From positions 8,344,415 to 8,408,414 of the forward strand of contig NZ_KI421511.1 in NCBI RefSeq assembly GCF_000473265.1: a stretch of 64,000 bases of DNA, written 5' to 3'. The translations under genes and the position numbers were made by a program. Of the stretch, positions 1 through 64,000 are shown piece by piece. Below the pieces are notes generated by a model. It had not been told where the DNA came from and did no database searches. It saw only the letters and a program-made list of their open reading frames with translations. Positions within the stretch are counted from its first letter, which is position 1, and the number at the start of each line of letters is the position of its first letter. This DNA comes from Amycolatopsis thermoflava N1165. GTDB lineage: Bacteria > Actinomycetota > Actinomycetes > Mycobacteriales > Pseudonocardiaceae.

Positions 1-577
1 CCGCTCCTTTCCGGAGGCCGCGTCCCACACTGTGACGGAATTCCGCCCGTCGCGGGTGCGGGACCATTCGCGAGAGGAAGTCCGCGGCTTCATCGAGTGT
101 GGCGAAGCCCCGCGCCGCGATCCGCATGAACCGCACAATGTCACCTCGGCCGGATTCGTCGAGCCACGGCGCGACGTCGACCAGGACGAGCGCGGAGCAT
201 GCGATCGTCGGGTTCTCTCCCGCGGCGATCAACGCGGTCAGCCCGCCGAGTGACGCACCGACAATCGCGAGCGGTCGCCCCAAGTGCTCCGCCACTGCGC
301 GGAGGTCGTCAGCGAACGCATCGATGGAGTAATCTGCGTCGGGAGCCCAATCACTGTCCCCATGGCCGCGGGCATCCAGCCGTGCGGCGAGAAAACCCGC
401 ACCCGCGAGCTTGTCCGGTGCGGATCGCCAGGACTGGCGCGTCTGCCCGCCGCCGTGCAGGAGCACGACAACGGGGCCGTCAGCCGGCCCCGTGAAGTCA
501 CCCGCAAGCTCCAGCCCATGACCGCGCAGACGAACAAGGGATTGGGCCCCGTTTCCTCTTCCGTCGTTCTCGAACAT
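1..577 (-). CDS. alpha/beta hydrolase, 3' end cut off by the window
   Basis: Translating the minus strand from the ATG at 577 gives an open frame of 192 residues that runs off the window, so the C-terminus with the catalytic His is missing. The N-terminal half is a clear alpha/beta-hydrolase: an oxyanion-loop HGGG at residues 41-44, the DARGHGDS strand-turn around 68-75, and a nucleophile elbow GASLGG (Ser109). The likely role is hydrolysis of an ester, lactone or C-C bond in a small molecule; the substrate cannot be read. It diverges from the leuA-like gene with about 140 bases between them. No signal peptide is seen, so it is probably cytoplasmic. Family is sure, function is not. Confidence 0.85.
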   Translation of the reverse strand, partial: MFENDGRGNGAQSLVRLRGHGLELAGDFTGPADGPVVVLLHGGGQTRQSWRSAPDKLAGAGFLAARLDARGHGDSDWAPDADYSIDAFADDLRAVAEHLGRPLAIVGASLGGLTALIAAGENPTIACSALVLVDVAPWLDESGRGDIVRFMRIAARGFATLDEAADFLSRMVPHPRRAEFRHSVGRGLRKGA

Positions 578-664
578 GACTGGATCGTTGCTGGTCTCCG
601 TGGCCGCTCTCCACCTGTTGTCGTCTATTCGTCACCGCCTGTCGCGAAACGATCCACGTTCTGA

Positions 665-2527
<1,863 letters not shown>

Positions 2528-2565
2528 CGGGGACAGTCAGTCATTCAAGCGTTCGGAGGGAAACC

Positions 2566-3414
2566 ATGAAAGAGCTGGAACCGCTTGTCCGCAACGCCTG
2601 TTCGCTTCTGGTCGTCCCGGGACACCGTCCGGATCGCTTCCCGAAAGCCTTCGCGTCGGGGGCGGACCTGGTGATGCTCGACATCGAGGACGCCGTCGGA
2701 CCGGAGCTGAAGCCACAAGCGAGGAAGCACATCGACGATTGGCTCACTGACAACCGGCCGGCGGTTGTCCGCATCAACGGTGTGGGCACGCCGTGGCACG
2801 GCGACGATCTCGCGATGGTTGCCGAACACGAGAACTGCGTGGTGATGATCCCGAAAGCGGAGCATCCGGACCAAGTGAACGGGGTGCGAAGACACCTCCG
2901 GCCCCGCTCGGTGGTGATACCGGCGCTGGAGACGGCGACAGGTATCCTGGCGGCTCAGCCGATTTGTTCCGCCGACGGCGTGGTCCGGATCATCCTGGGC
3001 AACGCCGACCTGTCCACCGACCTCGGTGTCGACGTCGCCGACTGGGATGCGCTGCGCCACGCCCGGTCACACTTGGTTATCGCATCGGCTTCGGCCGGCG
3101 CAGCGCCACCCCTGGACGGCGTGACCACCGCTCTCTACGACGACGAACTCGTGCGACGCGAATCGCTGAGAGCCGCGGCCTTGGGCTTCACCGGCAAGGC
3201 ATGCCTCCATCCCAGGCAGGTGGCGGTCGTCAACGACGTCTTCCGACCGTCGGAGCGGGACGTGGAATGGGCCCGGAACCTGCTGCGGAGCGAGGGTGAC
3301 GGGTCGGTGGCAGCGGTTGAGGGCCAGGTCGTGGGCAAACCCATCCTCGACCGTGCGCGAATCGTCTTGGCCCGCGCTGGCCTGGTGCCCGAGACCGCCC
3401 AGGAGGACCGATGA
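2566..3414 (+). CDS. HpcH/HpaI (CitE-like) beta-hydroxyacyl-CoA lyase, copy 1
   Basis: A 282-residue CitE-family lyase of the malyl-CoA, citramalyl-CoA and Rv2498c-like group, which cleaves a 3-hydroxyacyl-CoA to acetyl-CoA plus an oxoacid. Visible motifs are the start VVPGHRPDRF, the metal-site MLDIEDAVGPE (about residues 43-53) and the VVRINGVGTPWH loop. The start at 2566 follows GGAGGG at good spacing; a longer open frame from 2398 would overlap leuA and lacks homology. The stop overlaps the next gene (maoC1) by four bases (ATGA), so the two are translationally coupled. A second copy lies on the opposite strand at 3901-4761. The substrate is not determined; citramalyl-CoA or an alkylated relative fits the neighbours. 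Confidence 0.85.
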   Translation: MKELEPLVRNACSLLVVPGHRPDRFPKAFASGADLVMLDIEDAVGPELKPQARKHIDDWLTDNRPAVVRINGVGTPWHGDDLAMVAEHENCVVMIPKAEHPDQVNGVRRHLRPRSVVIPALETATGILAAQPICSADGVVRIILGNADLSTDLGVDVADWDALRHARSHLVIASASAGAAPPLDGVTTALYDDELVRRESLRAAALGFTGKACLHPRQVAVVNDVFRPSERDVEWARNLLRSEGDGSVAAVEGQVVGKPILDRARIVLARAGLVPETAQEDR

Positions 3415-3965
3415 CGATAAAACCGGGTTGGCGCGGGCGCTTCTACGAAGATTTCGAGGTGGGGGACATATACCGGCATCCGCTGGGGCGGACGATCACG
3501 GAGACGGACAACACCTGGTTCAGTCTGCTCACGATGAACACGGCCGAGGTCCACTTCAACGCGGAAGCTGGGCGACAGTCGGAATTCCGACGGTCGCTGG
3601 TCAATTCCGCGCTGACTCTGGCGATTGCGGCCGGCCAGAGCGTCATCGACACATCGTTCAACGCTGTCGCCAACCTCGGTTGGGAGCACATTCGGCTTAC
3701 GCGTCCGGTGTTCGCCGGGGACACGTTGTGGTCCGAATCGATCGTCCTGTCGCGGCGGGAATCTGCCAGTCGGCCGCATGCGGGCATCGTCACGGTCCGA
3801 ACGAGGGCGGTCAACCAAGACGGCGCGGAGGTCCTCTCCTTCGTGCGCACGTTTCTCGTTTCCAAAGGTGACGCGCGTCGGCCGAATTCCTTTCCAGCGG
3901 TCAGAGAGCCGTTGCTCCCGGCTGATCAACCTGCGCCGGCGGACAAGTCGTGGCGCGCGCGATGA
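3411..3965 (+). CDS. MaoC-like hot-dog (R)-enoyl-CoA hydratase, copy 1
   Basis: A 184-residue single hot-dog protein of the MaoC dehydratase family. The segment GRTITETDNTWFSLLTMN at residues 27-44, followed by HFN at about 48-50, is shared with itaconyl-CoA and mesaconyl-CoA hydratases. It begins with FYEDFEVGD, the usual opening of these proteins. It should hydrate or dehydrate the acyl-CoA handled by the coupled CitE-type lyase, whose stop codon it overlaps. Its last 65 bases overlap the 3' end of the convergent gene at 3901-4761. A close paralogue sits at 5985-6521. Confidence 0.85.
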   Translation: MTIKPGWRGRFYEDFEVGDIYRHPLGRTITETDNTWFSLLTMNTAEVHFNAEAGRQSEFRRSLVNSALTLAIAAGQSVIDTSFNAVANLGWEHIRLTRPVFAGDTLWSESIVLSRRESASRPHAGIVTVRTRAVNQDGAEVLSFVRTFLVSKGDARRPNSFPAVREPLLPADQPAPADKSWRAR

Positions 3966-4761
3966 TCTGACGGGCTCGATCCAGGAGCGGCTTGTCGACA
4001 AACTGCCCTTCCACGACAGCGACAGCACGACCGCTTGAGATCAGCAGAATCTCCCGCGCCCACTCGACATCACGGGTGGACGGTGCGAAGGCACTGTGGA
4101 CCGTGGGGATCTGGCCAGGGTGGATGCACAGTTTTCCGGTGAAGCCGAGCTCGACGGCGTGCCGGCTGTCCGAGAAAAGGGCGGAGTCGTCGCGAAGGGC
4201 GGTGGTCACACCGTCGACGGGCCCGGGCAAGCCGGCCGCCGCGGAAGCGAGCGCCAGAGCCGACCGCGCCCACGCCAGCCCTTCCCGGTTCGTGTGGCTC
4301 ACGCCGAGTTGAGTGGCGAGATCACCGTTGCCGAACGCGAGTCGCACCACTCCCTTTGTCCGGGCGATGCTTGGCGCAGCGAGGACTCCCGAGGCGGTTT
4401 CCAGGAGCGGAACCACGCACGAGCCGGCGGCGAGTCGAGAGATCACGCGGTCGATGTCGTCCGGCTCCTGCGCCTTCGGCACCATGACGCAGACCGGCCC
4501 CGCTGAGAGGACATCGAGTTCGGCTTCGTGCCAAGGAGTGCCGCGGCCGTTGATGCGGATGACCGCATGTCCGCCGGCCTCCAGCCACGCCTGTGCGTGG
4601 TTCAGCGCGTCTCCCTTCGCCTCCGGACCGACCGCGTCCTCGAGGTCGATGACGATGTGATCGGCTCCGCTGACGGCCGCTTTCGCGAACCGGTCCGGTC
4701 GATCACCCCCGACGAACAGCAACGTTCTCGCCGAGGCGACGGCGGACCACAGCTCATTCAC
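3901..4761 (-). CDS. HpcH/HpaI (CitE-like) beta-hydroxyacyl-CoA lyase, copy 2
   Basis: A 286-residue CitE-type lyase, clearly paralogous to the plus-strand copy. It shares the opening LLFVGGDRPDRF, the metal loop VIDLEDAVGPE and the ending VEGQ.VDKP.LDRAR. It is the last gene of a minus-strand operon MaoC-CaiB-CitE, starting 12 bases after the CaiB stop. In characterised itaconate degradation the corresponding enzyme cleaves (S)-citramalyl-CoA to acetyl-CoA and pyruvate. The context fits that role or a close analogue. The two convergent transcripts share 65 bases of coding DNA at their ends. Confidence 0.87.
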   Translation of the reverse strand: MNELWSAVASARTLLFVGGDRPDRFAKAAVSGADHIVIDLEDAVGPEAKGDALNHAQAWLEAGGHAVIRINGRGTPWHEAELDVLSAGPVCVMVPKAQEPDDIDRVISRLAAGSCVVPLLETASGVLAAPSIARTKGVVRLAFGNGDLATQLGVSHTNREGLAWARSALALASAAAGLPGPVDGVTTALRDDSALFSDSRHAVELGFTGKLCIHPGQIPTVHSAFAPSTRDVEWAREILLISSGRAVAVVEGQFVDKPLLDRARQIIARATTCPPAQVDQPGATAL

Positions 4762-4773
4762 GTCCGTGCCGTC

Positions 4774-5988
4774 CTAGTTCGCTCGATGGCCGTGTTTGCC
4801 AAGTGCGCCCGCGTCGTGCAGGCGTCGGAGATGGTGGTCTTCGTAACCGAGGACATCGCGCAGTACCGATTCCGTGTGCTCGCCTCGGAGCGGCGCGCGT
4901 GTGTGGTCCGTGCGTACGGGACCGGCACGCACCGCGCTGTTGACCGAACGGACGACCCCGAACGCCGGGTGGGAGAAGTCGACGACCATGCCACGGGCCC
5001 GGGTCTGCTCGGAGTCCAGTGCCTGCTGGACGTCGTTCACCGGCGCACAGGGGACCGCCGCCGCCTTGAGAACGCGAAGCCACTCGTTGACCGGCCGGGT
5101 CGCCAGGATGCCATCGAGGATGGCGACGAGCTCGCCCCGGTGAGCGTTGCGGTCGGCGAACGAGGCGAACCGCGGGTCGTCCGCGAGGTCCGGGCGCTCG
5201 ATCGCGTGCACCAGCCGGTGCCAGAACTTCTCCTTCGCGCACCCCATGACGAGCCAGCCGTCCTGGGCGGCGAAGAGCTGGAACGGCACCAGGGACGGGT
5301 GTGCTGACCTCGCTGTCCTCTCGGGCCGGTATCCAGCGGTCAGGTTCCAGGTACCCAGGTAGTTCAGCATGGCCAGAGCGGTGTCATACAGGCTCAGGTC
5401 ACATTCCATTCCCACGCCGTCCCGCCGCGCCGCGTGAACGGCGGCGAGGAGTGACAATGCCGCTGTGAGGCCGCCGCTGAAATCGACGAGTGACAGCCCG
5501 GTCTTGGTCGGTGGGCCGTCCGGCTCCCCGGTCAGGTGCATCCAGCCCGTATACGCCTGGAGCACGTAGTCGTACGCGGGTTCTTGGGCGTGCGGGCCCG
5601 ACGATCCGAACCCGGACAGCAGGCAACAGACGATCCTCGGGTTGATCGGGGCCAAGTCCTCGTATCGGATCCTCAGCTTCGCCGGCACGTCACCCCGGAG
5701 ATTGGCGAAAACAGCGTCCGCGTGGCGAACGAGATCCTCGAAGACCTCTCGCCCCTCACCCACTCGAAGGTCGAGAGTGATGCTGCGCTTGTTGCGGTTG
5801 TTGGCCTCGAAGAACAGGGAGTTCTCGCCGTCGGAGAACGGTGGAACCTGCCGGCCGACATCACCGCCGGTGCCGGGGTCTTCGATCTTGATGACATCGG
5901 CCCCGAGATCGGCTAGCTGCAGCGAACCGAACGGACCGGCACCGTACTGTTCCAAGGCGATGATCCGCAGGTCGGCCAGTGGCTTCAT
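4774..5988 (-). CDS. CaiB/BaiF family III acyl-CoA transferase
   Basis: A 404-residue family III CoA-transferase. Landmarks are ALEQYGAGPFG near the start, IKIEDPGTGGD (about 34-44), NRNKRSITLDL, and the catalytic Asp in LVDFSGG (Asp169), the position that forms the aspartyl-CoA anhydride in this family. It should move CoA from a donor such as succinyl-CoA to a carboxylic acid. With MaoC upstream (ATGA overlap at 5985-5988) and a CitE-type lyase downstream, it matches the Ict-Ich-Ccl logic of itaconate catabolism: activation, hydration, cleavage. The exact acid is unknown. Confidence 0.9.
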   Translation of the reverse strand: MKPLADLRIIALEQYGAGPFGSLQLADLGADVIKIEDPGTGGDVGRQVPPFSDGENSLFFEANNRNKRSITLDLRVGEGREVFEDLVRHADAVFANLRGDVPAKLRIRYEDLAPINPRIVCCLLSGFGSSGPHAQEPAYDYVLQAYTGWMHLTGEPDGPPTKTGLSLVDFSGGLTAALSLLAAVHAARRDGVGMECDLSLYDTALAMLNYLGTWNLTAGYRPERTARSAHPSLVPFQLFAAQDGWLVMGCAKEKFWHRLVHAIERPDLADDPRFASFADRNAHRGELVAILDGILATRPVNEWLRVLKAAAVPCAPVNDVQQALDSEQTRARGMVVDFSHPAFGVVRSVNSAVRAGPVRTDHTRAPLRGEHTESVLRDVLGYEDHHLRRLHDAGALGKHGHRAN

Positions 5989-6521
5989 GCCGCACCTTCA
6001 GTCGCCGGCGCCGTCAATGGGATCTTGGCAGTGGGGAAGGTGGATCGCTTGGGTGCGTGTCCTTGCTTGTAGACCATGAAGGAGCGGAGGAACGAAATGA
6101 CTTCGTCCCCATGCTGGTTCAGGCCGCGGGTCTTGATCCGGACGATGCCCGCGTGGGGCCGGCTCGCCGATTCCCGCTTGTCCACGACCAGCGATTCCGC
6201 CCAGAGCGTGTCACCGGCGAAGACCGGATGAGTCAGACGGACCTCCTCCCAGCCGAGGTTGGCCAGGCCGTTCCACGTCGTGTCGATGACGCTCTGGCCC
6301 ACCACGATGGCCAGTGTGAGCGTGGAGTTCACCAATGAGCGACCGAATTCCGAAGTTCGTCCGACCTCGGCGTTGAAGTGGTCCTCGGCGGTGTTCATCG
6401 TCAGCAGTGTGAACCAGGTGTTGTCCACCTCGGAAACTGTGCGGCCGAGCGGGTGACGGTAGGTGTCCCCGATGTCGAAATCCTCGTAATGGCGACCCTG
6501 CCACCCGAGCTTGCTGTTCAC
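5985..6521 (-). CDS. MaoC-like (R)-enoyl-CoA hydratase, copy 2
   Basis: A 178-residue MaoC-family protein very similar to the plus-strand copy. Both share YEDFDIGDTYRHPLGRT-type starts, DNTWFTLLTMNTAE, and VFAGDTLWAES further in. It is the first gene of the minus-strand MaoC-CaiB-CitE operon. The start at 6521 is preceded on its strand by an AGGAGC-like ribosome site. A perfect palindrome about 100 bases upstream (6623-6639) is the likely control point. By analogy with Ich/RipB it would hydrate an unsaturated dicarboxylyl-CoA. Confidence 0.87.
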   Translation of the reverse strand: MNSKLGWQGRHYEDFDIGDTYRHPLGRTVSEVDNTWFTLLTMNTAEDHFNAEVGRTSEFGRSLVNSTLTLAIVVGQSVIDTTWNGLANLGWEEVRLTHPVFAGDTLWAESLVVDKRESASRPHAGIVRIKTRGLNQHGDEVISFLRSFMVYKQGHAPKRSTFPTAKIPLTAPATEGAA

Positions 6522-6622
6522 GGCAGCTCCTGTTCTGTCCGGGCTCGTCCGTCCAGCAGTCGGCCGCCTCCGGTGCGCGGGCGACCTCCCTGCGTACTAG
6601 GCGAGGAAAGCTGCCGTAAGGC

Positions 6623-6639
6623 TAAACCTCCAAGGTTTA
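6623..6639. promoter_or_regulatory. GntR-type operator, perfect palindrome
   Basis: TAAACCT-CCA-AGGTTTA is a perfect 7-base inverted repeat with a 3-base centre. It lies between the end of the GntR gene and the start of the MaoC-CaiB-CitE operon. The same core, AAACCT-N3-AGGTTT, recurs at 9377-9391 and, degenerate, at 8517-8533. Repetition only beside the local regulators and transporter suggests an operator for one of the two FCD-GntR proteins encoded here. Confidence 0.7.
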
Positions 6640-6649
6640 CGCGTCAACC

Positions 6650-7324
6650 CTAAACGGGGTGGTCGTGTTCGAGAACCGCTTCCAGGTACGCAAGGTGTGC
6701 CCGCGTGGATTCGCGTGCGCCGGCCTGGTCCTGCACTTCCACATATCCCAGGATTTCCTGATGCTGCTCGTCGATCCGGCTCTGTATGTGCGCCGGAAGG
6801 TCGCGCTGTCGGTCGTGTTCGAGCGCCAGGTTGAGCACTGGCGCGCCGAGTGTCTCGATCAGTGGGTCGTGTGCGGCATGCAGCAGGGCGACGTGGAACC
6901 GGGCGGCCGCGGTCGGGCCGCGACCCCCGTTTTCGGCGAGTGTGGCCTTGATCTCGACGATGTCGTTCGCGTCCCGGTGCACAGCCGCGAACCCGGCGGC
7001 CGGCACTTCGAGGAGGCGCCGTGCGCGAGAGAACGCCGCCGGCGCGATCTGATCGCTTCTGAGCAGGGTGAGCAGGCCGGTCTGCAACGAGTCGGCGATC
7101 TGCGGCGGTCCCGGGAGAACCACGAAGACGCCTCCCCCGAGACCGCGTTTGATCTTGAGCCAGCCCTGGCTGGCCAGCACGCGCTGAGCTTCGCGGGCGG
7201 TCCCTCTGCTGACGCGGTAATGCTCCGAGATCTCGGAGTCCGGCGGGAGGCGATCGCCCGGCTTCAGCTCGCCCGTCAGGATCTGGTGACGAATGTGCTC
7301 GGCAAGTTCATCGTAGGCGGTCAA
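6650..7324 (-). CDS. GntR-family regulator, FCD subgroup (1)
   Basis: A 224-residue transcription factor. The N-terminal winged helix (residues 1-75) has the GntR signature: LKPGDRLPPDSEISEHY, then VSRGTAREAQRVL. The rest is an all-helical FCD ligand-binding domain with the metal-ligand pattern of that domain (FHVALLHAAHDP around residue 143). It lies 128 bases upstream of, and co-directional with, the MaoC-CaiB-CitE operon, and probably represses it until an acid or acyl-CoA effector binds. It resembles the GntR protein at 8531-9262; the pair could bind the same palindrome. Confidence 0.9.
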   Translation of the reverse strand: MTAYDELAEHIRHQILTGELKPGDRLPPDSEISEHYRVSRGTAREAQRVLASQGWLKIKRGLGGGVFVVLPGPPQIADSLQTGLLTLLRSDQIAPAAFSRARRLLEVPAAGFAAVHRDANDIVEIKATLAENGGRGPTAAARFHVALLHAAHDPLIETLGAPVLNLALEHDRQRDLPAHIQSRIDEQHQEILGYVEVQDQAGARESTRAHLAYLEAVLEHDHPV

Positions 7325-7381
7325 CCGGCCTCCCTGACACCGAGGGCGGATCGGACCGGTGGCACGCCGAGTCCTTGCGGC

Positions 7382-8482
7382 TCATTTCCGGAGGGTTTGA
7401 GAAGGGAGTTCGCCGTACCGTTCGCGGTAGTCCGCGGCGAATCGGCTGCGGCTGACGAAACCCCATTCCCGGGCAATGGCGCCCACCGACACCTCGGTCG
7501 GTGCGGCTGCCCGGAGCGCGCTCCTCGCCCGCTCCAGCCTGACCCCGCGGAGGTAGGCCATCGGCCCGATTCCCATGTCGCGCCTGAATGCCCGTTCGAG
7601 CGTCCGCACACTGACGCCCTGCGCGCGGGCAAGGCTTCGTGACGTGTGGTTCCATTCCGGGTGTGCTCGGACGATTTCGACCACGGCAGTGACGAGACGG
7701 CCCGAAATCGACTTCGGCGGTTCACCGTGCAACTGGTCGCTGTAGTTGTGGGTTGCCGTGAGAAGCAAGCGGGTCATCAGATTCTGCTCGGTGCTGCTGG
7801 TTGCGTAAGGGGATTCGTACGCCGCGGGATCGTTCACCAACCTGCGGGCCACCAGGGCGAGGTCTTCGGCAAACGCCTTGCCGCTTCCGGATGCGACTTC
7901 GAAGCCGAGCCGGAAACTCAGCGGTACCGGCAGGGGATGCCCGAGCAGATCTCGTAGGTGAGCCTCCAGCACCGGCTGTTCTATCCGAACCACGTTCTGC
8001 CTGCATCCTTCGGTCAAGCGCTGTTTCGAATATTCGGTGGGGGCCGCGACAGCGGCGTGACCCGGCTGCAAGCGCACTTGCTGGCGCCCATTTCGGATGA
8101 CGCTCACACCGGAAAGTGGAATGACAACAGCGAAAAACGAATCGAGGTGGCCGGCGTCGATATCGACTTCAGTTCCGTACGAGAGATCATTGACCACGAT
8201 ATCCCGCATGCGTTTGGTCCAGAAATGAGCTGAGACATTTTTTGTGCGCCCGACCAGCGTCACTCGATGTGGCCCCAAGGAACGAGTTACGGCCTCGCGC
8301 ATCTGATCCAGGTCGGAAAACGAGACCCGCTGACTTGCATCGAATGGCTGCGCCCCTGCTGGCTCGCCCATGCCCGATAACCCCCAGTCGTCTGCTGACG
8401 GACGTCGGCCCCGCATCGACATCTCCGGCGACTCGTCCGACGCTAGCCGAGGCAGGTGCGAGGTGCAAACAGCAAGTTGCAT
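7382..8482 (-). CDS. AraC-family activator with N-terminal cupin-like domain
   Basis: A 366-residue AraC regulator. The first two thirds are a sensor domain of the AraC_binding_2 type (phrases such as VVIPLSGVSVI and GHAAVAAPTEYSKQ). The last 100 residues hold two helix-turn-helix motifs, one in SRSLARAQGVSVRTLERAFRR and one in VGAIAREWGFVSRSRFAADYRE. The true start may be an internal ATG 20 to 40 residues in, because the first residues are low-complexity. It sits between the two GntR genes on the same strand. A similar AraC protein occurs at 43452-44429. Confidence 0.88.
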   Translation of the reverse strand: MQLAVCTSHLPRLASDESPEMSMRGRRPSADDWGLSGMGEPAGAQPFDASQRVSFSDLDQMREAVTRSLGPHRVTLVGRTKNVSAHFWTKRMRDIVVNDLSYGTEVDIDAGHLDSFFAVVIPLSGVSVIRNGRQQVRLQPGHAAVAAPTEYSKQRLTEGCRQNVVRIEQPVLEAHLRDLLGHPLPVPLSFRLGFEVASGSGKAFAEDLALVARRLVNDPAAYESPYATSSTEQNLMTRLLLTATHNYSDQLHGEPPKSISGRLVTAVVEIVRAHPEWNHTSRSLARAQGVSVRTLERAFRRDMGIGPMAYLRGVRLERARSALRAAAPTEVSVGAIAREWGFVSRSRFAADYRERYGELPSQTLRK

Positions 8483-8516
8483 ACCGGTGGAATCGCTAGG
8501 CGTTCCCCCGGACTTT

Positions 8517-8533
8517 GTAACCCCCGAGGTTTA
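8517..8533. promoter_or_regulatory. degenerate copy of the AAACCT-N3-AGGTTT operator
   Basis: The right arm AGGTTTA is intact; the left arm reads GTAACCC, keeping only the AACC core. It lies 35 bases upstream of the AraC start and overlaps the stop codon of the GntR gene at 8531. It is plausible as a weak site for the same regulator, but one arm is poor. Confidence 0.4.
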
Positions 8534-9262
8534 CTGTTGAGTAGGTGCAGTCGACCTGGATTGCATATGGGTGTAGAGACTGCGAGCGGCACGCAGGTGG
8601 GCTCGTGTTGCCTCCCGCGCCCCTACCTGGTCGCGCGCTTCCAGGTAGCCCAGAATTTCGCGGTGCTCCTGGTCGATGTCATGCCAGACCGAGGCCGGCG
8701 TCTTCTCTCTCACGAACCGATCGTTGAGCACCTGAAATACGGGTCCGGCAAGGATCTCGAGCAGCGGGTTGTGTGCTGCTTTCAAGATCGCCAAATGGAA
8801 CGCTCGAGTGCTGGCGAAGACGGTCTTCGGGTCGACCTCGCGGGAGGTGAACAGGGCGCGCCGGACCTCCTCGAGGTCCTCATCGGTCCGGCGCAGCGCG
8901 GCCAATTCCGCTGCCGGAACCTCGAGCAGTTCCCGCACCTCGACCAACGCGGCGACGGACAGATCCGCGCTCTGCGCGCGCAGGGTGAGGCTGGCCAGCA
9001 GCGTGCTGCTCACGTGCTCGGCCTCGGGCACCGCGACGAAGATGCCTCCTCCGATGCCGCGCTTGACCACCAGTAGTCCCTGGCTGGACAGCGCGCGGAG
9101 TGCTTCCCGCGCAGTGTTCCTGCTCACCTGGTAGTGGGACGACAGCTCCGGCTCGCTGGGGAGCCGGTCGCCGGGACTCAGGACCCCGGTCAGGATCTGC
9201 TGCCGCAGTTCCTCCTCGAGTCGCCGGCCCGCTGTAGTCACGCCCCTGCGGTTGTCTGGCAT
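8531..9262 (-). CDS. GntR-family regulator, FCD subgroup (2)
   Basis: A 243-residue FCD-GntR repressor, similar to the one at 6650-7324. It has LSPGDRLPSEPELSSHY and VSRNTAREALRAL in the winged helix, then an FCD domain with FHLAILKAAHNP. I chose the ATG at 9262; the open frame continues 21 residues upstream, but that stretch is not GntR-like. The gene diverges from the MFS transporter, and the perfect palindrome at 9377-9391 lies in the shared intergenic region, so autoregulation plus transporter control is likely. Confidence 0.9.
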   Translation of the reverse strand: MPDNRRGVTTAGRRLEEELRQQILTGVLSPGDRLPSEPELSSHYQVSRNTAREALRALSSQGLLVVKRGIGGGIFVAVPEAEHVSSTLLASLTLRAQSADLSVAALVEVRELLEVPAAELAALRRTDEDLEEVRRALFTSREVDPKTVFASTRAFHLAILKAAHNPLLEILAGPVFQVLNDRFVREKTPASVWHDIDQEHREILGYLEARDQVGAREATRAHLRAARSLYTHMQSRSTAPTQQ

Positions 9263-9376
9263 GGATGCACATCGTAAGGGGTGCGGGGTGTAGCGGAACC
9301 AATGGCGGCACCGCGCCCGCATCACCCATCCGGGCTAGTTCGTTGGACCTCGGTCCCCTGCGGAGCTACGGTGGCC

Positions 9377-9391
9377 AAACCTTGGAGGTTT
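9377..9391. promoter_or_regulatory. GntR-type operator between divergent gntR and MFS genes
   Basis: AAACCT-TGG-AGGTTT is a perfect inverted repeat with the same core as the palindrome at 6623-6639. It sits 115 bases before the GntR start on one side and 99 bases before the MFS start on the other, the usual place for a shared operator. Confidence 0.7.
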
Positions 9392-9489
9392 TGCCTTCCG
9401 GTTGCGTCATCCACACCGCGTGTCAGAGCTCGGTCGGCGGCGCGCCAAGGTGAAATCGCCCCCTCGATTCCCTCGAAGGGAGCATCAAC

Positions 9490-10884
9490 GTGGATGCCCT
9501 GGATTCCGGCGGATCGCCTCCGGCGGCCGCGAACACGATATCGGCGGCGACGCTGGCAGCGAGATTCGAACGGCTGCCCTTCACTCGCTACCAGCGCAAA
9601 CTGGGCTTTATCCTCGCCACCTGTTTTGTGATCGACCTGTTGGACATCTCGCTCCTGTCGTACCTGCTCGCGCCCATTTCACTGGACCTCCAGCTTTCGA
9701 AGGGAGCCGCCGGACTAGTCGGTGCCGCGGGATTCGCCGGTATGGGCATCGGCGCGACGATCGCGGGAGTGCTGGCCGACCGCTTCGGCCGTCGTCGGAT
9801 ACTCGTACACAGCATGCTGCTGTGGGGCGCGGCGACTTTGCTCGCGGCGTTCGCGTGGGATTTCTGGTCGTTCCTGACTTTCCGTTTCATCACTGGCATC
9901 GGATTGGGCGCCGAACTGCCGGCGGCGCTGTCGCTGCTGGCCGAGTTCATGCCCGCGAACCGGCGCGCGAGCCTTACCGGGTGGATGCAGGTGGGCGGAG
10001 CGGCCGCGGGGGTCGCGTTCGGCGCGTTGTCCTTGTTGGCCGTCTCTTTCGCGGTCGCCGGCTGGCGCGGCATGTTCGTCCTGATCGCGGTCAGTGCCGT
10101 GTTCGCCCTCTACGTGCGCCGAGGACTTCCGGAGTCACCTCGCTGGTACCAGTCGCGAGGTTATGCCGCGCAAGCTGACATAGAGATGCGCAAGATCGAG
10201 GCGGCGGTCGAGACGGCCCAGGGTCGTGCACTGCCCCCCGCAACCGTCACGGACGTCACCGAGGTGAAAGAGCACCGAGGTTCGCTACGCGAACTGGTTT
10301 CCCGTCGGTATCTGCGCCGTACGTTGCTGGCCTGGGCCCTGTGGCTGATCGTGCTGATCGGCTACTACGGAATCACCGTGTGGGTGGGCAAGCTCCTGGT
10401 CGACCGCGGGATGTCGATCTCCAAGTCGATCGCGGCTACCCTGTTGATGCAGGCGGGAGCGATCCCGGGGGCCTGGCTTGCCGGCTACACGCTGGAACGT
10501 GTTGGTCGCAAGGCCGTCATGGTCGCCGCGCTCGGTCTCGTCGGTGTCACCGCTTGGTGGTATGGCCACGCTTCGTCGTTCGGGATGGTCGTCGTCGCGG
10601 GGGCGACCATGCAGTTCAGCCTCGTCGCAGTCGCCACGGCGCTGTATGCGTACACGCCTGAACTGTTCCCGACGCGGGCGAGAGCCACTGGTATGGGCAC
10701 TGCCTCGACCGTGGGGCGCGTTTCGGCGATCACCGGGCCGCTCATAGTGCCCCCGATGGTGCTCGCCTGGGGGAACGCGGGGACCTTCACCGCTTTCGCC
10801 GCCTGTTTCGGCTTGGGCGCGATCATCGTGCTGGTGTTCGGACCGGAAACGAAGGCGCGGGTCCTCGAACACATCTCCAGTTGA
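9490..10884 (+). CDS. MFS transporter, sugar/aromatic-acid:H+ symporter type
   Basis: A 464-residue 12-helix major-facilitator protein. The loop-2 signature GVLADRFGRRRIL follows helix 2, and PELFPTRARATGMG appears before helix 11, as in the AAHS/SP groups. The GTG start at 9490 follows GAAGGGAG. It diverges from gntR and shares the palindromic operator with it, so it is probably induced together with the CoA-based acid pathway and imports the acid. Its stop overlaps the next open frame (a hydrolase). Confidence 0.9.
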   Translation: MDALDSGGSPPAAANTISAATLAARFERLPFTRYQRKLGFILATCFVIDLLDISLLSYLLAPISLDLQLSKGAAGLVGAAGFAGMGIGATIAGVLADRFGRRRILVHSMLLWGAATLLAAFAWDFWSFLTFRFITGIGLGAELPAALSLLAEFMPANRRASLTGWMQVGGAAAGVAFGALSLLAVSFAVAGWRGMFVLIAVSAVFALYVRRGLPESPRWYQSRGYAAQADIEMRKIEAAVETAQGRALPPATVTDVTEVKEHRGSLRELVSRRYLRRTLLAWALWLIVLIGYYGITVWVGKLLVDRGMSISKSIAATLLMQAGAIPGAWLAGYTLERVGRKAVMVAALGLVGVTAWWYGHASSFGMVVVAGATMQFSLVAVATALYAYTPELFPTRARATGMGTASTVGRVSAITGPLIVPPMVLAWGNAGTFTAFAACFGLGAIIVLVFGPETKARVLEHISS

Positions 10885-11771
10885 GCGTTCACCCGAGCGC
10901 GATCCACGGTAATCAACTATTTCGGGAGTTCTTGTTGACCACGCAGCTTGGTGTCTCGAGCTGGTCCCTGACCCGGACCGACCACGATGTGAATGGACTC
11001 TTCGTCCGTGAAACCCGTCCCGAGGCACAGATCGGCATCACTGTCCCTGTGCTATTGCTGCACGGGGGAATGCACGGTTGGTGGACCTGGGAGCGGTGGC
11101 AGAGCTATCTCGGCCGCGTCGGATGGCAGACATTCGCGATGTCGTTACCGGGTCACACCGACTCCGCCCCTCTGCCTGAGGAGCGGTTGTTGAAGTTGAG
11201 GATCGCTGACTACGCCGACGCGGTGGAGGAGGTTCTCGATTTCATTGGGACACCGGCGGTCCTCGTGGCGCATAGCATGGGCGGCTGCGTGGCGCAACAG
11301 GTCGCGCAACGGCGCAAGCTCGCCGCCCTTGTGCTCGTGACCAGCGTCGGTCCCGGGCGCGCGGCACCCATCCGCCCCGACCTCCCGACCAACACTCCAT
11401 TCGTACTCGACCGCGAGCAGGCGCGGAAACTGTTCTTCCACCAGGTCGACGACGACACGTTCGAGCACGTCTTCCGTCGGCTGGTTCCGGAATCTCCTGC
11501 AGCGCTCAACGATTACGCCCGCGGGGGAGTCGTCAGCAACCCCGACATCGGTTGTCCAGTCCTGATTTTCGAAGCGGAACACGACCGCCCCGTGATCACT
11601 CAGCACTGCCGGGATGCCGCCGACTTCTACCATGCCACATTGATCCGCGCCCTGGACAGCGGCCACGACCTCATGCTGGAAGCCCACGCAGAGCAGAACG
11701 CCGCTGCCTTGCACGCCTGGCTGGTGGCCCACGTCGCCAACTGTCTCCCCGCGATCCGGACGATCTCCTGA
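10881..11771 (+). CDS. alpha/beta hydrolase
   Basis: A 296-residue (or shorter) alpha/beta hydrolase with the oxyanion motif LLHGGMHGWW, the nucleophile elbow AHSMGG, and a late SGHDLMLE that supplies the catalytic His. The first possible start is a TTG at 10881 that overlaps the MFS stop. A TTG at 10932 or 10935 after CGGGAG is equally likely and would remove 17 to 18 residues. It is co-directional with the transporter and may hydrolyse an ester or lactone of the imported compound. No signal peptide is seen. Confidence 0.85.
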   Translation: MSVHPSAIHGNQLFREFLLTTQLGVSSWSLTRTDHDVNGLFVRETRPEAQIGITVPVLLLHGGMHGWWTWERWQSYLGRVGWQTFAMSLPGHTDSAPLPEERLLKLRIADYADAVEEVLDFIGTPAVLVAHSMGGCVAQQVAQRRKLAALVLVTSVGPGRAAPIRPDLPTNTPFVLDREQARKLFFHQVDDDTFEHVFRRLVPESPAALNDYARGGVVSNPDIGCPVLIFEAEHDRPVITQHCRDAADFYHATLIRALDSGHDLMLEAHAEQNAAALHAWLVAHVANCLPAIRTIS

Positions 11772-11818
11772 CCGCCCCACCCTCGCTTACAACCATTCCT
11801 CTCGAAAGGTCTTATGTG

Positions 11819-13324
11819 ATGAAGAGGCGTGCGCTCAATCGCGCCCTCGCTCTGGTGGCTCTCACCGCAACGGCAACCGCGACCGCCGTGACCATCCGGC
11901 ACAGCAACGCAGTCGCCGACGCCGCCTCTGCCACGCGCGATGCCGTTCCGAATCTGGCTGCGCCGTACTCGGGCTGGAACGTTTCGCTTGCTCCGAAGCC
12001 GGACGAACCCGGCGCGCTGTCACTCGCCTATGACAGCCCGGCACTCGGACGGCGGACGGTGAACGCGGTGTACTTGCCCACCAGCTACCGCGCCAGTGGG
12101 CCCGCGGCTCCAGTCCTGTATTTTCTGCACGGAACAGTTGTCCCCGCGCTGGACGACAGGCTGTACGACCCGGCCACCTGTGTGGAGTCGCTCCTGTGCA
12201 TGATCTCCGGTGGGGGCGGGAACAAGCAGACCTTGTTGCAGGGCTTCGCCACCCAGCGCGACAGGGCGAACTTCGTCGTGGTGGCTCCCGACACCCATCC
12301 GGAGACGAACTGGTGCGAGACCTGTCCGTGGATCGACGGACGTCCTGACGTCGTTCCGAACCTCCATCCGATGACCGCCGAGACCGTGCCTGCGGAGACG
12401 GTTCTTTACACCGAGATCATCCCTCTCGTCGAGCATGTCTTCAATGTGCGGCGCGATCGTGGCGGGCGGGGCATCAGCGGCTTCTCTCTCGGCGCCTTGG
12501 GGGCCCTGATCCAGGGATTTCGTCATCCCGACCGCTTCGCTTACGTCGCTTCGATCAGTGGGGCTTACGACATCGTTGACGAGCCCGTGATGAGCAACAC
12601 CCTGAGCGCTCTCGGTGACTTCCGCGATCAAGGGTACGGCACGCCGCAAACGGACCAGCTGATGTGGCGCAACTTCAACCCGCGTGATCTCGTCGGCAAT
12701 TTCGCCGGATCGGGCGCCCAGCTCATGCTCAGCGCCGGCGACATCTGCCTGCCCCCGACCGACGCCGCCGGCGCGGCGGATTGCGCGAAGTATCCCCCGT
12801 TACTCCACCCGGCCGCGACCACGGTCGAGATCATGGTGCGCCGGAACACCGATCTGTCGGTGAAGCAGTTGACTGACGCGGGTGTACATGCCACACAGGT
12901 GCGCTTTTCCGGCGTCCATGGTGCGAACAATCACCGGGTGTACGCAGATGTCATCGTGCCTCAGGCGAACCGGGTGTTCGCGAATTCGGTGCGCACCCCA
13001 TCGACGTTCTCCTACCGGACAGTGGACAGCCGGTTCAGCATCTGGGGATACGACGTGAGCCTGGACCGTGAGCGGCCCGAATTCTTCGCACTCGAGAAGG
13101 CGTCGATCACCGGCGGCTCCTTCACCCTGGAGGGCAGCGGGACGGCCACCGTCACCACGCCGCCGTCGTTCAAGCCCGGTGGCGCTTATCAGGTGATCTA
13201 CCAGAGTTCCCTCGGCGCCCCGCCGCGCAGCCTCGTGACCGCGGATCAGTCCGGCCGCCTCACGGTCCCGGTCGCACTGGGCACGAGTAAGGAGACAAGT
13301 CAGGTTCAGATCATCCCCGCCTGA
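11819..13324 (+). CDS. secreted esterase D-type (PF00756-like) hydrolase
   Basis: A 501-residue exported protein. The ATG at 11819 (ribosome site GAAAGG) is followed by [20 protein letters not shown], a signal peptide ending near an Ala-rich stretch at residue 35. The catalytic core resembles esterase D and mycolyltransferase-type hydrolases: YFLHGT in the oxyanion region and GFSLG with Ser223 as nucleophile. Several Cys residues ([15 protein letters not shown]) suggest disulfides. A C-terminal extension of about 110 residues looks beta-rich. The likely role is extracellular ester hydrolysis. A strong hairpin follows the stop. Confidence 0.85.
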
Positions 13325-13337
13325 CCGGCCGCCGGAC

Positions 13338-13379
13338 CGTCGCCGGTCCCTCGGTCACGGAACCGTGGGACCGGCGACG
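13338..13379 (+). terminator. strong GC-rich hairpin after the esterase gene
   Basis: CGTCGCCGGTCCC at 13338-13350 pairs perfectly with GGGACCGGCGACG at 13367-13379. The 16-base loop itself contains a CGGT/ACCG pair. It begins 13 bases after the esterase stop and 130 bases before metK, so it probably ends the upstream transcript. No U-tract follows, which is common in actinomycetes. Confidence 0.75.
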
Positions 13380-13511
13380 ATTCCGCATTCGGTTCGATGT
13401 CGCAGAAGTCGTCCAGTCTGTCGTGAACCGGCTCCTTCCACGATCGGAACCCGCATACGGTCGAGGTCGCTCGTCCGCGTCCGTTTCACATGCGAGAGGG
13501 GTTCCACCAAG

Positions 13512-14711
13512 GTGCCTGGTTCCTCCCCAAGGCTGTTCACATCGGAGTCGGTGACCGAGGGACATCCGGACAAGATGTGCGACGCTATCAGTGACTCGAT
13601 CCTGGACGTCCTGCTCTCGAAAGACCCCCGCAGCCGGGTCGCAGTGGAGACGCTGATCACCACCGGGCAGGTACACGTGGCTGGTGAGGTCACGAGTGAG
13701 GCGTATGCCGAAATCCCCGCGATCGTCCGCGAGAAGATACTGGACATCGGCTACGACTCCTCAGCCAAAGGATTCGACGGCCGATCGTGCGGCGTCAACG
13801 TCGCGATAGATGCTCAGTCACCAGACATCGCACGAGGAGTGGATTTCTCGTACGAGTCGCGCGACGCGGCCCTGCCGGACGAACTCGACCGGCAGGGTGC
13901 CGGTGATCAGGGCCTGATGTTCGGCTACGCGTGCCGGGAGACCCCGGAGCTGATGCCGTTGCCCATCGCGCTGGCTCACCGGCTTGCCCAGCGGCTGACC
14001 CGCGTGCGCAAGGACGGCACGATGCCCTATCTTCGACCGGACGGCAAGACACAGGTGACCATCGAGTACGACGGCGATCGTGCGGTCCGGCTGGACTCGC
14101 TGGTCATCTCGGCGCAGCATGCGGACGGAATCGACCTGGAGTCGATGCTCCGTGTGGACATCCTCGAGCACGTCGTGGAACCAGAGCTGCGGAGGCTGGA
14201 GCTGGAGACCGCGGATGTGCGGCTGCTCGTGAACCCCACTGGCCGGTTCGTGATCGGTGGTCCGATGGGTGATGCCGGCCTCACAGGACGCAAGATCATC
14301 GTCGACACCTACGGGGGCATGGCCCGCCACGGGGGTGGAGCGTTCTCTGGCAAGGACCCGTCGAAAGTGGACCGGTCCGCCGCGTACGCCATGCGATGGG
14401 TCGCGAAGAACGTGGCTGCGGCTGGGCTTGCCGACCGCGTCGAGGTCCAGGTCGCGTACGCGATCGGCAAATCCGCACCGGTGGGCTTGTTCCTGGAGAC
14501 CTTTGGCACCGAGACCGTGGCGCCCTCGAAGATCCAGAGCGCCGTCTTGGAGGTCTTCGACCTGCGCCCGGCGGCCATCATCAGGAACCTCGACCTGCTG
14601 CGCCCGATCTATGCGCCGACCTCGGCCTTCGGCCATTTCGGCCGTCCGGAACTGGACCTTCCGTGGGAGAAGACCGACCACGCCGGTGTCCTGGCCGCTC
14701 TCGCCTCATGA
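13512..14711 (+). CDS. metK: S-adenosylmethionine synthetase
   Basis: A 399-residue MetK that makes S-adenosylmethionine from methionine and ATP. The N-terminal signature [13 protein letters not shown] begins at residue 8, [12 protein letters not shown] is present, and the C-terminal [19 protein letters not shown] phosphate loop is intact. I chose the GTG at 13512, which gives the family's normal length; the frame is open 49 codons further but without homology. It overlaps the kinase gene by four bases (ATGA) and forms a methyl-cycle operon with adenosine kinase and ahcY. I see no SAM riboswitch in the 130 bases upstream. Confidence 0.95.
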
Positions 14712-15691
14712 GCGGCCGCCGGATCGTGGTGTCGGGGTCCATCGCGACTGATCACCTGATGGTGTTTCCCGGCAAGTTCTCCGAGCAGCTGGTCACGGGC
14801 GAGCTGGACAAGATCTCGCTGTCGTTCCTGGTGGACGATCTGGAAGTCCGCCGCGGCGGAACCGGGGCGAACATCGCCTTCGGCATGGGCTCGATGGGGT
14901 TGTCGCCAGTACTGGTCGGCGCCGTCGGAAGGGATTTCGGGAGTTACCGGAGCTGGCTGGAACAGCACCGTGTGGACACGCGATCGGTCCTTGTGTCGGA
15001 CAGAAAGCACACCGCGCGTTTCGTCTGCACGACGGATGCCATGCAGAACCAGATCGCCTCGTTCTACGGCGGCGCGATGGCGGAGGCGCACGAGATCGGG
15101 CTGGACGCGGTGGTCGAAAGGGTAGGCGAACCACGTCTTGTCGTCATCGCTCCGAACGATCCTGCCGCGATGATGCGGCACACCGAGGAGTGCCGGCAGT
15201 GGGGGTTCCCGTTCGCGGCCGACCCGTCGCAACAGCTGGCGCGGATGGACGGCCGGGAAATCCGCGCACTGGTCACCGGCGCTGTCTGCCTGTTCACGAA
15301 CGAATACGAGACGTCCCTGCTGCTGCGGGCAACGGGCTGGTCAACGGACACCGTGCTGAACAAGGTCGGCTGCTGGGTGATGACACACGGCGCCGATGGA
15401 GTGCACATCCGGTCCACAGCGGGATCGACGATCGTGCGCGCGGTGCCGACGGACCGGCCGGCCGATCCGACGGGAGTCGGCGACGCCTTTCGTGCCGGCT
15501 TCTTGTGGGGTGTCCACGTGAGACTGGGCCTCGAACGTTCGGCGCAGGTGGGGTGCACGCTGGCGACGATCGCACTCGAGAGTATCGGCACTCAGGAGTA
15601 CCGGCTAGACCGTGCCGACTTCTCGGAACGGATCGCGCGGGTTTATGGCGGGGAGGCCGCCGGGGAGATCGAGTCCAGGTTGCGGGTGTGA
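14708..15691 (+). CDS. PfkB-family adenosine kinase
   Basis: A 327-residue ribokinase-fold sugar/nucleoside kinase. The substrate-binding [15 protein letters not shown] lies at about residues 50-64, and the anion-hole/catalytic-base motif [13 protein letters not shown] near 257 holds the catalytic Asp. The start overlaps the metK stop (ATGA), and ahcY begins nine bases after its stop. Between metK and ahcY the obvious substrate is the adenosine released from S-adenosylhomocysteine, phosphorylated to AMP to pull the hydrolase forward. The order matches the adenosine-kinase type of PfkB protein known from mycobacteria; that specificity is inferred. Confidence 0.88.
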
Positions 15692-15699
15692 GGGGATTG

Positions 15700-17127
<1,428 letters not shown>

Positions 17128-17226
17128 CCGCGGGTTCCTTCCGGTTCTCGACTGTTGGCCGGGGCATCTCTGGCTGGGGCTTGTCTGTTCGTGTTTGGGA
17201 TGCTGCTGGTCGCGTCGCGGTTTGAG

Positions 17227-17991
17227 ATGCTCTGGGATGAGCAGTGGCTGTTGATGATCGAGGATTTGTTGCCGGCGCGGACGGGTGGGCCGGGGCGTCC
17301 GTTTTCGGATGCGCGGGCGATGGTGGAGGGGATCATCTGCCGGTACCGGTGTGGGGTCGCGTGGCGGGATGTGCCGGGAGTGTTCGGGCCGTGGCAGACG
17401 ATCTGGACCTGGCACCGCCGGCTGGCCCGGGAAGGCACCTGGGATGTGGTGTTCCAGCGGCTCCGGGCCTTCGCGGACGCCACGGGGCTGATCGACTGGT
17501 CTGTCTCGATCGACTCCACCATCGCGCGGGCGCATCAGCACGCCACGACCATCACCCGCCACACAAGGGGCTGGATCGAACTACACGAACCCGGAATCGA
17601 GCCGCCTGACCACGCCATCGGCCGCTCGCGCGGCGGCTGGACCACCAAGATCCACCGTGTCGTCGACGGGAACGGGCGTGGGCTGGTCACCCTGCTCACC
17701 GCTGGGCAGGCCGGAGACTCACCGATGTTCGAGCCGCTGATGGCCCACCTGCAGGTGCCCCGACAGGCCGGCGGGCGAGTACGGACCCGCCCCGACCGGG
17801 TGCGCGCAGACAAGGCCTACTCCTCCTGCGCCATCCGCACACACCTACGCAGGCGAAGAATCCAGGCGGTCATCCCCGAACCGGCCGACCAAGCAGGACA
17901 CCGCAAACGCCGAGGTTCCCGCGGCGGACGACCACCCGCCTTCAACGAGGTCGACTACCCCGGACGCAACGTCCCCGAACAGCACACCTAG
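17227..17991 (+). pseudogene. IS5-family (IS427-like) transposase, C-terminally truncated
   Basis: The frame from ATG 17227 encodes about 254 residues of an IS5-type DDE transposase: CRYRCGVAWRDVP, WTWHRRLAREG, the first Asp in VSIDSTIARAHQH, and the second in VRADKAYSS. The last motif begins normally as YPGRNVPEQ, the Y-R-E signature, then stops at once; the following Lys and about 50 C-terminal residues of intact relatives are absent. The element is therefore a remnant. The break coincides with a 14-base palindrome at 17985-17998. I could not identify terminal inverted repeats. Confidence 0.85.
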
Positions 17992-17998
17992 CTAGGTG
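17985..17998. repeat. 14-base perfect palindrome at the transposase break
   Basis: CACCTAG-CTAGGTG is a perfect palindrome that contains the transposase stop codon and a tandem CTAG. IS427-group elements favour CTAG-like targets, so this may mark a junction formed when the IS was truncated. It could also be chance. Confidence 0.5.
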
Positions 17999-18169
17999 GG
18001 TGCCCCGTGCACGGCCGTTCGAGGAACGGTTCCAGGACCACGGTGGTCTGTGCGCTGGCCCGGCCGGTGCTCTGTAGAACAGCGTCGGCGCCGTCGGGCC
18101 GGCCGGCGAGCTGGCAGATGGTTGTTCCCTGGGGCCAGAACTGAGGCAGGGTATCCCTCGCGAGGGCTT

Positions 18170-18505
18170 TCACAGCTGGTGCTCGGCATGCGGATGGTCA
18201 TGACCGTCGAGGTAGTCCCGCAGTGGCGGAATGAGGAACGGCGGCAGGGAGATGGTGCGCGCGGAACACGCCGTCTTGGGCGGTCCGAGTCGAGCTGCCC
18301 GTTGACTTCGTCCCACGCCGATCTGCGGGGCGGTGACGATCTCACCGTCGTCGAGGTGGGCGTCTCGGCGTTGCAGGCCGGTCAGCTCACCCCAGCGAGC
18401 ACCGGTCCAGGCCGCGGTGATGATGAGCAGCCCGGCCCACAGCCCGACCAGCGCGCTGGCCTGCGCCGCGATCGCGACCACCTGCTCCGGTGCGCCCACA
18501 GCTGT
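18170..18505 (-). pseudogene. tyrosine recombinase (integrase) internal fragment
   Basis: On the minus strand about 111 codons read as the middle of a phage/ICE tyrosine integrase: AAWTGARWGELTGLQRRD (the first catalytic Arg box) and, further on, LGPPKTACSARTISLPPFL before a stop. Both the N-terminal part and the C-terminal HxxR/Y box are absent. It abuts the HD/LuxR pseudogene on the other strand. It suggests a lost integrative element near the IS remnant. Confidence 0.7.
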
Positions 18506-18509
18506 TCGG

Positions 18510-19735
18510 TCCGGGGCAGGTGCCGCCGACGCAGACCTGGCCGGCTGTCCGGTGCCGGGTTCTTCCTCCGCCACGCCGCGGCCGGCCAGGCCGTGCCACG
18601 CCGGGTCCGGGCGGCGGCCACGCTCGTGCTCACCAACGGCACGCGTGTGGCGCGGGGAATCCAATCCCACTGCCTGACGACGGCCGTGCTCGCGGAACGG
18701 CTCGGTTTGGGGCCCGAGCTCGGCACGGCCCTGCACCAGTTCTTCACCCGGTGGGCCGGTCGCGGCGTCCCGGCCGGTGTCGGTGCCGCCGACGTGTCCC
18801 CGTTGGTGCAGATGTTCCAGCTGGCCGACGTGGCCGTGGTGCACTATCGGCACTGTGGCCTGGACGCCGCGTCCTGCGCGCAAGCCGGCGATCTTCTGGG
18901 CGGACTCGGCGACACCGTTGACGTGCCGCGCCTGCTCGCGGCCGAGCCGGCGCGGTTCCGTCGGCTGCCCGAGCGGGAACTCGACGCCGCGCTCGAGGCT
19001 GGCCGACTTCACCGATTGGCGCAGCGGCTGGCCGGCCGGGCGGGCGCGTGATGGGGCTGCCGCCCGAGACCGGACGGTCCTGCGCCGCGCCGGCCTCGTC
19101 CACGACATCGGTCTGCACGGCGTGCCCGTCACCGTTCTCGACAAGCCGGGGCGGTTGTCGGTCACCGAGCGGGAGCGCATCCGGCTCAGCGCGTACTCCA
19201 CGGAACGGGTGCTGGTCCGGCCCGCGAAGCTCGGCCGGATCGGTGCGGTCGCGGCGCTCGCGCACGAGCGCCAGGACGGCAGTGGGCACCACCGCTGAAC
19301 CGGCGGTGCCGCGGTGCCGATGACGGGCCGCGTCCTGTGCGTACCGGGCCATGCTCGAACCGCGTTCCCACCGTCCCGCCCTGACCGCGAAGGCGGCTGC
19401 CGGCGCGCTGCACGGCGAGGTCCGGGCCGGGCGTCTCGACACCGACGCCGCCCACGCCGTGCTGACCGCGGCGGGCGTGGAAGGGCGTCAGGCCCGCCGG
19501 CCCGGGCCCGCGGGCCTGACGCCGCGCGAGGTGCACCGGCGACGTGGCCGCGCGCCTGGGGATCTCCCGCAAGACGGCGGGCACCCACATCGAGCGGATC
19601 CACGCCAAGACCGGCACGTCCTCCCGGGCCACGGCGACCCTGTTCGCGTTGCGCAACGGGCTGCTCGGCACGCTCGATCTGTCGGGAGAACACCCGACGA
19701 CACGGCGGTTTCCCGCGCCTCCGGTCCCCTCATCC
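18510..19735 (+). pseudogene. HD-domain/LuxR regulator, multiply frameshifted
   Basis: Pieces of one protein can be followed through three frames. First comes an HD-type domain (LTNGTRVARGIQSHCLTTAV, then VVHYRHCGLDAASCAQAG) to about 19051. Next is a second-HD piece (AGLVHDIGLHGVPVTVLDKPG, STERVLVRPAKLGRIGAVAAL) to 19298. Then GEVRAGRLDTDAAHAVLTAAG appears, and finally a LuxR helix (ARLGISRKTAGTHIERIHAK) at about 19550-19680. This order matches the two-HD plus LuxR regulators common in actinomycetes. At least three frame changes and missing segments make it a pseudogene. Confidence 0.65.
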
Positions 19736-19751
19736 GATTCTGACGAGGGGC

Positions 19752-19868
19752 CACGCCCAGCAAATCGGTCATCAGCCTGAGCGCCGGACTGGAAGATCCG
19801 GAGAAGGTCACCGTCGCGTTCCTGGGCAGGCGATCGGCGACGAGCCGGCCACCACGTTCAGCTACTGA
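19752..19868 (+). pseudogene. DsrE-like protein remnant
   Basis: The frame reads SKSVISLSAGLEDPEKVTVA and then FL, the usual opening of DsrE-family sulfur-relay-like proteins. After this the frame is lost. No start or domain remainder is seen. It lies 12 bases from the end of the selenium-binding-protein gene on the other strand. Confidence 0.45.
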
Positions 19869-19880
19869 GCCGTGCACGTT

Positions 19881-21281
19881 TCAGCGGTAGCAGTACGAGT
19901 CCGAGGACGCGTCGCCGCCTTGGAGGCGCACCTGGTGCGCCCGCAGCCCCCGGAAGTCGTCGCCGTGCGGGAAGACCCGGGTGTCGATCGTCAGGCCGCC
20001 CCCGGCGTCCGGGTCGGTGTCGAACTTCGCGAGCCACGCCCCGACTCCGTCGGGGTAGAACTGATCGTCCCAGGAGCCGTACAGCGAGTTCGTGACGTAG
20101 ATCCGCGACCCGTCCCGGCTCACCTCCACCATCTGCGGTCCACCGGACAGGGGCTCGCCAGGAGCCGCGGGGTGCGGGACCCGTCCGGTGATCCCGCCGA
20201 GGCGTACGGACCCGGTCTCGCGCGGGTGGGCCGGATCGGTCACGTCGAACTGCTTCAGCTCACCGGTTCCCCAGCAGGACACGTACAGGAACCGGTCGTC
20301 CACGGACAGGTCGATGTCGCTGATGAGAGGCGGCACCGCCCCGAACGGTTGCAGCGCGGGCGGAAGGGTCGCGGGATCGGCCGGTTCGGCGGGAACGGTG
20401 ATCACCTTGTCGGCCTGCCAGGTGCCGCCGTCGCGGTGCCAGCGCCACACCGAGGCCGACAGATCCTCCGTGCTCACCACGACTCCGACGAACCCCCAGG
20501 TCGCCTCGGGGTCGTGCGACGGCCGCAGCTCCAGCACCATCTGGTACTGCCCGCCGAGCTCGACGCGCTGCAGGTGGCGGCCTTGATCGAGGTCCCAGAA
20601 GTGCAGCGCGTGGCCGTACTCGCCGCCGAGCAGCAGTTCCGGCTTGAGCCCGTCCTCGATCATCGACGGGGTGCCCCACTCGCTCGTGACCAGCGTGTTC
20701 TGGTTCAGGTGCCACCACGCGTCGTAGGCCAGGTACTGGGGTCCGCGCTCGGTCTCCCACGCGCGCACGACGTCGAACGTGTCATGGTCGAGCAGCGCTA
20801 TCCCGCCGGGGCCGTCCTCCCCGGCCCCGCCCAGGCAGGACAGGTACACCCCGTCCGGACCGCAGTGCAGGGTGTGTGGCCGGGAGTAGCCGGCCTTCGC
20901 CGCGAGCTCGTCGGCCGCCACGGTGCGCACCAGCCTCGGATGCCGCGGGTCAGGTTGGGTGTCGTAGACATGCACGTTGGACGAACGCAGCCCGGGCAGC
21001 AGCAGGTAGCGCCGGGAAAGTCCGCCGGTGTCGTGTCCGGCGTGCGCGTACGCGCTGCTGCAGGCGTTCCACCCGAAGTGATGCAGCTCGTCGCCCCGTG
21101 TGGGCAGGTCGGCCCAGCCCACGATCGTGCCGTAGGCAGGTGATCCGGGGTCGGTGTCGAGCACGGTGAGTGCGTCCGGCCGCTGGGCACTGCGGTCGAA
21201 CGCGACGATGTAGGCCAGGCGTTCGGCGGGTGCGGCGATCGCATCCGCGGGGCTGCGGTAAAAGGTGGGGTCCAGAGTCAT
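19881..21281 (-). CDS. selenium-binding protein family (SBP56), likely methanethiol oxidase
   Basis: A 466-residue seven-bladed SBP56 protein. The family marks are DELHHFGWNACSS (His67, His68, Cys74), CGPDGVYLSCLGG, SEWGTPSMIEDG and, near the C-terminus, YGSWDDQFYPDG. Characterised members oxidise methanethiol to formaldehyde, H2S and H2O2 in a copper-dependent reaction. The start at 21281 follows GAGGAACCG on its strand; the open frame extends 13 residues further. No signal peptide is seen. It diverges from the SigG-like sigma factor by about 150 bases. The catalase-peroxidase 4 kb away could remove the H2O2, but this link is only contextual. Confidence 0.88.
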   Translation of the reverse strand: MTLDPTFYRSPADAIAAPAERLAYIVAFDRSAQRPDALTVLDTDPGSPAYGTIVGWADLPTRGDELHHFGWNACSSAYAHAGHDTGGLSRRYLLLPGLRSSNVHVYDTQPDPRHPRLVRTVAADELAAKAGYSRPHTLHCGPDGVYLSCLGGAGEDGPGGIALLDHDTFDVVRAWETERGPQYLAYDAWWHLNQNTLVTSEWGTPSMIEDGLKPELLLGGEYGHALHFWDLDQGRHLQRVELGGQYQMVLELRPSHDPEATWGFVGVVVSTEDLSASVWRWHRDGGTWQADKVITVPAEPADPATLPPALQPFGAVPPLISDIDLSVDDRFLYVSCWGTGELKQFDVTDPAHPRETGSVRLGGITGRVPHPAAPGEPLSGGPQMVEVSRDGSRIYVTNSLYGSWDDQFYPDGVGAWLAKFDTDPDAGGGLTIDTRVFPHGDDFRGLRAHQVRLQGGDASSDSYCYR

Positions 21282-21431
21282 CGGTTCCTCCACGGCCGGC
21301 GGTTGCGGAAGACCCTCCACGCTGCCACCGCGGCCGCTCGCGCAGAAGAGGCTTTCGCACCTGGTGATGAGTTTTCCGGCCCGCGGCCGTCACACCTGCA
21401 ACGGGAGACCACGAGGCGGAAGGATGACGTC

Positions 21432-22427
21432 ATGGGTGCGGACACGCGGACGGAGCTGGGCGTGAGCGGGATGGGCGAGGTCGACGACGCGGCGTTCTCG
21501 GGGCTGGCGGAGCGGCACCGCCGGGAGCTGCACGTGCACTGCTACCGGATGCTCGGCTCGTTCGAGGCCGCCGAGGACACCGTGCAGGAGACGTTCCTCC
21601 GCGCGTGGCGGCGGCGGGAGACCTTCGAGGGGCGGTCGACGTTCCGGGCCTGGCTGTACCGGATCGCCACCAACGCCTGCCTGGACCTGCTCGCCAAGTG
21701 CCGCCCGGAGCCCGCGGCAGGCGGCGAGGTGCCGTGGCTGCAGCCCTACCCGGACCGGCTGCTTGACGAGCTGCCCGCCGGCGGCGCGGACGAGCCGGAG
21801 ACCGTCGCCGTCGCGCGGGAGACGATCGAGCTGGCGTATCTGATCGCGGTCCAGCACCTCGCGCCGCGGCCGCGGGCCGTGCTGATCCTGCGGGACGTGC
21901 TCGGCTGGTCGGCCAAGGATGTCGCGGAGCTGCTCGGGGACTCCGTCAACTCGGTGAACAGCGCGCTGCAGCGGGCCCGCGCCGGCATGCGGGAGCACCT
22001 GCCCGCCGATCGGCAGGACTGGACCGGCGGCGACCAGGACGCCGGGACGCGCGAGCTGGTGCGCCGCTACACCGAGGCCAGCGTGGCCACCGACATCGAC
22101 AAGCTCGCCGCGCTGCTGCGCGACGACGTCCGGTCCTCGATGCCCCCCACTCCGGGCGTCTACGTCGGCCGCGACACGGTGGTGAACAGCTGGGTCGAGG
22201 ACGGCTTCGCGGACATGGAGCACCTGCGTGCCGTCGGCACGTCGGTGAACCGGCAGCCCGCCGTCGCCTTCTACCACTGGCGGGAGAAGGAGGGCGCGTA
22301 CCTGCCGCTGACGATCGACGTCCTGCGTATCACCGCCGGAGCGATCACGGAGATCATCACCTTCCACGACGACCAGTTCCCGCGGCTGGGACTGCCGGAG
22401 CGGCTACCGGGGGACGGCACGGAGTAG
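21432..22427 (+). CDS. SigG-like ECF sigma factor with C-terminal SnoaL-type domain
   Basis: A 331-residue sigma factor. Region 2 reads CYRMLGSFEAAEDTVQETF, and region 4 reads LGWSAKDVAELLG and then SVNSALQRARAGM. After residue 200 a SnoaL/NTF2-like domain follows (LVRRYTEASVATDIDKLAAL, TPGVYVGRDTVVN), as in the SigG/SigJ class, which uses this domain instead of an anti-sigma partner. The ATG at 21432 follows GGAAGGA. It diverges from the SBP56 gene, which may be its target. ArsR and MFS remnants lie directly downstream. Confidence 0.9.
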   Translation: MGADTRTELGVSGMGEVDDAAFSGLAERHRRELHVHCYRMLGSFEAAEDTVQETFLRAWRRRETFEGRSTFRAWLYRIATNACLDLLAKCRPEPAAGGEVPWLQPYPDRLLDELPAGGADEPETVAVARETIELAYLIAVQHLAPRPRAVLILRDVLGWSAKDVAELLGDSVNSVNSALQRARAGMREHLPADRQDWTGGDQDAGTRELVRRYTEASVATDIDKLAALLRDDVRSSMPPTPGVYVGRDTVVNSWVEDGFADMEHLRAVGTSVNRQPAVAFYHWREKEGAYLPLTIDVLRITAGAITEIITFHDDQFPRLGLPERLPGDGTE

Positions 22428-22469
22428 CGCGACCGGCAGCGCACAACCGGACAGCCGAGAAACCCCTTG

Positions 22470-22744
22470 CCGCGCGGTCGATCGTGCTGTCGGCTCCGGG
22501 CGAGGGCGGGCCGGACGTGCTGATGCGGCACGCGGTGGCGGACCTGGAGGCGTCGCCGGTGGACGGTGAGCGGCACGTGCGGATGGCGCACCTGCGGCTC
22601 ACCGACGAGCAGTTCGCCGAGCTGGGCGCGCGGCTGAACGCGCTGGCGGACGAGTACCGGGAGCTGTCCGATCCGTCGCTGCCGGACGCCTCGCTCGTCT
22701 TCGCCCTGTTCCACCCGGCATCGGGCGAGCGGGCCGACGGGGTG
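22470..22744 (+). pseudogene. ArsR-family regulator, C-terminal remnant
   Basis: The frame gives VRMAHLRLTDEQFAELGARL, then NALADEYRELSD and FALFHPA, matching the C-terminal effector part of an ArsR-type regulator often paired with an MFS exporter. The winged-helix N-terminus is gone; only about 45 bases separate this from the sigma-factor stop. The frame also lacks a natural stop before the MFS remnant. Confidence 0.55.
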
Positions 22745-23528
22745 CCCAGTGACCTCGGGCGTTCGGAAGGTGCCGGCCGGGTTCGGGCGGCTGTGGACCG
22801 CGCAAACGGTGTCCTCGCCGGGCGACGGGGTGTCGCATGCGGCGCTGCCCTGCTCGCGCTGACGTTGACGCGGGATCCGATGGCGCTCACCGTCGTCACG
22901 GGCGCCGGGACGGTGCCGTGGCTCATCTTCGGCGTGCTCGGCGGTGCGCTGGTGGACCGCTGGGCCGGCGGACGAGGGGGTCGTGGACGCGGCGCGTGCG
23001 GTGCTGCTCGCGGTCGTCGCCTTCCTGCTCGGTCTCGGTGGACTCTTCTTCGACACCGCCGCCACGGCCTATCTGCCGGAGCTGCTCGGTCGCGACCCCA
23101 CAAGCCTGGAGCGCGCCAACGCTCGCTTGCGCGGGGCCCAGACCGCCCTATCCGGCTTCGCGGCCCGCCCGCGGGCAGTGCGCTGCTCGCGCTCGGGCGG
23201 GCGGTTCCGCTACGGCTTCGGCCTGCTCCGCACCGCGGAGGCCACCGGCGGCCTGCCCGGCGCGGGCATCGCCTCCCGGCTAGGCCGGAGGCTCGGCACC
23301 GGCACCGCACTGTCCGGCACGGCCGCGGTCGAAGGACTGGCCATCCTGGGCGTCGCCTCCGCCTCGAACCCGTACGTGGCCGGGTTGGCGCTCGCCGTCT
23401 GCGGGGCCGGAATGAGCGCCACGATGGTGCTCCTCTATGCCGCCGCCCCCGCCGAAGGCCCGGACCACCCGGCGTCCGCGGACCGCGCACCCGGCTTGGT
23501 GTGCAGGAGCCGGGCGGCATGGGTATGA
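22745..23528 (+). pseudogene. MFS exporter, frameshifted and internally deleted
   Basis: A GTG at 22745 begins SGVRKVPAGFGRLWTAQTVS, a normal MFS opening. A one-base loss near 22850 shifts the frame; LALTLTRDPMALTVVTGAG then continues in a second frame. A further break near 22975 leads to VLLAVVAFLLGLGGLFFDTA and YLPELLGRDPTSLERANARL in a third. Helix-rich stretches persist to 23528, but large parts are missing. The ArsR remnant directly upstream would have been its regulator. Confidence 0.65.
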
Positions 23529-23742
23529 CGATTCGCGAGTTGCTCACGTTCTGGCTGACCGACGCCGAAATCGGGGGTAGCTCTGCCGGAATTTGGGCCT
23601 ACCCTGGGCAGTGCCGGTCCGGTACCGGCCCTGACACGAGTGGTGAAGCGGAGGACGCACGACGCGGTGCGCGGCCGGGACGAGCCGTGGGACGGCGCGC
23701 ACGCCGCCGGGCGTTGGGAGGGACCAAGGGCGGTTCTCCACG

Positions 23743-25137
23743 ATGAGGGATGCGCATCGGCACGAGCCCGTGGCCGGGAACCCGGGCGGCGGCACCGTGC
23801 TCGCGGCGTGGGAGCGGTTCGTGCGGGGTGAGGATCAGGTTCCCGGTGTCCGGCCCGTGGTGGCGATCTCCTGGTATCGCTGCCGGGACCAGTACCGGGT
23901 CGACCCCCACCTCAGGGAGGTCCCGGTGGCTGTCGCGAAGCCCGACCCCGCGCCCGAGCACGATGTCGTGTTCGCGGAGCTGGGTTTTCGCGCCGCCTCC
24001 GTGGCACATGAAGTGGGCAACCTCGGTGGCGTCGTCACCGTCACCGACGCGACCGGCCGGATCCTCGCCGAGTGGGGCGACCAGGCCACGCTCGCCCGGG
24101 CCACCGACGCCAACCTGGCGCCCTGGTTCTGCTGGTCCGAGTGCGCGGCCGGCACCAACGGCATGGGCACGGCGCTCGAGGCGCACGGTCCGGTGCTGAT
24201 CCGGGGTGCGGAGCACTGGTGCCAGGCGTTCCACGACTGGTTCTGCGAGGGCGTCGCGGTGCGGGACGTGGTGACCAGGGAACCGATCGCGGTGCTGAAC
24301 ATCTCCTGCTGGCGCAGCCAGCTGCCCGCCTCCGCGGGAAGCTGGCTGGCGAACGCGGTCACCAGGACCCAGCGCATGCTGACCAGGCGCGCCCGGGACA
24401 GCGGCGCGGAACTGGTCGCGGCGTTCAGCCAGGCCAGGGCCCGCTCGACCGCGGGCCTCGCGGCGCTGGACAACGCCGGCAAGGTGGTGATCGCCGACGA
24501 GACGGCCGGCGTGCTCATGGGCGTCCCGGCCGCCACTCCGGCGGTCGACCCCACGCTGCGGTGGCGGCCCGGGCTGCCGGAACTGATCGGGGCGGTGCGG
24601 TACGCCAGCAAGCAGGCGGCCCGCAATCCCGGCTGGGTCGGCTCGACGCAGATCTTCACCCGCCTCGCCGACGAGCCGACCTCGATCACCATCCGGCCTG
24701 TCTTCACCTCCGGTCACCTGATCGGGAACCTGGTCTCCTTCGGCGATGCCGACGGGGCGCCGGTGCCCCGGGCGGACGGCGCCGCGCAGCCTCGACCGCG
24801 GCCGCGCCGCGTGGTCGCGACGCGCGACAACCGGATGGTGCTGTTGCGGCTGCCGGAGGTGTCCTTCGCCGAGTCGGAAGGCAACGACGTGTGGCTGTCC
24901 ACCGACCAGGGGCGGTTGCGTGCCGCGTCCGCGGGCCTGGACAAGTTCGACGGCGAGCTGGCCGACGCCGGTTTCCTCCGGGTGCACCGCCGGTACGTGG
25001 TCAACCTCAGCCGCGTCCGCGAGGTCGAGCGGGGCGTCAAGGGTGAGCTGTCCCTGGTCATGGACGACGGGGGGAACACGATGGTGCCGGTTTCCCGGCG
25101 GAACGTGCCGGCCGTGCGCCGCGCGCTGGACATCTGA
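23743..25137 (+). CDS. GAF-LytTR transcriptional regulator
   Basis: A 464-residue regulator. Residues 60-200 look like the GAF sensor of AcoR/DhaR-type proteins (GGVVTVTDATGRILAEWGD, then GTNGMGTALEAHGPVLIRGA). A middle PAS-like part follows (ALDNAGKVVIADETAGVLMG). The last 100 residues are a LytTR DNA-binding domain (VSFAESEGNDVWLSTDQGR, then FLRVHRRYVVNLSRVREVER). GAF with LytTR is uncommon; AcoR proteins normally end in a sigma-54 AAA module. It lies 24 bases before katG in the same direction and probably controls katG and the quinoprotein/PQQ block, perhaps through repeats at 27518-27587. Confidence 0.85.
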   Translation: MRDAHRHEPVAGNPGGGTVLAAWERFVRGEDQVPGVRPVVAISWYRCRDQYRVDPHLREVPVAVAKPDPAPEHDVVFAELGFRAASVAHEVGNLGGVVTVTDATGRILAEWGDQATLARATDANLAPWFCWSECAAGTNGMGTALEAHGPVLIRGAEHWCQAFHDWFCEGVAVRDVVTREPIAVLNISCWRSQLPASAGSWLANAVTRTQRMLTRRARDSGAELVAAFSQARARSTAGLAALDNAGKVVIADETAGVLMGVPAATPAVDPTLRWRPGLPELIGAVRYASKQAARNPGWVGSTQIFTRLADEPTSITIRPVFTSGHLIGNLVSFGDADGAPVPRADGAAQPRPRPRRVVATRDNRMVLLRLPEVSFAESEGNDVWLSTDQGRLRAASAGLDKFDGELADAGFLRVHRRYVVNLSRVREVERGVKGELSLVMDDGGNTMVPVSRRNVPAVRRALDI

Positions 25138-27393
<2,256 letters not shown>

Positions 27394-27517
27394 ACCCGCC
27401 GGCGGCGGCGAATCGGGTACGAGCGGTAGCCGGTGGCGGACGAACGGCGTGGTGCGCCCGACTTCGCGCGTGCCCTTGTCGGTGCGATTCCCGCCGCGTA
27501 GGGTTTTTCCCGGTTGG

Positions 27518-27587
27518 TGATTCGCAATTCGTGAATAGTAATCGCCAGGTCGGGCTGCGTGCTTCTTGTGCTAATGATTTGCGATTC
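27518..27587. promoter_or_regulatory. AT-richer promoter zone with imperfect 13-base direct repeats
   Basis: TGATTCGCAATTC (27518-27530) and TGATTTGCGATTC (27575-27587) differ at two positions and are spaced 57 bases start to start. The zone is visibly poorer in GC than its surroundings and lies just upstream of the cupredoxin-like gene that begins the quinoprotein/PQQ set. LytTR proteins bind direct repeats, and one is encoded upstream, but this spacing is longer than their usual arrangement. Confidence 0.4.
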
Positions 27588-27608
27588 TGGATGAGGAGGT
27601 GAAGCCCG

Positions 27609-28070
27609 GTGACGACCACTCAGGAACGGGTCGACCTGCTGAACGAGCTCGGGTTGGACGCGCAGAACAAAGCGGCACTGGGTCAGGTGCTGGGGACCGG
27701 GAGCATCGGGAAGGCGACGGAGCGGGCGGACGGCCGGATGGAGGCGACGATCCGGATCCGGCCCGACGAGATCAGCTGGGACCCCTCCATTCTCGTCATG
27801 CCGCACGGCGGTGATATCGAACTCGAACTCGTCAACGACGACCTGAACACGCATTGCGCGCTGCTGCCGAGCAACGGCGACCGGAAATTCATCTGGCTGG
27901 TGAACCATTCGAAAGGAAAAGCGACACTCAACCTCGACGGCCCTGGCTACTACTGGTTCAGCTCGCCCACGGGCAACGACGAGGGCCGGGGACTGACCGG
28001 CGCCATCGTCGTGCTGGGAGACGTTCCGCCGGAGGCTCGCCTCGACCGTCCCAACCAGCCGCGGCCCTAG
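27609..28070 (+). CDS. small cupredoxin-like protein of the quinoprotein cluster
   Basis: A 153-residue protein starting at GTG 27609 after GAGGAGG. The part from about residue 45 looks like a cupredoxin beta-sandwich: ILVMPHGGDIELELVNDD, then NTHCALLPSNGD, and a last strand GYYWFSSPTGNDEGRGLTGA. The final loop of blue-copper proteins normally carries Cys, His and Met ligands; here only Ser, Thr and Asn are found at the Cys position, so a type 1 copper site looks absent. There is no signal peptide. The gene sits directly upstream of the PQQ dehydrogenase. It may be an electron-transfer, metal-delivery or structural partner. I do not recognise a named family. Confidence 0.65.
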   Translation: MTTTQERVDLLNELGLDAQNKAALGQVLGTGSIGKATERADGRMEATIRIRPDEISWDPSILVMPHGGDIELELVNDDLNTHCALLPSNGDRKFIWLVNHSKGKATLNLDGPGYYWFSSPTGNDEGRGLTGAIVVLGDVPPEARLDRPNQPRP

Positions 28071-28192
28071 GTTCTGTTTCCCCAGCGGCGGAGCCGCTTG
28101 CGGCGGGCCGTCAACCGGCACCGCCGCGGGTTCCGCTAGCCGCGCCGCCACGCAAGCCACTTTCGAAACAAGCTCTGATTGGAGGAGACACG

Positions 28193-29893
28193 ATGACGGT
28201 CGAGTACGTGGACGCGGGCGAGGCCATCGACCAGGGAAGGCTGAGCGGCAAGGTCGCCGGCGGAGAGGTCGCGCCGCCGGTGGTCCGCGACGTCGGGTAC
28301 GAGCGCATCCTGAACGCCCGGTCCGAGCCCCAGAACTGGCTCACCTACTACGGCGCCTACAACGGCCAGCGGTACAGCCCGCTGGACCAGATCAACACCG
28401 AGAACGTCAAGCGGCTCGGTCCCGCGTGGGTGTTCCAGGCCGGTACGACCGGCCTCATCGCGGGCGCGTCGACCTACTCGTTCGAGGCCGCCCCGATCGT
28501 CGTCGACGGGGTCATGTTCCTCGCCGGCTGGGACGGCTGGGTCTGGGCGCTCGACGCGAAGACAGGTGTCGAGATCTGGCGGTACAAGCACGCGGTCCCG
28601 TTCGACGTGTCGCTGTGCTGCGGGAACGTCAACCGCGGGGTCGCCGTCGCGGCCGGGAAGGTGTTCTTCGTAACGGCGAACGCGCATGTGCTCGCGCTCG
28701 ACGCCACCACAGGCAAACGGGTCTGGGACCAGACCTACGGTGACGTGCGGGCCGGCGAGAGCGCCACGGTCGCGCCGCTGATCGTGAAGAACAAGGTCAT
28801 CGTCGGCAGCTCCGGCGGGGAGTTCGGCGTGCGCGGCCACCTGGACGCGTTCGACCTCGAGACCGGCGAGCACCAGTGGCGCTGCTACACGGTTCCGAAG
28901 CCCGGGGAGCCCGGCTCCGACACCTGGCCCGCGGACGGCGAGGCGTGGGCGCGTGGCGGCGCGAACTGCTGGATCACCAGCACCTTCGACCCGGAGACCA
29001 ACCTGCTGTACGTGGGCACGGGCAACCCGGCGCCCGACTTCGACGGAGGCGTGCGCGAGGGCGACAACCTCTACACCGACAGCATCATCGCCGTCGACGT
29101 CGACTCCGGACAGATCCGCTGGCACCACCAGTGCACCCCGCACGACGTGTGGGACTACGACAGCATCGGTGAATGCATCCTGTTCGAGTCGGAGGGACGC
29201 AAGCTGCTCGGTCACTTCGACAAGAACGGCTACTTCTTCGTCCTGGATCGCACCGACGGCGCGCTGGTCCAGGTCACTCCCTTCGTGGACCGGATCACGT
29301 GGGGGGCGATCACGCGGGACGGCAAGGTGACGGCCAAGGTGTACCCCGACGAGGAGGGGGTGCCGGTCCACTTCTACCCGGGGCCCGCCGGCGCCAAGGA
29401 ATGGACCCATGCGGCCTACAGCCCCAGGACCGAGCTGTTCTACGTCCCGGTGCAGGACGTCGGTGCCACCGCGACCCGGCGGCGCCGGGAGTTCAAGGAG
29501 AGCATTCCCTATTGGGGCGCCGGTGTTCAGGTGGACATCGAGGACATGACGGGCAGCATCAGCGCGTTCGACGCCAACGGCGAGGAGAAGTGGCGCTGGC
29601 GCAACGAACTCCCGATGTGCGCCTCGGTGCTGGTGACCGGTGGCGATCTGGTGTTCGCCGGTGAACCCTCCGGGGAGTTCAACGCCCTCGACGCCCGCAC
29701 GGGGGAGCTGCTGTGGCAGTTCCAGTGCGGGAGCGGTCACCACAGCAACCCGACGACCTACATGGTCGATGGCAGGCAGTACGTCGCCGTGCCGGTCGGA
29801 TGGGGCGCCTGGTCGGAGGGATTCCTCCCCGGCATGCTCGGCGCCGGTCACGGAAGCGCGCTGATCGTGTTCGCTCTCCCGGAGACGTCGTAG
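28193..29893 (+). CDS. PQQ-dependent alcohol dehydrogenase with lanthanide-type metal site
   Basis: A 566-residue eight-bladed quinoprotein of the methanol/ethanol dehydrogenase group. The vicinal disulfide Cys142-Cys143 lies in SLCCGNVNRG. Metal ligands are Glu210 (SGGEFG), Asn278 (GTGNP) and Asp321 in PHDVWDYD, with an extra Asp323 two residues on. That second Asp marks lanthanide-dependent XoxF/ExaF enzymes; calcium enzymes have Ala or Ser there. The ATG at 28193 follows GGAGGAG. No signal peptide can be seen, unlike periplasmic relatives, and no cytochrome c gene is nearby. pqqA begins 45 bases after the stop, so enzyme and cofactor are made together. Confidence 0.9.
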   Translation: MTVEYVDAGEAIDQGRLSGKVAGGEVAPPVVRDVGYERILNARSEPQNWLTYYGAYNGQRYSPLDQINTENVKRLGPAWVFQAGTTGLIAGASTYSFEAAPIVVDGVMFLAGWDGWVWALDAKTGVEIWRYKHAVPFDVSLCCGNVNRGVAVAAGKVFFVTANAHVLALDATTGKRVWDQTYGDVRAGESATVAPLIVKNKVIVGSSGGEFGVRGHLDAFDLETGEHQWRCYTVPKPGEPGSDTWPADGEAWARGGANCWITSTFDPETNLLYVGTGNPAPDFDGGVREGDNLYTDSIIAVDVDSGQIRWHHQCTPHDVWDYDSIGECILFESEGRKLLGHFDKNGYFFVLDRTDGALVQVTPFVDRITWGAITRDGKVTAKVYPDEEGVPVHFYPGPAGAKEWTHAAYSPRTELFYVPVQDVGATATRRRREFKESIPYWGAGVQVDIEDMTGSISAFDANGEEKWRWRNELPMCASVLVTGGDLVFAGEPSGEFNALDARTGELLWQFQCGSGHHSNPTTYMVDGRQYVAVPVGWGAWSEGFLPGMLGAGHGSALIVFALPETS

Positions 29894-29938
29894 CGCCGTG
29901 GGACAGCTGCCGGAGTGTGGCGGAGAGGAGGTGGATCC

Positions 29939-30034
29939 ATGGAGTCCGAGCTCGTTGTGTGGGAGACGCCCGAGTTCGAGGAGATCGGAGTCGCGCCCGA
30001 AGTGACCATGTACGTCGCGCAGATGGAGGACTGA
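29939..30034 (+). CDS. pqqA: PQQ precursor peptide PqqA
   Basis: A 31-residue peptide. The ATG at 29939 follows the strong site GGAGAGGAGG. The centre reads GVAPEVTMYVAQMED, holding the Glu21-x3-Tyr25 pair that PqqE links and that becomes the PQQ skeleton. The peptide lies between the quinoprotein gene and pqqB, seven bases before the latter, exactly where pqqA is expected. It is at the larger end of the usual 22-31 residue range. Confidence 0.93.
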   Translation: MESELVVWETPEFEEIGVAPEVTMYVAQMED

Positions 30035-30040
30035 CGGGAC

Positions 30041-31000
30041 GTGGAGTGGCGCTGGACCGCGGGTCCGGCGCCCTCCGGCGGCCCGGCCGGCGAGGAGACG
30101 GAGGGCGTGGTGTTGCTGCGGGTGCTGGGCTCGGCTGCGGGGGGCGGCTCCCCGCAGTGGAACTGCGGGTGCCCGGTGTGCACCGCGGTGCGCTCCGGGG
30201 CCGGCCCCGCGCGGACCCAGTCGTCGGTCGCGGTCAGCGCCGACCGCCGGCGCTGGTTCCTGATCAACGCCTCACCCGATGTGCGAACACAGATCGAGGC
30301 GTTCCCCGCACTGCACCCGCACGAGGACCGGACGACGCCGCTCGAGGCGGTGTTGCTCACCGATGCCGAGCTGGACCACACGCTCGGCCTGCTGATGTTG
30401 CGCGAAGCCCGCGCGGGCCTTTCGTTGTACGCCACGCCCGCGGTGCACAAGACATTGCGGGACGGCTCGGGGCTGTTGCCGGCACTCGAGCGCTACTGCC
30501 CGGTGCAGTGGCGGGCGGTGGTCCCCGGCGTGGGCATGTCCCTGGACGGCGGGCTGTCCTGCCGGGCGTTCGACGTGCCCACCACCAAGCGGAGCCGGTT
30601 CGGGCCGGGCGAGGACCACGGCCGCGTCGTGGGCTACCGCCTGACCGACGAGCGCAGCGGGGGCACGCTGGTGTACCTGCCGGGAGTGCAGGCGCTCACG
30701 CCGGAGCTCGCCGCGGAAATGCAGGGCTGCCAGTGCCTGCTGATCGACGGGACGTGCTGGCGTGACGACGAGCTGGTGCGGCTCGGGCTGGCCGGCAAGA
30801 CGTCCCGGGAGATGGGGCACCTGCCGATCGACGGGCCCGACGGCAGCCTGGCGCTGCTCCCCGCACTCGGTGTGGAGCGGACGATCTTCGTGCACCTGAA
30901 CAACACCAATCCGGTCCTGCTGGAGGACTCGCCCGAGCGGCGCGTCGTGGAGGGCAGCGGCATGGAAGTGGCCCGGGACGGCCTCGAGGTGGAGGTGTAG
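30041..31000 (+). CDS. pqqB: PQQ biosynthesis protein PqqB
   Basis: A 319-residue metallo-beta-lactamase-fold protein. VLGSAAGGGSPQWNCGCPVC and LLTDAELDHTLGLLMLREAR are PqqB hallmarks. PqqB hydroxylates a tyrosine-derived intermediate of PQQ synthesis. The GTG at 30041 is used here; a GTG at 30107 or 30110, just before the conserved LLRVLGSAA, would give the more usual length and cannot be excluded. Confidence 0.93.
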   Translation: MEWRWTAGPAPSGGPAGEETEGVVLLRVLGSAAGGGSPQWNCGCPVCTAVRSGAGPARTQSSVAVSADRRRWFLINASPDVRTQIEAFPALHPHEDRTTPLEAVLLTDAELDHTLGLLMLREARAGLSLYATPAVHKTLRDGSGLLPALERYCPVQWRAVVPGVGMSLDGGLSCRAFDVPTTKRSRFGPGEDHGRVVGYRLTDERSGGTLVYLPGVQALTPELAAEMQGCQCLLIDGTCWRDDELVRLGLAGKTSREMGHLPIDGPDGSLALLPALGVERTIFVHLNNTNPVLLEDSPERRVVEGSGMEVARDGLEVEV

Positions 31001-31003
31001 GCC

Positions 31004-31708
31004 GTGACGGCGACGAGCGGGACGACGAGAACCGATGCCGACGGCTTCGTCGAGGCGTTGCGGGCCCATTCGCGGCGCTACCACGACCGGCACCCGTTCC
31101 ACGTCCGGATGAACGCCGGCCGCCTGAGCCGCAGGCAGATCCAGGGCTGGGTGGCGAACCGCTTCTACTACCAGGAGAACATCCCGCGCAAGGACGCGGC
31201 GATCCTCGCCAACTGCCCTGACATCGAGGTCCGGCGGCGCTGGATCCGGCGGATCGTCAACCACGACGGCCGGCGCCCCGGGGAGGGCGGCGTCGAGGCG
31301 TGGCTGCGCCTCGCCGAGGCCGCCGGACTGACCCGCGAAGAGGTCCAGGACCACCGGCACCTGGTCCCCGGCGTGCGGTTCGCGGTCGACGCCTACGTGG
31401 ATTTCGCCCGGACCCGCCCGTGGGTGGAGGCGGTGGCCTCCTCGCTCACCGAGCTGTTCGCACCGGACCTGATGGCGGAGCGGCTGGCCGCGTTCGAGCG
31501 GTGGTACTCCTGGATCGAGCCTGCGGGCCTCGCCTATTTCCGGGCCCGTCTGGAGGAGGCCCCCCGCGACTGCGAGCACGCTCTCGAGGTGGTCACCGCG
31601 TACTGCCGGTCACCGGAATCCCGGGCGCGTGCCGTCGATGCGTTGTCGTTCAAGTGCGATGTCCTGTGGAGCCTGATGGACGCCATCGACCAGGCCTATC
31701 CGGAGTGA
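31004..31708 (+). CDS. pqqC: pyrroloquinoline-quinone synthase PqqC
   Basis: A 234-residue haem-oxygenase-like all-helical protein. The conserved stretches [36 protein letters not shown] and RIVNHDG are those of PqqC, which performs the final ring closure and oxidation to PQQ. The GTG start at 31004 lies three bases after pqqB and behind GGAGG. The gene overlaps or abuts pqqD. Confidence 0.95.
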
Positions 31709-31713
31709 GCGTC

Positions 31714-32007
31714 ATGCACCCGTCGACCCGACCCGATCTGTCCACAGTGGACCGGCCGAGGCTGGCCCGCCACGTCCGGTTGTCCTTTTGCCGGACCAGG
31801 CAGCGTCCGATCCTGCTGCTCCCCGAGACGGTGGTGGTGCTCAACGGCAGCGGCGCGGACATCCTCGGACTGTGCGACGGTCGGCACACGGTGGCCGAGA
31901 TCGTCGCCGAGCTGGGCGCACGCTACCGGAGCGTCCCCGGCGACGAGGTGCGGCGGTTCCTGACGCGGCTCGTCGCCCGGCGCTGGGTGGAGGCCGGCGA
32001 TGGATAG
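31714..32007 (+). CDS. pqqD: PQQ peptide chaperone PqqD
   Basis: A 97-residue RiPP recognition element that binds PqqA and presents it to PqqE. VVLNGSGADILGLCDGRHTV followed by a short winged helix matches PqqD. I chose the ATG at 31714 (GGAG eight bases upstream); a GTG at 31705 overlapping the pqqC stop would add three residues. It overlaps the pqqE start by eight bases. Confidence 0.93.
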   Translation: MHPSTRPDLSTVDRPRLARHVRLSFCRTRQRPILLLPETVVVLNGSGADILGLCDGRHTVAEIVAELGARYRSVPGDEVRRFLTRLVARRWVEAGDG

Positions 32008-33097
32008 TCCCTTCGGGTTGCTCGCCGAGCTGACCTACCGCTGCCCGTTGGCTTGCCCGTACTGCTCCAACCCGGTGAACCTGGCCGGCTACTCCGGCGA
32101 GCTGACCACCGACGAGTGGCGGCGGGTGCTGGCCGAGGCCAGGGATCTGGGTGTTCTGCAGTGCCATCTGTCGGGCGGGGAACCGTTGCTGCGGCGCGAT
32201 CTGGTGGACCTCGTGGCGCACGCCCACGGCCTCGGCCTCTACACCAATCTGGTGACCAGCGCCTTCGGGCTCTCGCGGCCGAGGGCCGAGCAGCTGCGGG
32301 CCGCCGGTCTGGACCACGTGCAGATCAGTGTCCAGGCCGACGAGCCGGCCGTGTCCGACCGGATCGCCGGAACCCCGTCCTTCCGGCGGAAGATCGAGGC
32401 GATGGGCGTGGTGAAGGAGCTGGGCTGGCCGCTGACCGTGAACGTGGTGCTGCACCGGCACAACATCGACCGCGTTGCCGGAGTGCTCGGCCTGGCCGAG
32501 GAGGTGGGCGCCGACCGGGTGGAGCTGGCCAACACCCAGTACTACGGCTGGGCCTGGCGGAACCGGGACGCGCTGCTGCCGAGCCGGGCCCAGCTCGCGG
32601 CGGCGGAGGTCGTCGTGCGGGCGGCCCGCGAGCGGTTGCGCGACAGGATGGACGTCATCTACGTCCTGCCCGACTACTACAGCCGCTACCCGAAGCCCTG
32701 CATGGGTGGCTGGGCGTCCCGGCAGCTGACCGTGACCCCGAACGGCGACGTTCTGCCCTGCCCGGCCGCGCAGTCCCTGCCGTTGCCGCGGGCCAGTGTG
32801 CGGGAGGAGTCGCTGGAGCGGATCTGGGCCGGGTCGCCGGTGATGTCCGCGTTCCGCGGGACGGACTGGATGCCGGAGCCGTGCCGGAGCTGCGCCCGGC
32901 GGGAGCTGGATTTCGGTGGCTGCCGCTGCCAGGCCTTCCTGCTCACCGGAGACGCCGCCCGCACCGACCCGGTGTGCCACCTCTCGCCCGACCATCACCT
33001 GGTCGCCCGGGCGGTGGAGGCCGCCAACGCCGACTCGCCCGACGGCGATCGGTCGCTGATCCCGCGCCCGCACCGGGTTCGCCGGGTTGAGCGCTAG
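32000..33097 (+). CDS. pqqE: radical SAM/SPASM PqqA cross-linking enzyme PqqE
   Basis: A 365-residue radical SAM enzyme. The first cluster is Cys15-x3-Cys19-x2-Cys22 (TYRCPLACPYCSNP), followed by HLSGGEPLLRRDL. The C-terminal SPASM part has PCMGGW, LPCPAA and CRSCARRELDFGGCRCQAF for two more Fe-S clusters. It joins Glu and Tyr of PqqA. The operon has no pqqF/G protease, so trimming must use an enzyme encoded elsewhere. The last three bases overlap the convergent metal exporter. Confidence 0.95.
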   Translation: MDSPFGLLAELTYRCPLACPYCSNPVNLAGYSGELTTDEWRRVLAEARDLGVLQCHLSGGEPLLRRDLVDLVAHAHGLGLYTNLVTSAFGLSRPRAEQLRAAGLDHVQISVQADEPAVSDRIAGTPSFRRKIEAMGVVKELGWPLTVNVVLHRHNIDRVAGVLGLAEEVGADRVELANTQYYGWAWRNRDALLPSRAQLAAAEVVVRAARERLRDRMDVIYVLPDYYSRYPKPCMGGWASRQLTVTPNGDVLPCPAAQSLPLPRASVREESLERIWAGSPVMSAFRGTDWMPEPCRSCARRELDFGGCRCQAFLLTGDAARTDPVCHLSPDHHLVARAVEAANADSPDGDRSLIPRPHRVRRVER

Positions 33098-33633
33098 CCG
33101 CCGAACAGCACCTGCAGCGTCGCGGCGGCGACGATCAGGGCGAGCCCGCTCAGCAGGTCCGAGCGGATGCGGATGAGGCGCGCCGCGGCCCGCCCGAGCT
33201 GGAGCCCGACCAGCGACAGCACCGCCGTCATGACGCCGAACACCGCGGCCGAGAACCACGGTGAGAGCCCGAGGATCCCCAGGCTCCCCCCGGCGAACAG
33301 GTTGTCCAGGCTCAGCGTCAGCGGGATGCCGAACAGCGCCCATGGATGGTCCAGTTCGTCCGGCTCGGGATGGCGCAGGGCGGAGACGAGGAGGTAGAGA
33401 CCGTACCCGCCGAGGGCGGCGGCGCCCACTACGTTGGCAACGACCCCGAACGCGTCCCCGATCCGCTGACCGATCAACAGCCCCAGCAGGGGCATGACCG
33501 TGTCCCAGAGCCCGAAGACCAGCGCCACCTGCACCGCGCGCTTCAGACCGAACGGGACGGTGCCGAGCGCGATCGAAACCCGGAAATTGTCGAGACTGAG
33601 CACAAAACCGAGGACGAGCACTTCCCAGATCAC
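33094..33633 (-). CDS. MntP-type manganese/divalent metal efflux pump
   Basis: A 179-residue, six-helix membrane protein. The two pseudo-repeats start with VLSLDNFRVSIALG and LTLSLDNLFAGGSLG, whose Asp residues match the metal-binding helices of the MntP family. It converges on pqqE and overlaps its stop by a few bases. A perfect inverted repeat, CGATGA-N6-TCATCG, lies 16-33 bases before its GTG start and is a candidate operator. It may simply control manganese; its place beside a metal-dependent quinoprotein system is suggestive but not evidence of a link. Confidence 0.75.
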   Translation of the reverse strand: MIWEVLVLGFVLSLDNFRVSIALGTVPFGLKRAVQVALVFGLWDTVMPLLGLLIGQRIGDAFGVVANVVGAAALGGYGLYLLVSALRHPEPDELDHPWALFGIPLTLSLDNLFAGGSLGILGLSPWFSAAVFGVMTAVLSLVGLQLGRAAARLIRIRSDLLSGLALIVAAATLQVLFGG

Positions 33634-33648
33634 GGCGGCACCACCACC

Positions 33649-33666
33649 CGATGACGACGATCATCG
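33649..33666. promoter_or_regulatory. inverted repeat upstream of the metal exporter
   Basis: CGATGA-CGACGA-TCATCG has perfect six-base arms and ends 16 bases from the start codon. The position suits a repressor site over the ribosome site or promoter. No regulator for it is visible nearby. Confidence 0.4.
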
Positions 33667-33959
33667 ATGGAGCAGACGCTGTCGCGGCGAGCATCCGCCA
33701 TAGTGGGAGATGATATCGCAGCCTGGGTGCGAACTACACCTGTCGAGCTGATTTCCGGCGTTTTCCCGGCACTGGACGCCCGGTATGATCCGAAGGTGTC
33801 CGGCAGCGTCCGACTTGGACATTCGCCGCAGGCGTAGTGCTGTTTGCGGACGCTTGCCCCGAACCATGCTCGGCGTTTTCTCTCGATTTCGTACCCCGCG
33901 CCCGTTCCGCGATTCCGTGTCGCACCTGCGGGCGTCGAACCGCTTTTCCCGCCCGTTCT
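33667..33959. other. non-coding stretch upstream of mntP-like gene
   Basis: About 290 bases with no supportable gene. It holds the presumed mntP-like promoter and the upstream junction of a decayed cupin gene. I searched for a yybP-ykoY-like manganese riboswitch by eye and did not find its conserved boxes. Confidence 0.5.
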
Positions 33960-34262
33960 CTTGTGCCGGGCGGCTCGGAATTCTGGACGGGGGTTCAGCC
34001 CGGCGAGCGGTACTCTCTCGCCCCGGCCTGACCACCGCCGATCCCTCCCGCGGCCCAGAAGCCTCAACGCGGGCCGGATCGCGTGGCACATCCACGCGGT
34101 GGGGCAGACACTCCACGTCGCCGGGGGGATCGGATACGCCCGGTCCCGGGGCGGCGAGCTGGTCGTCATGCGCCCGGGCGGCGCGGTGTACACGCCGCCG
34201 GGGGCGCACTGGCACGGTGCCGCGCCGGAGCATTTCACGACGCACATCGCGTCAGCTTCGTC
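33960..34262 (+). pseudogene. cupin-domain protein remnant
   Basis: Around 34063-34251 one frame reads AGRIAWHIHAVGQTLHVAGG, then MRPGGAVYTPPGAHWHGAAP and THIA, which is the core of small cupins of the AWHTHPLGQ type (both metal-binding His boxes). An upstream piece, GGSEFWTGV, lies in another frame, where such proteins have a xxFTG motif. A start and continuous frame are lacking, so this is a frameshifted relic. Confidence 0.6.
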
Positions 34263-34334
34263 GTCCGAGGGGCAGGGCGCAGTGAGCGCGCAGACCGGCA
34301 TGCTGGTCCACAACCATGCCAGATTCATAGGGGT

Positions 34335-34359
34335 ATAGGATCAAATCCTGTCAGTCCGA
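34335..34359 (+). other. tRNA 3'-end-like sequence, possible attachment-site remnant
   Basis: ATAGG-ATCAAAT-CCTGT folds as a five-pair T-arm with a loop close to TTCAAAT, followed by seven bases CAGTCCG and A, like a 3' acceptor strand and discriminator. No 5' part of a tRNA exists upstream. Integrative elements leave such 3' tRNA ends at their borders. The resemblance is short and could be chance. Confidence 0.3.
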
Positions 34360-34739
34360 CGGTCTGTGGGAGCTCGCTGGCTCTGAGTGAAAGCGCGGGT
34401 CGGCGGGCTGTCGTATTCCTTCCCGTTTGCCCTGGCGGGTTGAATCGACAGGGACGTTCTGTGCGGTTCGCCCCTGAGCTGTGCTCTGGCCGCCGGACGT
34501 CGACAGGTTGTGTGCGTGGCAGCCGCTGGGCGGTTCGCGGTGCGCCGCACACGCCAGGATGCCTCGAAGTCCTTGCCGAACTTCCGGTACCTGGACACCG
34601 CAGCTCTGACTGCGTCCAAGTCGGGACCTCCGCGTCACCTGTCGCACCGGGGAGGGGGGCGACGCGACATCTGTCGCTAGCGGTTCGAGGGCTCTTGAGG
34701 CATAGTTGGTCCACGCCGCGAGCACCGGAGGTTTGCGCG
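34360..34739. other. 380-base intergenic stretch before the PucR gene
   Basis: Open frames cross this stretch but none resembles a protein. It contains the PucR ribosome site (GGAGG at 34727) and presumably its promoter. I see no repeat or RNA structure that stands out. Confidence 0.5.
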
Positions 34740-36008
34740 ATGGCCGATGACCTGCAGGACATCGTCGACAACCTGGCCGAACGGTTGCAACGGTCGGTGG
34801 CGATCGACGACCCGCACATCCGGTTGCTGGCGGCGAGTCGTCATTTCGGTGACGAGGACGCAACGCGAGTGTCGTCGGTGCTGAATCGCTCCGTCGACCC
34901 GCAACTCTGCGAGCAGATCCTCGCGCAAGGCATCGCGCACTGGACAACGCCGGGCCGGGTGATCGTGCCACTGGAGGGCGCCCTGCCGCGGCTGTGCATC
35001 CCGATCCGCTGCACCGGGCTGCTGCTGGGCTACCTGTGGCTCATCGACGCCGGCGCCACACTCGGCGGTCAGGACCAAGACGTCGCCCGGGAAGCGGCCG
35101 GTCACGCCGGCGTGGTTCTGTACCGGCGGCTCATCGTGCACGAACGCAGCAGGGCACGGCATGAGGCGATCCTGCGGGAACTCGTCGCCACCGATCGTGC
35201 CATCCGCTCCCAGGCCGCGGACGACCTTCGGGCCGAGCAACTGTTCCCCGCCACCGGCATGTACTTCCAGGTCCTCGGCATGCGGCACCAGGGGCCGGAC
35301 GGCATCGCTGCCCCGCAGACCGTGGCCATGGAAGCCGCCGTCGAAGATGCCCAGACCTGGATGTCCCAGCGCTCGGCAGCCCCCGCCTGCGCCCTGACGG
35401 CCACCAACAAGTCCCGGGCATGGTTGATGCTCGCCCAGCCCCAACCGCCGTCTCGTCAGGAGCTGGACACGATCTGCGGCAGGCTCACCGCGCGGTTCGA
35501 CCGGCTCACCCAGGACGGCGACCGGCTCGTGCTGGGCATCGGCGGCCTCGCCCACCACATCGAGGACATCGCCGAGTCCTATCGCCAGGCCTTCCTCGCC
35601 GTGCGCGCGGCACAGCTCGTGCCCTCCATCGGACCAGGCGCTTGTTGGGACGAACTCGGCCCATACCAGCTCCTGCTGAAGATGCCCACCGAGGACCTGC
35701 TCGCCGCCGCTCAGGTGCCCGCGCTCGTCGCCCTGGAACGGGAAGACGGCAATCGCGGGCTAGTCGCGACCCTGGAGGCGTTCCTCGACAACGCCGGCGA
35801 CGTCGCCCGCACCGCGCGACACCTGAACGTCCACCGAGCGACGCTGTACCACCGGCTCAAGCGGATCGAACAGCTCACCGGCTGCGAGCTGAGCCAGGGC
35901 GACGACCGGTTGACCCTGCACCTGGGATTGAAGCTGCGCAACCTCGCCGCTGCCCACCGCAACGAGACGGCCGGAGGCAAGCCGGCGAGAATTCGCTCGG
36001 TGTCCTGA
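34740..36008 (+). CDS. PucR/CdaR-type transcriptional regulator
   Basis: A 422-residue regulator. The C-terminus carries the PucR helix-turn-helix (NAGDVARTARHLNVHRATLY, then HRLKRIEQLTG), preceded by a GGDEF-like middle domain (RLVLGIGGLAHHIEDIAESY) as in CdaR/PucR proteins. The ATG at 34740 follows GGAGG. The FAD oxidoreductase converges from the other strand, and the MHS transporter operon starts 1.5 kb downstream. PucR proteins often govern purine, amino-acid or amine degradation, which fits an oxidase-transporter-amidohydrolase group. Confidence 0.88.
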   Translation: MADDLQDIVDNLAERLQRSVAIDDPHIRLLAASRHFGDEDATRVSSVLNRSVDPQLCEQILAQGIAHWTTPGRVIVPLEGALPRLCIPIRCTGLLLGYLWLIDAGATLGGQDQDVAREAAGHAGVVLYRRLIVHERSRARHEAILRELVATDRAIRSQAADDLRAEQLFPATGMYFQVLGMRHQGPDGIAAPQTVAMEAAVEDAQTWMSQRSAAPACALTATNKSRAWLMLAQPQPPSRQELDTICGRLTARFDRLTQDGDRLVLGIGGLAHHIEDIAESYRQAFLAVRAAQLVPSIGPGACWDELGPYQLLLKMPTEDLLAAAQVPALVALEREDGNRGLVATLEAFLDNAGDVARTARHLNVHRATLYHRLKRIEQLTGCELSQGDDRLTLHLGLKLRNLAAAHRNETAGGKPARIRSVS

Positions 36009-36027
36009 CGAAATTCCATGCCCTGAA

Positions 36028-37323
36028 TCAGCCCAGGACCGTGCCCGAGTTCTCGGCGTTGTAAGGACGTTTGCGGGAGAACGCCGACAAGTCGATCTCC
36101 AGTCCGGTGTGCTCGCCGACGAACCGCGCCGGCCGTTCATCGTGATCGACGCCGTTTTCGGTCTGCTCGATGATCGCCGCGAGGAACTTTCCAACGACTG
36201 GCGCGTTCTTGAACTGGTTGCCGCTGGTGCCCATGGCAACGTAGAACCCGTTCAGCTCCGTGCGGTCGTAGATGGGCGTCCAGTCGTCGGCGACGTCGTA
36301 GACACCGACGACCCCGCGGGCGCGGTTGGGTATCGCCAACTCCGGCAGCCGCCGCGCGGCCCGGGTGACCTGCGCCTCGAACACCGGCATCGTCGGATGC
36401 GTGGTGACCGCGTCTGGGTCATCCACCCACTGCAGGGGATCACACTCCGGTTCCGTACCGCCGACCAGCAGGCCGCCACCGACCTCGCCACGCAGGTACG
36501 TCCCGAGGTCCATGTCCGCGATGGAAATCCCGACTCCATCGGTGCCGCGGTATCCCGCAGGAGCGGCCACGTGTGCGACTTCCTGACGCAACGGCCGGCA
36601 CGTCACCGTGAAATCGGCGCCGACGCCGGCGAGTCCGTTGATCCGCGTCGACCAGGGGCCCGCGGCGTTGACCACCACACCACACGGGATCCTGGCATCG
36701 GCACACGTCACCGCCGTCACCCGGCCGTGGGCCCGCTCGACTCCGTGCACGGTCGTGTGGAACCGGAACTCGGCACCACAGGCTTTCGCGGCAGCGGCCA
36801 GGTTCTGCGCCGCCAGCGCGGGATCGCTCACGAAACCCGCGTCGGGCGTGTACACCGCGCCCAACGTGTCCTCGGCCGCGGTCCAGAACAGATCGTCGTC
36901 GATGCGCTTCGGTGGCCAGTACCGGCCGACGTCGATACCGGGTATCCGTTCCGCCAGATCCGCACTCGACCATTCCTCGAACGGGACGCCGACCTCCTTG
37001 AACAGTGGCAGGTACATCGAGCGCGGCGCGGCCGGGACATCCAGCATCGCCAACCCGCACCGCTCGAACCGGGCGAGGTCCCCGACCTCGCGGCCGAGGT
37101 GCTCCGCCCACGACCGCCAGGCGAAGTGTGCCTCCCAAGCCGCGGAGACGCTGGCCAGGGTGGAAAAGTTGAACCGCACCACCGCGCTCGACGCCGCCGT
37201 AGAGCCGTGCCCCGCCGACCCGGCCTTGTCGACGACCGTCACCCGTCGGCCACGCCGGGCGAGTTCCAGCGCGATCGACGCACCCACGACACCCGACCCG
37301 ATCACCACGACATCCGTGGCCAT
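36028..37323 (-). CDS. FAD-dependent amine/amino-acid oxidoreductase (DAO family)
   Basis: A 431-residue flavoprotein. The Rossmann motif VVVIGSGVVGASIALELARR lies at residues 5-24 and VVDKAGSAGHGSTAASS follows at 32-48, as in DadA, glycine and sarcosine oxidases. Near the C-terminus GVVGVYDVADDWTPIYD and MGTSGNQFKNAPVVGK close the FAD site. It should oxidise an amine or amino acid to an imine. I chose the ATG at 37323 (GAGGGAG upstream); an upstream start would add 14 unrelated residues. It diverges from the MHS transporter with 216 bases between, which contain a palindrome. Confidence 0.88.
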   Translation of the reverse strand: MATDVVVIGSGVVGASIALELARRGRRVTVVDKAGSAGHGSTAASSAVVRFNFSTLASVSAAWEAHFAWRSWAEHLGREVGDLARFERCGLAMLDVPAAPRSMYLPLFKEVGVPFEEWSSADLAERIPGIDVGRYWPPKRIDDDLFWTAAEDTLGAVYTPDAGFVSDPALAAQNLAAAAKACGAEFRFHTTVHGVERAHGRVTAVTCADARIPCGVVVNAAGPWSTRINGLAGVGADFTVTCRPLRQEVAHVAAPAGYRGTDGVGISIADMDLGTYLRGEVGGGLLVGGTEPECDPLQWVDDPDAVTTHPTMPVFEAQVTRAARRLPELAIPNRARGVVGVYDVADDWTPIYDRTELNGFYVAMGTSGNQFKNAPVVGKFLAAIIEQTENGVDHDERPARFVGEHTGLEIDLSAFSRKRPYNAENSGTVLG

Positions 37324-37390
37324 AGACCCACTCCCTCGCGTTACCGGGTGCGCGACGCGAACCACGCACCATCACACCCATTGTCGAAAC

Positions 37391-37404
37391 GCGTAGGGCT
37401 ACGC
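37391..37404. promoter_or_regulatory. palindrome between divergent oxidase and transporter genes
   Basis: GCGTAG-GG-CTACGC is a perfect six-base inverted repeat with a two-base centre, 68 bases from the oxidase start and 136 from the transporter start. The half-site TGTAGGGCT recurs about 25 bases on. It is a candidate operator for the nearby PucR protein. Confidence 0.45.
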
Positions 37405-37539
37405 GGCATCAAGCATTTGTAGGGCTTCTCTCGGGCAAAGTCACGACCGATGTCTACTGCTCCACTCGGTCAGGACAGGACATGATGTGTCGGCCAAGAG
37501 ACGGGCCACGGCCACTGTGGCGTAGCGAAGGGAAGCCGC

Positions 37540-38883
37540 GTGAGTGTCGAGAAAGTGAGCCGGTCTCAGGCCGCAGCTGAAGAACCGAGCCTGCGCCGCA
37601 CGGTGACCGCCGCGTCGATCGGGAACTTCGTCGAGTGGTACGAGTTCGCCGTCTACGGCGTGGTCGCCGCCTTCATCTCGAACGCGATGTTCCCTTCCGG
37701 CGACCCCACTGCCGCCATGTTGAACACCTGGGCGGCGTACGGGATCGCGTTCCTCGTGCGGCCGGTCGGCGGTGTGCTCCTGGCGCGCCTCGGCGACCGC
37801 TACGGCCGACGCCACATCCTCTACGTCACGATCACGCTGATGTCGATCGCGACGTTCGCGATCGCACTGATCCCCTCCTTCGCGACCATCGGGATCGCCG
37901 CGCCGATCCTGCTGATCTGCGCTCGCATCGCCCAGGGCATCGCGGCCGGCGGCGAGCTGGCCGGCGCCGCCGCGTTCCTCTACGAGCACGCGCCGGCGCA
38001 CCGTCGGGCAAGGATGATCAGCTTCCTCGGCATGAGTACGTTCTGCGCCACGGTTCTGGGTTCGACACTGGGGACCGTGCTCACCGTGGCACTGCCGGCC
38101 GAGGCGATGCAGTCGTGGGGGTGGCGCGTGGTCTTCGCCACGGCCCTGCCCCTCGGGTTCGTCGGCCTCTACATCAGGCGTTCGCTCACGGAGACGCCCG
38201 AGTTCCAGCAGATGCACGCGCAGCGGGACACCACGACGGCCGCACCCGGCTCGGAGAGCTTCTGGCTGGCCATGCGACAGAACAGGCGCGCCATCCTGCT
38301 GTACCTGGGCTTCGGAACGTTCTACTCGATCGCGATCTACGTCAGTGTCGCCGCCTACCTCGCGTACATGCTCGCCAACGGATTCCCGAAAGAAGCCGCG
38401 CTGACGATCAACACCGTCGCCGGTCTCACGATCATCGTGGGAATCGTGCTCACGGGCGGCCTTGGCGATCGAATCGGACGCAAGCCGATCCTGATCGGCG
38501 GCGCCAGCGCCATGGCCGTGGCGGTCGTGCCGACCTTCCTGCTGGGCTCCACCGGCACGTTCGCCCTCGGGTTGCTGGGGGCACTGATCTTCGTCATCCC
38601 CCTGTCGGTGTTCCTCACTCCGGCTGTCATCAACGTGGTGGAGCTCTTCCCGGCCAAAGTTCGTGTCACAGCTGGTACCGCGGCCTTCAATCTCACGGTC
38701 ATCATCGGCGGATTCATGCCGTTCGTCGCGGTGTGGCTCACCGAAGCCACGGGCTCCCACCTGGCCTTCCCGGCCTTCGTCGCAGCGATGGCGATCCTCG
38801 CGCTCGCCGTGGTAGTCGTGTGGTACCGCGAGCCGGAGGCCGATCTGGCATCGACCCAGGCGGAAGGAGAGGGGCGACGATGA
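37540..38883 (+). CDS. MHS-family metabolite:H+ symporter
   Basis: A 447-residue, 12-helix major-facilitator protein. The opening AASIGNFVEWYEFAVYGVVA and the loop LARLGDRYGRRHIL are the signature of the metabolite:H+ symporter group (ProP, KgtP, ShiA types), which import organic acids and betaines. The GTG at 37540 follows GAAGGGAAG. It is translationally coupled (ATGA) to an amidohydrolase, so it likely brings in the compound that the following enzymes process. Confidence 0.92.
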   Translation: MSVEKVSRSQAAAEEPSLRRTVTAASIGNFVEWYEFAVYGVVAAFISNAMFPSGDPTAAMLNTWAAYGIAFLVRPVGGVLLARLGDRYGRRHILYVTITLMSIATFAIALIPSFATIGIAAPILLICARIAQGIAAGGELAGAAAFLYEHAPAHRRARMISFLGMSTFCATVLGSTLGTVLTVALPAEAMQSWGWRVVFATALPLGFVGLYIRRSLTETPEFQQMHAQRDTTTAAPGSESFWLAMRQNRRAILLYLGFGTFYSIAIYVSVAAYLAYMLANGFPKEAALTINTVAGLTIIVGIVLTGGLGDRIGRKPILIGGASAMAVAVVPTFLLGSTGTFALGLLGALIFVIPLSVFLTPAVINVVELFPAKVRVTAGTAAFNLTVIIGGFMPFVAVWLTEATGSHLAFPAFVAAMAILALAVVVVWYREPEADLASTQAEGEGRR

Positions 38884-40136
38884 TCCAGATCGTTCTGGAG
38901 AACGCCCGGATTTTCGACGGCGTGTCCGAGGAGTGCCCGGAAGGCATGGCGGTGCTCGTCGAAGACGGACGGATCCGCGAGGTCTCCGATCGTCCGATCC
39001 GGGTGAACGAAGCGCAGCGGATCGATGTCGACGGCAAGACCTTGATGCCGGGCCTGATCGACATGCACGTCCACTCGTACTTCTCGGATCTCGATCCACG
39101 CGTTCTCAACGATCGTGACGCGCCGTACCGGACCGCCTATGCGATCAGGAAGCTGGGCCACGCACTCGACTGCGGATTCACCACCGTGCGCGACATCGGC
39201 GGTGGGGACTACCCCCTCGCTGCCGCCATCGCGGACGGCTTGCTCAGAGCGCCGCGCTTCTTCTACGCGGGCAAGATCCTGTCGATGACCGGCGGCCACG
39301 TCGATTACCGCACGCCCAACGAGAAGCACCACACGCACGGGTACTGTTCGTGCGCCTCGCTGAACTGGGCGGGCGTGATCGCCGACGGTGTCGACGAATG
39401 CATCAAGGCGGCGCGCGAGGAGCTGCGGCGCGGCGCCCATTGCATCAAGATCGTCGCATCCGGGGGCGTGATGTCCCCGAGTGATCCGATCTGGATGAAC
39501 CAGTTCCGAGAGGACGAGATCCGCGCGATCGTCCAGGAATGTCTCGAACGGCGCACCTATGTCGCCGCGCACTGCTTGACGAGCGAATCAACGCGCAGGT
39601 CCGTCGAATTCGGAGTGCGCTGCGTCGAGCATGCGACGCTGATCGACGCGGAGACGGCGGCTTTCGTCGCGGAGCGCGGGGCGTACGTCGTGCCCACGAT
39701 GGCCGTCCTCTTCTCGCTCGTCGAGCAGGGTCCGGAGATGGGGTTGCCACGCGACCGCATGGACGGTCTGCGTGCGGTCTATGAAGATTCGATGGCTGGG
39801 CTGGACCGGATGCGAAGTGCCGGCGTCAAAGTCGCATTCGGCACGGACCTGCTTGCCGGCTTCTACACCCAGCAGTGCCGGGAGTTCGAACTCCGGCGCG
39901 AAGTCTTCACGCCGCTCGAACTCCTGCGTCAGGCCACCTCGGTCGGCGCCGAGATCCTGATGCAGACCGGGAAACTGGGTTGTGTGCAGCCGGACGCGCA
40001 TGCCGACCTGATCGTGGTCGACGGCGACCCGCTCGAGGACATCGGCCTCCTCGCCGCGGACGGCCGGAACCTGGACCTGATCATGCGCGGTGGAGAGATC
40101 GTCAAGAACCGGCTGAACCAGAGGAGGAACGAATGA
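38880..40136 (+). CDS. metal-dependent amidohydrolase (imidazolonepropionase-like)
   Basis: A 418-residue amidohydrolase-superfamily protein. PGLIDMHVHSYFSD (about 58-71) supplies the first HxH; KIVASGGVMS near 195, YVAAHCLT, CVEHATLI and FGTDLLAG give the other metal and catalytic positions. Relatives act on prolidase-type dipeptides, carbamates or cyclic amides. Overlaps of four bases with both neighbours (transporter upstream, esterase downstream) make this a tight operon. Confidence 0.9.
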   Translation: MIQIVLENARIFDGVSEECPEGMAVLVEDGRIREVSDRPIRVNEAQRIDVDGKTLMPGLIDMHVHSYFSDLDPRVLNDRDAPYRTAYAIRKLGHALDCGFTTVRDIGGGDYPLAAAIADGLLRAPRFFYAGKILSMTGGHVDYRTPNEKHHTHGYCSCASLNWAGVIADGVDECIKAAREELRRGAHCIKIVASGGVMSPSDPIWMNQFREDEIRAIVQECLERRTYVAAHCLTSESTRRSVEFGVRCVEHATLIDAETAAFVAERGAYVVPTMAVLFSLVEQGPEMGLPRDRMDGLRAVYEDSMAGLDRMRSAGVKVAFGTDLLAGFYTQQCREFELRREVFTPLELLRQATSVGAEILMQTGKLGCVQPDAHADLIVVDGDPLEDIGLLAADGRNLDLIMRGGEIVKNRLNQRRNE

Positions 40137-41023
40137 CCGGTGGAACCGGGAAGACCGCGATGTCCGCTGACCAGGTGTTCGGCGCGACGGAGTACTTCGA
40201 GATGGCGTCGGCGTCGGTGGGCGCCCGTTTCGCGATCTGGGTGACAACGTCTCCGGCCTACGCCCGGGACGAGCAGGTGGCGTACCCGGTCCTCTACGTG
40301 ACCGACGGCAACTTCAGCGTCGGCCAGACCGCGCCGCTGGCGGTGATGCAGGGCGACCTGGCGCTTCCGATCGCGCCGTACCTCCAGGTGACCGTGGGCT
40401 ATGCCGGCGACGACGCCCAGGACTGGACCCGGGTGCGCAACCGTGATCTCGTACCCCCAGGAGAGCCCGTCCCGCCAGCCATGCGGTCCTCATTGGACAT
40501 GGCGGTGGCGAACGGGCTGATGACCCAGGCGGAGGCCGACGCCTATCTCGAAGATCTCGCGAACACCCGAGCCGACGCGTTCCTCTCCTTCATCACCGAC
40601 GAGCTCCACCCGGAGATCAGCCGCCGTTACCGGGTCGCCCCGGAGGGCCACGGGTTGTTCGGCTACTCCTACGGTGGCCTGTTCACCCTGTACGCCCTGC
40701 TCACCGGGTGCGCCCTGTTCACCGCCTACGGAGCGGGGAGCCCCGGCATCGCATCGCTGGAGAGCACGGCGCTCAAGCTCGCCGAGAAGCCGCTCGATCT
40801 CACCGGCAAGCGACTCCACCTCACGATCAACGGGCCGGAGATGACGGGGGAGCTGCCCATCTACCGCGTGATCGGACGCGGGTTCACCCTCCTCGTCGAG
40901 TCCCTCCGCAGTAGCGAGTCGGGACTCGCGTTGACGACGGCGGTGCTCGGCGAGACCCACGTCACCGGCCTCCAGCCGTCGTTCCTCAGCTTCATGCGCA
41001 CGTGCTGGTCGCGTCCTGCATGA
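40133..41023 (+). CDS. esterase D-type alpha/beta hydrolase
   Basis: A 296-residue hydrolase of the esterase D/Fes type. YPVLYVTDGNFSVG lies in the N-terminal part, and GLFGYSYGGLFTLYAL carries the nucleophile Ser (about 178). The C-terminal His is probably in GETHVTGL. The start at 40133 overlaps the amidohydrolase stop and follows GAGGAGG. It is cytoplasmic by sequence and would cleave an ester or small peptide-like substrate within the same pathway. Confidence 0.85.
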   Translation: MTGGTGKTAMSADQVFGATEYFEMASASVGARFAIWVTTSPAYARDEQVAYPVLYVTDGNFSVGQTAPLAVMQGDLALPIAPYLQVTVGYAGDDAQDWTRVRNRDLVPPGEPVPPAMRSSLDMAVANGLMTQAEADAYLEDLANTRADAFLSFITDELHPEISRRYRVAPEGHGLFGYSYGGLFTLYALLTGCALFTAYGAGSPGIASLESTALKLAEKPLDLTGKRLHLTINGPEMTGELPIYRVIGRGFTLLVESLRSSESGLALTTAVLGETHVTGLQPSFLSFMRTCWSRPA

Positions 41024-41069
41024 GCGGCAGGTCGGAAGTTCCCGGTCGAGCAGCGGACGGAGGCTCTGG

Positions 41070-42449
41070 ATGCTGATCGAACGCCTGGCGGAGCGGATCC
41101 CCGCTGATCGCATTCAGCTCGATCCCGCGGTGATGGCGAGCTACGCCCACGACGAGGCCGAGTGGGCGTCCCACGGGACACCGCTCGTCCTAGTCCGGCC
41201 GCGCACCGCCGAGGAGGTCCAGGAGGTCGTGCGCGCGTGCATCGAGTACCACGTTCCCGTGGTACCCCGCGGGGCGGGCACCGGCCTGTCCGGCGGAGCG
41301 AACGCCGTCGACGGGTGTGTCGTCCTGTCGACCGAGGCGATGACGGCCATCACGGAGATCGACCCGGTGGAGCGGCTGGCCGTGGTGCAGCCGGGTGTCG
41401 TCAACGACCGCCTGCGGAACGTGTGCGCCGAGCAGGGTCTCTGGTACCCGCCGGACCCCGCCTCGGCGCCGTGGTCGACGATCGGCGGCAACGTCGCGAC
41501 GAACGCGGGCGGCCTCTGTTGCGTGAAGTACGGCGTCACCGCGGACTACGTGCTCGGCCTGCAGGTCGTCACCGGAACCGGCGAACTGGTCCGGCTCGGC
41601 CGGCGTACCGCGAAGGGCGTCGCGGGGTACGACCTCGCCAGGCTGCTCGTCGGCTCCGAGGGGACGCTGGGTGTCATCACCGAGGTCGCGCTCAGGCTGC
41701 GCCCGCAGCGGTCGCCGGAGCGCACCGTCGCCGGCTACTTCTCCTCGATCGTGGATGCCGGGCGCGCGGTCACGGCCGTGGCCGCGGCGGGCATCGTCCC
41801 GTCCGCGCTGGAGCTTATCGACCGGCACTGCCTCGAGGCCGTGGACCAGTGGAAGAAGACGGACCTGGCCGTCGAGGCCGACGTCGTCCTGCTGGCGCGG
41901 TGCGACGTCCCTGGCGCGGCAGGCGACGAGGAGGCGGACGCGATCCGCGACTGCTTCGCGCGAGCGGGTGCCACCTGGGCGGCTGGTTCGACCGACCAGA
42001 CGGAGGCGGACGCTCTGTTCGAAGCGCGGCGCCTGGCCTACCCGGCCCTTGAGCGGCTGGGGCCCGTGCTGACCGAGGACGTGTGCGTGCCCAAGGCGGC
42101 GGTTCCGGAGATGCTCGCCCGGATCGAAGCGATCGGGAAGAAGCACGAAACCCTGATCGCCAACATCGCCCACGCCGGAGACGGCAACCTGCACCCCCTG
42201 CTGATCACGCCGCGCGACGACGACGAGGCGAGGGGACGTGCGCAGCGGGCCTTCCAGGAGATCATCGGGGAAGCCATCGCGCTGGGCGGCACGGTCACGG
42301 GGGAGCACGGTGTCGGCCTGCTCAAGATGGACGGACTTGCCGAGGAGCTGCCCGCGGAGGTCCTGGATCTCCACCGCGCGGTGAAAGCCGCGCTGGATCC
42401 GCACGGCATCCTCAACCCCGGCAAGGTCATCGCCGCCGGCGGGGAGTGA
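41070..42449 (+). CDS. FAD-linked 2-hydroxyacid oxidase/dehydrogenase (GlcD-like)
   Basis: A 459-residue FAD-binding oxidase of the PCMH/GlcD type, acting on glycolate, D-lactate or other 2-hydroxyacids. VVPRGAGTGLSGGA (about 68-81) binds the pyrophosphate, TIGGNVATNAGGLCCVKYG and KGVAGYDLARLLVGSEGTLG are typical, and HAGDGNLHPLL plus VTGEHGVGLLK close the active site. GlcE and GlcF partners are absent, so it acts alone like yeast D-lactate dehydrogenase types. It is the last gene of the transporter-amidohydrolase-esterase group, 46 bases after the esterase. Confidence 0.9.
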   Translation: MLIERLAERIPADRIQLDPAVMASYAHDEAEWASHGTPLVLVRPRTAEEVQEVVRACIEYHVPVVPRGAGTGLSGGANAVDGCVVLSTEAMTAITEIDPVERLAVVQPGVVNDRLRNVCAEQGLWYPPDPASAPWSTIGGNVATNAGGLCCVKYGVTADYVLGLQVVTGTGELVRLGRRTAKGVAGYDLARLLVGSEGTLGVITEVALRLRPQRSPERTVAGYFSSIVDAGRAVTAVAAAGIVPSALELIDRHCLEAVDQWKKTDLAVEADVVLLARCDVPGAAGDEEADAIRDCFARAGATWAAGSTDQTEADALFEARRLAYPALERLGPVLTEDVCVPKAAVPEMLARIEAIGKKHETLIANIAHAGDGNLHPLLITPRDDDEARGRAQRAFQEIIGEAIALGGTVTGEHGVGLLKMDGLAEELPAEVLDLHRAVKAALDPHGILNPGKVIAAGGE

Positions 42450-42599
42450 GCCGCCTTCGCGCACGGCCGCCCGCGCCCGGTCACGTCCGGGGGAGGCGAC
42501 GTCAGCTCAGACCGCAAGGTTGCGACTCGGTGAGAGTGCGATCCGAGGTCGACCGTGCGGCCGCACCACGTCGGGGCGTAGGTTACACGCGCCGCGCCG

Positions 42600-42764
42600 C
42601 TTCAGCCGCCCACGCCGAAGGTCGACACCTGCTACGCGGTCACCGGACCGTCGGACCGCCGTGACCTGACTCCGGAAGAGGAACTGTGCACCGGCCGCAC
42701 GTGCTGCAGTGGCCAGGTTGGCGGCCGCCGGCATCGGGTCGTCAACGCCTCGGTCGGTGAGGAC
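42600..42764 (-). pseudogene. FAD oxidoreductase (DAO type) internal fragment
   Basis: The minus strand encodes LATAARAAGAQFLFRSQVTA followed by VRRSGDRVAGVD, the middle of a sarcosine/D-amino-acid oxidase-like protein. The pieces before and after it are missing. It directly abuts an E2 remnant on the other strand. Confidence 0.55.
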
Positions 42765-42784
42765 GGGCAGTCCATGATCCAACA

Positions 42785-43172
42785 TCGCGGAGTGCACCTG
42801 GCGATCGCGGCGGACAGCCCGCGGCCTGCTGGCACCGGTGATCCGTGACGCACTGGAACTGAGCCTCGGCGCTCGCGCCCGGAAGATCGCGGACCTGGCG
42901 GAACGAACCCGCTCGGCCACGATCAAAGTCGACGAGCTGAACGGCGGAACGTTCACAATCACCAACATCGGCAGATCGCCGTGCGGTCGATGCGCAACCT
43001 GCCGCTGACTTACGACCACCGAGTTATCGACGGTGCGGACGCCGACCGGTTCGTCGGCGCCGTCCGCGGGCGGACCGAGGAGGGTGCGTTCGAGCCCGAC
43101 CTGACCGGTGACCTCGAACGGTGCGGCGCACGACTAGAGCTCGATCGGCGCGACGCATTTGCAGCTGGTTGA
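42785..43172 (+). pseudogene. 2-oxoacid dehydrogenase E2 catalytic-domain remnant
   Basis: [11 protein letters not shown], then after a frame change [19 protein letters not shown] and [20 protein letters not shown], then [10 protein letters not shown], reproduce the acyltransferase domain of E2 subunits. A deletion joins this to [20 protein letters not shown], which contains the catalytic His-x3-Asp box, in yet another frame. The lipoyl domains are absent. It is a clear relic of an E2 gene. Confidence 0.75.
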
Positions 43173-43451
43173 CGGTCCGCTGGGCCGCTGTTGCCGACTG
43201 CCGGACAAGGAACGGCGCAGGCGGGCGCCGGCCGAGCACCGACGCTGCCACTCACACCTGCTACGGGACAGATCGCGTTTCGACCTCCACCGAGTTGCCG
43301 CCTCACCGACTAGTGGATACCCTTGACCTGCTGCCATGTGCAAATTGCATTTCGGGAAACTTGACCTGACAGTGGTTCCAGGGGCTCATCCGCTGGAGTG
43401 GGTGCAGCGGCGCAAACCCGGCCCCGGATGCGAGGAGCGGGTACTGACGGG

Positions 43452-44429
43452 ATGGTGCTGCTACCACTTCACCGGTTTGAGTTGTTCCAGTCCAGAGATG
43501 TCGACTACACCCGTGACATGACGGCTCGCGCCTTCTGCGCGCACAAGCTCGAGCCGCTTGACCTCGCGACGGGTTTTCATGCTCGGCTCAACACCAAGCG
43601 CGTCGGCGACGGGACCAGTGTCTCGTACCTGGCCTACGGCGGTGACGTGCTCATAGAGCCGGAGGAACGCACGTATTTCGCTGTGCTCGTCCCCCTTGCG
43701 GGGGAGTGCCGGATCGAGTACGCCGGCGAGCAGATCCGCACGTATCCCGGTGAGGCCGCGGTTCTGCCACCCGACCGCTCGCTCGTCATGAACTGGTCCG
43801 CGGACTGCGCCCATCTCGTGTTCCGGATCGAGCGCGCGGCGCTGGAAGCACACCTGCGCCACCTCCTGGGAAGCGCACTGCACCAGCCACTGCGTTTCGC
43901 TCCCCGGATGCCTGTCGACTCGGGGCCGGGCCGGGGATGGGCGGCAGGTCTGCGAATGCTGGTCACCCTGTTGGACGAGTCGGACACCTTGATCGAGCAT
44001 CCGCTCGCCGCGGCCGAGTTCGAGTCCGGACTGCTGACCGGGCTACTGCTGGCCCAGCCGCACGCCTTCCAAAGCCAGCTCGCCGACCGGAACGCCCGTC
44101 CGGCGCCCTCCCGATCGGTGCGCCTCGCGGTCGACATCATGCGGAACCACCCGGAGTGGGAGCACACAACCAGCAGCCTGGCGAAGGCCACCGGCGTGGC
44201 GGTGCGAACGCTTCAGCGTGGCTTTCGCGAGGAGTTGGGCGTGACGCCGCGTGAGTACCTCAACGACGTCCGCCTGCAGCGCGTGCGCGACGAGCTTCGA
44301 GCGCGCCGACCGGAGCACGCGACGGTCGGTGCGATCGCATCCCGGTGGGGGTTCCCCCATCTCGGGCGTTTTTCGGCGCTCTATCGCAAGCGCTTCGGCG
44401 AGAGCCCGTCCTCGACCTTGCGGGGCTGA
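43452..44429 (+). CDS. AraC-family regulator with N-terminal cupin-like domain
   Basis: A 325-residue AraC protein. The N-terminal sensor (FAVLVPLAGECRIEYAGEQI, GEAAVLPPDRSLVMNW) precedes two HTH motifs (SSLAKATGVAVRTLQRGFRE, VGAIASRWGFPHLGRFSALY). The ATG at 43452 gives the most reasonable start; the frame is open 18 codons upstream. It resembles the AraC protein at 7382-8482. It lies 1 kb upstream of, and in line with, the crotonase-ketosynthase operon, which it may activate. Confidence 0.87.
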   Translation: MVLLPLHRFELFQSRDVDYTRDMTARAFCAHKLEPLDLATGFHARLNTKRVGDGTSVSYLAYGGDVLIEPEERTYFAVLVPLAGECRIEYAGEQIRTYPGEAAVLPPDRSLVMNWSADCAHLVFRIERAALEAHLRHLLGSALHQPLRFAPRMPVDSGPGRGWAAGLRMLVTLLDESDTLIEHPLAAAEFESGLLTGLLLAQPHAFQSQLADRNARPAPSRSVRLAVDIMRNHPEWEHTTSSLAKATGVAVRTLQRGFREELGVTPREYLNDVRLQRVRDELRARRPEHATVGAIASRWGFPHLGRFSALYRKRFGESPSSTLRG

Positions 44430-44674
44430 TCCCCAGGCCGAGTGGCAACGGCAGCGAGGCGCCGATTGGACAGAACCTGACGTTAAGCGTATTGCCGCGG
44501 TGCGACGCGCGGGCAAGAATAAATGTCGTGTGTGCTGAGGTGCCCGACACTGGCGTCGGCGTCCCGGTTCGGTGCTTCACTGCATGACAACGCGAGTTTT
44601 TGACTTCTCGTCGATATCGCGGACGCGGGGCATTTCGGTACCGAGGGTATCCGCAATTCGACGATGGGGGACAA

Positions 44675-45370
44675 ATGACGGCGTCCAGACTCAGGGTTCT
44701 GGTCGTTCTGCCGCAGCCTCTGCTCAGATACGGAGTGCGAAGCCTGATCGGGCAACTCAACGGTGTCGGCGAGGTCGTCGAGGCGGTGTCGGAGCAGGAG
44801 GCACTACGACACTGCAGCCAGCAGCTCCCTGGCCTGATCATCACAGACCTCATGTTGCCCAGCGGAGGAACCGGGTTGCGTGTGTGCCGGTTCGTCAAGG
44901 AACGGCGACCCGACGTGCCGGTCATCGTGCTCAGCGCCGATGCGGCGCCGGCCGCCATCGCCGCAGCGCTCAACGCGGGAGCGGACAGCTTTCTCCTCAA
45001 GTCCGCCAGCTGCGACGAGGTGCTGGAAGCGGTGGCAGCCACGTGCTCGGGGCGACGGGCTTGGGTGCTCGGCGACGCCGTGCCGAGGACTGCGGAATTC
45101 TCACGGTTGCCGGGTGCCGACCTGACCAACCGGGAGCAAGAGGTGCTCTCACTGCTGCTGAAGCGGCGGTCCAACGAGGAGATCGCCGAGGAACTGTGCC
45201 TCGCCCAGCAGACGGTCAAGAACTACGTGAGCAAGGTCCTGCAGAAGCTGGGTTTTGGCAGTCGAAGAGAACTGTTCCGGTCTGTGGAATCACGGGTCGA
45301 TCGGGTTCCGCGTCCACGTACGCGCTCGACTGACTTCCCGGAAACGCGCCCTTCGTCGCTCGCGTCCTGA
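44675..45370 (+). CDS. NarL/LuxR-type response regulator with atypical receiver
   Basis: A 231-residue protein: receiver domain (1-125), then a LuxR helix-turn-helix (LTNREQEVLSLLLKRRSNEE, then VKNYVSKVLQKLG). The phosphoacceptor Asp58 (IITDLMLP) and Lys109 (LLKSAS) are present, but the acidic pair normally after the first strand (VVDDxP) reads VVLPQP, so Mg2+ binding and phosphorylation may be lost. No sensor kinase is adjacent. The ATG at 44675 follows GGGGGA. It stands 121 bases before the crotonase gene and probably controls that operon. Confidence 0.88.
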   Translation: MTASRLRVLVVLPQPLLRYGVRSLIGQLNGVGEVVEAVSEQEALRHCSQQLPGLIITDLMLPSGGTGLRVCRFVKERRPDVPVIVLSADAAPAAIAAALNAGADSFLLKSASCDEVLEAVAATCSGRRAWVLGDAVPRTAEFSRLPGADLTNREQEVLSLLLKRRSNEEIAEELCLAQQTVKNYVSKVLQKLGFGSRRELFRSVESRVDRVPRPRTRSTDFPETRPSSLAS

Positions 45371-45392
45371 AACGGTACCCGCGGTCCCGCCA

Positions 45393-45410
45393 CGGTTCTC
45401 AAATGGGTAC
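45393..45410 (+). promoter_or_regulatory. CGGTTCTCAA-GGGTAC element before the crotonase operon
   Basis: CGGTTCTCAAATGGGTAC lies about 80 bases before the first gene of the ketosynthase operon. An almost identical element, one base shorter, precedes the tandem SDR gene at 61994-62010. A shared activator or promoter class is possible. Confidence 0.4.
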
Positions 45411-45491
45411 CTGGAAGGTCTGCCGCTGAAGTCGCTGAGGCGGTTTCCTGGAATTGTCTCCACCGTCAGCGGACACGAGAAGGGATGACAA

Positions 45492-46286
45492 ATGCCGGCC
45501 CAAGTTCAGCTGGATTGCCAGGACGGGGTGCTGACCGTCATGCTGAACCGGCCGGAAAGCGGTAACGGACTCGATTTCGAAACAGGCAAGGCGTTGCTCG
45601 CCGCGGTCGCGGACGGTGCTGCCGACACGAGCGTTCGTGTGATCGTGCTGCTGGGCAGCGGCGGCATTTTCTGCTCGGGGGACGATCTGGACTCGCTGCG
45701 GAAGTACGCCGACGGTGACGTCGCCGCCGCACCCGCGTCCGCCGACACCGCCGACGCGTTCTACGTGCGGATCTGCGAAGAAATCGTGCTCGCACCGAAA
45801 CCGGTGCTCGCCGCGGTGAACGGCGTGGCGATCGGGCCGGGCACGGAGATCGCGTGCGCCGCTGACCTGCGCATCGGAGGTCCGGGGAGCCGCATCGGGT
45901 GCGGTTTGATCCGGGTGGGCCACGTCGGCATCGGCGCGATGTTGCGGCGCGTGGTGGGCCCGGCCCGGGCGACCGAGATCTTCCTCTCCGGACGCCTCGT
46001 CGGCGCGGACGAAGCACACCGGATCGGTCTCCTGGACCGGTTGGTTCGCGAGGACGAGCAGGTCGTGGACGAGGCTCTGCGGCTCGCCCGCGACCTCGCC
46101 TGCGGTCCGACGAAGGCCATCGCCCTGTACAAGGAACTGCGCGAGCGCTCGATCGAGCAGCCGGTGCTCTCCGCTCTGCGGATGCAGGACCGGTTCCACC
46201 GGCGCAGCCACGCGGAAGTCGCAGACAGCGACGAAGGCTTGCGCGCGCTACTGCACGGCAGGAAACCGCACTTCACCGGTCATTGA
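45492..46286 (+). CDS. crotonase/enoyl-CoA hydratase-family enzyme
   Basis: A 264-residue crotonase-fold protein. The oxyanion-hole segments IFCSGDDLDSL and VNGVAIGPGTEIACAADL are in place, with Glu119 at the first catalytic Glu position. The second Glu of true hydratases, in a PExxxG motif, is replaced (LIRVGHVGIG), so simple hydration is doubtful; isomerase, decarboxylase or ring-opening retro-Claisen chemistry is as likely. It is the first gene of the ten-kilobase ketosynthase/CoA-transferase operon. The ATG at 45492 follows GAGAAGG. Confidence 0.87.
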   Translation: MPAQVQLDCQDGVLTVMLNRPESGNGLDFETGKALLAAVADGAADTSVRVIVLLGSGGIFCSGDDLDSLRKYADGDVAAAPASADTADAFYVRICEEIVLAPKPVLAAVNGVAIGPGTEIACAADLRIGGPGSRIGCGLIRVGHVGIGAMLRRVVGPARATEIFLSGRLVGADEAHRIGLLDRLVREDEQVVDEALRLARDLACGPTKAIALYKELRERSIEQPVLSALRMQDRFHRRSHAEVADSDEGLRALLHGRKPHFTGH

Positions 46287-46348
46287 ACGGTCCCCACATC
46301 GCGCGGCTTTCCGGTGAACCCGGTACGCCGTGATCGGAGAAATGTGAA

Positions 46349-47644
46349 ATGCAGCAGAAGAATGACGACCAGCAAGTTGTCATCACTGGGCTGGGATTCG
46401 TGCTTCCCGGCGCGGAGAGCCGGGACGACGTGTGGCGGACGCTGCGCGACGGCGTTTCCCAGATCGACGTCCTCCCGGCGGAGCTCACCCGTGACGTGCC
46501 CGCCGGAAGCGTGAGCCGTGTTGGAGCCAGGGTCCGGAATTTCGACCACAGCAAGCACGTCCCGGACCTGCCGGACGCCTTCACGAAGCGGTACAGCCGG
46601 GAGATCCTGATGGTCCTCTCGGCGGTCGAGCAGGCCAGGCGCGACGCGGACCTGACCGTCGGGGACTCCGTCACCGAGCCACAGCGGGTGGGCGTGATCG
46701 GATCGAGCTCACGCGGACCGGTCGAATGGTGGTCGCAGACCGCGCGCGGTGGCGCTCTTGATCCGGAGAACCCGCCGATCGACGTCGATCAGGCGATCTT
46801 CGCCTCGCTCCCAGGGAGCCCGGCGACGCTCAGCGCGATCCGGCTCGGCGCGCAGGGCACTGTCACGACCCTGAGCAACGCGTGCGTCGCCGGCCACCAG
46901 TCGATCGCCTTCGCCGTCCAGGCGCTGCGGGCCGGGCAGGCCGACGTAATGATCCTCGTCGGCCACGAGACGCCGTTCGTACCGGAGATGCTCCGGCTGT
47001 ACTCCTCGCCCAGCGCTGGGGTGCTGTCCCGCGCTCAGGGGGACCCCCGGCAGACGATCAAACCCTACGACCGCCGCCGGGACGGGTTCGCGTTCGGCGA
47101 GGGGGCGGTGGCCATGGTTCTGGAGACACGCGCGCACGCCGAGCGCCGGCAGCGGCAACCCTATGCCGCCATCGGGTCGGCCGTCAGCCTCAACGAAGCG
47201 GGCCACGCAACGCGGATGGACCTGAGCGGCCGGTTCACCGCTGACCTCATCGGCAAGGCGGCGACCGCCGCCGGTCATCCCGCCGCCGACCTCGACTACA
47301 TCTGCGGTCACGGCACCGCGACGCGGTACAACGACCTGGCGGAGAGCCGGGCCCTGCGGCTGGTGTACGGCGAAGACCGCGCCGGATGGCCGCCATTGGG
47401 GTCGATCAAACCGGTGTTCGGTCACCTGCTCGGGGCATCGGGGCTGCTCAACTGCGCGGCCGTCGCCCTGATGGTGCGTAACCAATGTCTGGTCCCGACG
47501 ATCAACTGCGTCGAGGTCGACCCCGAGTGCGACCACGACCACGTGCAGGAGGGCGCGCGACCCGCCGTCGTGAACCGAGCGTTGTCGTTGTCGTTCGCCA
47601 TCGGCAGCCAGAGCTCAGCCGTGGCGTTGGAGAAGGTGGCATGA
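46349..47644 (+). CDS. KAS II (FabF)-like beta-ketoacyl synthase
   Basis: A 431-residue thiolase-fold condensing enzyme. The full Cys-His-His triad is visible: Cys179 (LSNACVAGH), His321 (CGHGTATRYND) and His359 (KPVFGHLLGASG). This is the elongating type normally fed by acyl-ACP, yet no carrier protein, malonyl transferase or phosphopantetheinyl gene is in the window. It is coupled by ATGA to the CoA-transferase gene, suggesting CoA-bound substrates. It may pair with the second KAS-like protein at 52986-54263. Confidence 0.9.
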   Translation: MQQKNDDQQVVITGLGFVLPGAESRDDVWRTLRDGVSQIDVLPAELTRDVPAGSVSRVGARVRNFDHSKHVPDLPDAFTKRYSREILMVLSAVEQARRDADLTVGDSVTEPQRVGVIGSSSRGPVEWWSQTARGGALDPENPPIDVDQAIFASLPGSPATLSAIRLGAQGTVTTLSNACVAGHQSIAFAVQALRAGQADVMILVGHETPFVPEMLRLYSSPSAGVLSRAQGDPRQTIKPYDRRRDGFAFGEGAVAMVLETRAHAERRQRQPYAAIGSAVSLNEAGHATRMDLSGRFTADLIGKAATAAGHPAADLDYICGHGTATRYNDLAESRALRLVYGEDRAGWPPLGSIKPVFGHLLGASGLLNCAAVALMVRNQCLVPTINCVEVDPECDHDHVQEGARPAVVNRALSLSFAIGSQSSAVALEKVA

Positions 47645-49293
47645 CGTCGCAGATCATTGACGATCCGGACGCGTTGTGCCGGCGCCACCTGGTGCCTGGC
47701 ACGCACATCCATGTGGCGTCCACCATGTCGCGGCCGAACGCCCTGCTGCTGGCCCTGGCGCGGGCTTTCCGCGGCCGGGCGGTCTTCGACGTCAGCAGCA
47801 ACGCCTTCCACGCCAACATGCACGCGCTGGCGATCGCCGGTGTGGTACGGCACGCGATCACATGTTTCGCCGGCGACACCTACCCGTCACCGCGCCCGAA
47901 CCCGCTGTACGCGGATCTGCCGGAGGGAAAGCCGTTCACCGTGGAGGAGTGGAGCCTGCTCGCACTCCTCCAGCGGTTGATCGCGGGCGCGTGCGGGAAC
48001 CCGGTCACGGTCACGACGTCGCTCGCCGGTTCCGATCTGGAGGGCCGGGGGACTCGATTTCCTGCCGAGTTCGCGGATGCTCAGGACTGCCTCACCGTTC
48101 CGGCGCTGCGTCCGGACGTCACGTTCCTGCACGCCCCATGCGCGGACCGGCGGGGGAACCTCTACCTCAACGGCCCGCGCGGCGAGGGCTGGTGGGGCGC
48201 GATGGCCGCGCGCCGAGGCGTGCTGGCGACCGTGGAGCGGGTGGTGGACCGGCCGCCGAGCGGTGGGGTGTCCATCCCCGCCGACCGGGTGCTCGGCATC
48301 GCGCGCTGCGAGTTCGGTGCGCACCCGCAGGGGCTTCCCCCGTGGCCCGAGTGCGGTTTCGCCGGTTACCGGGACGACTACTCCTTCCTGGCCGAGCTCG
48401 CCGACACTTTCGCGAGGCCGGGTGGACCGGACGCCTGGTTCGACCGGTGGGTGCTCACCCCGGCGGGGCACGTGGACTACCTCGCCGGCCTCGGCTCCGA
48501 CCGGCTGGCCGCGCTCCGCCGGCTGGATCCGCTTCGTCGGCCGGTCGCGGAGGGCGGGCCGTCCTGGCGGGAACGGCACGTCGTGGTGGCGGCCCGGGCG
48601 ATCGCGGATCGGGTACGGGCCGCGGGCTACCACACACTCTTGGCGGGCATCGGTACCGCGCACATCGCATCGTGGCTGGCGGCGGCCCAGCTGGCCCGGG
48701 ACGGCCACCCCCTGCAAGTGCACGCCGAGCTGGGGCTGATCGACATGAGCCCGGCGGCTGGTGACGCGTTCCTGTTCGCGCAGGCCCACGTGTCCCGATC
48801 CCGTGCGCACGGCGACAGCCTCGACGTGCTGGGTGCGCTCACCGCTGGTGGTTACGGCCGGGCGTTGGCGGTGCTCTCGGCCGGTGAGATCGATCCGGCG
48901 GGCCGCATCAACAGCAGCCGGACGGCGGACGGCCGGTACCTGGTGGGGTCGGGCGGGGCGAACGACTTCGCGACCCACCTGGAAACGCTCGTGGTCGCAC
49001 CGGCCTCCCCACGCAAACTGGTGCCGCGGGTGCATTTCGTGACCTGTCCCGGTAAGAACGTGCTGACCGTGGCGACCCAGTACGGGCGCCTGGTGCGGGA
49101 GTCCGCCGCGGCGCCGTTCCACCTCGGCACGTGGATGGCGCCGGACGACGACACCGGTGCGGATCCGGTCAGCACACTGCGCGCCCGCACGTCCTGGCCC
49201 GTTCCCGACAGTTCTCCCGAGTGGGAAAAGCCGATCACGGACGAGGAACTGTCCACACTCCGCACTCTCGACCCGGAGGGCTTCTACCGATGA
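47641..49293 (+). CDS. fused alpha-beta class I CoA-transferase-fold enzyme
   Basis: A 550-residue protein in which both halves of a class I (glutaconate/acetate type) CoA-transferase are joined. The first half runs to about residue 270 (HVASTMSRPNALLLALARAF, TSLAGSDLEGRG); the second holds HAELGLIDMSP, where Glu363 matches the position of the CoA-carrying Glu, and GSGGANDFA. It may transfer CoA, or, like IpdAB of steroid catabolism, which has the same fold, hydrolyse a C-C bond of a cyclic beta-diketone thioester. It overlaps its neighbours on both sides (ATGA). Confidence 0.8.
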   Translation: MTSQIIDDPDALCRRHLVPGTHIHVASTMSRPNALLLALARAFRGRAVFDVSSNAFHANMHALAIAGVVRHAITCFAGDTYPSPRPNPLYADLPEGKPFTVEEWSLLALLQRLIAGACGNPVTVTTSLAGSDLEGRGTRFPAEFADAQDCLTVPALRPDVTFLHAPCADRRGNLYLNGPRGEGWWGAMAARRGVLATVERVVDRPPSGGVSIPADRVLGIARCEFGAHPQGLPPWPECGFAGYRDDYSFLAELADTFARPGGPDAWFDRWVLTPAGHVDYLAGLGSDRLAALRRLDPLRRPVAEGGPSWRERHVVVAARAIADRVRAAGYHTLLAGIGTAHIASWLAAAQLARDGHPLQVHAELGLIDMSPAAGDAFLFAQAHVSRSRAHGDSLDVLGALTAGGYGRALAVLSAGEIDPAGRINSSRTADGRYLVGSGGANDFATHLETLVVAPASPRKLVPRVHFVTCPGKNVLTVATQYGRLVRESAAAPFHLGTWMAPDDDTGADPVSTLRARTSWPVPDSSPEWEKPITDEELSTLRTLDPEGFYR

Positions 49294-50303
49294 CCGCACA
49301 CGAACCGCCCGGCGGCCGCCCGGTCGGACTGGCCGGGGTGGGACACGACTTCCCCGGCGCCCCGATCACCAACGACTACTTCGAGTCGGAGCACCCCGCC
49401 CTCGGCATCGACGACGCGTGGATCCGCAAGCACACTGGAGTCGGCGCGCGGCACTGGCCTCCGCCGGGCGAGTACCACGCCGACATGGCCGAACGCGCGG
49501 CGGCGATGGCTCTCAAGGACGCGGGTGTCGACGCCGCGGACGTGGACGTCGTCATCGGCACGACCGCGACTGCGCGGCCCCGAACCAACCCGACGACCGG
49601 TGGAAACCGGTACATGGATCTGGCTTTGCCGCTGCAGAAACGCATCGGGGCCGAGCGCGCGTTCGCGTTCGACATCACCGGTGTTGCCTGTGCCGGTTTC
49701 CTGCATGGCAGCGTTGTGGCGCAGGGTCTGCTGGCGAACCCGGCAGTCGAGACGGTGCTGGTCGTCGCCGCTGAGAACCCGCGGCCCATCCTCAACTTCG
49801 GTTTCCGCAACGCTGCTTTGTTCGGGGGCGGGGCCGCCGCCGGCGTCTGGCGGGCGTCGGACGCTCCGGGCGGGCTGGAGGGTGCGGTCCTCCGGTCGGA
49901 CGCGGAGTTCTACGACGCCTTCGACATCGACGACCAGGACAAGATGATCATGAAGGGGAAGGTTGTCAGCGATGTCGCGTCGCGGTTCCTGTCGGAGGCC
50001 GCGCGGGACGTGCTCGCCCGATCCTCGCTCACGCTCGACGACATCGACTGGATCATCCCGCACCAGGGCAACATCCACATCATCGAGGAGGTGGGCGAGA
50101 TCCTGGAACTCCCGCGGGAACGGGTGCTCGTCAACATCCACCGCCGCGGCAACACCTCCAGCGTGAGCGTACCCAGCTGTCTGTCCGAACACGTGCACGA
50201 CGGCACCATCCGAAGAGGACAGCGGGTGCTGGCGATGAGCGTGGGCCGCGGGTTCAGCTGGGGAGCCATGGTCTTCCGCTACGGGGAGCTCTCGCGTGCC
50301 TGA
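49290..50303 (+). CDS. KAS III (FabH)-like enzyme 1
   Basis: A 337-residue FabH-type thiolase-fold enzyme with an intact Cys-His-Asn triad: Cys134 (ITGVACAGFLHG), His258 (IIPHQGNIH) and Asn288 (RRGNTSSVS). FabH-type enzymes use acyl-CoA starters for Claisen condensation or act as acyltransferases. The start overlaps the CoA-transferase stop. A sister enzyme follows directly. Confidence 0.88.
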   Translation: MTAHEPPGGRPVGLAGVGHDFPGAPITNDYFESEHPALGIDDAWIRKHTGVGARHWPPPGEYHADMAERAAAMALKDAGVDAADVDVVIGTTATARPRTNPTTGGNRYMDLALPLQKRIGAERAFAFDITGVACAGFLHGSVVAQGLLANPAVETVLVVAAENPRPILNFGFRNAALFGGGAAAGVWRASDAPGGLEGAVLRSDAEFYDAFDIDDQDKMIMKGKVVSDVASRFLSEAARDVLARSSLTLDDIDWIIPHQGNIHIIEEVGEILELPRERVLVNIHRRGNTSSVSVPSCLSEHVHDGTIRRGQRVLAMSVGRGFSWGAMVFRYGELSRA

Positions 50304-50337
50304 TCGGGAAAGCCAAGAAGGAAAGGTACTGTCAGCG

Positions 50338-51321
50338 ATGTCGAAGGAACAGGTCGGTGTGGACGGTCCCCGGTGGGCAAGCGCCGGCCTGGTGCTCCGT
50401 GGCTTCGGCCTGTACTACCCGGAAGAACAGATCTTCAACTCGGACGTGGCGGCGGTACCGGGGAACTCGATCGACACCTCGGTGCTGGGAACGGTGTCCG
50501 TGCGATCCCGTCATCGCAGCAGCGAGACCGAGACGGTCCAGTTCATGGCAGCCGAGGCGGGCAAGGCCGCGGTGAAGGACGCGGGCCTGGAACCGACCGA
50601 ACTGGATCTGCTGGTCCTGTCGAACTGGACCACACCGCCGTTCACCCCCGAATACGGGCCAGAAGTGGCAGCACTGCTCGGTACCCCGCGGACACTGGCG
50701 TTCGACATCTCGGGCGCCTGCGTCGGTTTCCTGCACGGTGTACAGACCGCGGCCGCCTACCTGCACTGCGTTCCGGAGGCGCGGCACGCGCTTGTCGTGT
50801 GCAGCGAGCAGTTCAGCAGGCGGGTCCGCCCGGGCAGCAAGGGTGAACTTGTCGCCTCGGATGCCGCGGGAGCGGTCGTCCTGAGCAAGTCCACTGAGAA
50901 GAGTGGCTTGATCGACGTGGTGTTGCACAGTGACGGTTCGCGGGCGGATGTGATCAGGGTGGCTGCGCCCCGCGGCTGGATCCGCAGCGAGTCCACCCTG
51001 CCGGACCACGCGGTCACAAGCATCGTCGACTCCTGCGCGGAGGTCTTCCGGCGCACCGGCGTGACCATGGACGAGGTCGACTGGGTGGTTCCGCACCCCG
51101 GAACGGACGTCGTGCACCGGCGGGTCCGGACCGCGCTGGAGGTCCCTGAGGAGAAGTTCATCGTGAACTTCGAGACGAGAGGGAACACCTCCAGCGCGTC
51201 CATTCCGATCGTGCTGGCCGAACAGGTCGCGGCGGGGCGGTTCCGGCCCGGCGATCTGGTGCTCAGCCCCGCGATCGGCGCAGGCTGGTACTCCGGCGCC
51301 ATGCTCTACCGGATTCACTGA
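50338..51321 (+). CDS. KAS III (FabH)-like enzyme 2
   Basis: A 327-residue FabH-type enzyme with Cys128 (ISGACVGFLHG), His253 (VVPHPGTD) and Asn283 (TRGNTSSAS). I used the ATG at 50338 behind AAGGAAAGG; a GTG at 50296 with GGGGAG would add 14 residues and overlap the preceding gene. Two adjacent but divergent FabH-like proteins could form a heterodimer or act on successive steps. The stop overlaps the next start by one base. Confidence 0.87.
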   Translation: MSKEQVGVDGPRWASAGLVLRGFGLYYPEEQIFNSDVAAVPGNSIDTSVLGTVSVRSRHRSSETETVQFMAAEAGKAAVKDAGLEPTELDLLVLSNWTTPPFTPEYGPEVAALLGTPRTLAFDISGACVGFLHGVQTAAAYLHCVPEARHALVVCSEQFSRRVRPGSKGELVASDAAGAVVLSKSTEKSGLIDVVLHSDGSRADVIRVAAPRGWIRSESTLPDHAVTSIVDSCAEVFRRTGVTMDEVDWVVPHPGTDVVHRRVRTALEVPEEKFIVNFETRGNTSSASIPIVLAEQVAAGRFRPGDLVLSPAIGAGWYSGAMLYRIH

Positions 51322-52136
51322 TGACGAGCGGTCCGGTGGCGCCCAGTACCAGCGGCAGCGTGCTGGTGGTCGGCGGCAGTAGCGGAATCGGTCTCGCGAC
51401 CGCACTCGTGCTGGCCGAGGCGGGACGTCGTGTGCTCGTGGCAGCCCGGGGCGGTGAGCGCCTGGCCGAGGTGGCGGAGGTCGCTGAGCGCAAGAAGCTC
51501 CCCCTGGAGACCAGGGTGGTCGACGTGCGGAGCGAGCGGAGCGTGGACGCGCTCTTCTCCACTCTCGATGAGGCAGGCGAGCCGGTCACGGCGTGCGTGA
51601 ACACAGCGGGGCGGAACTTGTCCCGCAGGTTGCTCGGGCCGCCCGGCGACGACGGCGGGCAGTGGCTGATCCACTCGGAGCGGGACTGGCAGGACACTCT
51701 GGACCTCAACCTGACCGGTACGTTCCGGGTGGCGCGGGCGGCGGCGCTGCTGTTCGCGAGCCGGCGGCGCAGCGGGGTGATCGTCACGGTAGCCAGCTCG
51801 ACCTGGCGCGGGTCATGGGGACAGCCCGCGTACGCGGCGGCGAAGGCCGGAATCGTGTCCCTGACGCGGAGCCTGGCGCTCGAACTGGCAGACCACGGAA
51901 TCCGGGTCGTGTGCGTGGCGCCCGGCGTGATCGACGGCGCCGCGCTGCGGGACAAGTGCGCGCGGAAGCCCGCGCACGCCGCTCACATGGCGCGGTTGCG
52001 CGAACACATCCCGCTGCAGCGGTTCGCGAGGGAGTCCGAGGTCGCGCGGACCATCGTGCACGCGATCGACAACGAGTACCTGACCGGCAACGTCCTGGAG
52101 GTGGATGGCGGTGGCTTTCCCGGCCGCATCACGTGA
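51321..52136 (+). CDS. short-chain dehydrogenase/reductase
   Basis: A 271-residue SDR. The cofactor motif VVGGSSGIG lies at residues 16-24 and the active-site YAAAK near 173; Ser lies in TVASSTW. It likely reduces a beta-keto group or oxidises a hydroxyl of an intermediate from the surrounding condensing enzymes. The gene's last 32 bases overlap the next SDR gene. Confidence 0.9.
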   Translation: MTSGPVAPSTSGSVLVVGGSSGIGLATALVLAEAGRRVLVAARGGERLAEVAEVAERKKLPLETRVVDVRSERSVDALFSTLDEAGEPVTACVNTAGRNLSRRLLGPPGDDGGQWLIHSERDWQDTLDLNLTGTFRVARAAALLFASRRRSGVIVTVASSTWRGSWGQPAYAAAKAGIVSLTRSLALELADHGIRVVCVAPGVIDGAALRDKCARKPAHAAHMARLREHIPLQRFARESEVARTIVHAIDNEYLTGNVLEVDGGGFPGRIT

Positions 52137-52956
52137 AGAACCCGGCGCAGGCGAGCGCTTCGAAGGGCAGGTCGCGCTCGTCACCGGTGGTGGCAGCGGA
52201 ATCGGGCTGGCGGTCGCCGAGGTCCTGGCGGCAGGCGGCGCGTCTGTCGGGCTGCTCGGCCGGAACCTGGAGCGCCTGCGCACGGCGGAGAAGAAGATCG
52301 TCGCAGCCGGTGGTGAGGCGATGGCCTGCCCCGGTGACGTGCGGGACCTGGATTCGGTGCAGTCCGCGGTCGCCGAGGTGGAGCAGCGGTACGGGCCGAT
52401 CACCTTCGCGGTCAACGCGGCGGGCACCGGGGTGGGGCAGAAGTACCTGTGCGACCAGGACGAGGAGTCCTGGCTGCGCACGATCGACACCAACCTCAAC
52501 GGGTCCTTCCGGTTCTGCCGGGCCGTGGTGCCGGGGATGATGCACCGCCGGCGCGGATCGATCGTCCTCGTCTCGAGCGCGGCCGGTAAGCGCGGAGTTC
52601 CCGCGAACACCGCGTACTCGGCCTCGAAGTGGGGCCTCAACGGCCTGGTCCGGTCGCTGGCGCTGGAGGTGGGACCCGCACACGTGCGGGTCAACGCCGT
52701 CTGCCCGGGCTTCACCGACACCGAGATGGTGCGCGACGAAAGCCTCTTCGGCGGGGACTTCATGGACAGCGTGCGCCGGCACGCCGGTCCGCCGGACCTG
52801 ACCTGGGAACGCTACTGGCGGAGCACGGTCAAGCAAACCGCGCTCCGGCGCCTCATCGACGCGGAGGAGGTGGCCGAGATGACGGCCTTCCTGCTCAGCG
52901 ATCACGCCCGATCGATCACCGGCCAGTCGTACTCCATCGACGGCGGCCTGCCCTGA
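52105..52956 (+). CDS. short-chain dehydrogenase/reductase
   Basis: A 283-residue SDR with VTGGGSGIG (about 27-35), NAAGTG and the active-site YSASK. An insertion of about 20 residues (DFMDSVRRHAGPPDLTWERY) covers the substrate site and sets it apart from the preceding SDR. The ATG at 52105 overlaps the previous gene by 32 bases; a GTG at 52111 is an alternative. It is part of the ketosynthase operon. Confidence 0.9.
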   Translation: MAVAFPAASREEPGAGERFEGQVALVTGGGSGIGLAVAEVLAAGGASVGLLGRNLERLRTAEKKIVAAGGEAMACPGDVRDLDSVQSAVAEVEQRYGPITFAVNAAGTGVGQKYLCDQDEESWLRTIDTNLNGSFRFCRAVVPGMMHRRRGSIVLVSSAAGKRGVPANTAYSASKWGLNGLVRSLALEVGPAHVRVNAVCPGFTDTEMVRDESLFGGDFMDSVRRHAGPPDLTWERYWRSTVKQTALRRLIDAEEVAEMTAFLLSDHARSITGQSYSIDGGLP

Positions 52957-52985
52957 CCCGAGCGCACTCACGAACTGGAGCCGTG

Positions 52986-54263
52986 ATGTTCCCGACCCAA
53001 GGCGCCTGGAAACCCGTCACGGTACGGGGAGCCGGTTTCGCGTTGCCCGGTGCGGACCGCCCGTGCCACGACTACAAGGAGTTCGCCGATTCGGTGATGG
53101 CCGGATCCTGCGCCATCACGCCGTTCGAGCTGGCGGGGACACCCATCCGGGTCGCCGGTCAGGTGCCGGGCACCGGGGCGGAGACCCTGGACCTACCCGA
53201 TCGCCTGGTCTCGAGACTGCCGCGGGCGAGCAGGCTGGCGCACACCGCGGTGGCCAACGCACTCGACCACGCCGAGCTGACGGCCGCCGAGATCAGCCGC
53301 CGGGACGCGGTGCTGATCGTGACGTCGTTCCAGTTCGCCCTGCAGGAAACGGCTGTGCTGCTCGACCGGTTCGCCGAGGCCGGTCCGGCGGGCGTCGCCT
53401 TCGATTACTGGTCCAAGGTGGCACCGGGCAGCATCGCGTCCGGGCTGTGCACCAACCTCGGGCTGGACATCCCCACCCTGACGCTGACGGGCGGGTGCAG
53501 CACCTCGTTGCGGGGGTTCGAGCTCGCCGCGAGCATGGTCGCGCGGGGCGAGGTCGAGTACGCGGTCGTCGTGGGTGCGGACACGATCCTGGAGCCGCTC
53601 TACCTGTCCGCGACGGGTTACGCCGGCCGATCCGGCCACCGCGCTTCATCCATTTCGGACGATCCGGCGGACGTCCGGCCGCACGACGCGGTGCAGACGG
53701 GCAACGCGCCGGCGGAAGGTGCGGCCGCCACCGTGCTGACGTCCACCCGGAACCCCGGCGGCGGGGTGGACGCCGCCGTCGAGTTCATCGGGTTCTCGTC
53801 CCGCAACGGGGGCGGCAATCCCATGGGCCTGGGCGATCCGAAGAGGTGCGCGGCCGACATCCGGCGCCTGCTGGCCGTCGGCGGTGTGAGCCTCGGTGAT
53901 CTGGCCTTCTTCTGCGACTTCGCCGAGGGCAACCGCCAGCTCGAGGATTTCCTGTGCGAGACCCTGGTCACCCTGCGCGCCGCTCTTGCCGACGACGCGC
54001 CGCTCACGCTGACCTCGCAGGAAGCGTGTTACGGCCACCTGCCCGGCGCGGCCGGGCTGCTCAAGGTACTCGCGAGTCTGGTGATGCTGACGGAGAACCG
54101 GGTCGCCCCCACCGCGAACCTGGTGAACCCCTATCCCCGCTTGCCCGCGCGCGCTCTGGCTGGTAGTTCCGAGCGGATTGCCGACAATGGCCGGCGGACG
54201 GCGATGACGGTGGGCCTTTCCGGTGGCGGCGACACGACGTCGCTGCTGCTCCGGCTCGCCTGA
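52986..54263 (+). CDS. KAS II-like protein lacking one catalytic His
   Basis: A 425-residue beta-ketoacyl-synthase homologue. Cys171 (LTGGCSTSLRG) and the last His, His351 (CYGHLPGAAGLL), are conserved. Where normal enzymes have an HGTGT box, this one reads CDFAEGNRQLED (310-321), with no His. Normal decarboxylative condensation needs both His residues, so it may condense without decarboxylation, transfer acyl groups, cleave C-C bonds, or act as a chain-length-factor-like partner of the intact KAS. The ATG at 52986 follows GGAG. Confidence 0.85.
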   Translation: MFPTQGAWKPVTVRGAGFALPGADRPCHDYKEFADSVMAGSCAITPFELAGTPIRVAGQVPGTGAETLDLPDRLVSRLPRASRLAHTAVANALDHAELTAAEISRRDAVLIVTSFQFALQETAVLLDRFAEAGPAGVAFDYWSKVAPGSIASGLCTNLGLDIPTLTLTGGCSTSLRGFELAASMVARGEVEYAVVVGADTILEPLYLSATGYAGRSGHRASSISDDPADVRPHDAVQTGNAPAEGAAATVLTSTRNPGGGVDAAVEFIGFSSRNGGGNPMGLGDPKRCAADIRRLLAVGGVSLGDLAFFCDFAEGNRQLEDFLCETLVTLRAALADDAPLTLTSQEACYGHLPGAAGLLKVLASLVMLTENRVAPTANLVNPYPRLPARALAGSSERIADNGRRTAMTVGLSGGGDTTSLLLRLA

Positions 54264-54302
54264 GGTGCACTCCCGCCGGCCGGACCGAGGAGGAGGACAG
54301 CC

Positions 54303-55415
54303 GTGGCGGGACCGTTGTGCGGGTTGCGCGTTCTGGAGCTGGGAGGGATCGGCCCGGGGCCCCACGCGGCCATGCTCCTGGCCGATCTGGGGGCGGAGGT
54401 GGTCCGTGTCGAGCGGCCCAGGGGTGGTCTGCGTGTGGTGCCCGAGGGCGCCGATGACTGGCTGCTGCGCGGTCGGCGCTCGATCTCGGCCGACCTGAAG
54501 CACCCGGAGGGACGCGACCTCGTGCTCGCGCTCGCCGAGAAGGCCGATGTGCTGATCGAAGGCTTCCGGCCGGGGGTCGCCGAGCGGCTGGGCGTCGGCC
54601 CGAAGGAGTGCCTGGACCGCAATCCTGGCCTGGTCTACGGCCGCATGACCGGCTGGGGGCAGGACGGGCCACGGGCCGACCGGGCCGGGCACGACATCAA
54701 CTACCTCGCCGTGACGGGCGTGTTGAACGCCATCGGCACGGCCGGCGCGCGTCCGACGCCGCCTCTGAACCTGGTCGGGGACTTCGGTGGTGGATCCCTG
54801 TACCTCGTCCTGGGCGTCCTGTCGGCGTTGTGGGAACGCGGGCGCTCGGGCAGCGGGCAGGTGGTCGACGCGGCGATCGTCGACGGCGTCACGTCGCTGG
54901 CGCAGGGGGTGTGGGCACTGCGCGGCGTCGGCCAGTGGCGGGACGAGCCGGCGTCGAACCTGGTCGACAGCGGGGCCCCCTTCTACGACACCTACCGGTG
55001 CCGCGACGGCCGGTACGTCGCGGTGGGTGCGATCGAGCCGCAGTTCTACGCCCAGCTCGTCGACGGGCTCGGACTGGGCGACGCCGATCTGCCGGACCAG
55101 CTCGACCGCTCCGGGTGGCCGCGTCTGCGGCAAGCCTTCCGGCAGGCCTTCGAGACGCGGAGCCGTGACGAGTGGGCCGAGCGGTTCGCCGGCGTCGACG
55201 CGTGTGTCACACCGGTGCTCGACTTCGCGGAGGCGGTCGACGAACCGCAGCTCGCCGGGCGCGGCACGATCGTCGAGCTGGGCGGGGTCCGCCAGGCCGC
55301 GCCGGCGCCGAGGTTCTCCCGCAGCGCACCGGACCTCCCAGAGGCACCGCGAAAGCCAGCGGCGGACACCGAGGCCGTGTTGCGGGCTTGGGGCGTGCGT
55401 CACCCGGCTGGGTGA
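54303..55415 (+). CDS. alpha-methylacyl-CoA racemase-type CaiB family enzyme
   Basis: A 370-residue family III protein of the racemase branch. [11 protein letters not shown] holds His130 and LVGDFGGGS holds Asp160, the two bases of alpha-methylacyl-CoA racemase. [20 protein letters not shown] is also typical. It should interconvert 2R- and 2S-methyl (or alkyl) acyl-CoAs, which implies that the operon's substrate carries an alpha branch and is bound to CoA. The GTG at 54303 follows GAGGAGGAC. It ends the ketosynthase operon. Confidence 0.9.
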
Positions 55416-55486
55416 ATCCGATCTGAGGCGGACGAGACCCGTCACCTGTTCGAGCGGGCGGCATTGCCCCTGTCCGCCGGTTCCAT

Positions 55487-55500
55487 TATGAACGTTCATA
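55487..55500. promoter_or_regulatory. TetR-type operator, perfect palindrome
   Basis: TATGAAC-GTTCATA is a perfect 14-base palindrome, 162 bases before the serine hydrolase gene. Closely related palindromes stand before the tetR gene (58538-58557) and the SDR gene (60299-60310). A degenerate copy, ATGAACGATCGTTGA, follows at about 55580-55594, nearer the hydrolase start. Confidence 0.75.
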
Positions 55501-55661
55501 CAGCTGAGGCCAGCCGCGCCACGTGGGCGTACTTTGCGCGCCCCACTTCGTACGCAGGCCCTCACCTGAACAGCCGTATATGAACGATCGTTGACAACGG
55601 CCGGTCTGGTCGGGTTGAGTACCCGGCCAGACCGACCCTGTCAGGAACCGGAGAGGCATCG

Positions 55662-57212
55662 ATGAAGCTGTCACTCTCGCGCCGGTGGGCCGTGCTCGCC
55701 GGTGTGCTGACCGCGGCGCTGGTCGCGACCGCCTTCGCGGCGGTCGCTCCGGAGCGCGCCACTGCCGCGAGCGGAACCAGGTGCGCGGACGCCGGCGACC
55801 GGTACGAGACCGCGCGCCCCGAGCAGGTCGGTCTCGATCCCGTCACCCTTGGACACGCGCTGAACCTCCTCTCGGTCAACGGGTCCGAGACGGTGCAGGT
55901 CTACCGGCACAACTGCCTTGTCGGGACGGGGATCTTCGACCCGCTGCTCGGTCACGTACCGGGCAACAACTGGAGCCAGACCAAGACGATCACCGCCCTG
56001 CTCGCCGGCCGGGCCGCCACCCTCGGCCTCCTCTCCGTCGACGATCCGATCGGGAAGTACCTTCCGCCGGGCCTTGGGGACGAATCCCACCGCGCCGTCA
56101 CCGTCCGCCAGTTGCTGACCCAGACCAGCGGCATCAGGGCGAACTGGACGCGTGAGCTGAACCTCGCGATGCCCGACCGCGTCCGCGAGTTCCTGTCCCT
56201 GCCGTTCGACCACCAGCCCGGAACCTTCTACCGGTACTCGCAGACCGGGCCGTCCGTGGTGGCCTACGTGGTGCAGCGCGCGGTCGGTGAGGACCTCCAG
56301 GACTTCGCGCAGCGCGAGCTCTTCGGCCCGGTCGGCATCCCCCGCGCCCACTGGTTCTGGCTGCGGGACCGCGCAGGCAACACCGACGGCTGGTCCAACC
56401 TGTTCCTGCCCGGACACGACTTCGGGCGGATCGGTCAGCTGCTGGCCAACAACGGCACCTTCCACGGAAAGCGGCTGATCTCCGAGAGCTACCTCCGCGA
56501 ACTGCGCACGCCGAGCCCGACCAACCCCGGCTACGGCTACCTCACCTGGCTCAACGCCGGCCCGTACTGGATCACCCCGTCCGCGTTCGCGTCCACACGC
56601 AACCCGGCGCCGATGATCGCCAGTGCTCCCGCCGACATGTACTTCTCCTACGGGTTCTTCGGCCAGCACGTCTTCGTGATCCCCGGGCTGGACATGGTGG
56701 TGACCCGCTCGAGCGGGACGCTCAACTGGCCACCGAGCCGGCTCGACGCGGGCGATCCGCTCACTGCCGTCGCGCCGGGCCAGACCACCCGCGTCGAGTA
56801 CGAGTTCTTCCGCCTCCTGACGCAGTCCGTCGTCACTCCCCGGCAGCCGGCTCCGCCGCCCTACGTCGCGCCGAAGCCGGGTGCGGTCGACCCGAGCCTG
56901 TTCGTCAGCGTGCCCGACAACCTCGCGGTGGCGCAGCTGGGCCCGAACGCTCCGAAGGGCTGCACGATCTTCGGGTGCGGCGGAAAGCTGGCCGCGGCCG
57001 GCACCATCCGGTCCCTGATGGACGTTCCGCGCACCGGTTTCGCGGCGCTGACCGCTCTTCCGGCCGGCACCGCGCAACTGGCGCGGCAGGTGCCCGATCT
57101 GTTGCCGCGCCTGCTGGACGGCTGGCAACAGACGGCACGCATCGCGGGTGAGCAGCTTCCGGCGGCGCTTCCGGCGCTGCTGGCGTCCCTCCAGCAGTCG
57201 GTTGGGGGATGA
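55662..57212 (+). CDS. exported serine hydrolase of the beta-lactamase/esterase fold
   Basis: A 516-residue protein with a signal peptide (residues 1-36, hydrophobic core WAVLAGVLTAALVATAF, Ala-rich cleavage region). The SxxK nucleophile motif is Ser105-Gln-Thr-Lys108 (NNWSQTKTI). TFYRYSQTGPS likely supplies the active-site Tyr. Pro-rich and helical segments at the C-terminus extend beyond the usual domain. Such proteins are esterases, amidases or peptidases outside the membrane. The TetR operator 160 bases upstream makes it a likely member of that regulon. Confidence 0.87.
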   Translation: MKLSLSRRWAVLAGVLTAALVATAFAAVAPERATAASGTRCADAGDRYETARPEQVGLDPVTLGHALNLLSVNGSETVQVYRHNCLVGTGIFDPLLGHVPGNNWSQTKTITALLAGRAATLGLLSVDDPIGKYLPPGLGDESHRAVTVRQLLTQTSGIRANWTRELNLAMPDRVREFLSLPFDHQPGTFYRYSQTGPSVVAYVVQRAVGEDLQDFAQRELFGPVGIPRAHWFWLRDRAGNTDGWSNLFLPGHDFGRIGQLLANNGTFHGKRLISESYLRELRTPSPTNPGYGYLTWLNAGPYWITPSAFASTRNPAPMIASAPADMYFSYGFFGQHVFVIPGLDMVVTRSSGTLNWPPSRLDAGDPLTAVAPGQTTRVEYEFFRLLTQSVVTPRQPAPPPYVAPKPGAVDPSLFVSVPDNLAVAQLGPNAPKGCTIFGCGGKLAAAGTIRSLMDVPRTGFAALTALPAGTAQLARQVPDLLPRLLDGWQQTARIAGEQLPAALPALLASLQQSVGG

Positions 57213-57255
57213 ACACGGGGCGCACGACGGAGTGCGTCCGAGGAAAGGAAGTCCG

Positions 57256-58473
57256 ATGATCGGTGGTAGCTGTGCGGAAGGGTTCTCGCGCGTTCGCGAG
57301 GAGTTCGAGCGGAACTTCGCCGACCGCGGGGAGGTGGGCGCCTCGGTCTGCGTGATGATCGACGGCGAACCGGTGGTGGACCTGTGGGGTGGCGTCGCCG
57401 ATCGGGAGACCGGCCGCCCGTGGGAGCAGGACACCGCGAGCGTGATCTTCTCCTGCACCAAGGGGGCGACCGCGCTGTGCGCACACGTGCTCGCGTCCCG
57501 CGGGCAGCTGGACCTGGCCGCGCCGGTCGCCCGCTACTGGCCCGAATTCGGCCAGTCGGGCAAGGAGGACATCACGGTCGGAATGCTCTTGACCCACCAA
57601 AGTGGACTTCCAGTGATCAGCACGCCGTTGCCTGACTGCGCCTTCTTCGACTGGGACCGGATGATCGCCGCTCTCGAGGTGGAGAAGCCCGCGTGGGAGC
57701 CCGGAAGCAGGCACGGTTACCACGCCCTGACCTTCGGCTGGCTGGTCGGCGAACTGGTCCGGCGCGTGTCCGGCAGGTCGCTCGGCGAGTTCTTCCAGCA
57801 GGAGGTCGCCGAGCCGCTGGGCCTCGACTTCTGGATCGGGTGCCCGGAGGAGGTCGAACCCCGGCTCGCGCCGATGATCTTCCCGGAGCCGCGGGAGGGC
57901 GACGAGCCGTCGCTCTTCATGACCATGGCAGCGACCAAGCCGGAATCCATTCCCGGTCAGATCTTCGCCAACTCCGGCGGGTACATGCTGCCCGGGCCGA
58001 CCGGGTTCGACTCCCGCGAGGCGCACGCTGCCGAGATCGGGGCCGCGGGCGGGATCAGCAACGCCCGTGGCCTCGCCGGCATGTACGCGCCGCTGGCGTG
58101 CGGCGGCGGCCTCGCGGGGGTGGAACTGGTGGACCGGCGCGCGCTGACGCGGATGACGACGACCATGTCGGCGGGGCACGACGAGACGTTGCTGATCGGC
58201 AGCCGGTTCTCGGCAGGCTTCTTCCGGTCGATCGACAACCGGCACCGTCCCTACGGCTTGCGCGACAGTGTCATCCTGTCCCAGGACGCCTTCGGCCACC
58301 CCGGTTTCGGCGGCAGCATCGGCTTCGCCTCGCCTGCCGACCGCATGTCCTTCGGCTACACGATGAACAACATGGGGCCTGGCACCCTGCTCAACGAGAG
58401 GGGGCAGAGCCTGGTCGACGCCGTGTACCGCTCGCTCGGCTACACCGATGACAGCGCGGAGGTGTGGTGCTGA
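57256..58473 (+). CDS. serine hydrolase, EstB-like beta-lactamase family
   Basis: A 405-residue cytoplasmic hydrolase of the class C beta-lactamase fold. SxxK is Ser66-Cys-Thr-Lys69 (IFSCTKGAT), Tyr lies in HGYHALTFGWLVGEL, and HPGFGGSIGF resembles the third (HxG) motif. EstB-type members are esterases with little lactamase activity. It follows the exported relative by 43 bases. The ATG at 57256 is preceded by AAAGGAAG. Confidence 0.9.
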   Translation: MIGGSCAEGFSRVREEFERNFADRGEVGASVCVMIDGEPVVDLWGGVADRETGRPWEQDTASVIFSCTKGATALCAHVLASRGQLDLAAPVARYWPEFGQSGKEDITVGMLLTHQSGLPVISTPLPDCAFFDWDRMIAALEVEKPAWEPGSRHGYHALTFGWLVGELVRRVSGRSLGEFFQQEVAEPLGLDFWIGCPEEVEPRLAPMIFPEPREGDEPSLFMTMAATKPESIPGQIFANSGGYMLPGPTGFDSREAHAAEIGAAGGISNARGLAGMYAPLACGGGLAGVELVDRRALTRMTTTMSAGHDETLLIGSRFSAGFFRSIDNRHRPYGLRDSVILSQDAFGHPGFGGSIGFASPADRMSFGYTMNNMGPGTLLNERGQSLVDAVYRSLGYTDDSAEVWC

Positions 58474-58537
58474 TCCGCGTGTGCCAGGTCACAGGTCGTC
58501 GTGTCCGCGGGTTCCGGTAAGGTTGGCGACGCGGTCG

Positions 58538-58557
58538 ATGTATGAACGATCATACAT
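58538..58557. promoter_or_regulatory. TetR operator at the tetR promoter
   Basis: ATGTATGA-ACGA-TCATACAT has perfect eight-base arms. It ends 71 bases before the chosen tetR start and shares the TATGAAC core with the palindromes at 55487 and 60299. Autoregulation is likely. Confidence 0.75.
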
Positions 58558-58628
58558 CCCGGTGGCGGGGCCCAACTGGCCCTGCCACCGGGCGTACGGC
58601 CCAGGTGCACGGAAGTCGGTGGGAAGCG

Positions 58629-59246
58629 ATGGGGACGCCGGTCAGGTCGCGGAGCAGGAACGGGCAGCACCCGCGGGTCCGGCTACAGGAGGCGGGCACG
58701 CGCCTGTTCTACAACAAGGGGTTTCACGCGACGTCCGTGCGGGACATCACGGAGGCCTGCGGCCTCACCCCCGGCGCGCTCTACAACCACTTCGGCTCCA
58801 AGGAAGAGCTGCTGTACTCGATCATCCTGGACGGGCACGCCGCGCTCGACCGCATGCTCGACGCGGTCCGCGCCGACGCGCCCGCGCCCGAGCGCCTGCA
58901 CGGCTTGATCGAGGCCTTCGTGCTGCACCACACGCGCTACCGCAAGGAAGCCGTGGTGGGCGACGAGTGGCGCGCGCTCGACGAGGAACACCGTGACGAA
59001 GTGCGCCGGCTCCGGCTCGGTATCCGGGCCAGGGTCTCCGATGTCATCCGCGAAGGTGCCGCGGCAGGCGCCTTCGAACTGCCCAAGGTGCCCAACGGCG
59101 ACCCGGTGCGGATGGCCGCCACTGCCGCGCTCGACATGTCCTTCCGGGTGGCCGGCTGGTTCAGTCCGGACGGCCCGGTGTCGGACACCGCGTTCGCGGC
59201 CTTCTACGCCGATCTCGTCCTCCGTTCGATCAGCAAGGTTCGCTGA
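58629..59246 (+). CDS. TetR-family transcriptional regulator
   Basis: A 205-residue TetR protein. The helix-turn-helix region is GTRLFYNKGFHATSVRDITE, then ACGLTPGALYNHFGSKEELL, as in KstR2/FadR-like regulators of lipid and terpenoid catabolism. I chose the ATG at 58629 (GGGAAG upstream). An ATG at 58542 lies within the operator and would add 29 unlike residues. The C-terminal domain is ligand-binding, probably for an acyl-CoA. It likely represses the hydrolase genes upstream, itself, and the SDR genes downstream. Confidence 0.9.
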   Translation: MGTPVRSRSRNGQHPRVRLQEAGTRLFYNKGFHATSVRDITEACGLTPGALYNHFGSKEELLYSIILDGHAALDRMLDAVRADAPAPERLHGLIEAFVLHHTRYRKEAVVGDEWRALDEEHRDEVRRLRLGIRARVSDVIREGAAAGAFELPKVPNGDPVRMAATAALDMSFRVAGWFSPDGPVSDTAFAAFYADLVLRSISKVR

Positions 59247-59285
59247 GACCGGTCCCGGCCTCTTCGCGAACCGGAGAGGTGATGC

Positions 59286-60251
59286 ATGACCGTCCACCCG
59301 CACCCGATCGTCGACATGTCGGGCATGGTGCTCGACCGCGACTGCTGGCGTGCCTACCTCGGCGGGTTCGCCGAGTACGCGCCGGACTACTTCCATTTGT
59401 TCGGCCAGCGGCTCGCGGTCACCGCGGGACTCGACCCGCGGGACTTCGCGGCGGCGAGCAAGGATCCAGACGCCGCGCTCGACCTGCTACTGGCGAGCCC
59501 CGCGTTTGATCTAGACCTCGACGCCTACGTCGCCCGGCTGGCGCGGGAAGGGGTGCGGCACCAGGTCATCCACTCGAGCATGCGACCGCTGCCGGGCGGC
59601 GGGATGGTGAGCGACCGGATCGCGGAGTTCGCCGCGCGTCATCCCGAACGCCTGCAGGCGTGGGCGAGCGTGAATCTCGCCGATCCCGGCGCGGCGATCG
59701 CGGAGGTGCGGCGCTGCGTGCTCGAACTCGGTATGCGCGGGGTGTCGGTGACCCACTTCCTGGACGTCGCCGAGCCGTTGTCGGAGGGCGCGCACGAGTT
59801 CTACCGGACGGTGAGTGAGCTGGGTGTGCCGCTGTGGGTGCACACCGGGCACAACCTGTCGACCCGGGTGCCGATGAACTGGTGTACCTGGCGGGAGGTG
59901 GACGAGATCGCGCGGCGGCACCCCGACCTGGTGGTGATCGCCGGGCACGGCGGCTGGCCCTGGGTCCTGGAGATGATGACGCTGTGCCAGCGGCACCGCA
60001 ACGTCTATCTGGAGTTCTCCACGCACCGGCCGCGTCACATGACCCGGCCCGGATCCGGGTGGGAGCCGTTGCTCCTGCACGGTGCTTCCACTGTCCGGAG
60101 CAAGATCCTCTTCGGGGGGATCGAATGGGTGCACGGCATGACCACCGGTGCGCTGGCCGCTGAAGTGTCCGCGCTTGCGCTCGACGAGCGCACCAAGTGC
60201 GCGTGGCTGCACGACAACGGTGCGCGCCTGCTCGACCTCGATCCGAGCTAG
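59286..60251 (+). CDS. amidohydrolase family 2 (ACMSD-like) metal enzyme
   Basis: A 321-residue TIM-barrel protein of the amidohydrolase_2 family: decarboxylases and hydrolases of aromatic or cyclic acids. LWVHTGHNLS, VVIAGHGGWPW and, late, KILFGGIEWVHGM mark the metal-site strands. The N-terminal HxH found in relatives appears as DMSG instead, so the metal site may be altered. It starts 39 bases after tetR in the same direction. Confidence 0.82.
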   Translation: MTVHPHPIVDMSGMVLDRDCWRAYLGGFAEYAPDYFHLFGQRLAVTAGLDPRDFAAASKDPDAALDLLLASPAFDLDLDAYVARLAREGVRHQVIHSSMRPLPGGGMVSDRIAEFAARHPERLQAWASVNLADPGAAIAEVRRCVLELGMRGVSVTHFLDVAEPLSEGAHEFYRTVSELGVPLWVHTGHNLSTRVPMNWCTWREVDEIARRHPDLVVIAGHGGWPWVLEMMTLCQRHRNVYLEFSTHRPRHMTRPGSGWEPLLLHGASTVRSKILFGGIEWVHGMTTGALAAEVSALALDERTKCAWLHDNGARLLDLDPS

Positions 60252-60298
60252 ACCAGCCGGGTGCCGCGTCTTGACCGGACAGGCCTGCGGTCATAAAA

Positions 60299-60310
60299 AT
60301 GAACGTTCAT
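60299..60310. promoter_or_regulatory. TetR operator before the SDR gene
   Basis: ATGAAC-GTTCAT is a perfect 12-base palindrome, 22 bases before the SDR start, with the same core as the other two sites. Its closeness to the start codon fits repression. Confidence 0.7.
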
Positions 60311-60332
60311 ACACAAGGAAGTGGAGTGGTCC

Positions 60333-61076
60333 ATGAACCTCGCAGGACGTGCCGCGCTCGTGACCGGGGCCGGACGTGGGATCGGCGCGGCGATCGCCGA
60401 ACGCCTCGCCGCGGGCGGCGCCCGGGTCGCGGTGAACGATCTGGACGCCGAGGCCGCCAAGGCGACTGTCGAGCGCATTCAGGCCGGGGGTGGTGACGGG
60501 GTGGCGCTGGCCGGCGACATCGCCGACACCTCCTTCGCCCGCGAGCTGGTCGCCACTGCCGCCGACCAGCTCGGCGGCCTGGCGGTCCTGGTCAACAACG
60601 CGGGCACCATCCACCGCCTGCCGCTGCGGGAGCAGACCGAACAGCACTGGGACCGGGTGATGGACGTCAACCTCAAGGCGCCGTTCGTGCTCAGCCAGGC
60701 CGCGGTCGATCACCTCGCCGCGTCCGGGCACGGCGCGATCGTCAACATCTGCTCGGTCGCGGTGATCGGGTTCTTCCGCCAGATCGCCTACGACGCCTCC
60801 AAGGGGGGCCTGCTCACGATGACTCGGTCGCTGGCCGTCGAACTGGGCCGGGAAGGGATCCGGGCCAACGCGATCGCGCCGGGGTTCATCGACACCGACA
60901 CCGGGCACGCGGCCGATCTCGGCCGGATCGGGGAGAAGACAGTGGCGACCCTGCCGTTGAGCCGGACCGGGCAGCCGGACGAGGTCGCGGGCGCCGCGGT
61001 TTGGCTGGCGTCGGACGAGGCGCGGTACGTCACGGGCCAGGTGCTGTTCGTCGACGGCGGCTGGGTGCGGAACTAG
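60333..61076 (+). CDS. short-chain dehydrogenase/reductase (FabG-like)
   Basis: A 247-residue classical SDR with VTGAGRGIG (about 10-18), NNAG and the active-site YDASK, plus NAIAPGFIDTD. It probably oxidises a secondary alcohol or 3-hydroxyacyl-CoA. The ATG at 60333 (GGAG upstream) is preferred over a GTG at 60321. The TetR palindrome lies just before it. Confidence 0.92.
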   Translation: MNLAGRAALVTGAGRGIGAAIAERLAAGGARVAVNDLDAEAAKATVERIQAGGGDGVALAGDIADTSFARELVATAADQLGGLAVLVNNAGTIHRLPLREQTEQHWDRVMDVNLKAPFVLSQAAVDHLAASGHGAIVNICSVAVIGFFRQIAYDASKGGLLTMTRSLAVELGREGIRANAIAPGFIDTDTGHAADLGRIGEKTVATLPLSRTGQPDEVAGAAVWLASDEARYVTGQVLFVDGGWVRN

Positions 61077-61105
61077 TCATGGCGACGGGAAGGGAACCAA
61101 CGAGC

Positions 61106-61966
61106 ATGGGAAACACTGACGCTGCGCGGCTGGATGGGCGGGTCGCGCTGGTGACCGGTGGCGCCTCCGGCATCGGGCAGGCGACCGCGCGGCGTCTGAG
61201 CCGGGACGGCGCTACTGTCGTCATCGCCGACATCGACGGCGAGGGAGCCGAAGCAGTAGCCAAGGACATCCAGAACGCCGGCGGTCTGGCCGAGGCGGTG
61301 CCCTGCGATCAAACCGACCCCGACCAGGTAGCGGTGTTGTTCGAGCGGCTGCAGCGGCACGACCGGCTCGACATCTGCGTGGCCAACGCCGGCTGGGGAC
61401 GCTTCGGCGCGTTCCTGGAGATCCCGGAGAAGACCTGGCGCCGCACGTTCGAAATCAACGTGACCGGGACGTTCCTCATCTGTCAGGCCGCGGCGCGCCG
61501 GATGGCCGAGCTGGGCAACGGGGGAGCGATCGTGGTGACCTCGTCGTCCGGGGCCGTCGAACCGGTAGCCCTGTTCACCGCCTACTGCTCGGCCAAAGCC
61601 GCGCTGAACATGATGGTGAAGATCATGGCTTACGAACTGGGGCAGTTCGACATCCGCGTCAACGCGGTGATGCCGGGCGTTACGGAGACGGCGATGACCG
61701 GTGGTCTGCTGGCGACCGGGGCGCGCAGCTACAACGAGGCCGAGTCGCCCCTGGGCAGGCTCGGCAAGCCAGAGGACATCGCCGGTGCGGTCGCCTACCT
61801 CGTGTCCGACGACAGTGGTTACGTCAACGGCGCCGCCTTGCTGGTAGACGGCGGTGGCAGCGCGTACAACCCGGGCTGGTTCGGCACCGACTTCCGGCGG
61901 CGAGGAGAAGCGTCCTGGATCCTCCGGCACGAGCAGGTGCCGGTTCAGGAAGCCGGAAATGCCTGA
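61106..61966 (+). CDS. short-chain dehydrogenase/reductase
   Basis: A 286-residue SDR with VTGGASGIG, ANAGWG and active-site YCSAK, ending in a 30-residue tail beyond the usual VDGGG. The ATG at 61106 follows GAAGGGA; an ATG at 61079 would add nine residues. It follows the FabG-like gene by 30 bases and is presumably co-transcribed under TetR control. Confidence 0.9.
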   Translation: MGNTDAARLDGRVALVTGGASGIGQATARRLSRDGATVVIADIDGEGAEAVAKDIQNAGGLAEAVPCDQTDPDQVAVLFERLQRHDRLDICVANAGWGRFGAFLEIPEKTWRRTFEINVTGTFLICQAAARRMAELGNGGAIVVTSSSGAVEPVALFTAYCSAKAALNMMVKIMAYELGQFDIRVNAVMPGVTETAMTGGLLATGARSYNEAESPLGRLGKPEDIAGAVAYLVSDDSGYVNGAALLVDGGGSAYNPGWFGTDFRRRGEASWILRHEQVPVQEAGNA

Positions 61967-61993
61967 CACGGCGGTACTTCCCGTCACGGCCCG

Positions 61994-62010
61994 CGGTTCT
62001 CAAGGGGTAC
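61994..62010 (+). promoter_or_regulatory. CGGTTCTCAA-GGGTAC element before the tandem SDR gene
   Basis: CGGTTCTCAAGGGGTAC, 69 bases before the start codon, is nearly the same as the element ahead of the crotonase operon at 45393-45410. It suggests that this gene is regulated with the ketosynthase operon and not with the TetR group. Confidence 0.4.
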
Positions 62011-62078
62011 TCGCGGGGCGATGACCGCGGGCCGGGACGGCCGTAGTTTCGCGATATGCGCTACTGCGGAGGTGTCCC

Positions 62079-63566
62079 ATGACGAGTACCAGCACGGCAC
62101 CGTCCCGGACGGTGTCGCTGCGGCCCTGTTCGGCGACGATCGAAATCGATGCGCCGCGCAAGACCGCTGCGCTCGGCGCGGTCAACGCGATGCTGAAGCG
62201 AGCCGGGTTCCGGACCGTCACCGCCGGCACGGGCGCGGCGGCGTTCTGTGCGGTCCAGGTGGAGAACGCGGCGTTCGGCGTGCACGGCAGCGGTGGTTGC
62301 CTGCGTCGTTCGGTCGTCCTGGAAGCTGCGACCCGGATGGCCCGGTCCGGTGGTGGCCGGATGGTGCTCGTCACCGACGCCCTACCGTGGCCGGCTGGTT
62401 CGGCTCACGTCGAGCGCTCGGCGCGGCAGAGCGCGGATCTGCACTGGTGGCAGCAACTCGCCTCCCGGGTGGCGCCGTACGGCGTGCGGATGAACGCCAT
62501 CCGCATCGGCTACGCGCCCTTTCTCGGCCACTCGTTGCCCCAGCCGGCGGAGGCGGTGCTCCACGCGCACCAGGTGGTCCGCCGCCCGGTGACCGAGGCT
62601 GACCTGCAGGCGGCCCTGACACTGCTGCTCAGCCGTGGCCTGAACGCGATGGTCGGGGAGGTGCTGCCGCTCGACGGTGGCCTCGAGACCGGGATCGTGC
62701 CGGTCAGTGCCACCGGTACAGCCAAAGTGGACGGAAGCACGGTACCGCCGGCGCGACCGTGGTCCCTGGACGGGCGGACGGTGCTGGTGACCGGAGGCAG
62801 CAGCGGGATCGGTGCGGAAGCCGCTCTCGAACTGGCCAGGCGGGGCGCCGACGTCGTGCTCGCGGCACGGCGGCTCCCCGAGCTGGACGAGGTGGCGGCG
62901 GCGATCCGGGAGCACCTGGGGCGGCGGGCCTGGACGGTCCGCGCCGACCTGTCCCGCGCCGGCGCCGCCGACGACCTGGTCGACGAAGCCCTGCGCCAGG
63001 CCGGCGCGGTGCACGACTTCGTGCACGCGGCCGGCGTCCTGCCGCGGGACGACCAGCCCGAGGCGCGGCGGCACCGCGAAGAGGCCTACCGGATCAACGT
63101 CCTGTCCTTCGCCGACGCCGTGGAAAGGCTCGCGCAGCGGTGGGTTTCCTCCGGTCACCGCGGCAACATCGTCGCGGTCTCGTCCACGAGCGCGCAGACC
63201 GCGCCGGTGCCGGGGTTGTACAGCTACGGCTCGGGCAAGGCCGCCGTCGCGCAGCTGAGCACGCACCTGGCGGTCACCCTGGCGCGCCACCGGATCCGGG
63301 TCAACTCCGTGCTGCCGGGCATTGTCCGCACCCCGATGACCGACACCGCCGATCCAGCGTTCGTGACCGCGTCACTGCGGCGGACCCCGTCCCGCCGGCT
63401 GTGCGATCCGGAAGACATCGCCGCGGCGGTGGCTTACCTGGTCAGCCCGGCATCCGCGATGGTGGACGGAGCCCAGCTGCGGGTGTGCGGCGGCTGGGCG
63501 ACCTTGCGATCACTGCCCGCGTTCACCCCCGGAGGCGAGCAGCCCGTCTCCGCGGCGTTCGCGTGA
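62079..63566 (+). CDS. tandem SDR fusion protein
   Basis: A 495-residue protein made of two SDR units. The C-terminal unit (from about 228) is a normal SDR: VTGGSSGIG, HAAGVL, YGSGK. The N-terminal unit (about 25-205) keeps only parts of the fold (GAVNAMLKRAGFRTVTAGTG, GGRMVLVTDALPWP, GEVLPLDGGL) and lacks the glycine-rich cofactor motif and a YxxxK, so it is probably not a dehydrogenase by itself. It may be structural or bind substrate. The ATG at 62079 follows GGAGGTG. Confidence 0.85.
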   Translation: MTSTSTAPSRTVSLRPCSATIEIDAPRKTAALGAVNAMLKRAGFRTVTAGTGAAAFCAVQVENAAFGVHGSGGCLRRSVVLEAATRMARSGGGRMVLVTDALPWPAGSAHVERSARQSADLHWWQQLASRVAPYGVRMNAIRIGYAPFLGHSLPQPAEAVLHAHQVVRRPVTEADLQAALTLLLSRGLNAMVGEVLPLDGGLETGIVPVSATGTAKVDGSTVPPARPWSLDGRTVLVTGGSSGIGAEAALELARRGADVVLAARRLPELDEVAAAIREHLGRRAWTVRADLSRAGAADDLVDEALRQAGAVHDFVHAAGVLPRDDQPEARRHREEAYRINVLSFADAVERLAQRWVSSGHRGNIVAVSSTSAQTAPVPGLYSYGSGKAAVAQLSTHLAVTLARHRIRVNSVLPGIVRTPMTDTADPAFVTASLRRTPSRRLCDPEDIAAAVAYLVSPASAMVDGAQLRVCGGWATLRSLPAFTPGGEQPVSAAFA

Positions 63567-63577
63567 TCGGAAGCCGG

Positions 63578-64000
63578 TCACCCGGTGACCACGAAGCTCA
63601 CCGCCGTGCTGCAGCTGCCCCCGACGTTGAGGGTCGCGGCGGTGCGTGCCCCCGGTACCTGGTAGTCGCCGGCGGTTCCGGTCACCTGCCGGTGCGCGTC
63701 CAGCAGCATCCGGACTCCGGTGGCACCCACCGGGTGCCCGGCGCCGATCAGGCCGCCCGACGGGTTCACCGGCAGGCGCCCGTCGAAGTCGATGTGGCCG
63801 TCCTCGATGGCCTGCCAGGCCTTCCCGGGATCGGTGAGTCCGAAGTGGTCGATCGCGACGTACTCGGTGATCGTGAAGCAGTCGTGGGTTTCGATCACGT
63901 CGAGCTCTTCCGGTCCACGCACGCCGGCCCGGCCGTAGGCGTCGGTGATCGCTTGCCGGACGTTCGGGAACAGGTAGCGCCCCTCGTGGGTGAACTTCGC
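63578..64000 (-). CDS. SCP-x-type thiolase, C-terminal part (5' end outside the window)
   Basis: The visible 140 residues are the C-terminal domain of a thiolase of the SCP2/lipid-transfer type: [29 protein letters not shown] and a final [10 protein letters not shown]. Such enzymes cleave 3-oxoacyl-CoA side chains, often of sterols or terpenoids. The frame is open to the window edge. It converges on the tandem SDR gene, and its stop lies inside a palindrome GGTCACC-C-GGTGACC (63576-63590) that could form a bidirectional terminator. Confidence 0.88.

Follow-up and report, generated by a model that had tools for sequence, protein, structure and literature searches.

A carrier-free ketosynthase operon in Amycolatopsis thermoflava as a probable divergent relative of nonactin-type polyketide synthases

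Genes of the operon and its surroundings

The window analysed here is a stretch of 64,000 nucleotides from Amycolatopsis thermoflava N1165 (contig NZ_KI421511.1, positions 8,344,415 to 8,408,414). All nine genes listed in the initial annotation were confirmed on the plus strand between positions 45492 and 55415, co-directional and mostly coupled: four of the eight junctions overlap (by 1 to 32 bases) and the other four are gaps of 26 to 62 bases. Pfam agrees with the enzyme families named there, gene by gene and for all nine:

45492..46286, +, crotonase-fold enzyme P0001, proposed NonS-like cyclase/hydratase (Pfam ECH_1)
46349..47644, +, KS1, KAS II-type ketosynthase with complete Cys-His-Lys-His (Pfam and alignment)
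47641..49293, +, P0003, fused class I CoA-transferase, alpha plus beta (Pfam CoA_trans)
49290..50303, +, KSIIIa, FabH-type, Cys-His-Asn intact (Pfam and alignment)
50338..51321, +, KSIIIb, FabH-type, Cys-His-Asn intact (Pfam and alignment)
51321..52136, +, SDR1, ketoreductase-like (Pfam)
52105..52956, +, SDR2, ketoreductase-like (Pfam)
about 52983..54263, +, KS2, divergent KAS II, proposed to be ester (C-O) forming, NonJ/NonK-like (Pfam and alignment)
54303..55415, +, P0009, alpha-methylacyl-CoA racemase, MCR-type (460 bits to MCR structure 1x74)

The conserved unit extends beyond these nine genes: regulators upstream and further genes downstream (58542-63566) recur beside relatives. Counts below refer to the 15 clusters with the full core set:

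43398..44429, +, AraC-type regulator (Pfam AraC_binding_2/HTH_18), adjoins 5 of 15 clusters
44600..45370, +, orphan NarL/LuxR-type response regulator (Pfam Response_reg and GerE), 13 of 15 clusters
55662..57212, +, beta-lactamase-family serine hydrolase, possible esterase (Pfam Beta-lactamase), retained in G064 and G175
57253..58473, +, second beta-lactamase-family serine hydrolase (Pfam), relatives (37-39%) by the cluster, also in G688
58542..59246, +, TetR regulator (Pfam), adjoins 6 of 15 clusters
59286..60251, +, amidohydrolase-2 protein (Pfam), adjoins 8 of 15 clusters
60336..61076, +, SDR3 (Pfam)
61103..61966, +, SDR4 (Pfam)
62079..63566, +, double-SDR protein with two adh_short_C2 stretches (Pfam), adjoins 13 of 15 clusters

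The NarL/LuxR regulator falls below the table threshold in G688 and G772, with a partial match in the former. Judged by eye, the first hydrolase has a signal-like start. Candidate ketoreductases at the locus are SDR1, SDR2, SDR3, SDR4 and the double SDR. An acyl-CoA ligase lies 5.6 kb beyond the end of the window and recurs near the clusters of relatives. A PADLOC search with two proteins of the cluster gave no match.

Recurrence of the set and the search for a carrier protein

Adjacent genes for KS1 and the fused CoA-transferase occur at 17 loci, 15 of which also hold KSIIIa, KSIIIb, the two SDRs and KS2; the remaining two carry a partial set. KS2 is present in G014. The recurrence in 15 of 17 is more than chance, with the CoA-transferase and KS2 not being independent in this count since the loci were recovered through searches with one or the other. 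Each ketosynthase type of the cluster forms its own family, separate from the FabF and FabH of this genome, and the clades match between types. A sister of KS2, named KSx, is found in 10 of the 15 clusters, giving five or more ketosynthases there. The window has four; a PF00109 search of its genome (G000) revealed neither a KSx-type gene nor a further ketosynthase near the cluster. A racemase-family member adjoins 6 of the 15 clusters.

Two other sets of matches were rejected. The 16 remaining loci with a CoA-transferase match (L016-L031, 30-42% identity) contain no homologue of the window ketosynthases within their 3.7-4.6 kb, and therefore represent a different, catabolic-looking set. A tblastn search of plasmids with KSx led, in Streptomyces, to a stand-alone ketosynthase adjoining a type I PKS and to no nonactin cluster.

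The reported absence of an ACP and an acyltransferase is borne out: neither PF00550 nor PF00698 gives a match within 600 kb in the Amycolatopsis genome, where the nearest ACP is 618 kb off and the nearest acyltransferase also lies more than 600 kb away. Two of this genome's own ACPs, used as tblastn queries, recovered only the control. Across the family, where the initial annotation had suggested checking for co-occurrence, 0 of the 17 loci have an adjacent ACP and the set is kept as an ACP-free unit. This conservation supports the proposal of a CoA-based condensing set that works free of ACP. An ACP encoded elsewhere, such as the fatty-acid ACP, might yet be used in trans, making the pathway carrier-dependent and still compatible with nonactin-type homology. 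PP-binding matches are indeed present elsewhere in all 16 whole genomes searched, and the related pamamycin pathway includes an ACP according to an excerpt of PMC10644645. We nevertheless regard such a carrier as rather improbable: no locus has an adjacent ACP, whereas this genome's conventional type II PKS (KS-alpha/CLF pair at 883 kb) has one adjoining it, and nonactin is described as ACP-less in excerpts of PMC9582728, PMC10817512 and PMC4979870.

Catalytic residues and a proposed assembly scheme

Four condensing enzymes are present, as noted initially, but they differ in their catalytic residues: Cys-His-Lys-His is complete in KS1 and Cys-His-Asn in both KSIIIa and KSIIIb, while KS2 lacks one His and the Lys. 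In the alignment, KS2 keeps Cys and His2, while His1 is replaced by Phe and Lys by Glu. Both positions are lost from KS2 in all 14 readable orthologues and from KSx in 10 of 10, with the nucleophilic cysteine retained in the two types; this is the pattern that an enzyme forming ester (C-O) bonds would be expected to show. The decarboxylation residues (His1, Lys) are retained by KS1 in 17 of 17.

The remaining enzymes were characterised in a similar way. In the alignment P0001 has no counterpart of the second Glu region of ordinary hydratases; it is 47% identical to the ECH that adjoins the CoA ligase of G881, G849 and G730. Nearest to P0003 among solved structures are glutaconate CoA-transferase, AibA, SCOT and IpdA (profile search, with E values of only 1e-12 to 4e-5). 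Its Glu363, in an AELG motif, is invariant in 7 of 7 aligned sequences, which suggests true CoA transfer. The racemase call is correct: P0009 reaches 460 bits (E 4.7e-137) to the solved M. tuberculosis MCR against at most 125 bits to CoA-transferases, in an alignment that spans the HDINY and NLVGDFGGG stretches. The NCBIfam match to a plain CaiB CoA-transferase is overturned by this difference, and the MCR-type racemase supports the earlier idea of alpha-branched CoA ester substrates. AlphaFold models (mean pLDDT of 56.5 for the CoA-transferase and 67.9 for KS2) are too weak for fold comparison.

We propose, with a probability of roughly 0.82 on the basis of sequence, that the operon encodes a diverged member of the macrotetrolide (nonactin) class of type II PKSs, which work non-iteratively and without an ACP. 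The proposal follows from its homology to clusters resembling the published macrotetrolide set and from the putatively ester-forming KS2. KSIIIa, KSIIIb and KS1, given their residues, would each carry out a single decarboxylative Claisen condensation with CoA thioesters, in an order and on substrates that we can only presume. The SDRs would reduce ketones, and the crotonase may act in dehydration/rehydration or in NonS-like ether-ring closure by oxa-Michael addition. The fused CoA-transferase, with its conserved Glu, would move CoA on or off a presumed short acyl or beta-keto acid, and the racemase, by its family, would epimerise a 2-methyl-acyl-CoA. KS2, without the usual decarboxylation residues, would ester-link hydroxyacyl-CoA units as NonJ/NonK do, while the nearby CoA ligase and hydrolases may reactivate or clear free acids. 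The output would be 2-methyl-branched hydroxyacyl-CoA units, esterified to a putative ester of 2-methyl-branched hydroxy acids. More tentatively, and with considerable doubt, the two-ester-KS scheme may have been replaced in an Amycolatopsis-type branch: with KSx lost, one ester-forming KS plus the racemase might deliver both stereo-series of the hydroxy acid from one line, for closure to a novel diolide or a linear polyester, all on CoA.

The neighbouring genes (Liv-type transporter, thiolase, amidohydrolase) look catabolic, which was counted against the macrotetrolide-type reading. The initial annotation had likewise considered enzymes running in reverse. In such a retro-Claisen pathway a branched acid would be imported and its C-C bonds cleaved by the thiolase-fold enzymes, with supply through the Liv-type transporter, the CoA ligase, the thiolase and the amidohydrolase. 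A Liv-type ABC transporter, CoA ligase and thiolase do lie just downstream of the operon, likewise in G064 and G772, and the CoA-transferase fold includes IpdA-type proteins, which have a ring-opening role. A Georgenia plasmid also carries an operon with a related ECH, amidohydrolase, SDR and CocE hydrolase but no ketosynthases. Yet cleavage is very unlikely: the decarboxylation residues of KS1 are intact in 17 of 17, its companion KS type looks ester-forming, G174 and G479 hold the KS core while the called genes of the stretches examined include no catabolic set of this kind, and clade A (see below) resembles a described antibiotic cluster.

Least probable of all is a pamamycin-type pathway, in which two hydroxy acids, one long and one short, are closed to a macrodiolide: the pam order A,B,D,E,O,K,J,M,N,L,H, as excerpted from the published work, has room for KS1, CoAT, KSIIIa, KSIIIb, KR, KS, KS, KR, KR, ligase and hydrolase (a match of position only, with gene functions that we take to be so), but the window cluster has no adjacent ACP, no further KS gene nearby (PF00109 search) and, by eye, no aminotransferase or methyltransferase among the called window genes.

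Relation to known systems

KS1 and KS2 share the KAS II fold with aromatic type II PKSs, but the window lacks the KS-alpha/CLF/ACP trio, and KS2 is not a CLF (Cys kept). P0003 has the same class I CoA-transferase fold as the AibAB, glutaconate CoA-transferase and IpdAB family, with its subunits fused instead. Pamamycin (Streptomyces alboniger pam) is a related KS-rich pathway with CoA extender units and a NonS homologue (PMC4979870, PMC10644645); its gene set includes an ACP, another KS operon and genes for amine tailoring, whereas neither an ACP nor a second KS operon was found here. Among the literature matches listed, none is a paper on an Amycolatopsis version of the cluster, and PMC8176718 gave no match for the gene names.

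If the macrotetrolide-type reading is true, the few carrier-free assembly lines for polyketides would reach into Amycolatopsis, Saccharopolyspora and Allosalinactinospora, and genomes could be mined for new ionophore-like esters. It also suggests that the fused CoA-transferase is part of the conserved core of such lines. Retention of Cys with loss of His1 and Lys is a candidate sequence signature for ester-forming ketosynthases.

The initial annotation recognised no described pathway with this set. This is not supported: for nonactin, type II PKSs that are ACP-less, non-iterative and equipped with multiple KAS II and KAS III enzymes have been described (excerpts of PMC9582728, PMC10817512 and PMC4979870), and the window operon is homologous to clusters that look like the published macrotetrolide set. 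The link runs through clade A, six genomes taken to be Streptomyces, which share with the published macrotetrolide clusters five ketosynthases, several ketoreductases, a CocE/NonD hydrolase and the lack of an ACP. Against TIGR00976 (CocE_NonD) their hydrolases reach 536-672 bits, and every paralogue in the respective genome falls short by 154 bits or more. Among the din ORFs, Dyn4/Dyn5 are NonS/NonL homologues and Dyn9/Dyn10 NonJ/NonK homologues (excerpt of PMC10817512). The order in G808 and G881 is KSx, KS2, double SDR, SDR, NonD-type hydrolase and CoA ligase, followed by ECH in G881, a spacing that fits the din numbering as excerpted (NonS-NonL, three genes, KS pair). The layout comparison is complete in these two genomes only; G730 and G849 have no call for the lone SDR that separates the double SDR from the hydrolase. 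The din cluster, as excerpted, has ten ORFs against nine called genes from KSx to the amidohydrolase in G881, an end point of our choosing. Given gene set, partial layout and NonD family, clade A is taken to represent macrotetrolide clusters. Identity of the window core to clade A is only 39-55% (39-41% for KS2), and that of the window-side CoA ligase to the clade A ligase is 55-59% (six genomes).

Compared with nonactin/dinactin (S. griseus non, S. globisporus din) through clade A, the window is likewise ACP-less with several discrete KAS II and KAS III enzymes. It also has several candidate ketoreductases (four in non) and, by homology to clade A, a putative NonS-type ECH, a putative NonL-type CoA ligase and a divergent, presumably ester-forming KS, KS2 being by homology one of the proposed NonJ/NonK pair. 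It differs in having four ketosynthases rather than five, with no KSx, and in lacking the NonD neighbour (TIGR00976 scores at best 239 bits in G000, at a site some 320 kb off), while adding the alpha-methylacyl-CoA racemase and the possible esterases of the beta-lactamase family. The cluster is thus most likely, as judged by homology, a divergent branch of known nonactin-type assembly rather than an unknown pathway.

Layout and catalytic residues of the operon

The window lies at G000:C1:8344415-8408414 in an 8.69 Mb genome (G000), and its operon at 45492-55415 comprises nine genes that all point in the same direction. Four junctions overlap by 1-32 bases and the other four are spaced by 26-62 bases. 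Pfam matches agree with the assignment of each gene, and among the matches listed none of the nine proteins reaches an NCBIfam curated cut-off.

The KAS II-type ketosynthase KS1 carries the catalytic residues Cys-His-Lys-His, and the FabH-type enzymes KSIIIa and KSIIIb both carry Cys-His-Asn. Decarboxylation in KAS II enzymes depends on the first His and the Lys. In the second KAS II-type enzyme, KS2, the nucleophilic Cys and the second His are retained, with the first His replaced by Phe and the Lys by Glu; judged by its sequence, KS2 looks suited to acyl transfer onto a hydroxyl, not to decarboxylation. P0003, a fused class I CoA-transferase (CoAT), has an AELG motif whose Glu363 is invariant in all seven aligned sequences; among solved structures it comes closest to glutaconate CoA-transferase and AibA, both with distant E-values. 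The initial annotation had called P0009 an alpha-methylacyl-CoA racemase, and rightly so, since it scores 460 bits as an MCR-type racemase against at most 125 bits for CoA-transferases. Alignment shows that orthologues of the crotonase P0001, owing to a three-residue deletion, lack the second Glu region found in ordinary hydratases and have an FC[AS]GDD signature in common.

Elsewhere in the window, three genes at 30041-33097 resemble by eye pqqB, pqqC and pqqE of PQQ cofactor synthesis. By eye, the region 2398-6521 resembles a catabolic module present in duplicate, in which two similar sets of opposite orientation flank a CaiB-like gene:

2398-3414, CitE/HpcH-like protein
3411-3965, MaoC-like protein
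3901-4761, CitE/HpcH-like protein
5985-6521, MaoC-like protein

Distribution and phylogeny of the cluster

A CoA-transferase search of 297 genomes of the family (E<=1e-20) gave matches in 22. Six of these contain the KS operon (G000, G064, G175, G014, G113, G174) and G072 has the KS1-CoAT pair alone; the window's ketosynthases were not found in the remaining 15, covered as 20 kb stretches (8) or short loci (7). Class-wide (394 genomes, E<=1e-60), the CoA-transferase matched only in the window's genome and G479. A search with the KS2 profile likewise singles out these two genomes, with five other matches lying at 4.6e-33 to 6.1e-31. Within genus g71, taken to be Streptomyces, 7 of 246 genomes match this profile at 1.2e-135 or better and one further genome at 4.5e-33. 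Scanning of named genome contigs yielded three loci, in Allosalinactinospora lopnorensis, A. thermalba and Saccharopolyspora indica.

In total, KS1 and CoAT are adjacent at 17 loci, 15 of which also encode KSIIIa, KSIIIb, SDR1, SDR2 and KS2. Because the loci were collected by CoAT or KS2 searches, the independent evidence is the presence of KSIIIa, KSIIIb and the SDRs rather than that of CoAT or KS2. KS2 of G688 is split across two frames in a draft assembly, as is KS2 at L047/L093 (Allosalinactinospora lopnorensis). The two partial loci are G072, with KS1-CoAT and a weak SDR, and the Streptomyces plasmid NBC_00388, with KS1, CoAT and one KSIII of the operon type. This plasmid-borne KS1-CoAT cluster (L051, NZ_CP107949.1, Streptomyces sp. 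NBC_00388) is accompanied by AfsA-like, acyl-CoA carboxylase and butyrolactone regulator genes and, going by annotation, by what may be a CreE/CreD nitrous-acid pair; a PP-binding match is absent from the whole plasmid.

Among the 15 full clusters, a double SDR adjoins 13 (the corresponding G175 region lies outside the sequence covered), a related CoA ligase 12, and the racemase six (G000, G064, G175, G014, G479, G772). KSx, a sister of KS2, occurs in ten; in the window's branch it was not found in G000 by a whole-genome PF00109 search, nor in G064, G175, G113 and G014 within the stretches fetched.

In trees of 45 KAS II-type and 36 KAS III-type rows, each cluster ketosynthase forms its own family, separate from FabF/FabH. 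The concatenated core tree contains three groups: six g71 genomes; G174, G479 and G772; and G688, G113, G014, G000, G064 and G175. Its deep joins are uncertain because the branches are long. Since G688 retains KSx, this gene was probably lost once within the window's branch.

On linear plasmids of Streptomyces, a stand-alone KS about 42% identical to KSx lies next to a lone type I PKS. It retains the Cys, has lost the first His and reads QEGCFGH; these plasmids are a second home for the putatively non-decarboxylating KS type:

L062:13980-15314, stand-alone KS
L063:14010-15290, stand-alone KS
L065:12064-13329, stand-alone KS

Carrier proteins and a proposed route

No ACP (PF00550) was found near the clusters: the nearest match is 618 kb away in G000, >1.7 Mb in G064 and G175, ~350 kb in G014, 130 kb in G174 and 573 kb in G479; the cluster contigs of G113 and G688 lack any match, as does plasmid W01 in its entirety. 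Among the matches listed, the nearest for the seven g71 genomes lies ~57 kb from the cluster (G772), and that of G072 ~20 kb from the locus. As a cross-check, 31 cluster loci and the window were searched with two ACPs from the genome of the window. Matches (E 3e-48 and 2e-5) came solely from the control locus, an ordinary KS-alpha/CLF pair of that genome with an adjacent ACP; everything else gave E>=1.8. Acyltransferases were absent near the clusters in 16 genomes or records, the nearest on a cluster contig being ~123 kb away (G808).

On the basis of the observed residues and gene sets we propose the following roles, with substrates, order and product all inferred. The CoA-transferase and a CoA ligase (8414050-8415624, outside the window) would handle CoA loading, and the decarboxylating KS1, KSIIIa and KSIIIb could extend a CoA-bound chain to about eight to ten carbons. 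The SDRs and crotonase would adjust the oxidation state of this chain or form an ether ring, and the racemase fits a 2-methyl-acyl-CoA.

Several observations weigh against the macrotetrolide-type reading given below, among them signs that part of the region may have a catabolic role. Downstream of the operon lie, among other genes, those for a Liv-type transporter, a thiolase and an amidohydrolase, which look catabolic, and a KS-free Georgenia operon combines relatives of the ECH (47%), SDR (54%) and amidohydrolase (42%) with a CocE hydrolase. These catabolic-looking genes may form a module that salvages or breaks down the product or its acids. The Georgenia operon (L064, Georgenia sp. TF02-10 plasmid, 6269-12774) encodes an amidohydrolase, SDRs, two ECHs and a CocE/NonD hydrolase; kin to the window's companion genes, it is possibly a breakdown pathway for such esters.

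Comparison with the nonactin and dinactin clusters

For the CoA-bound assembly proposed here, the closest comparison lies in macrotetrolides. Nonactin is described as ACP-less, with five KSs and four ketoreductases (PMC10817512), and as involving C-O bond formation; non-iterative type II PKSs have several KAS II and KAS III enzymes and employ each of them a single time (PMC9582728). The dinactin (din) cluster is given ten ORFs in 12.0 kb, with Dyn4/Dyn5 as NonS/NonL homologues and Dyn9/Dyn10 as NonJ/NonK homologues (PMC10817512).

G881 and G808 share the order (ECH,) ligase, NonD-type hydrolase, SDR, double SDR, KS2, KSx, read in G808 from the ligase on, its ECH lying beyond the stretch covered. 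Assuming that Dyn numbers track gene order, the spacing from NonS-NonL to NonJ-NonK in the din description equals that of G881 and G808. In G881, KSx to amidohydrolase, an end point of our choosing, spans 11.96 kb with nine called genes, against ten ORFs in din as described. The single SDR is uncalled in G849 and G730, and din-like spacing is seen only in G881 and G808. On TIGR00976 (CocE_NonD), the CocE/NonD hydrolase adjoining each of the seven g71 clusters reaches 484-672 bits, against at most 381 bits for other paralogues in these genomes; NonD is the S. griseus protein that gives the family its name. This spacing and these scores lead us to place clade A (G730, G849, G808, G881, G693, G796) in the macrotetrolide type by inference, through likeness to published cluster descriptions; KS2/KSx would then equate to the NonJ/NonK pair and P0001 would be NonS-like. 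Against this reading, the window's operon misses KSx and NonD and has a core of moderate identity (39-55%) to clade A.
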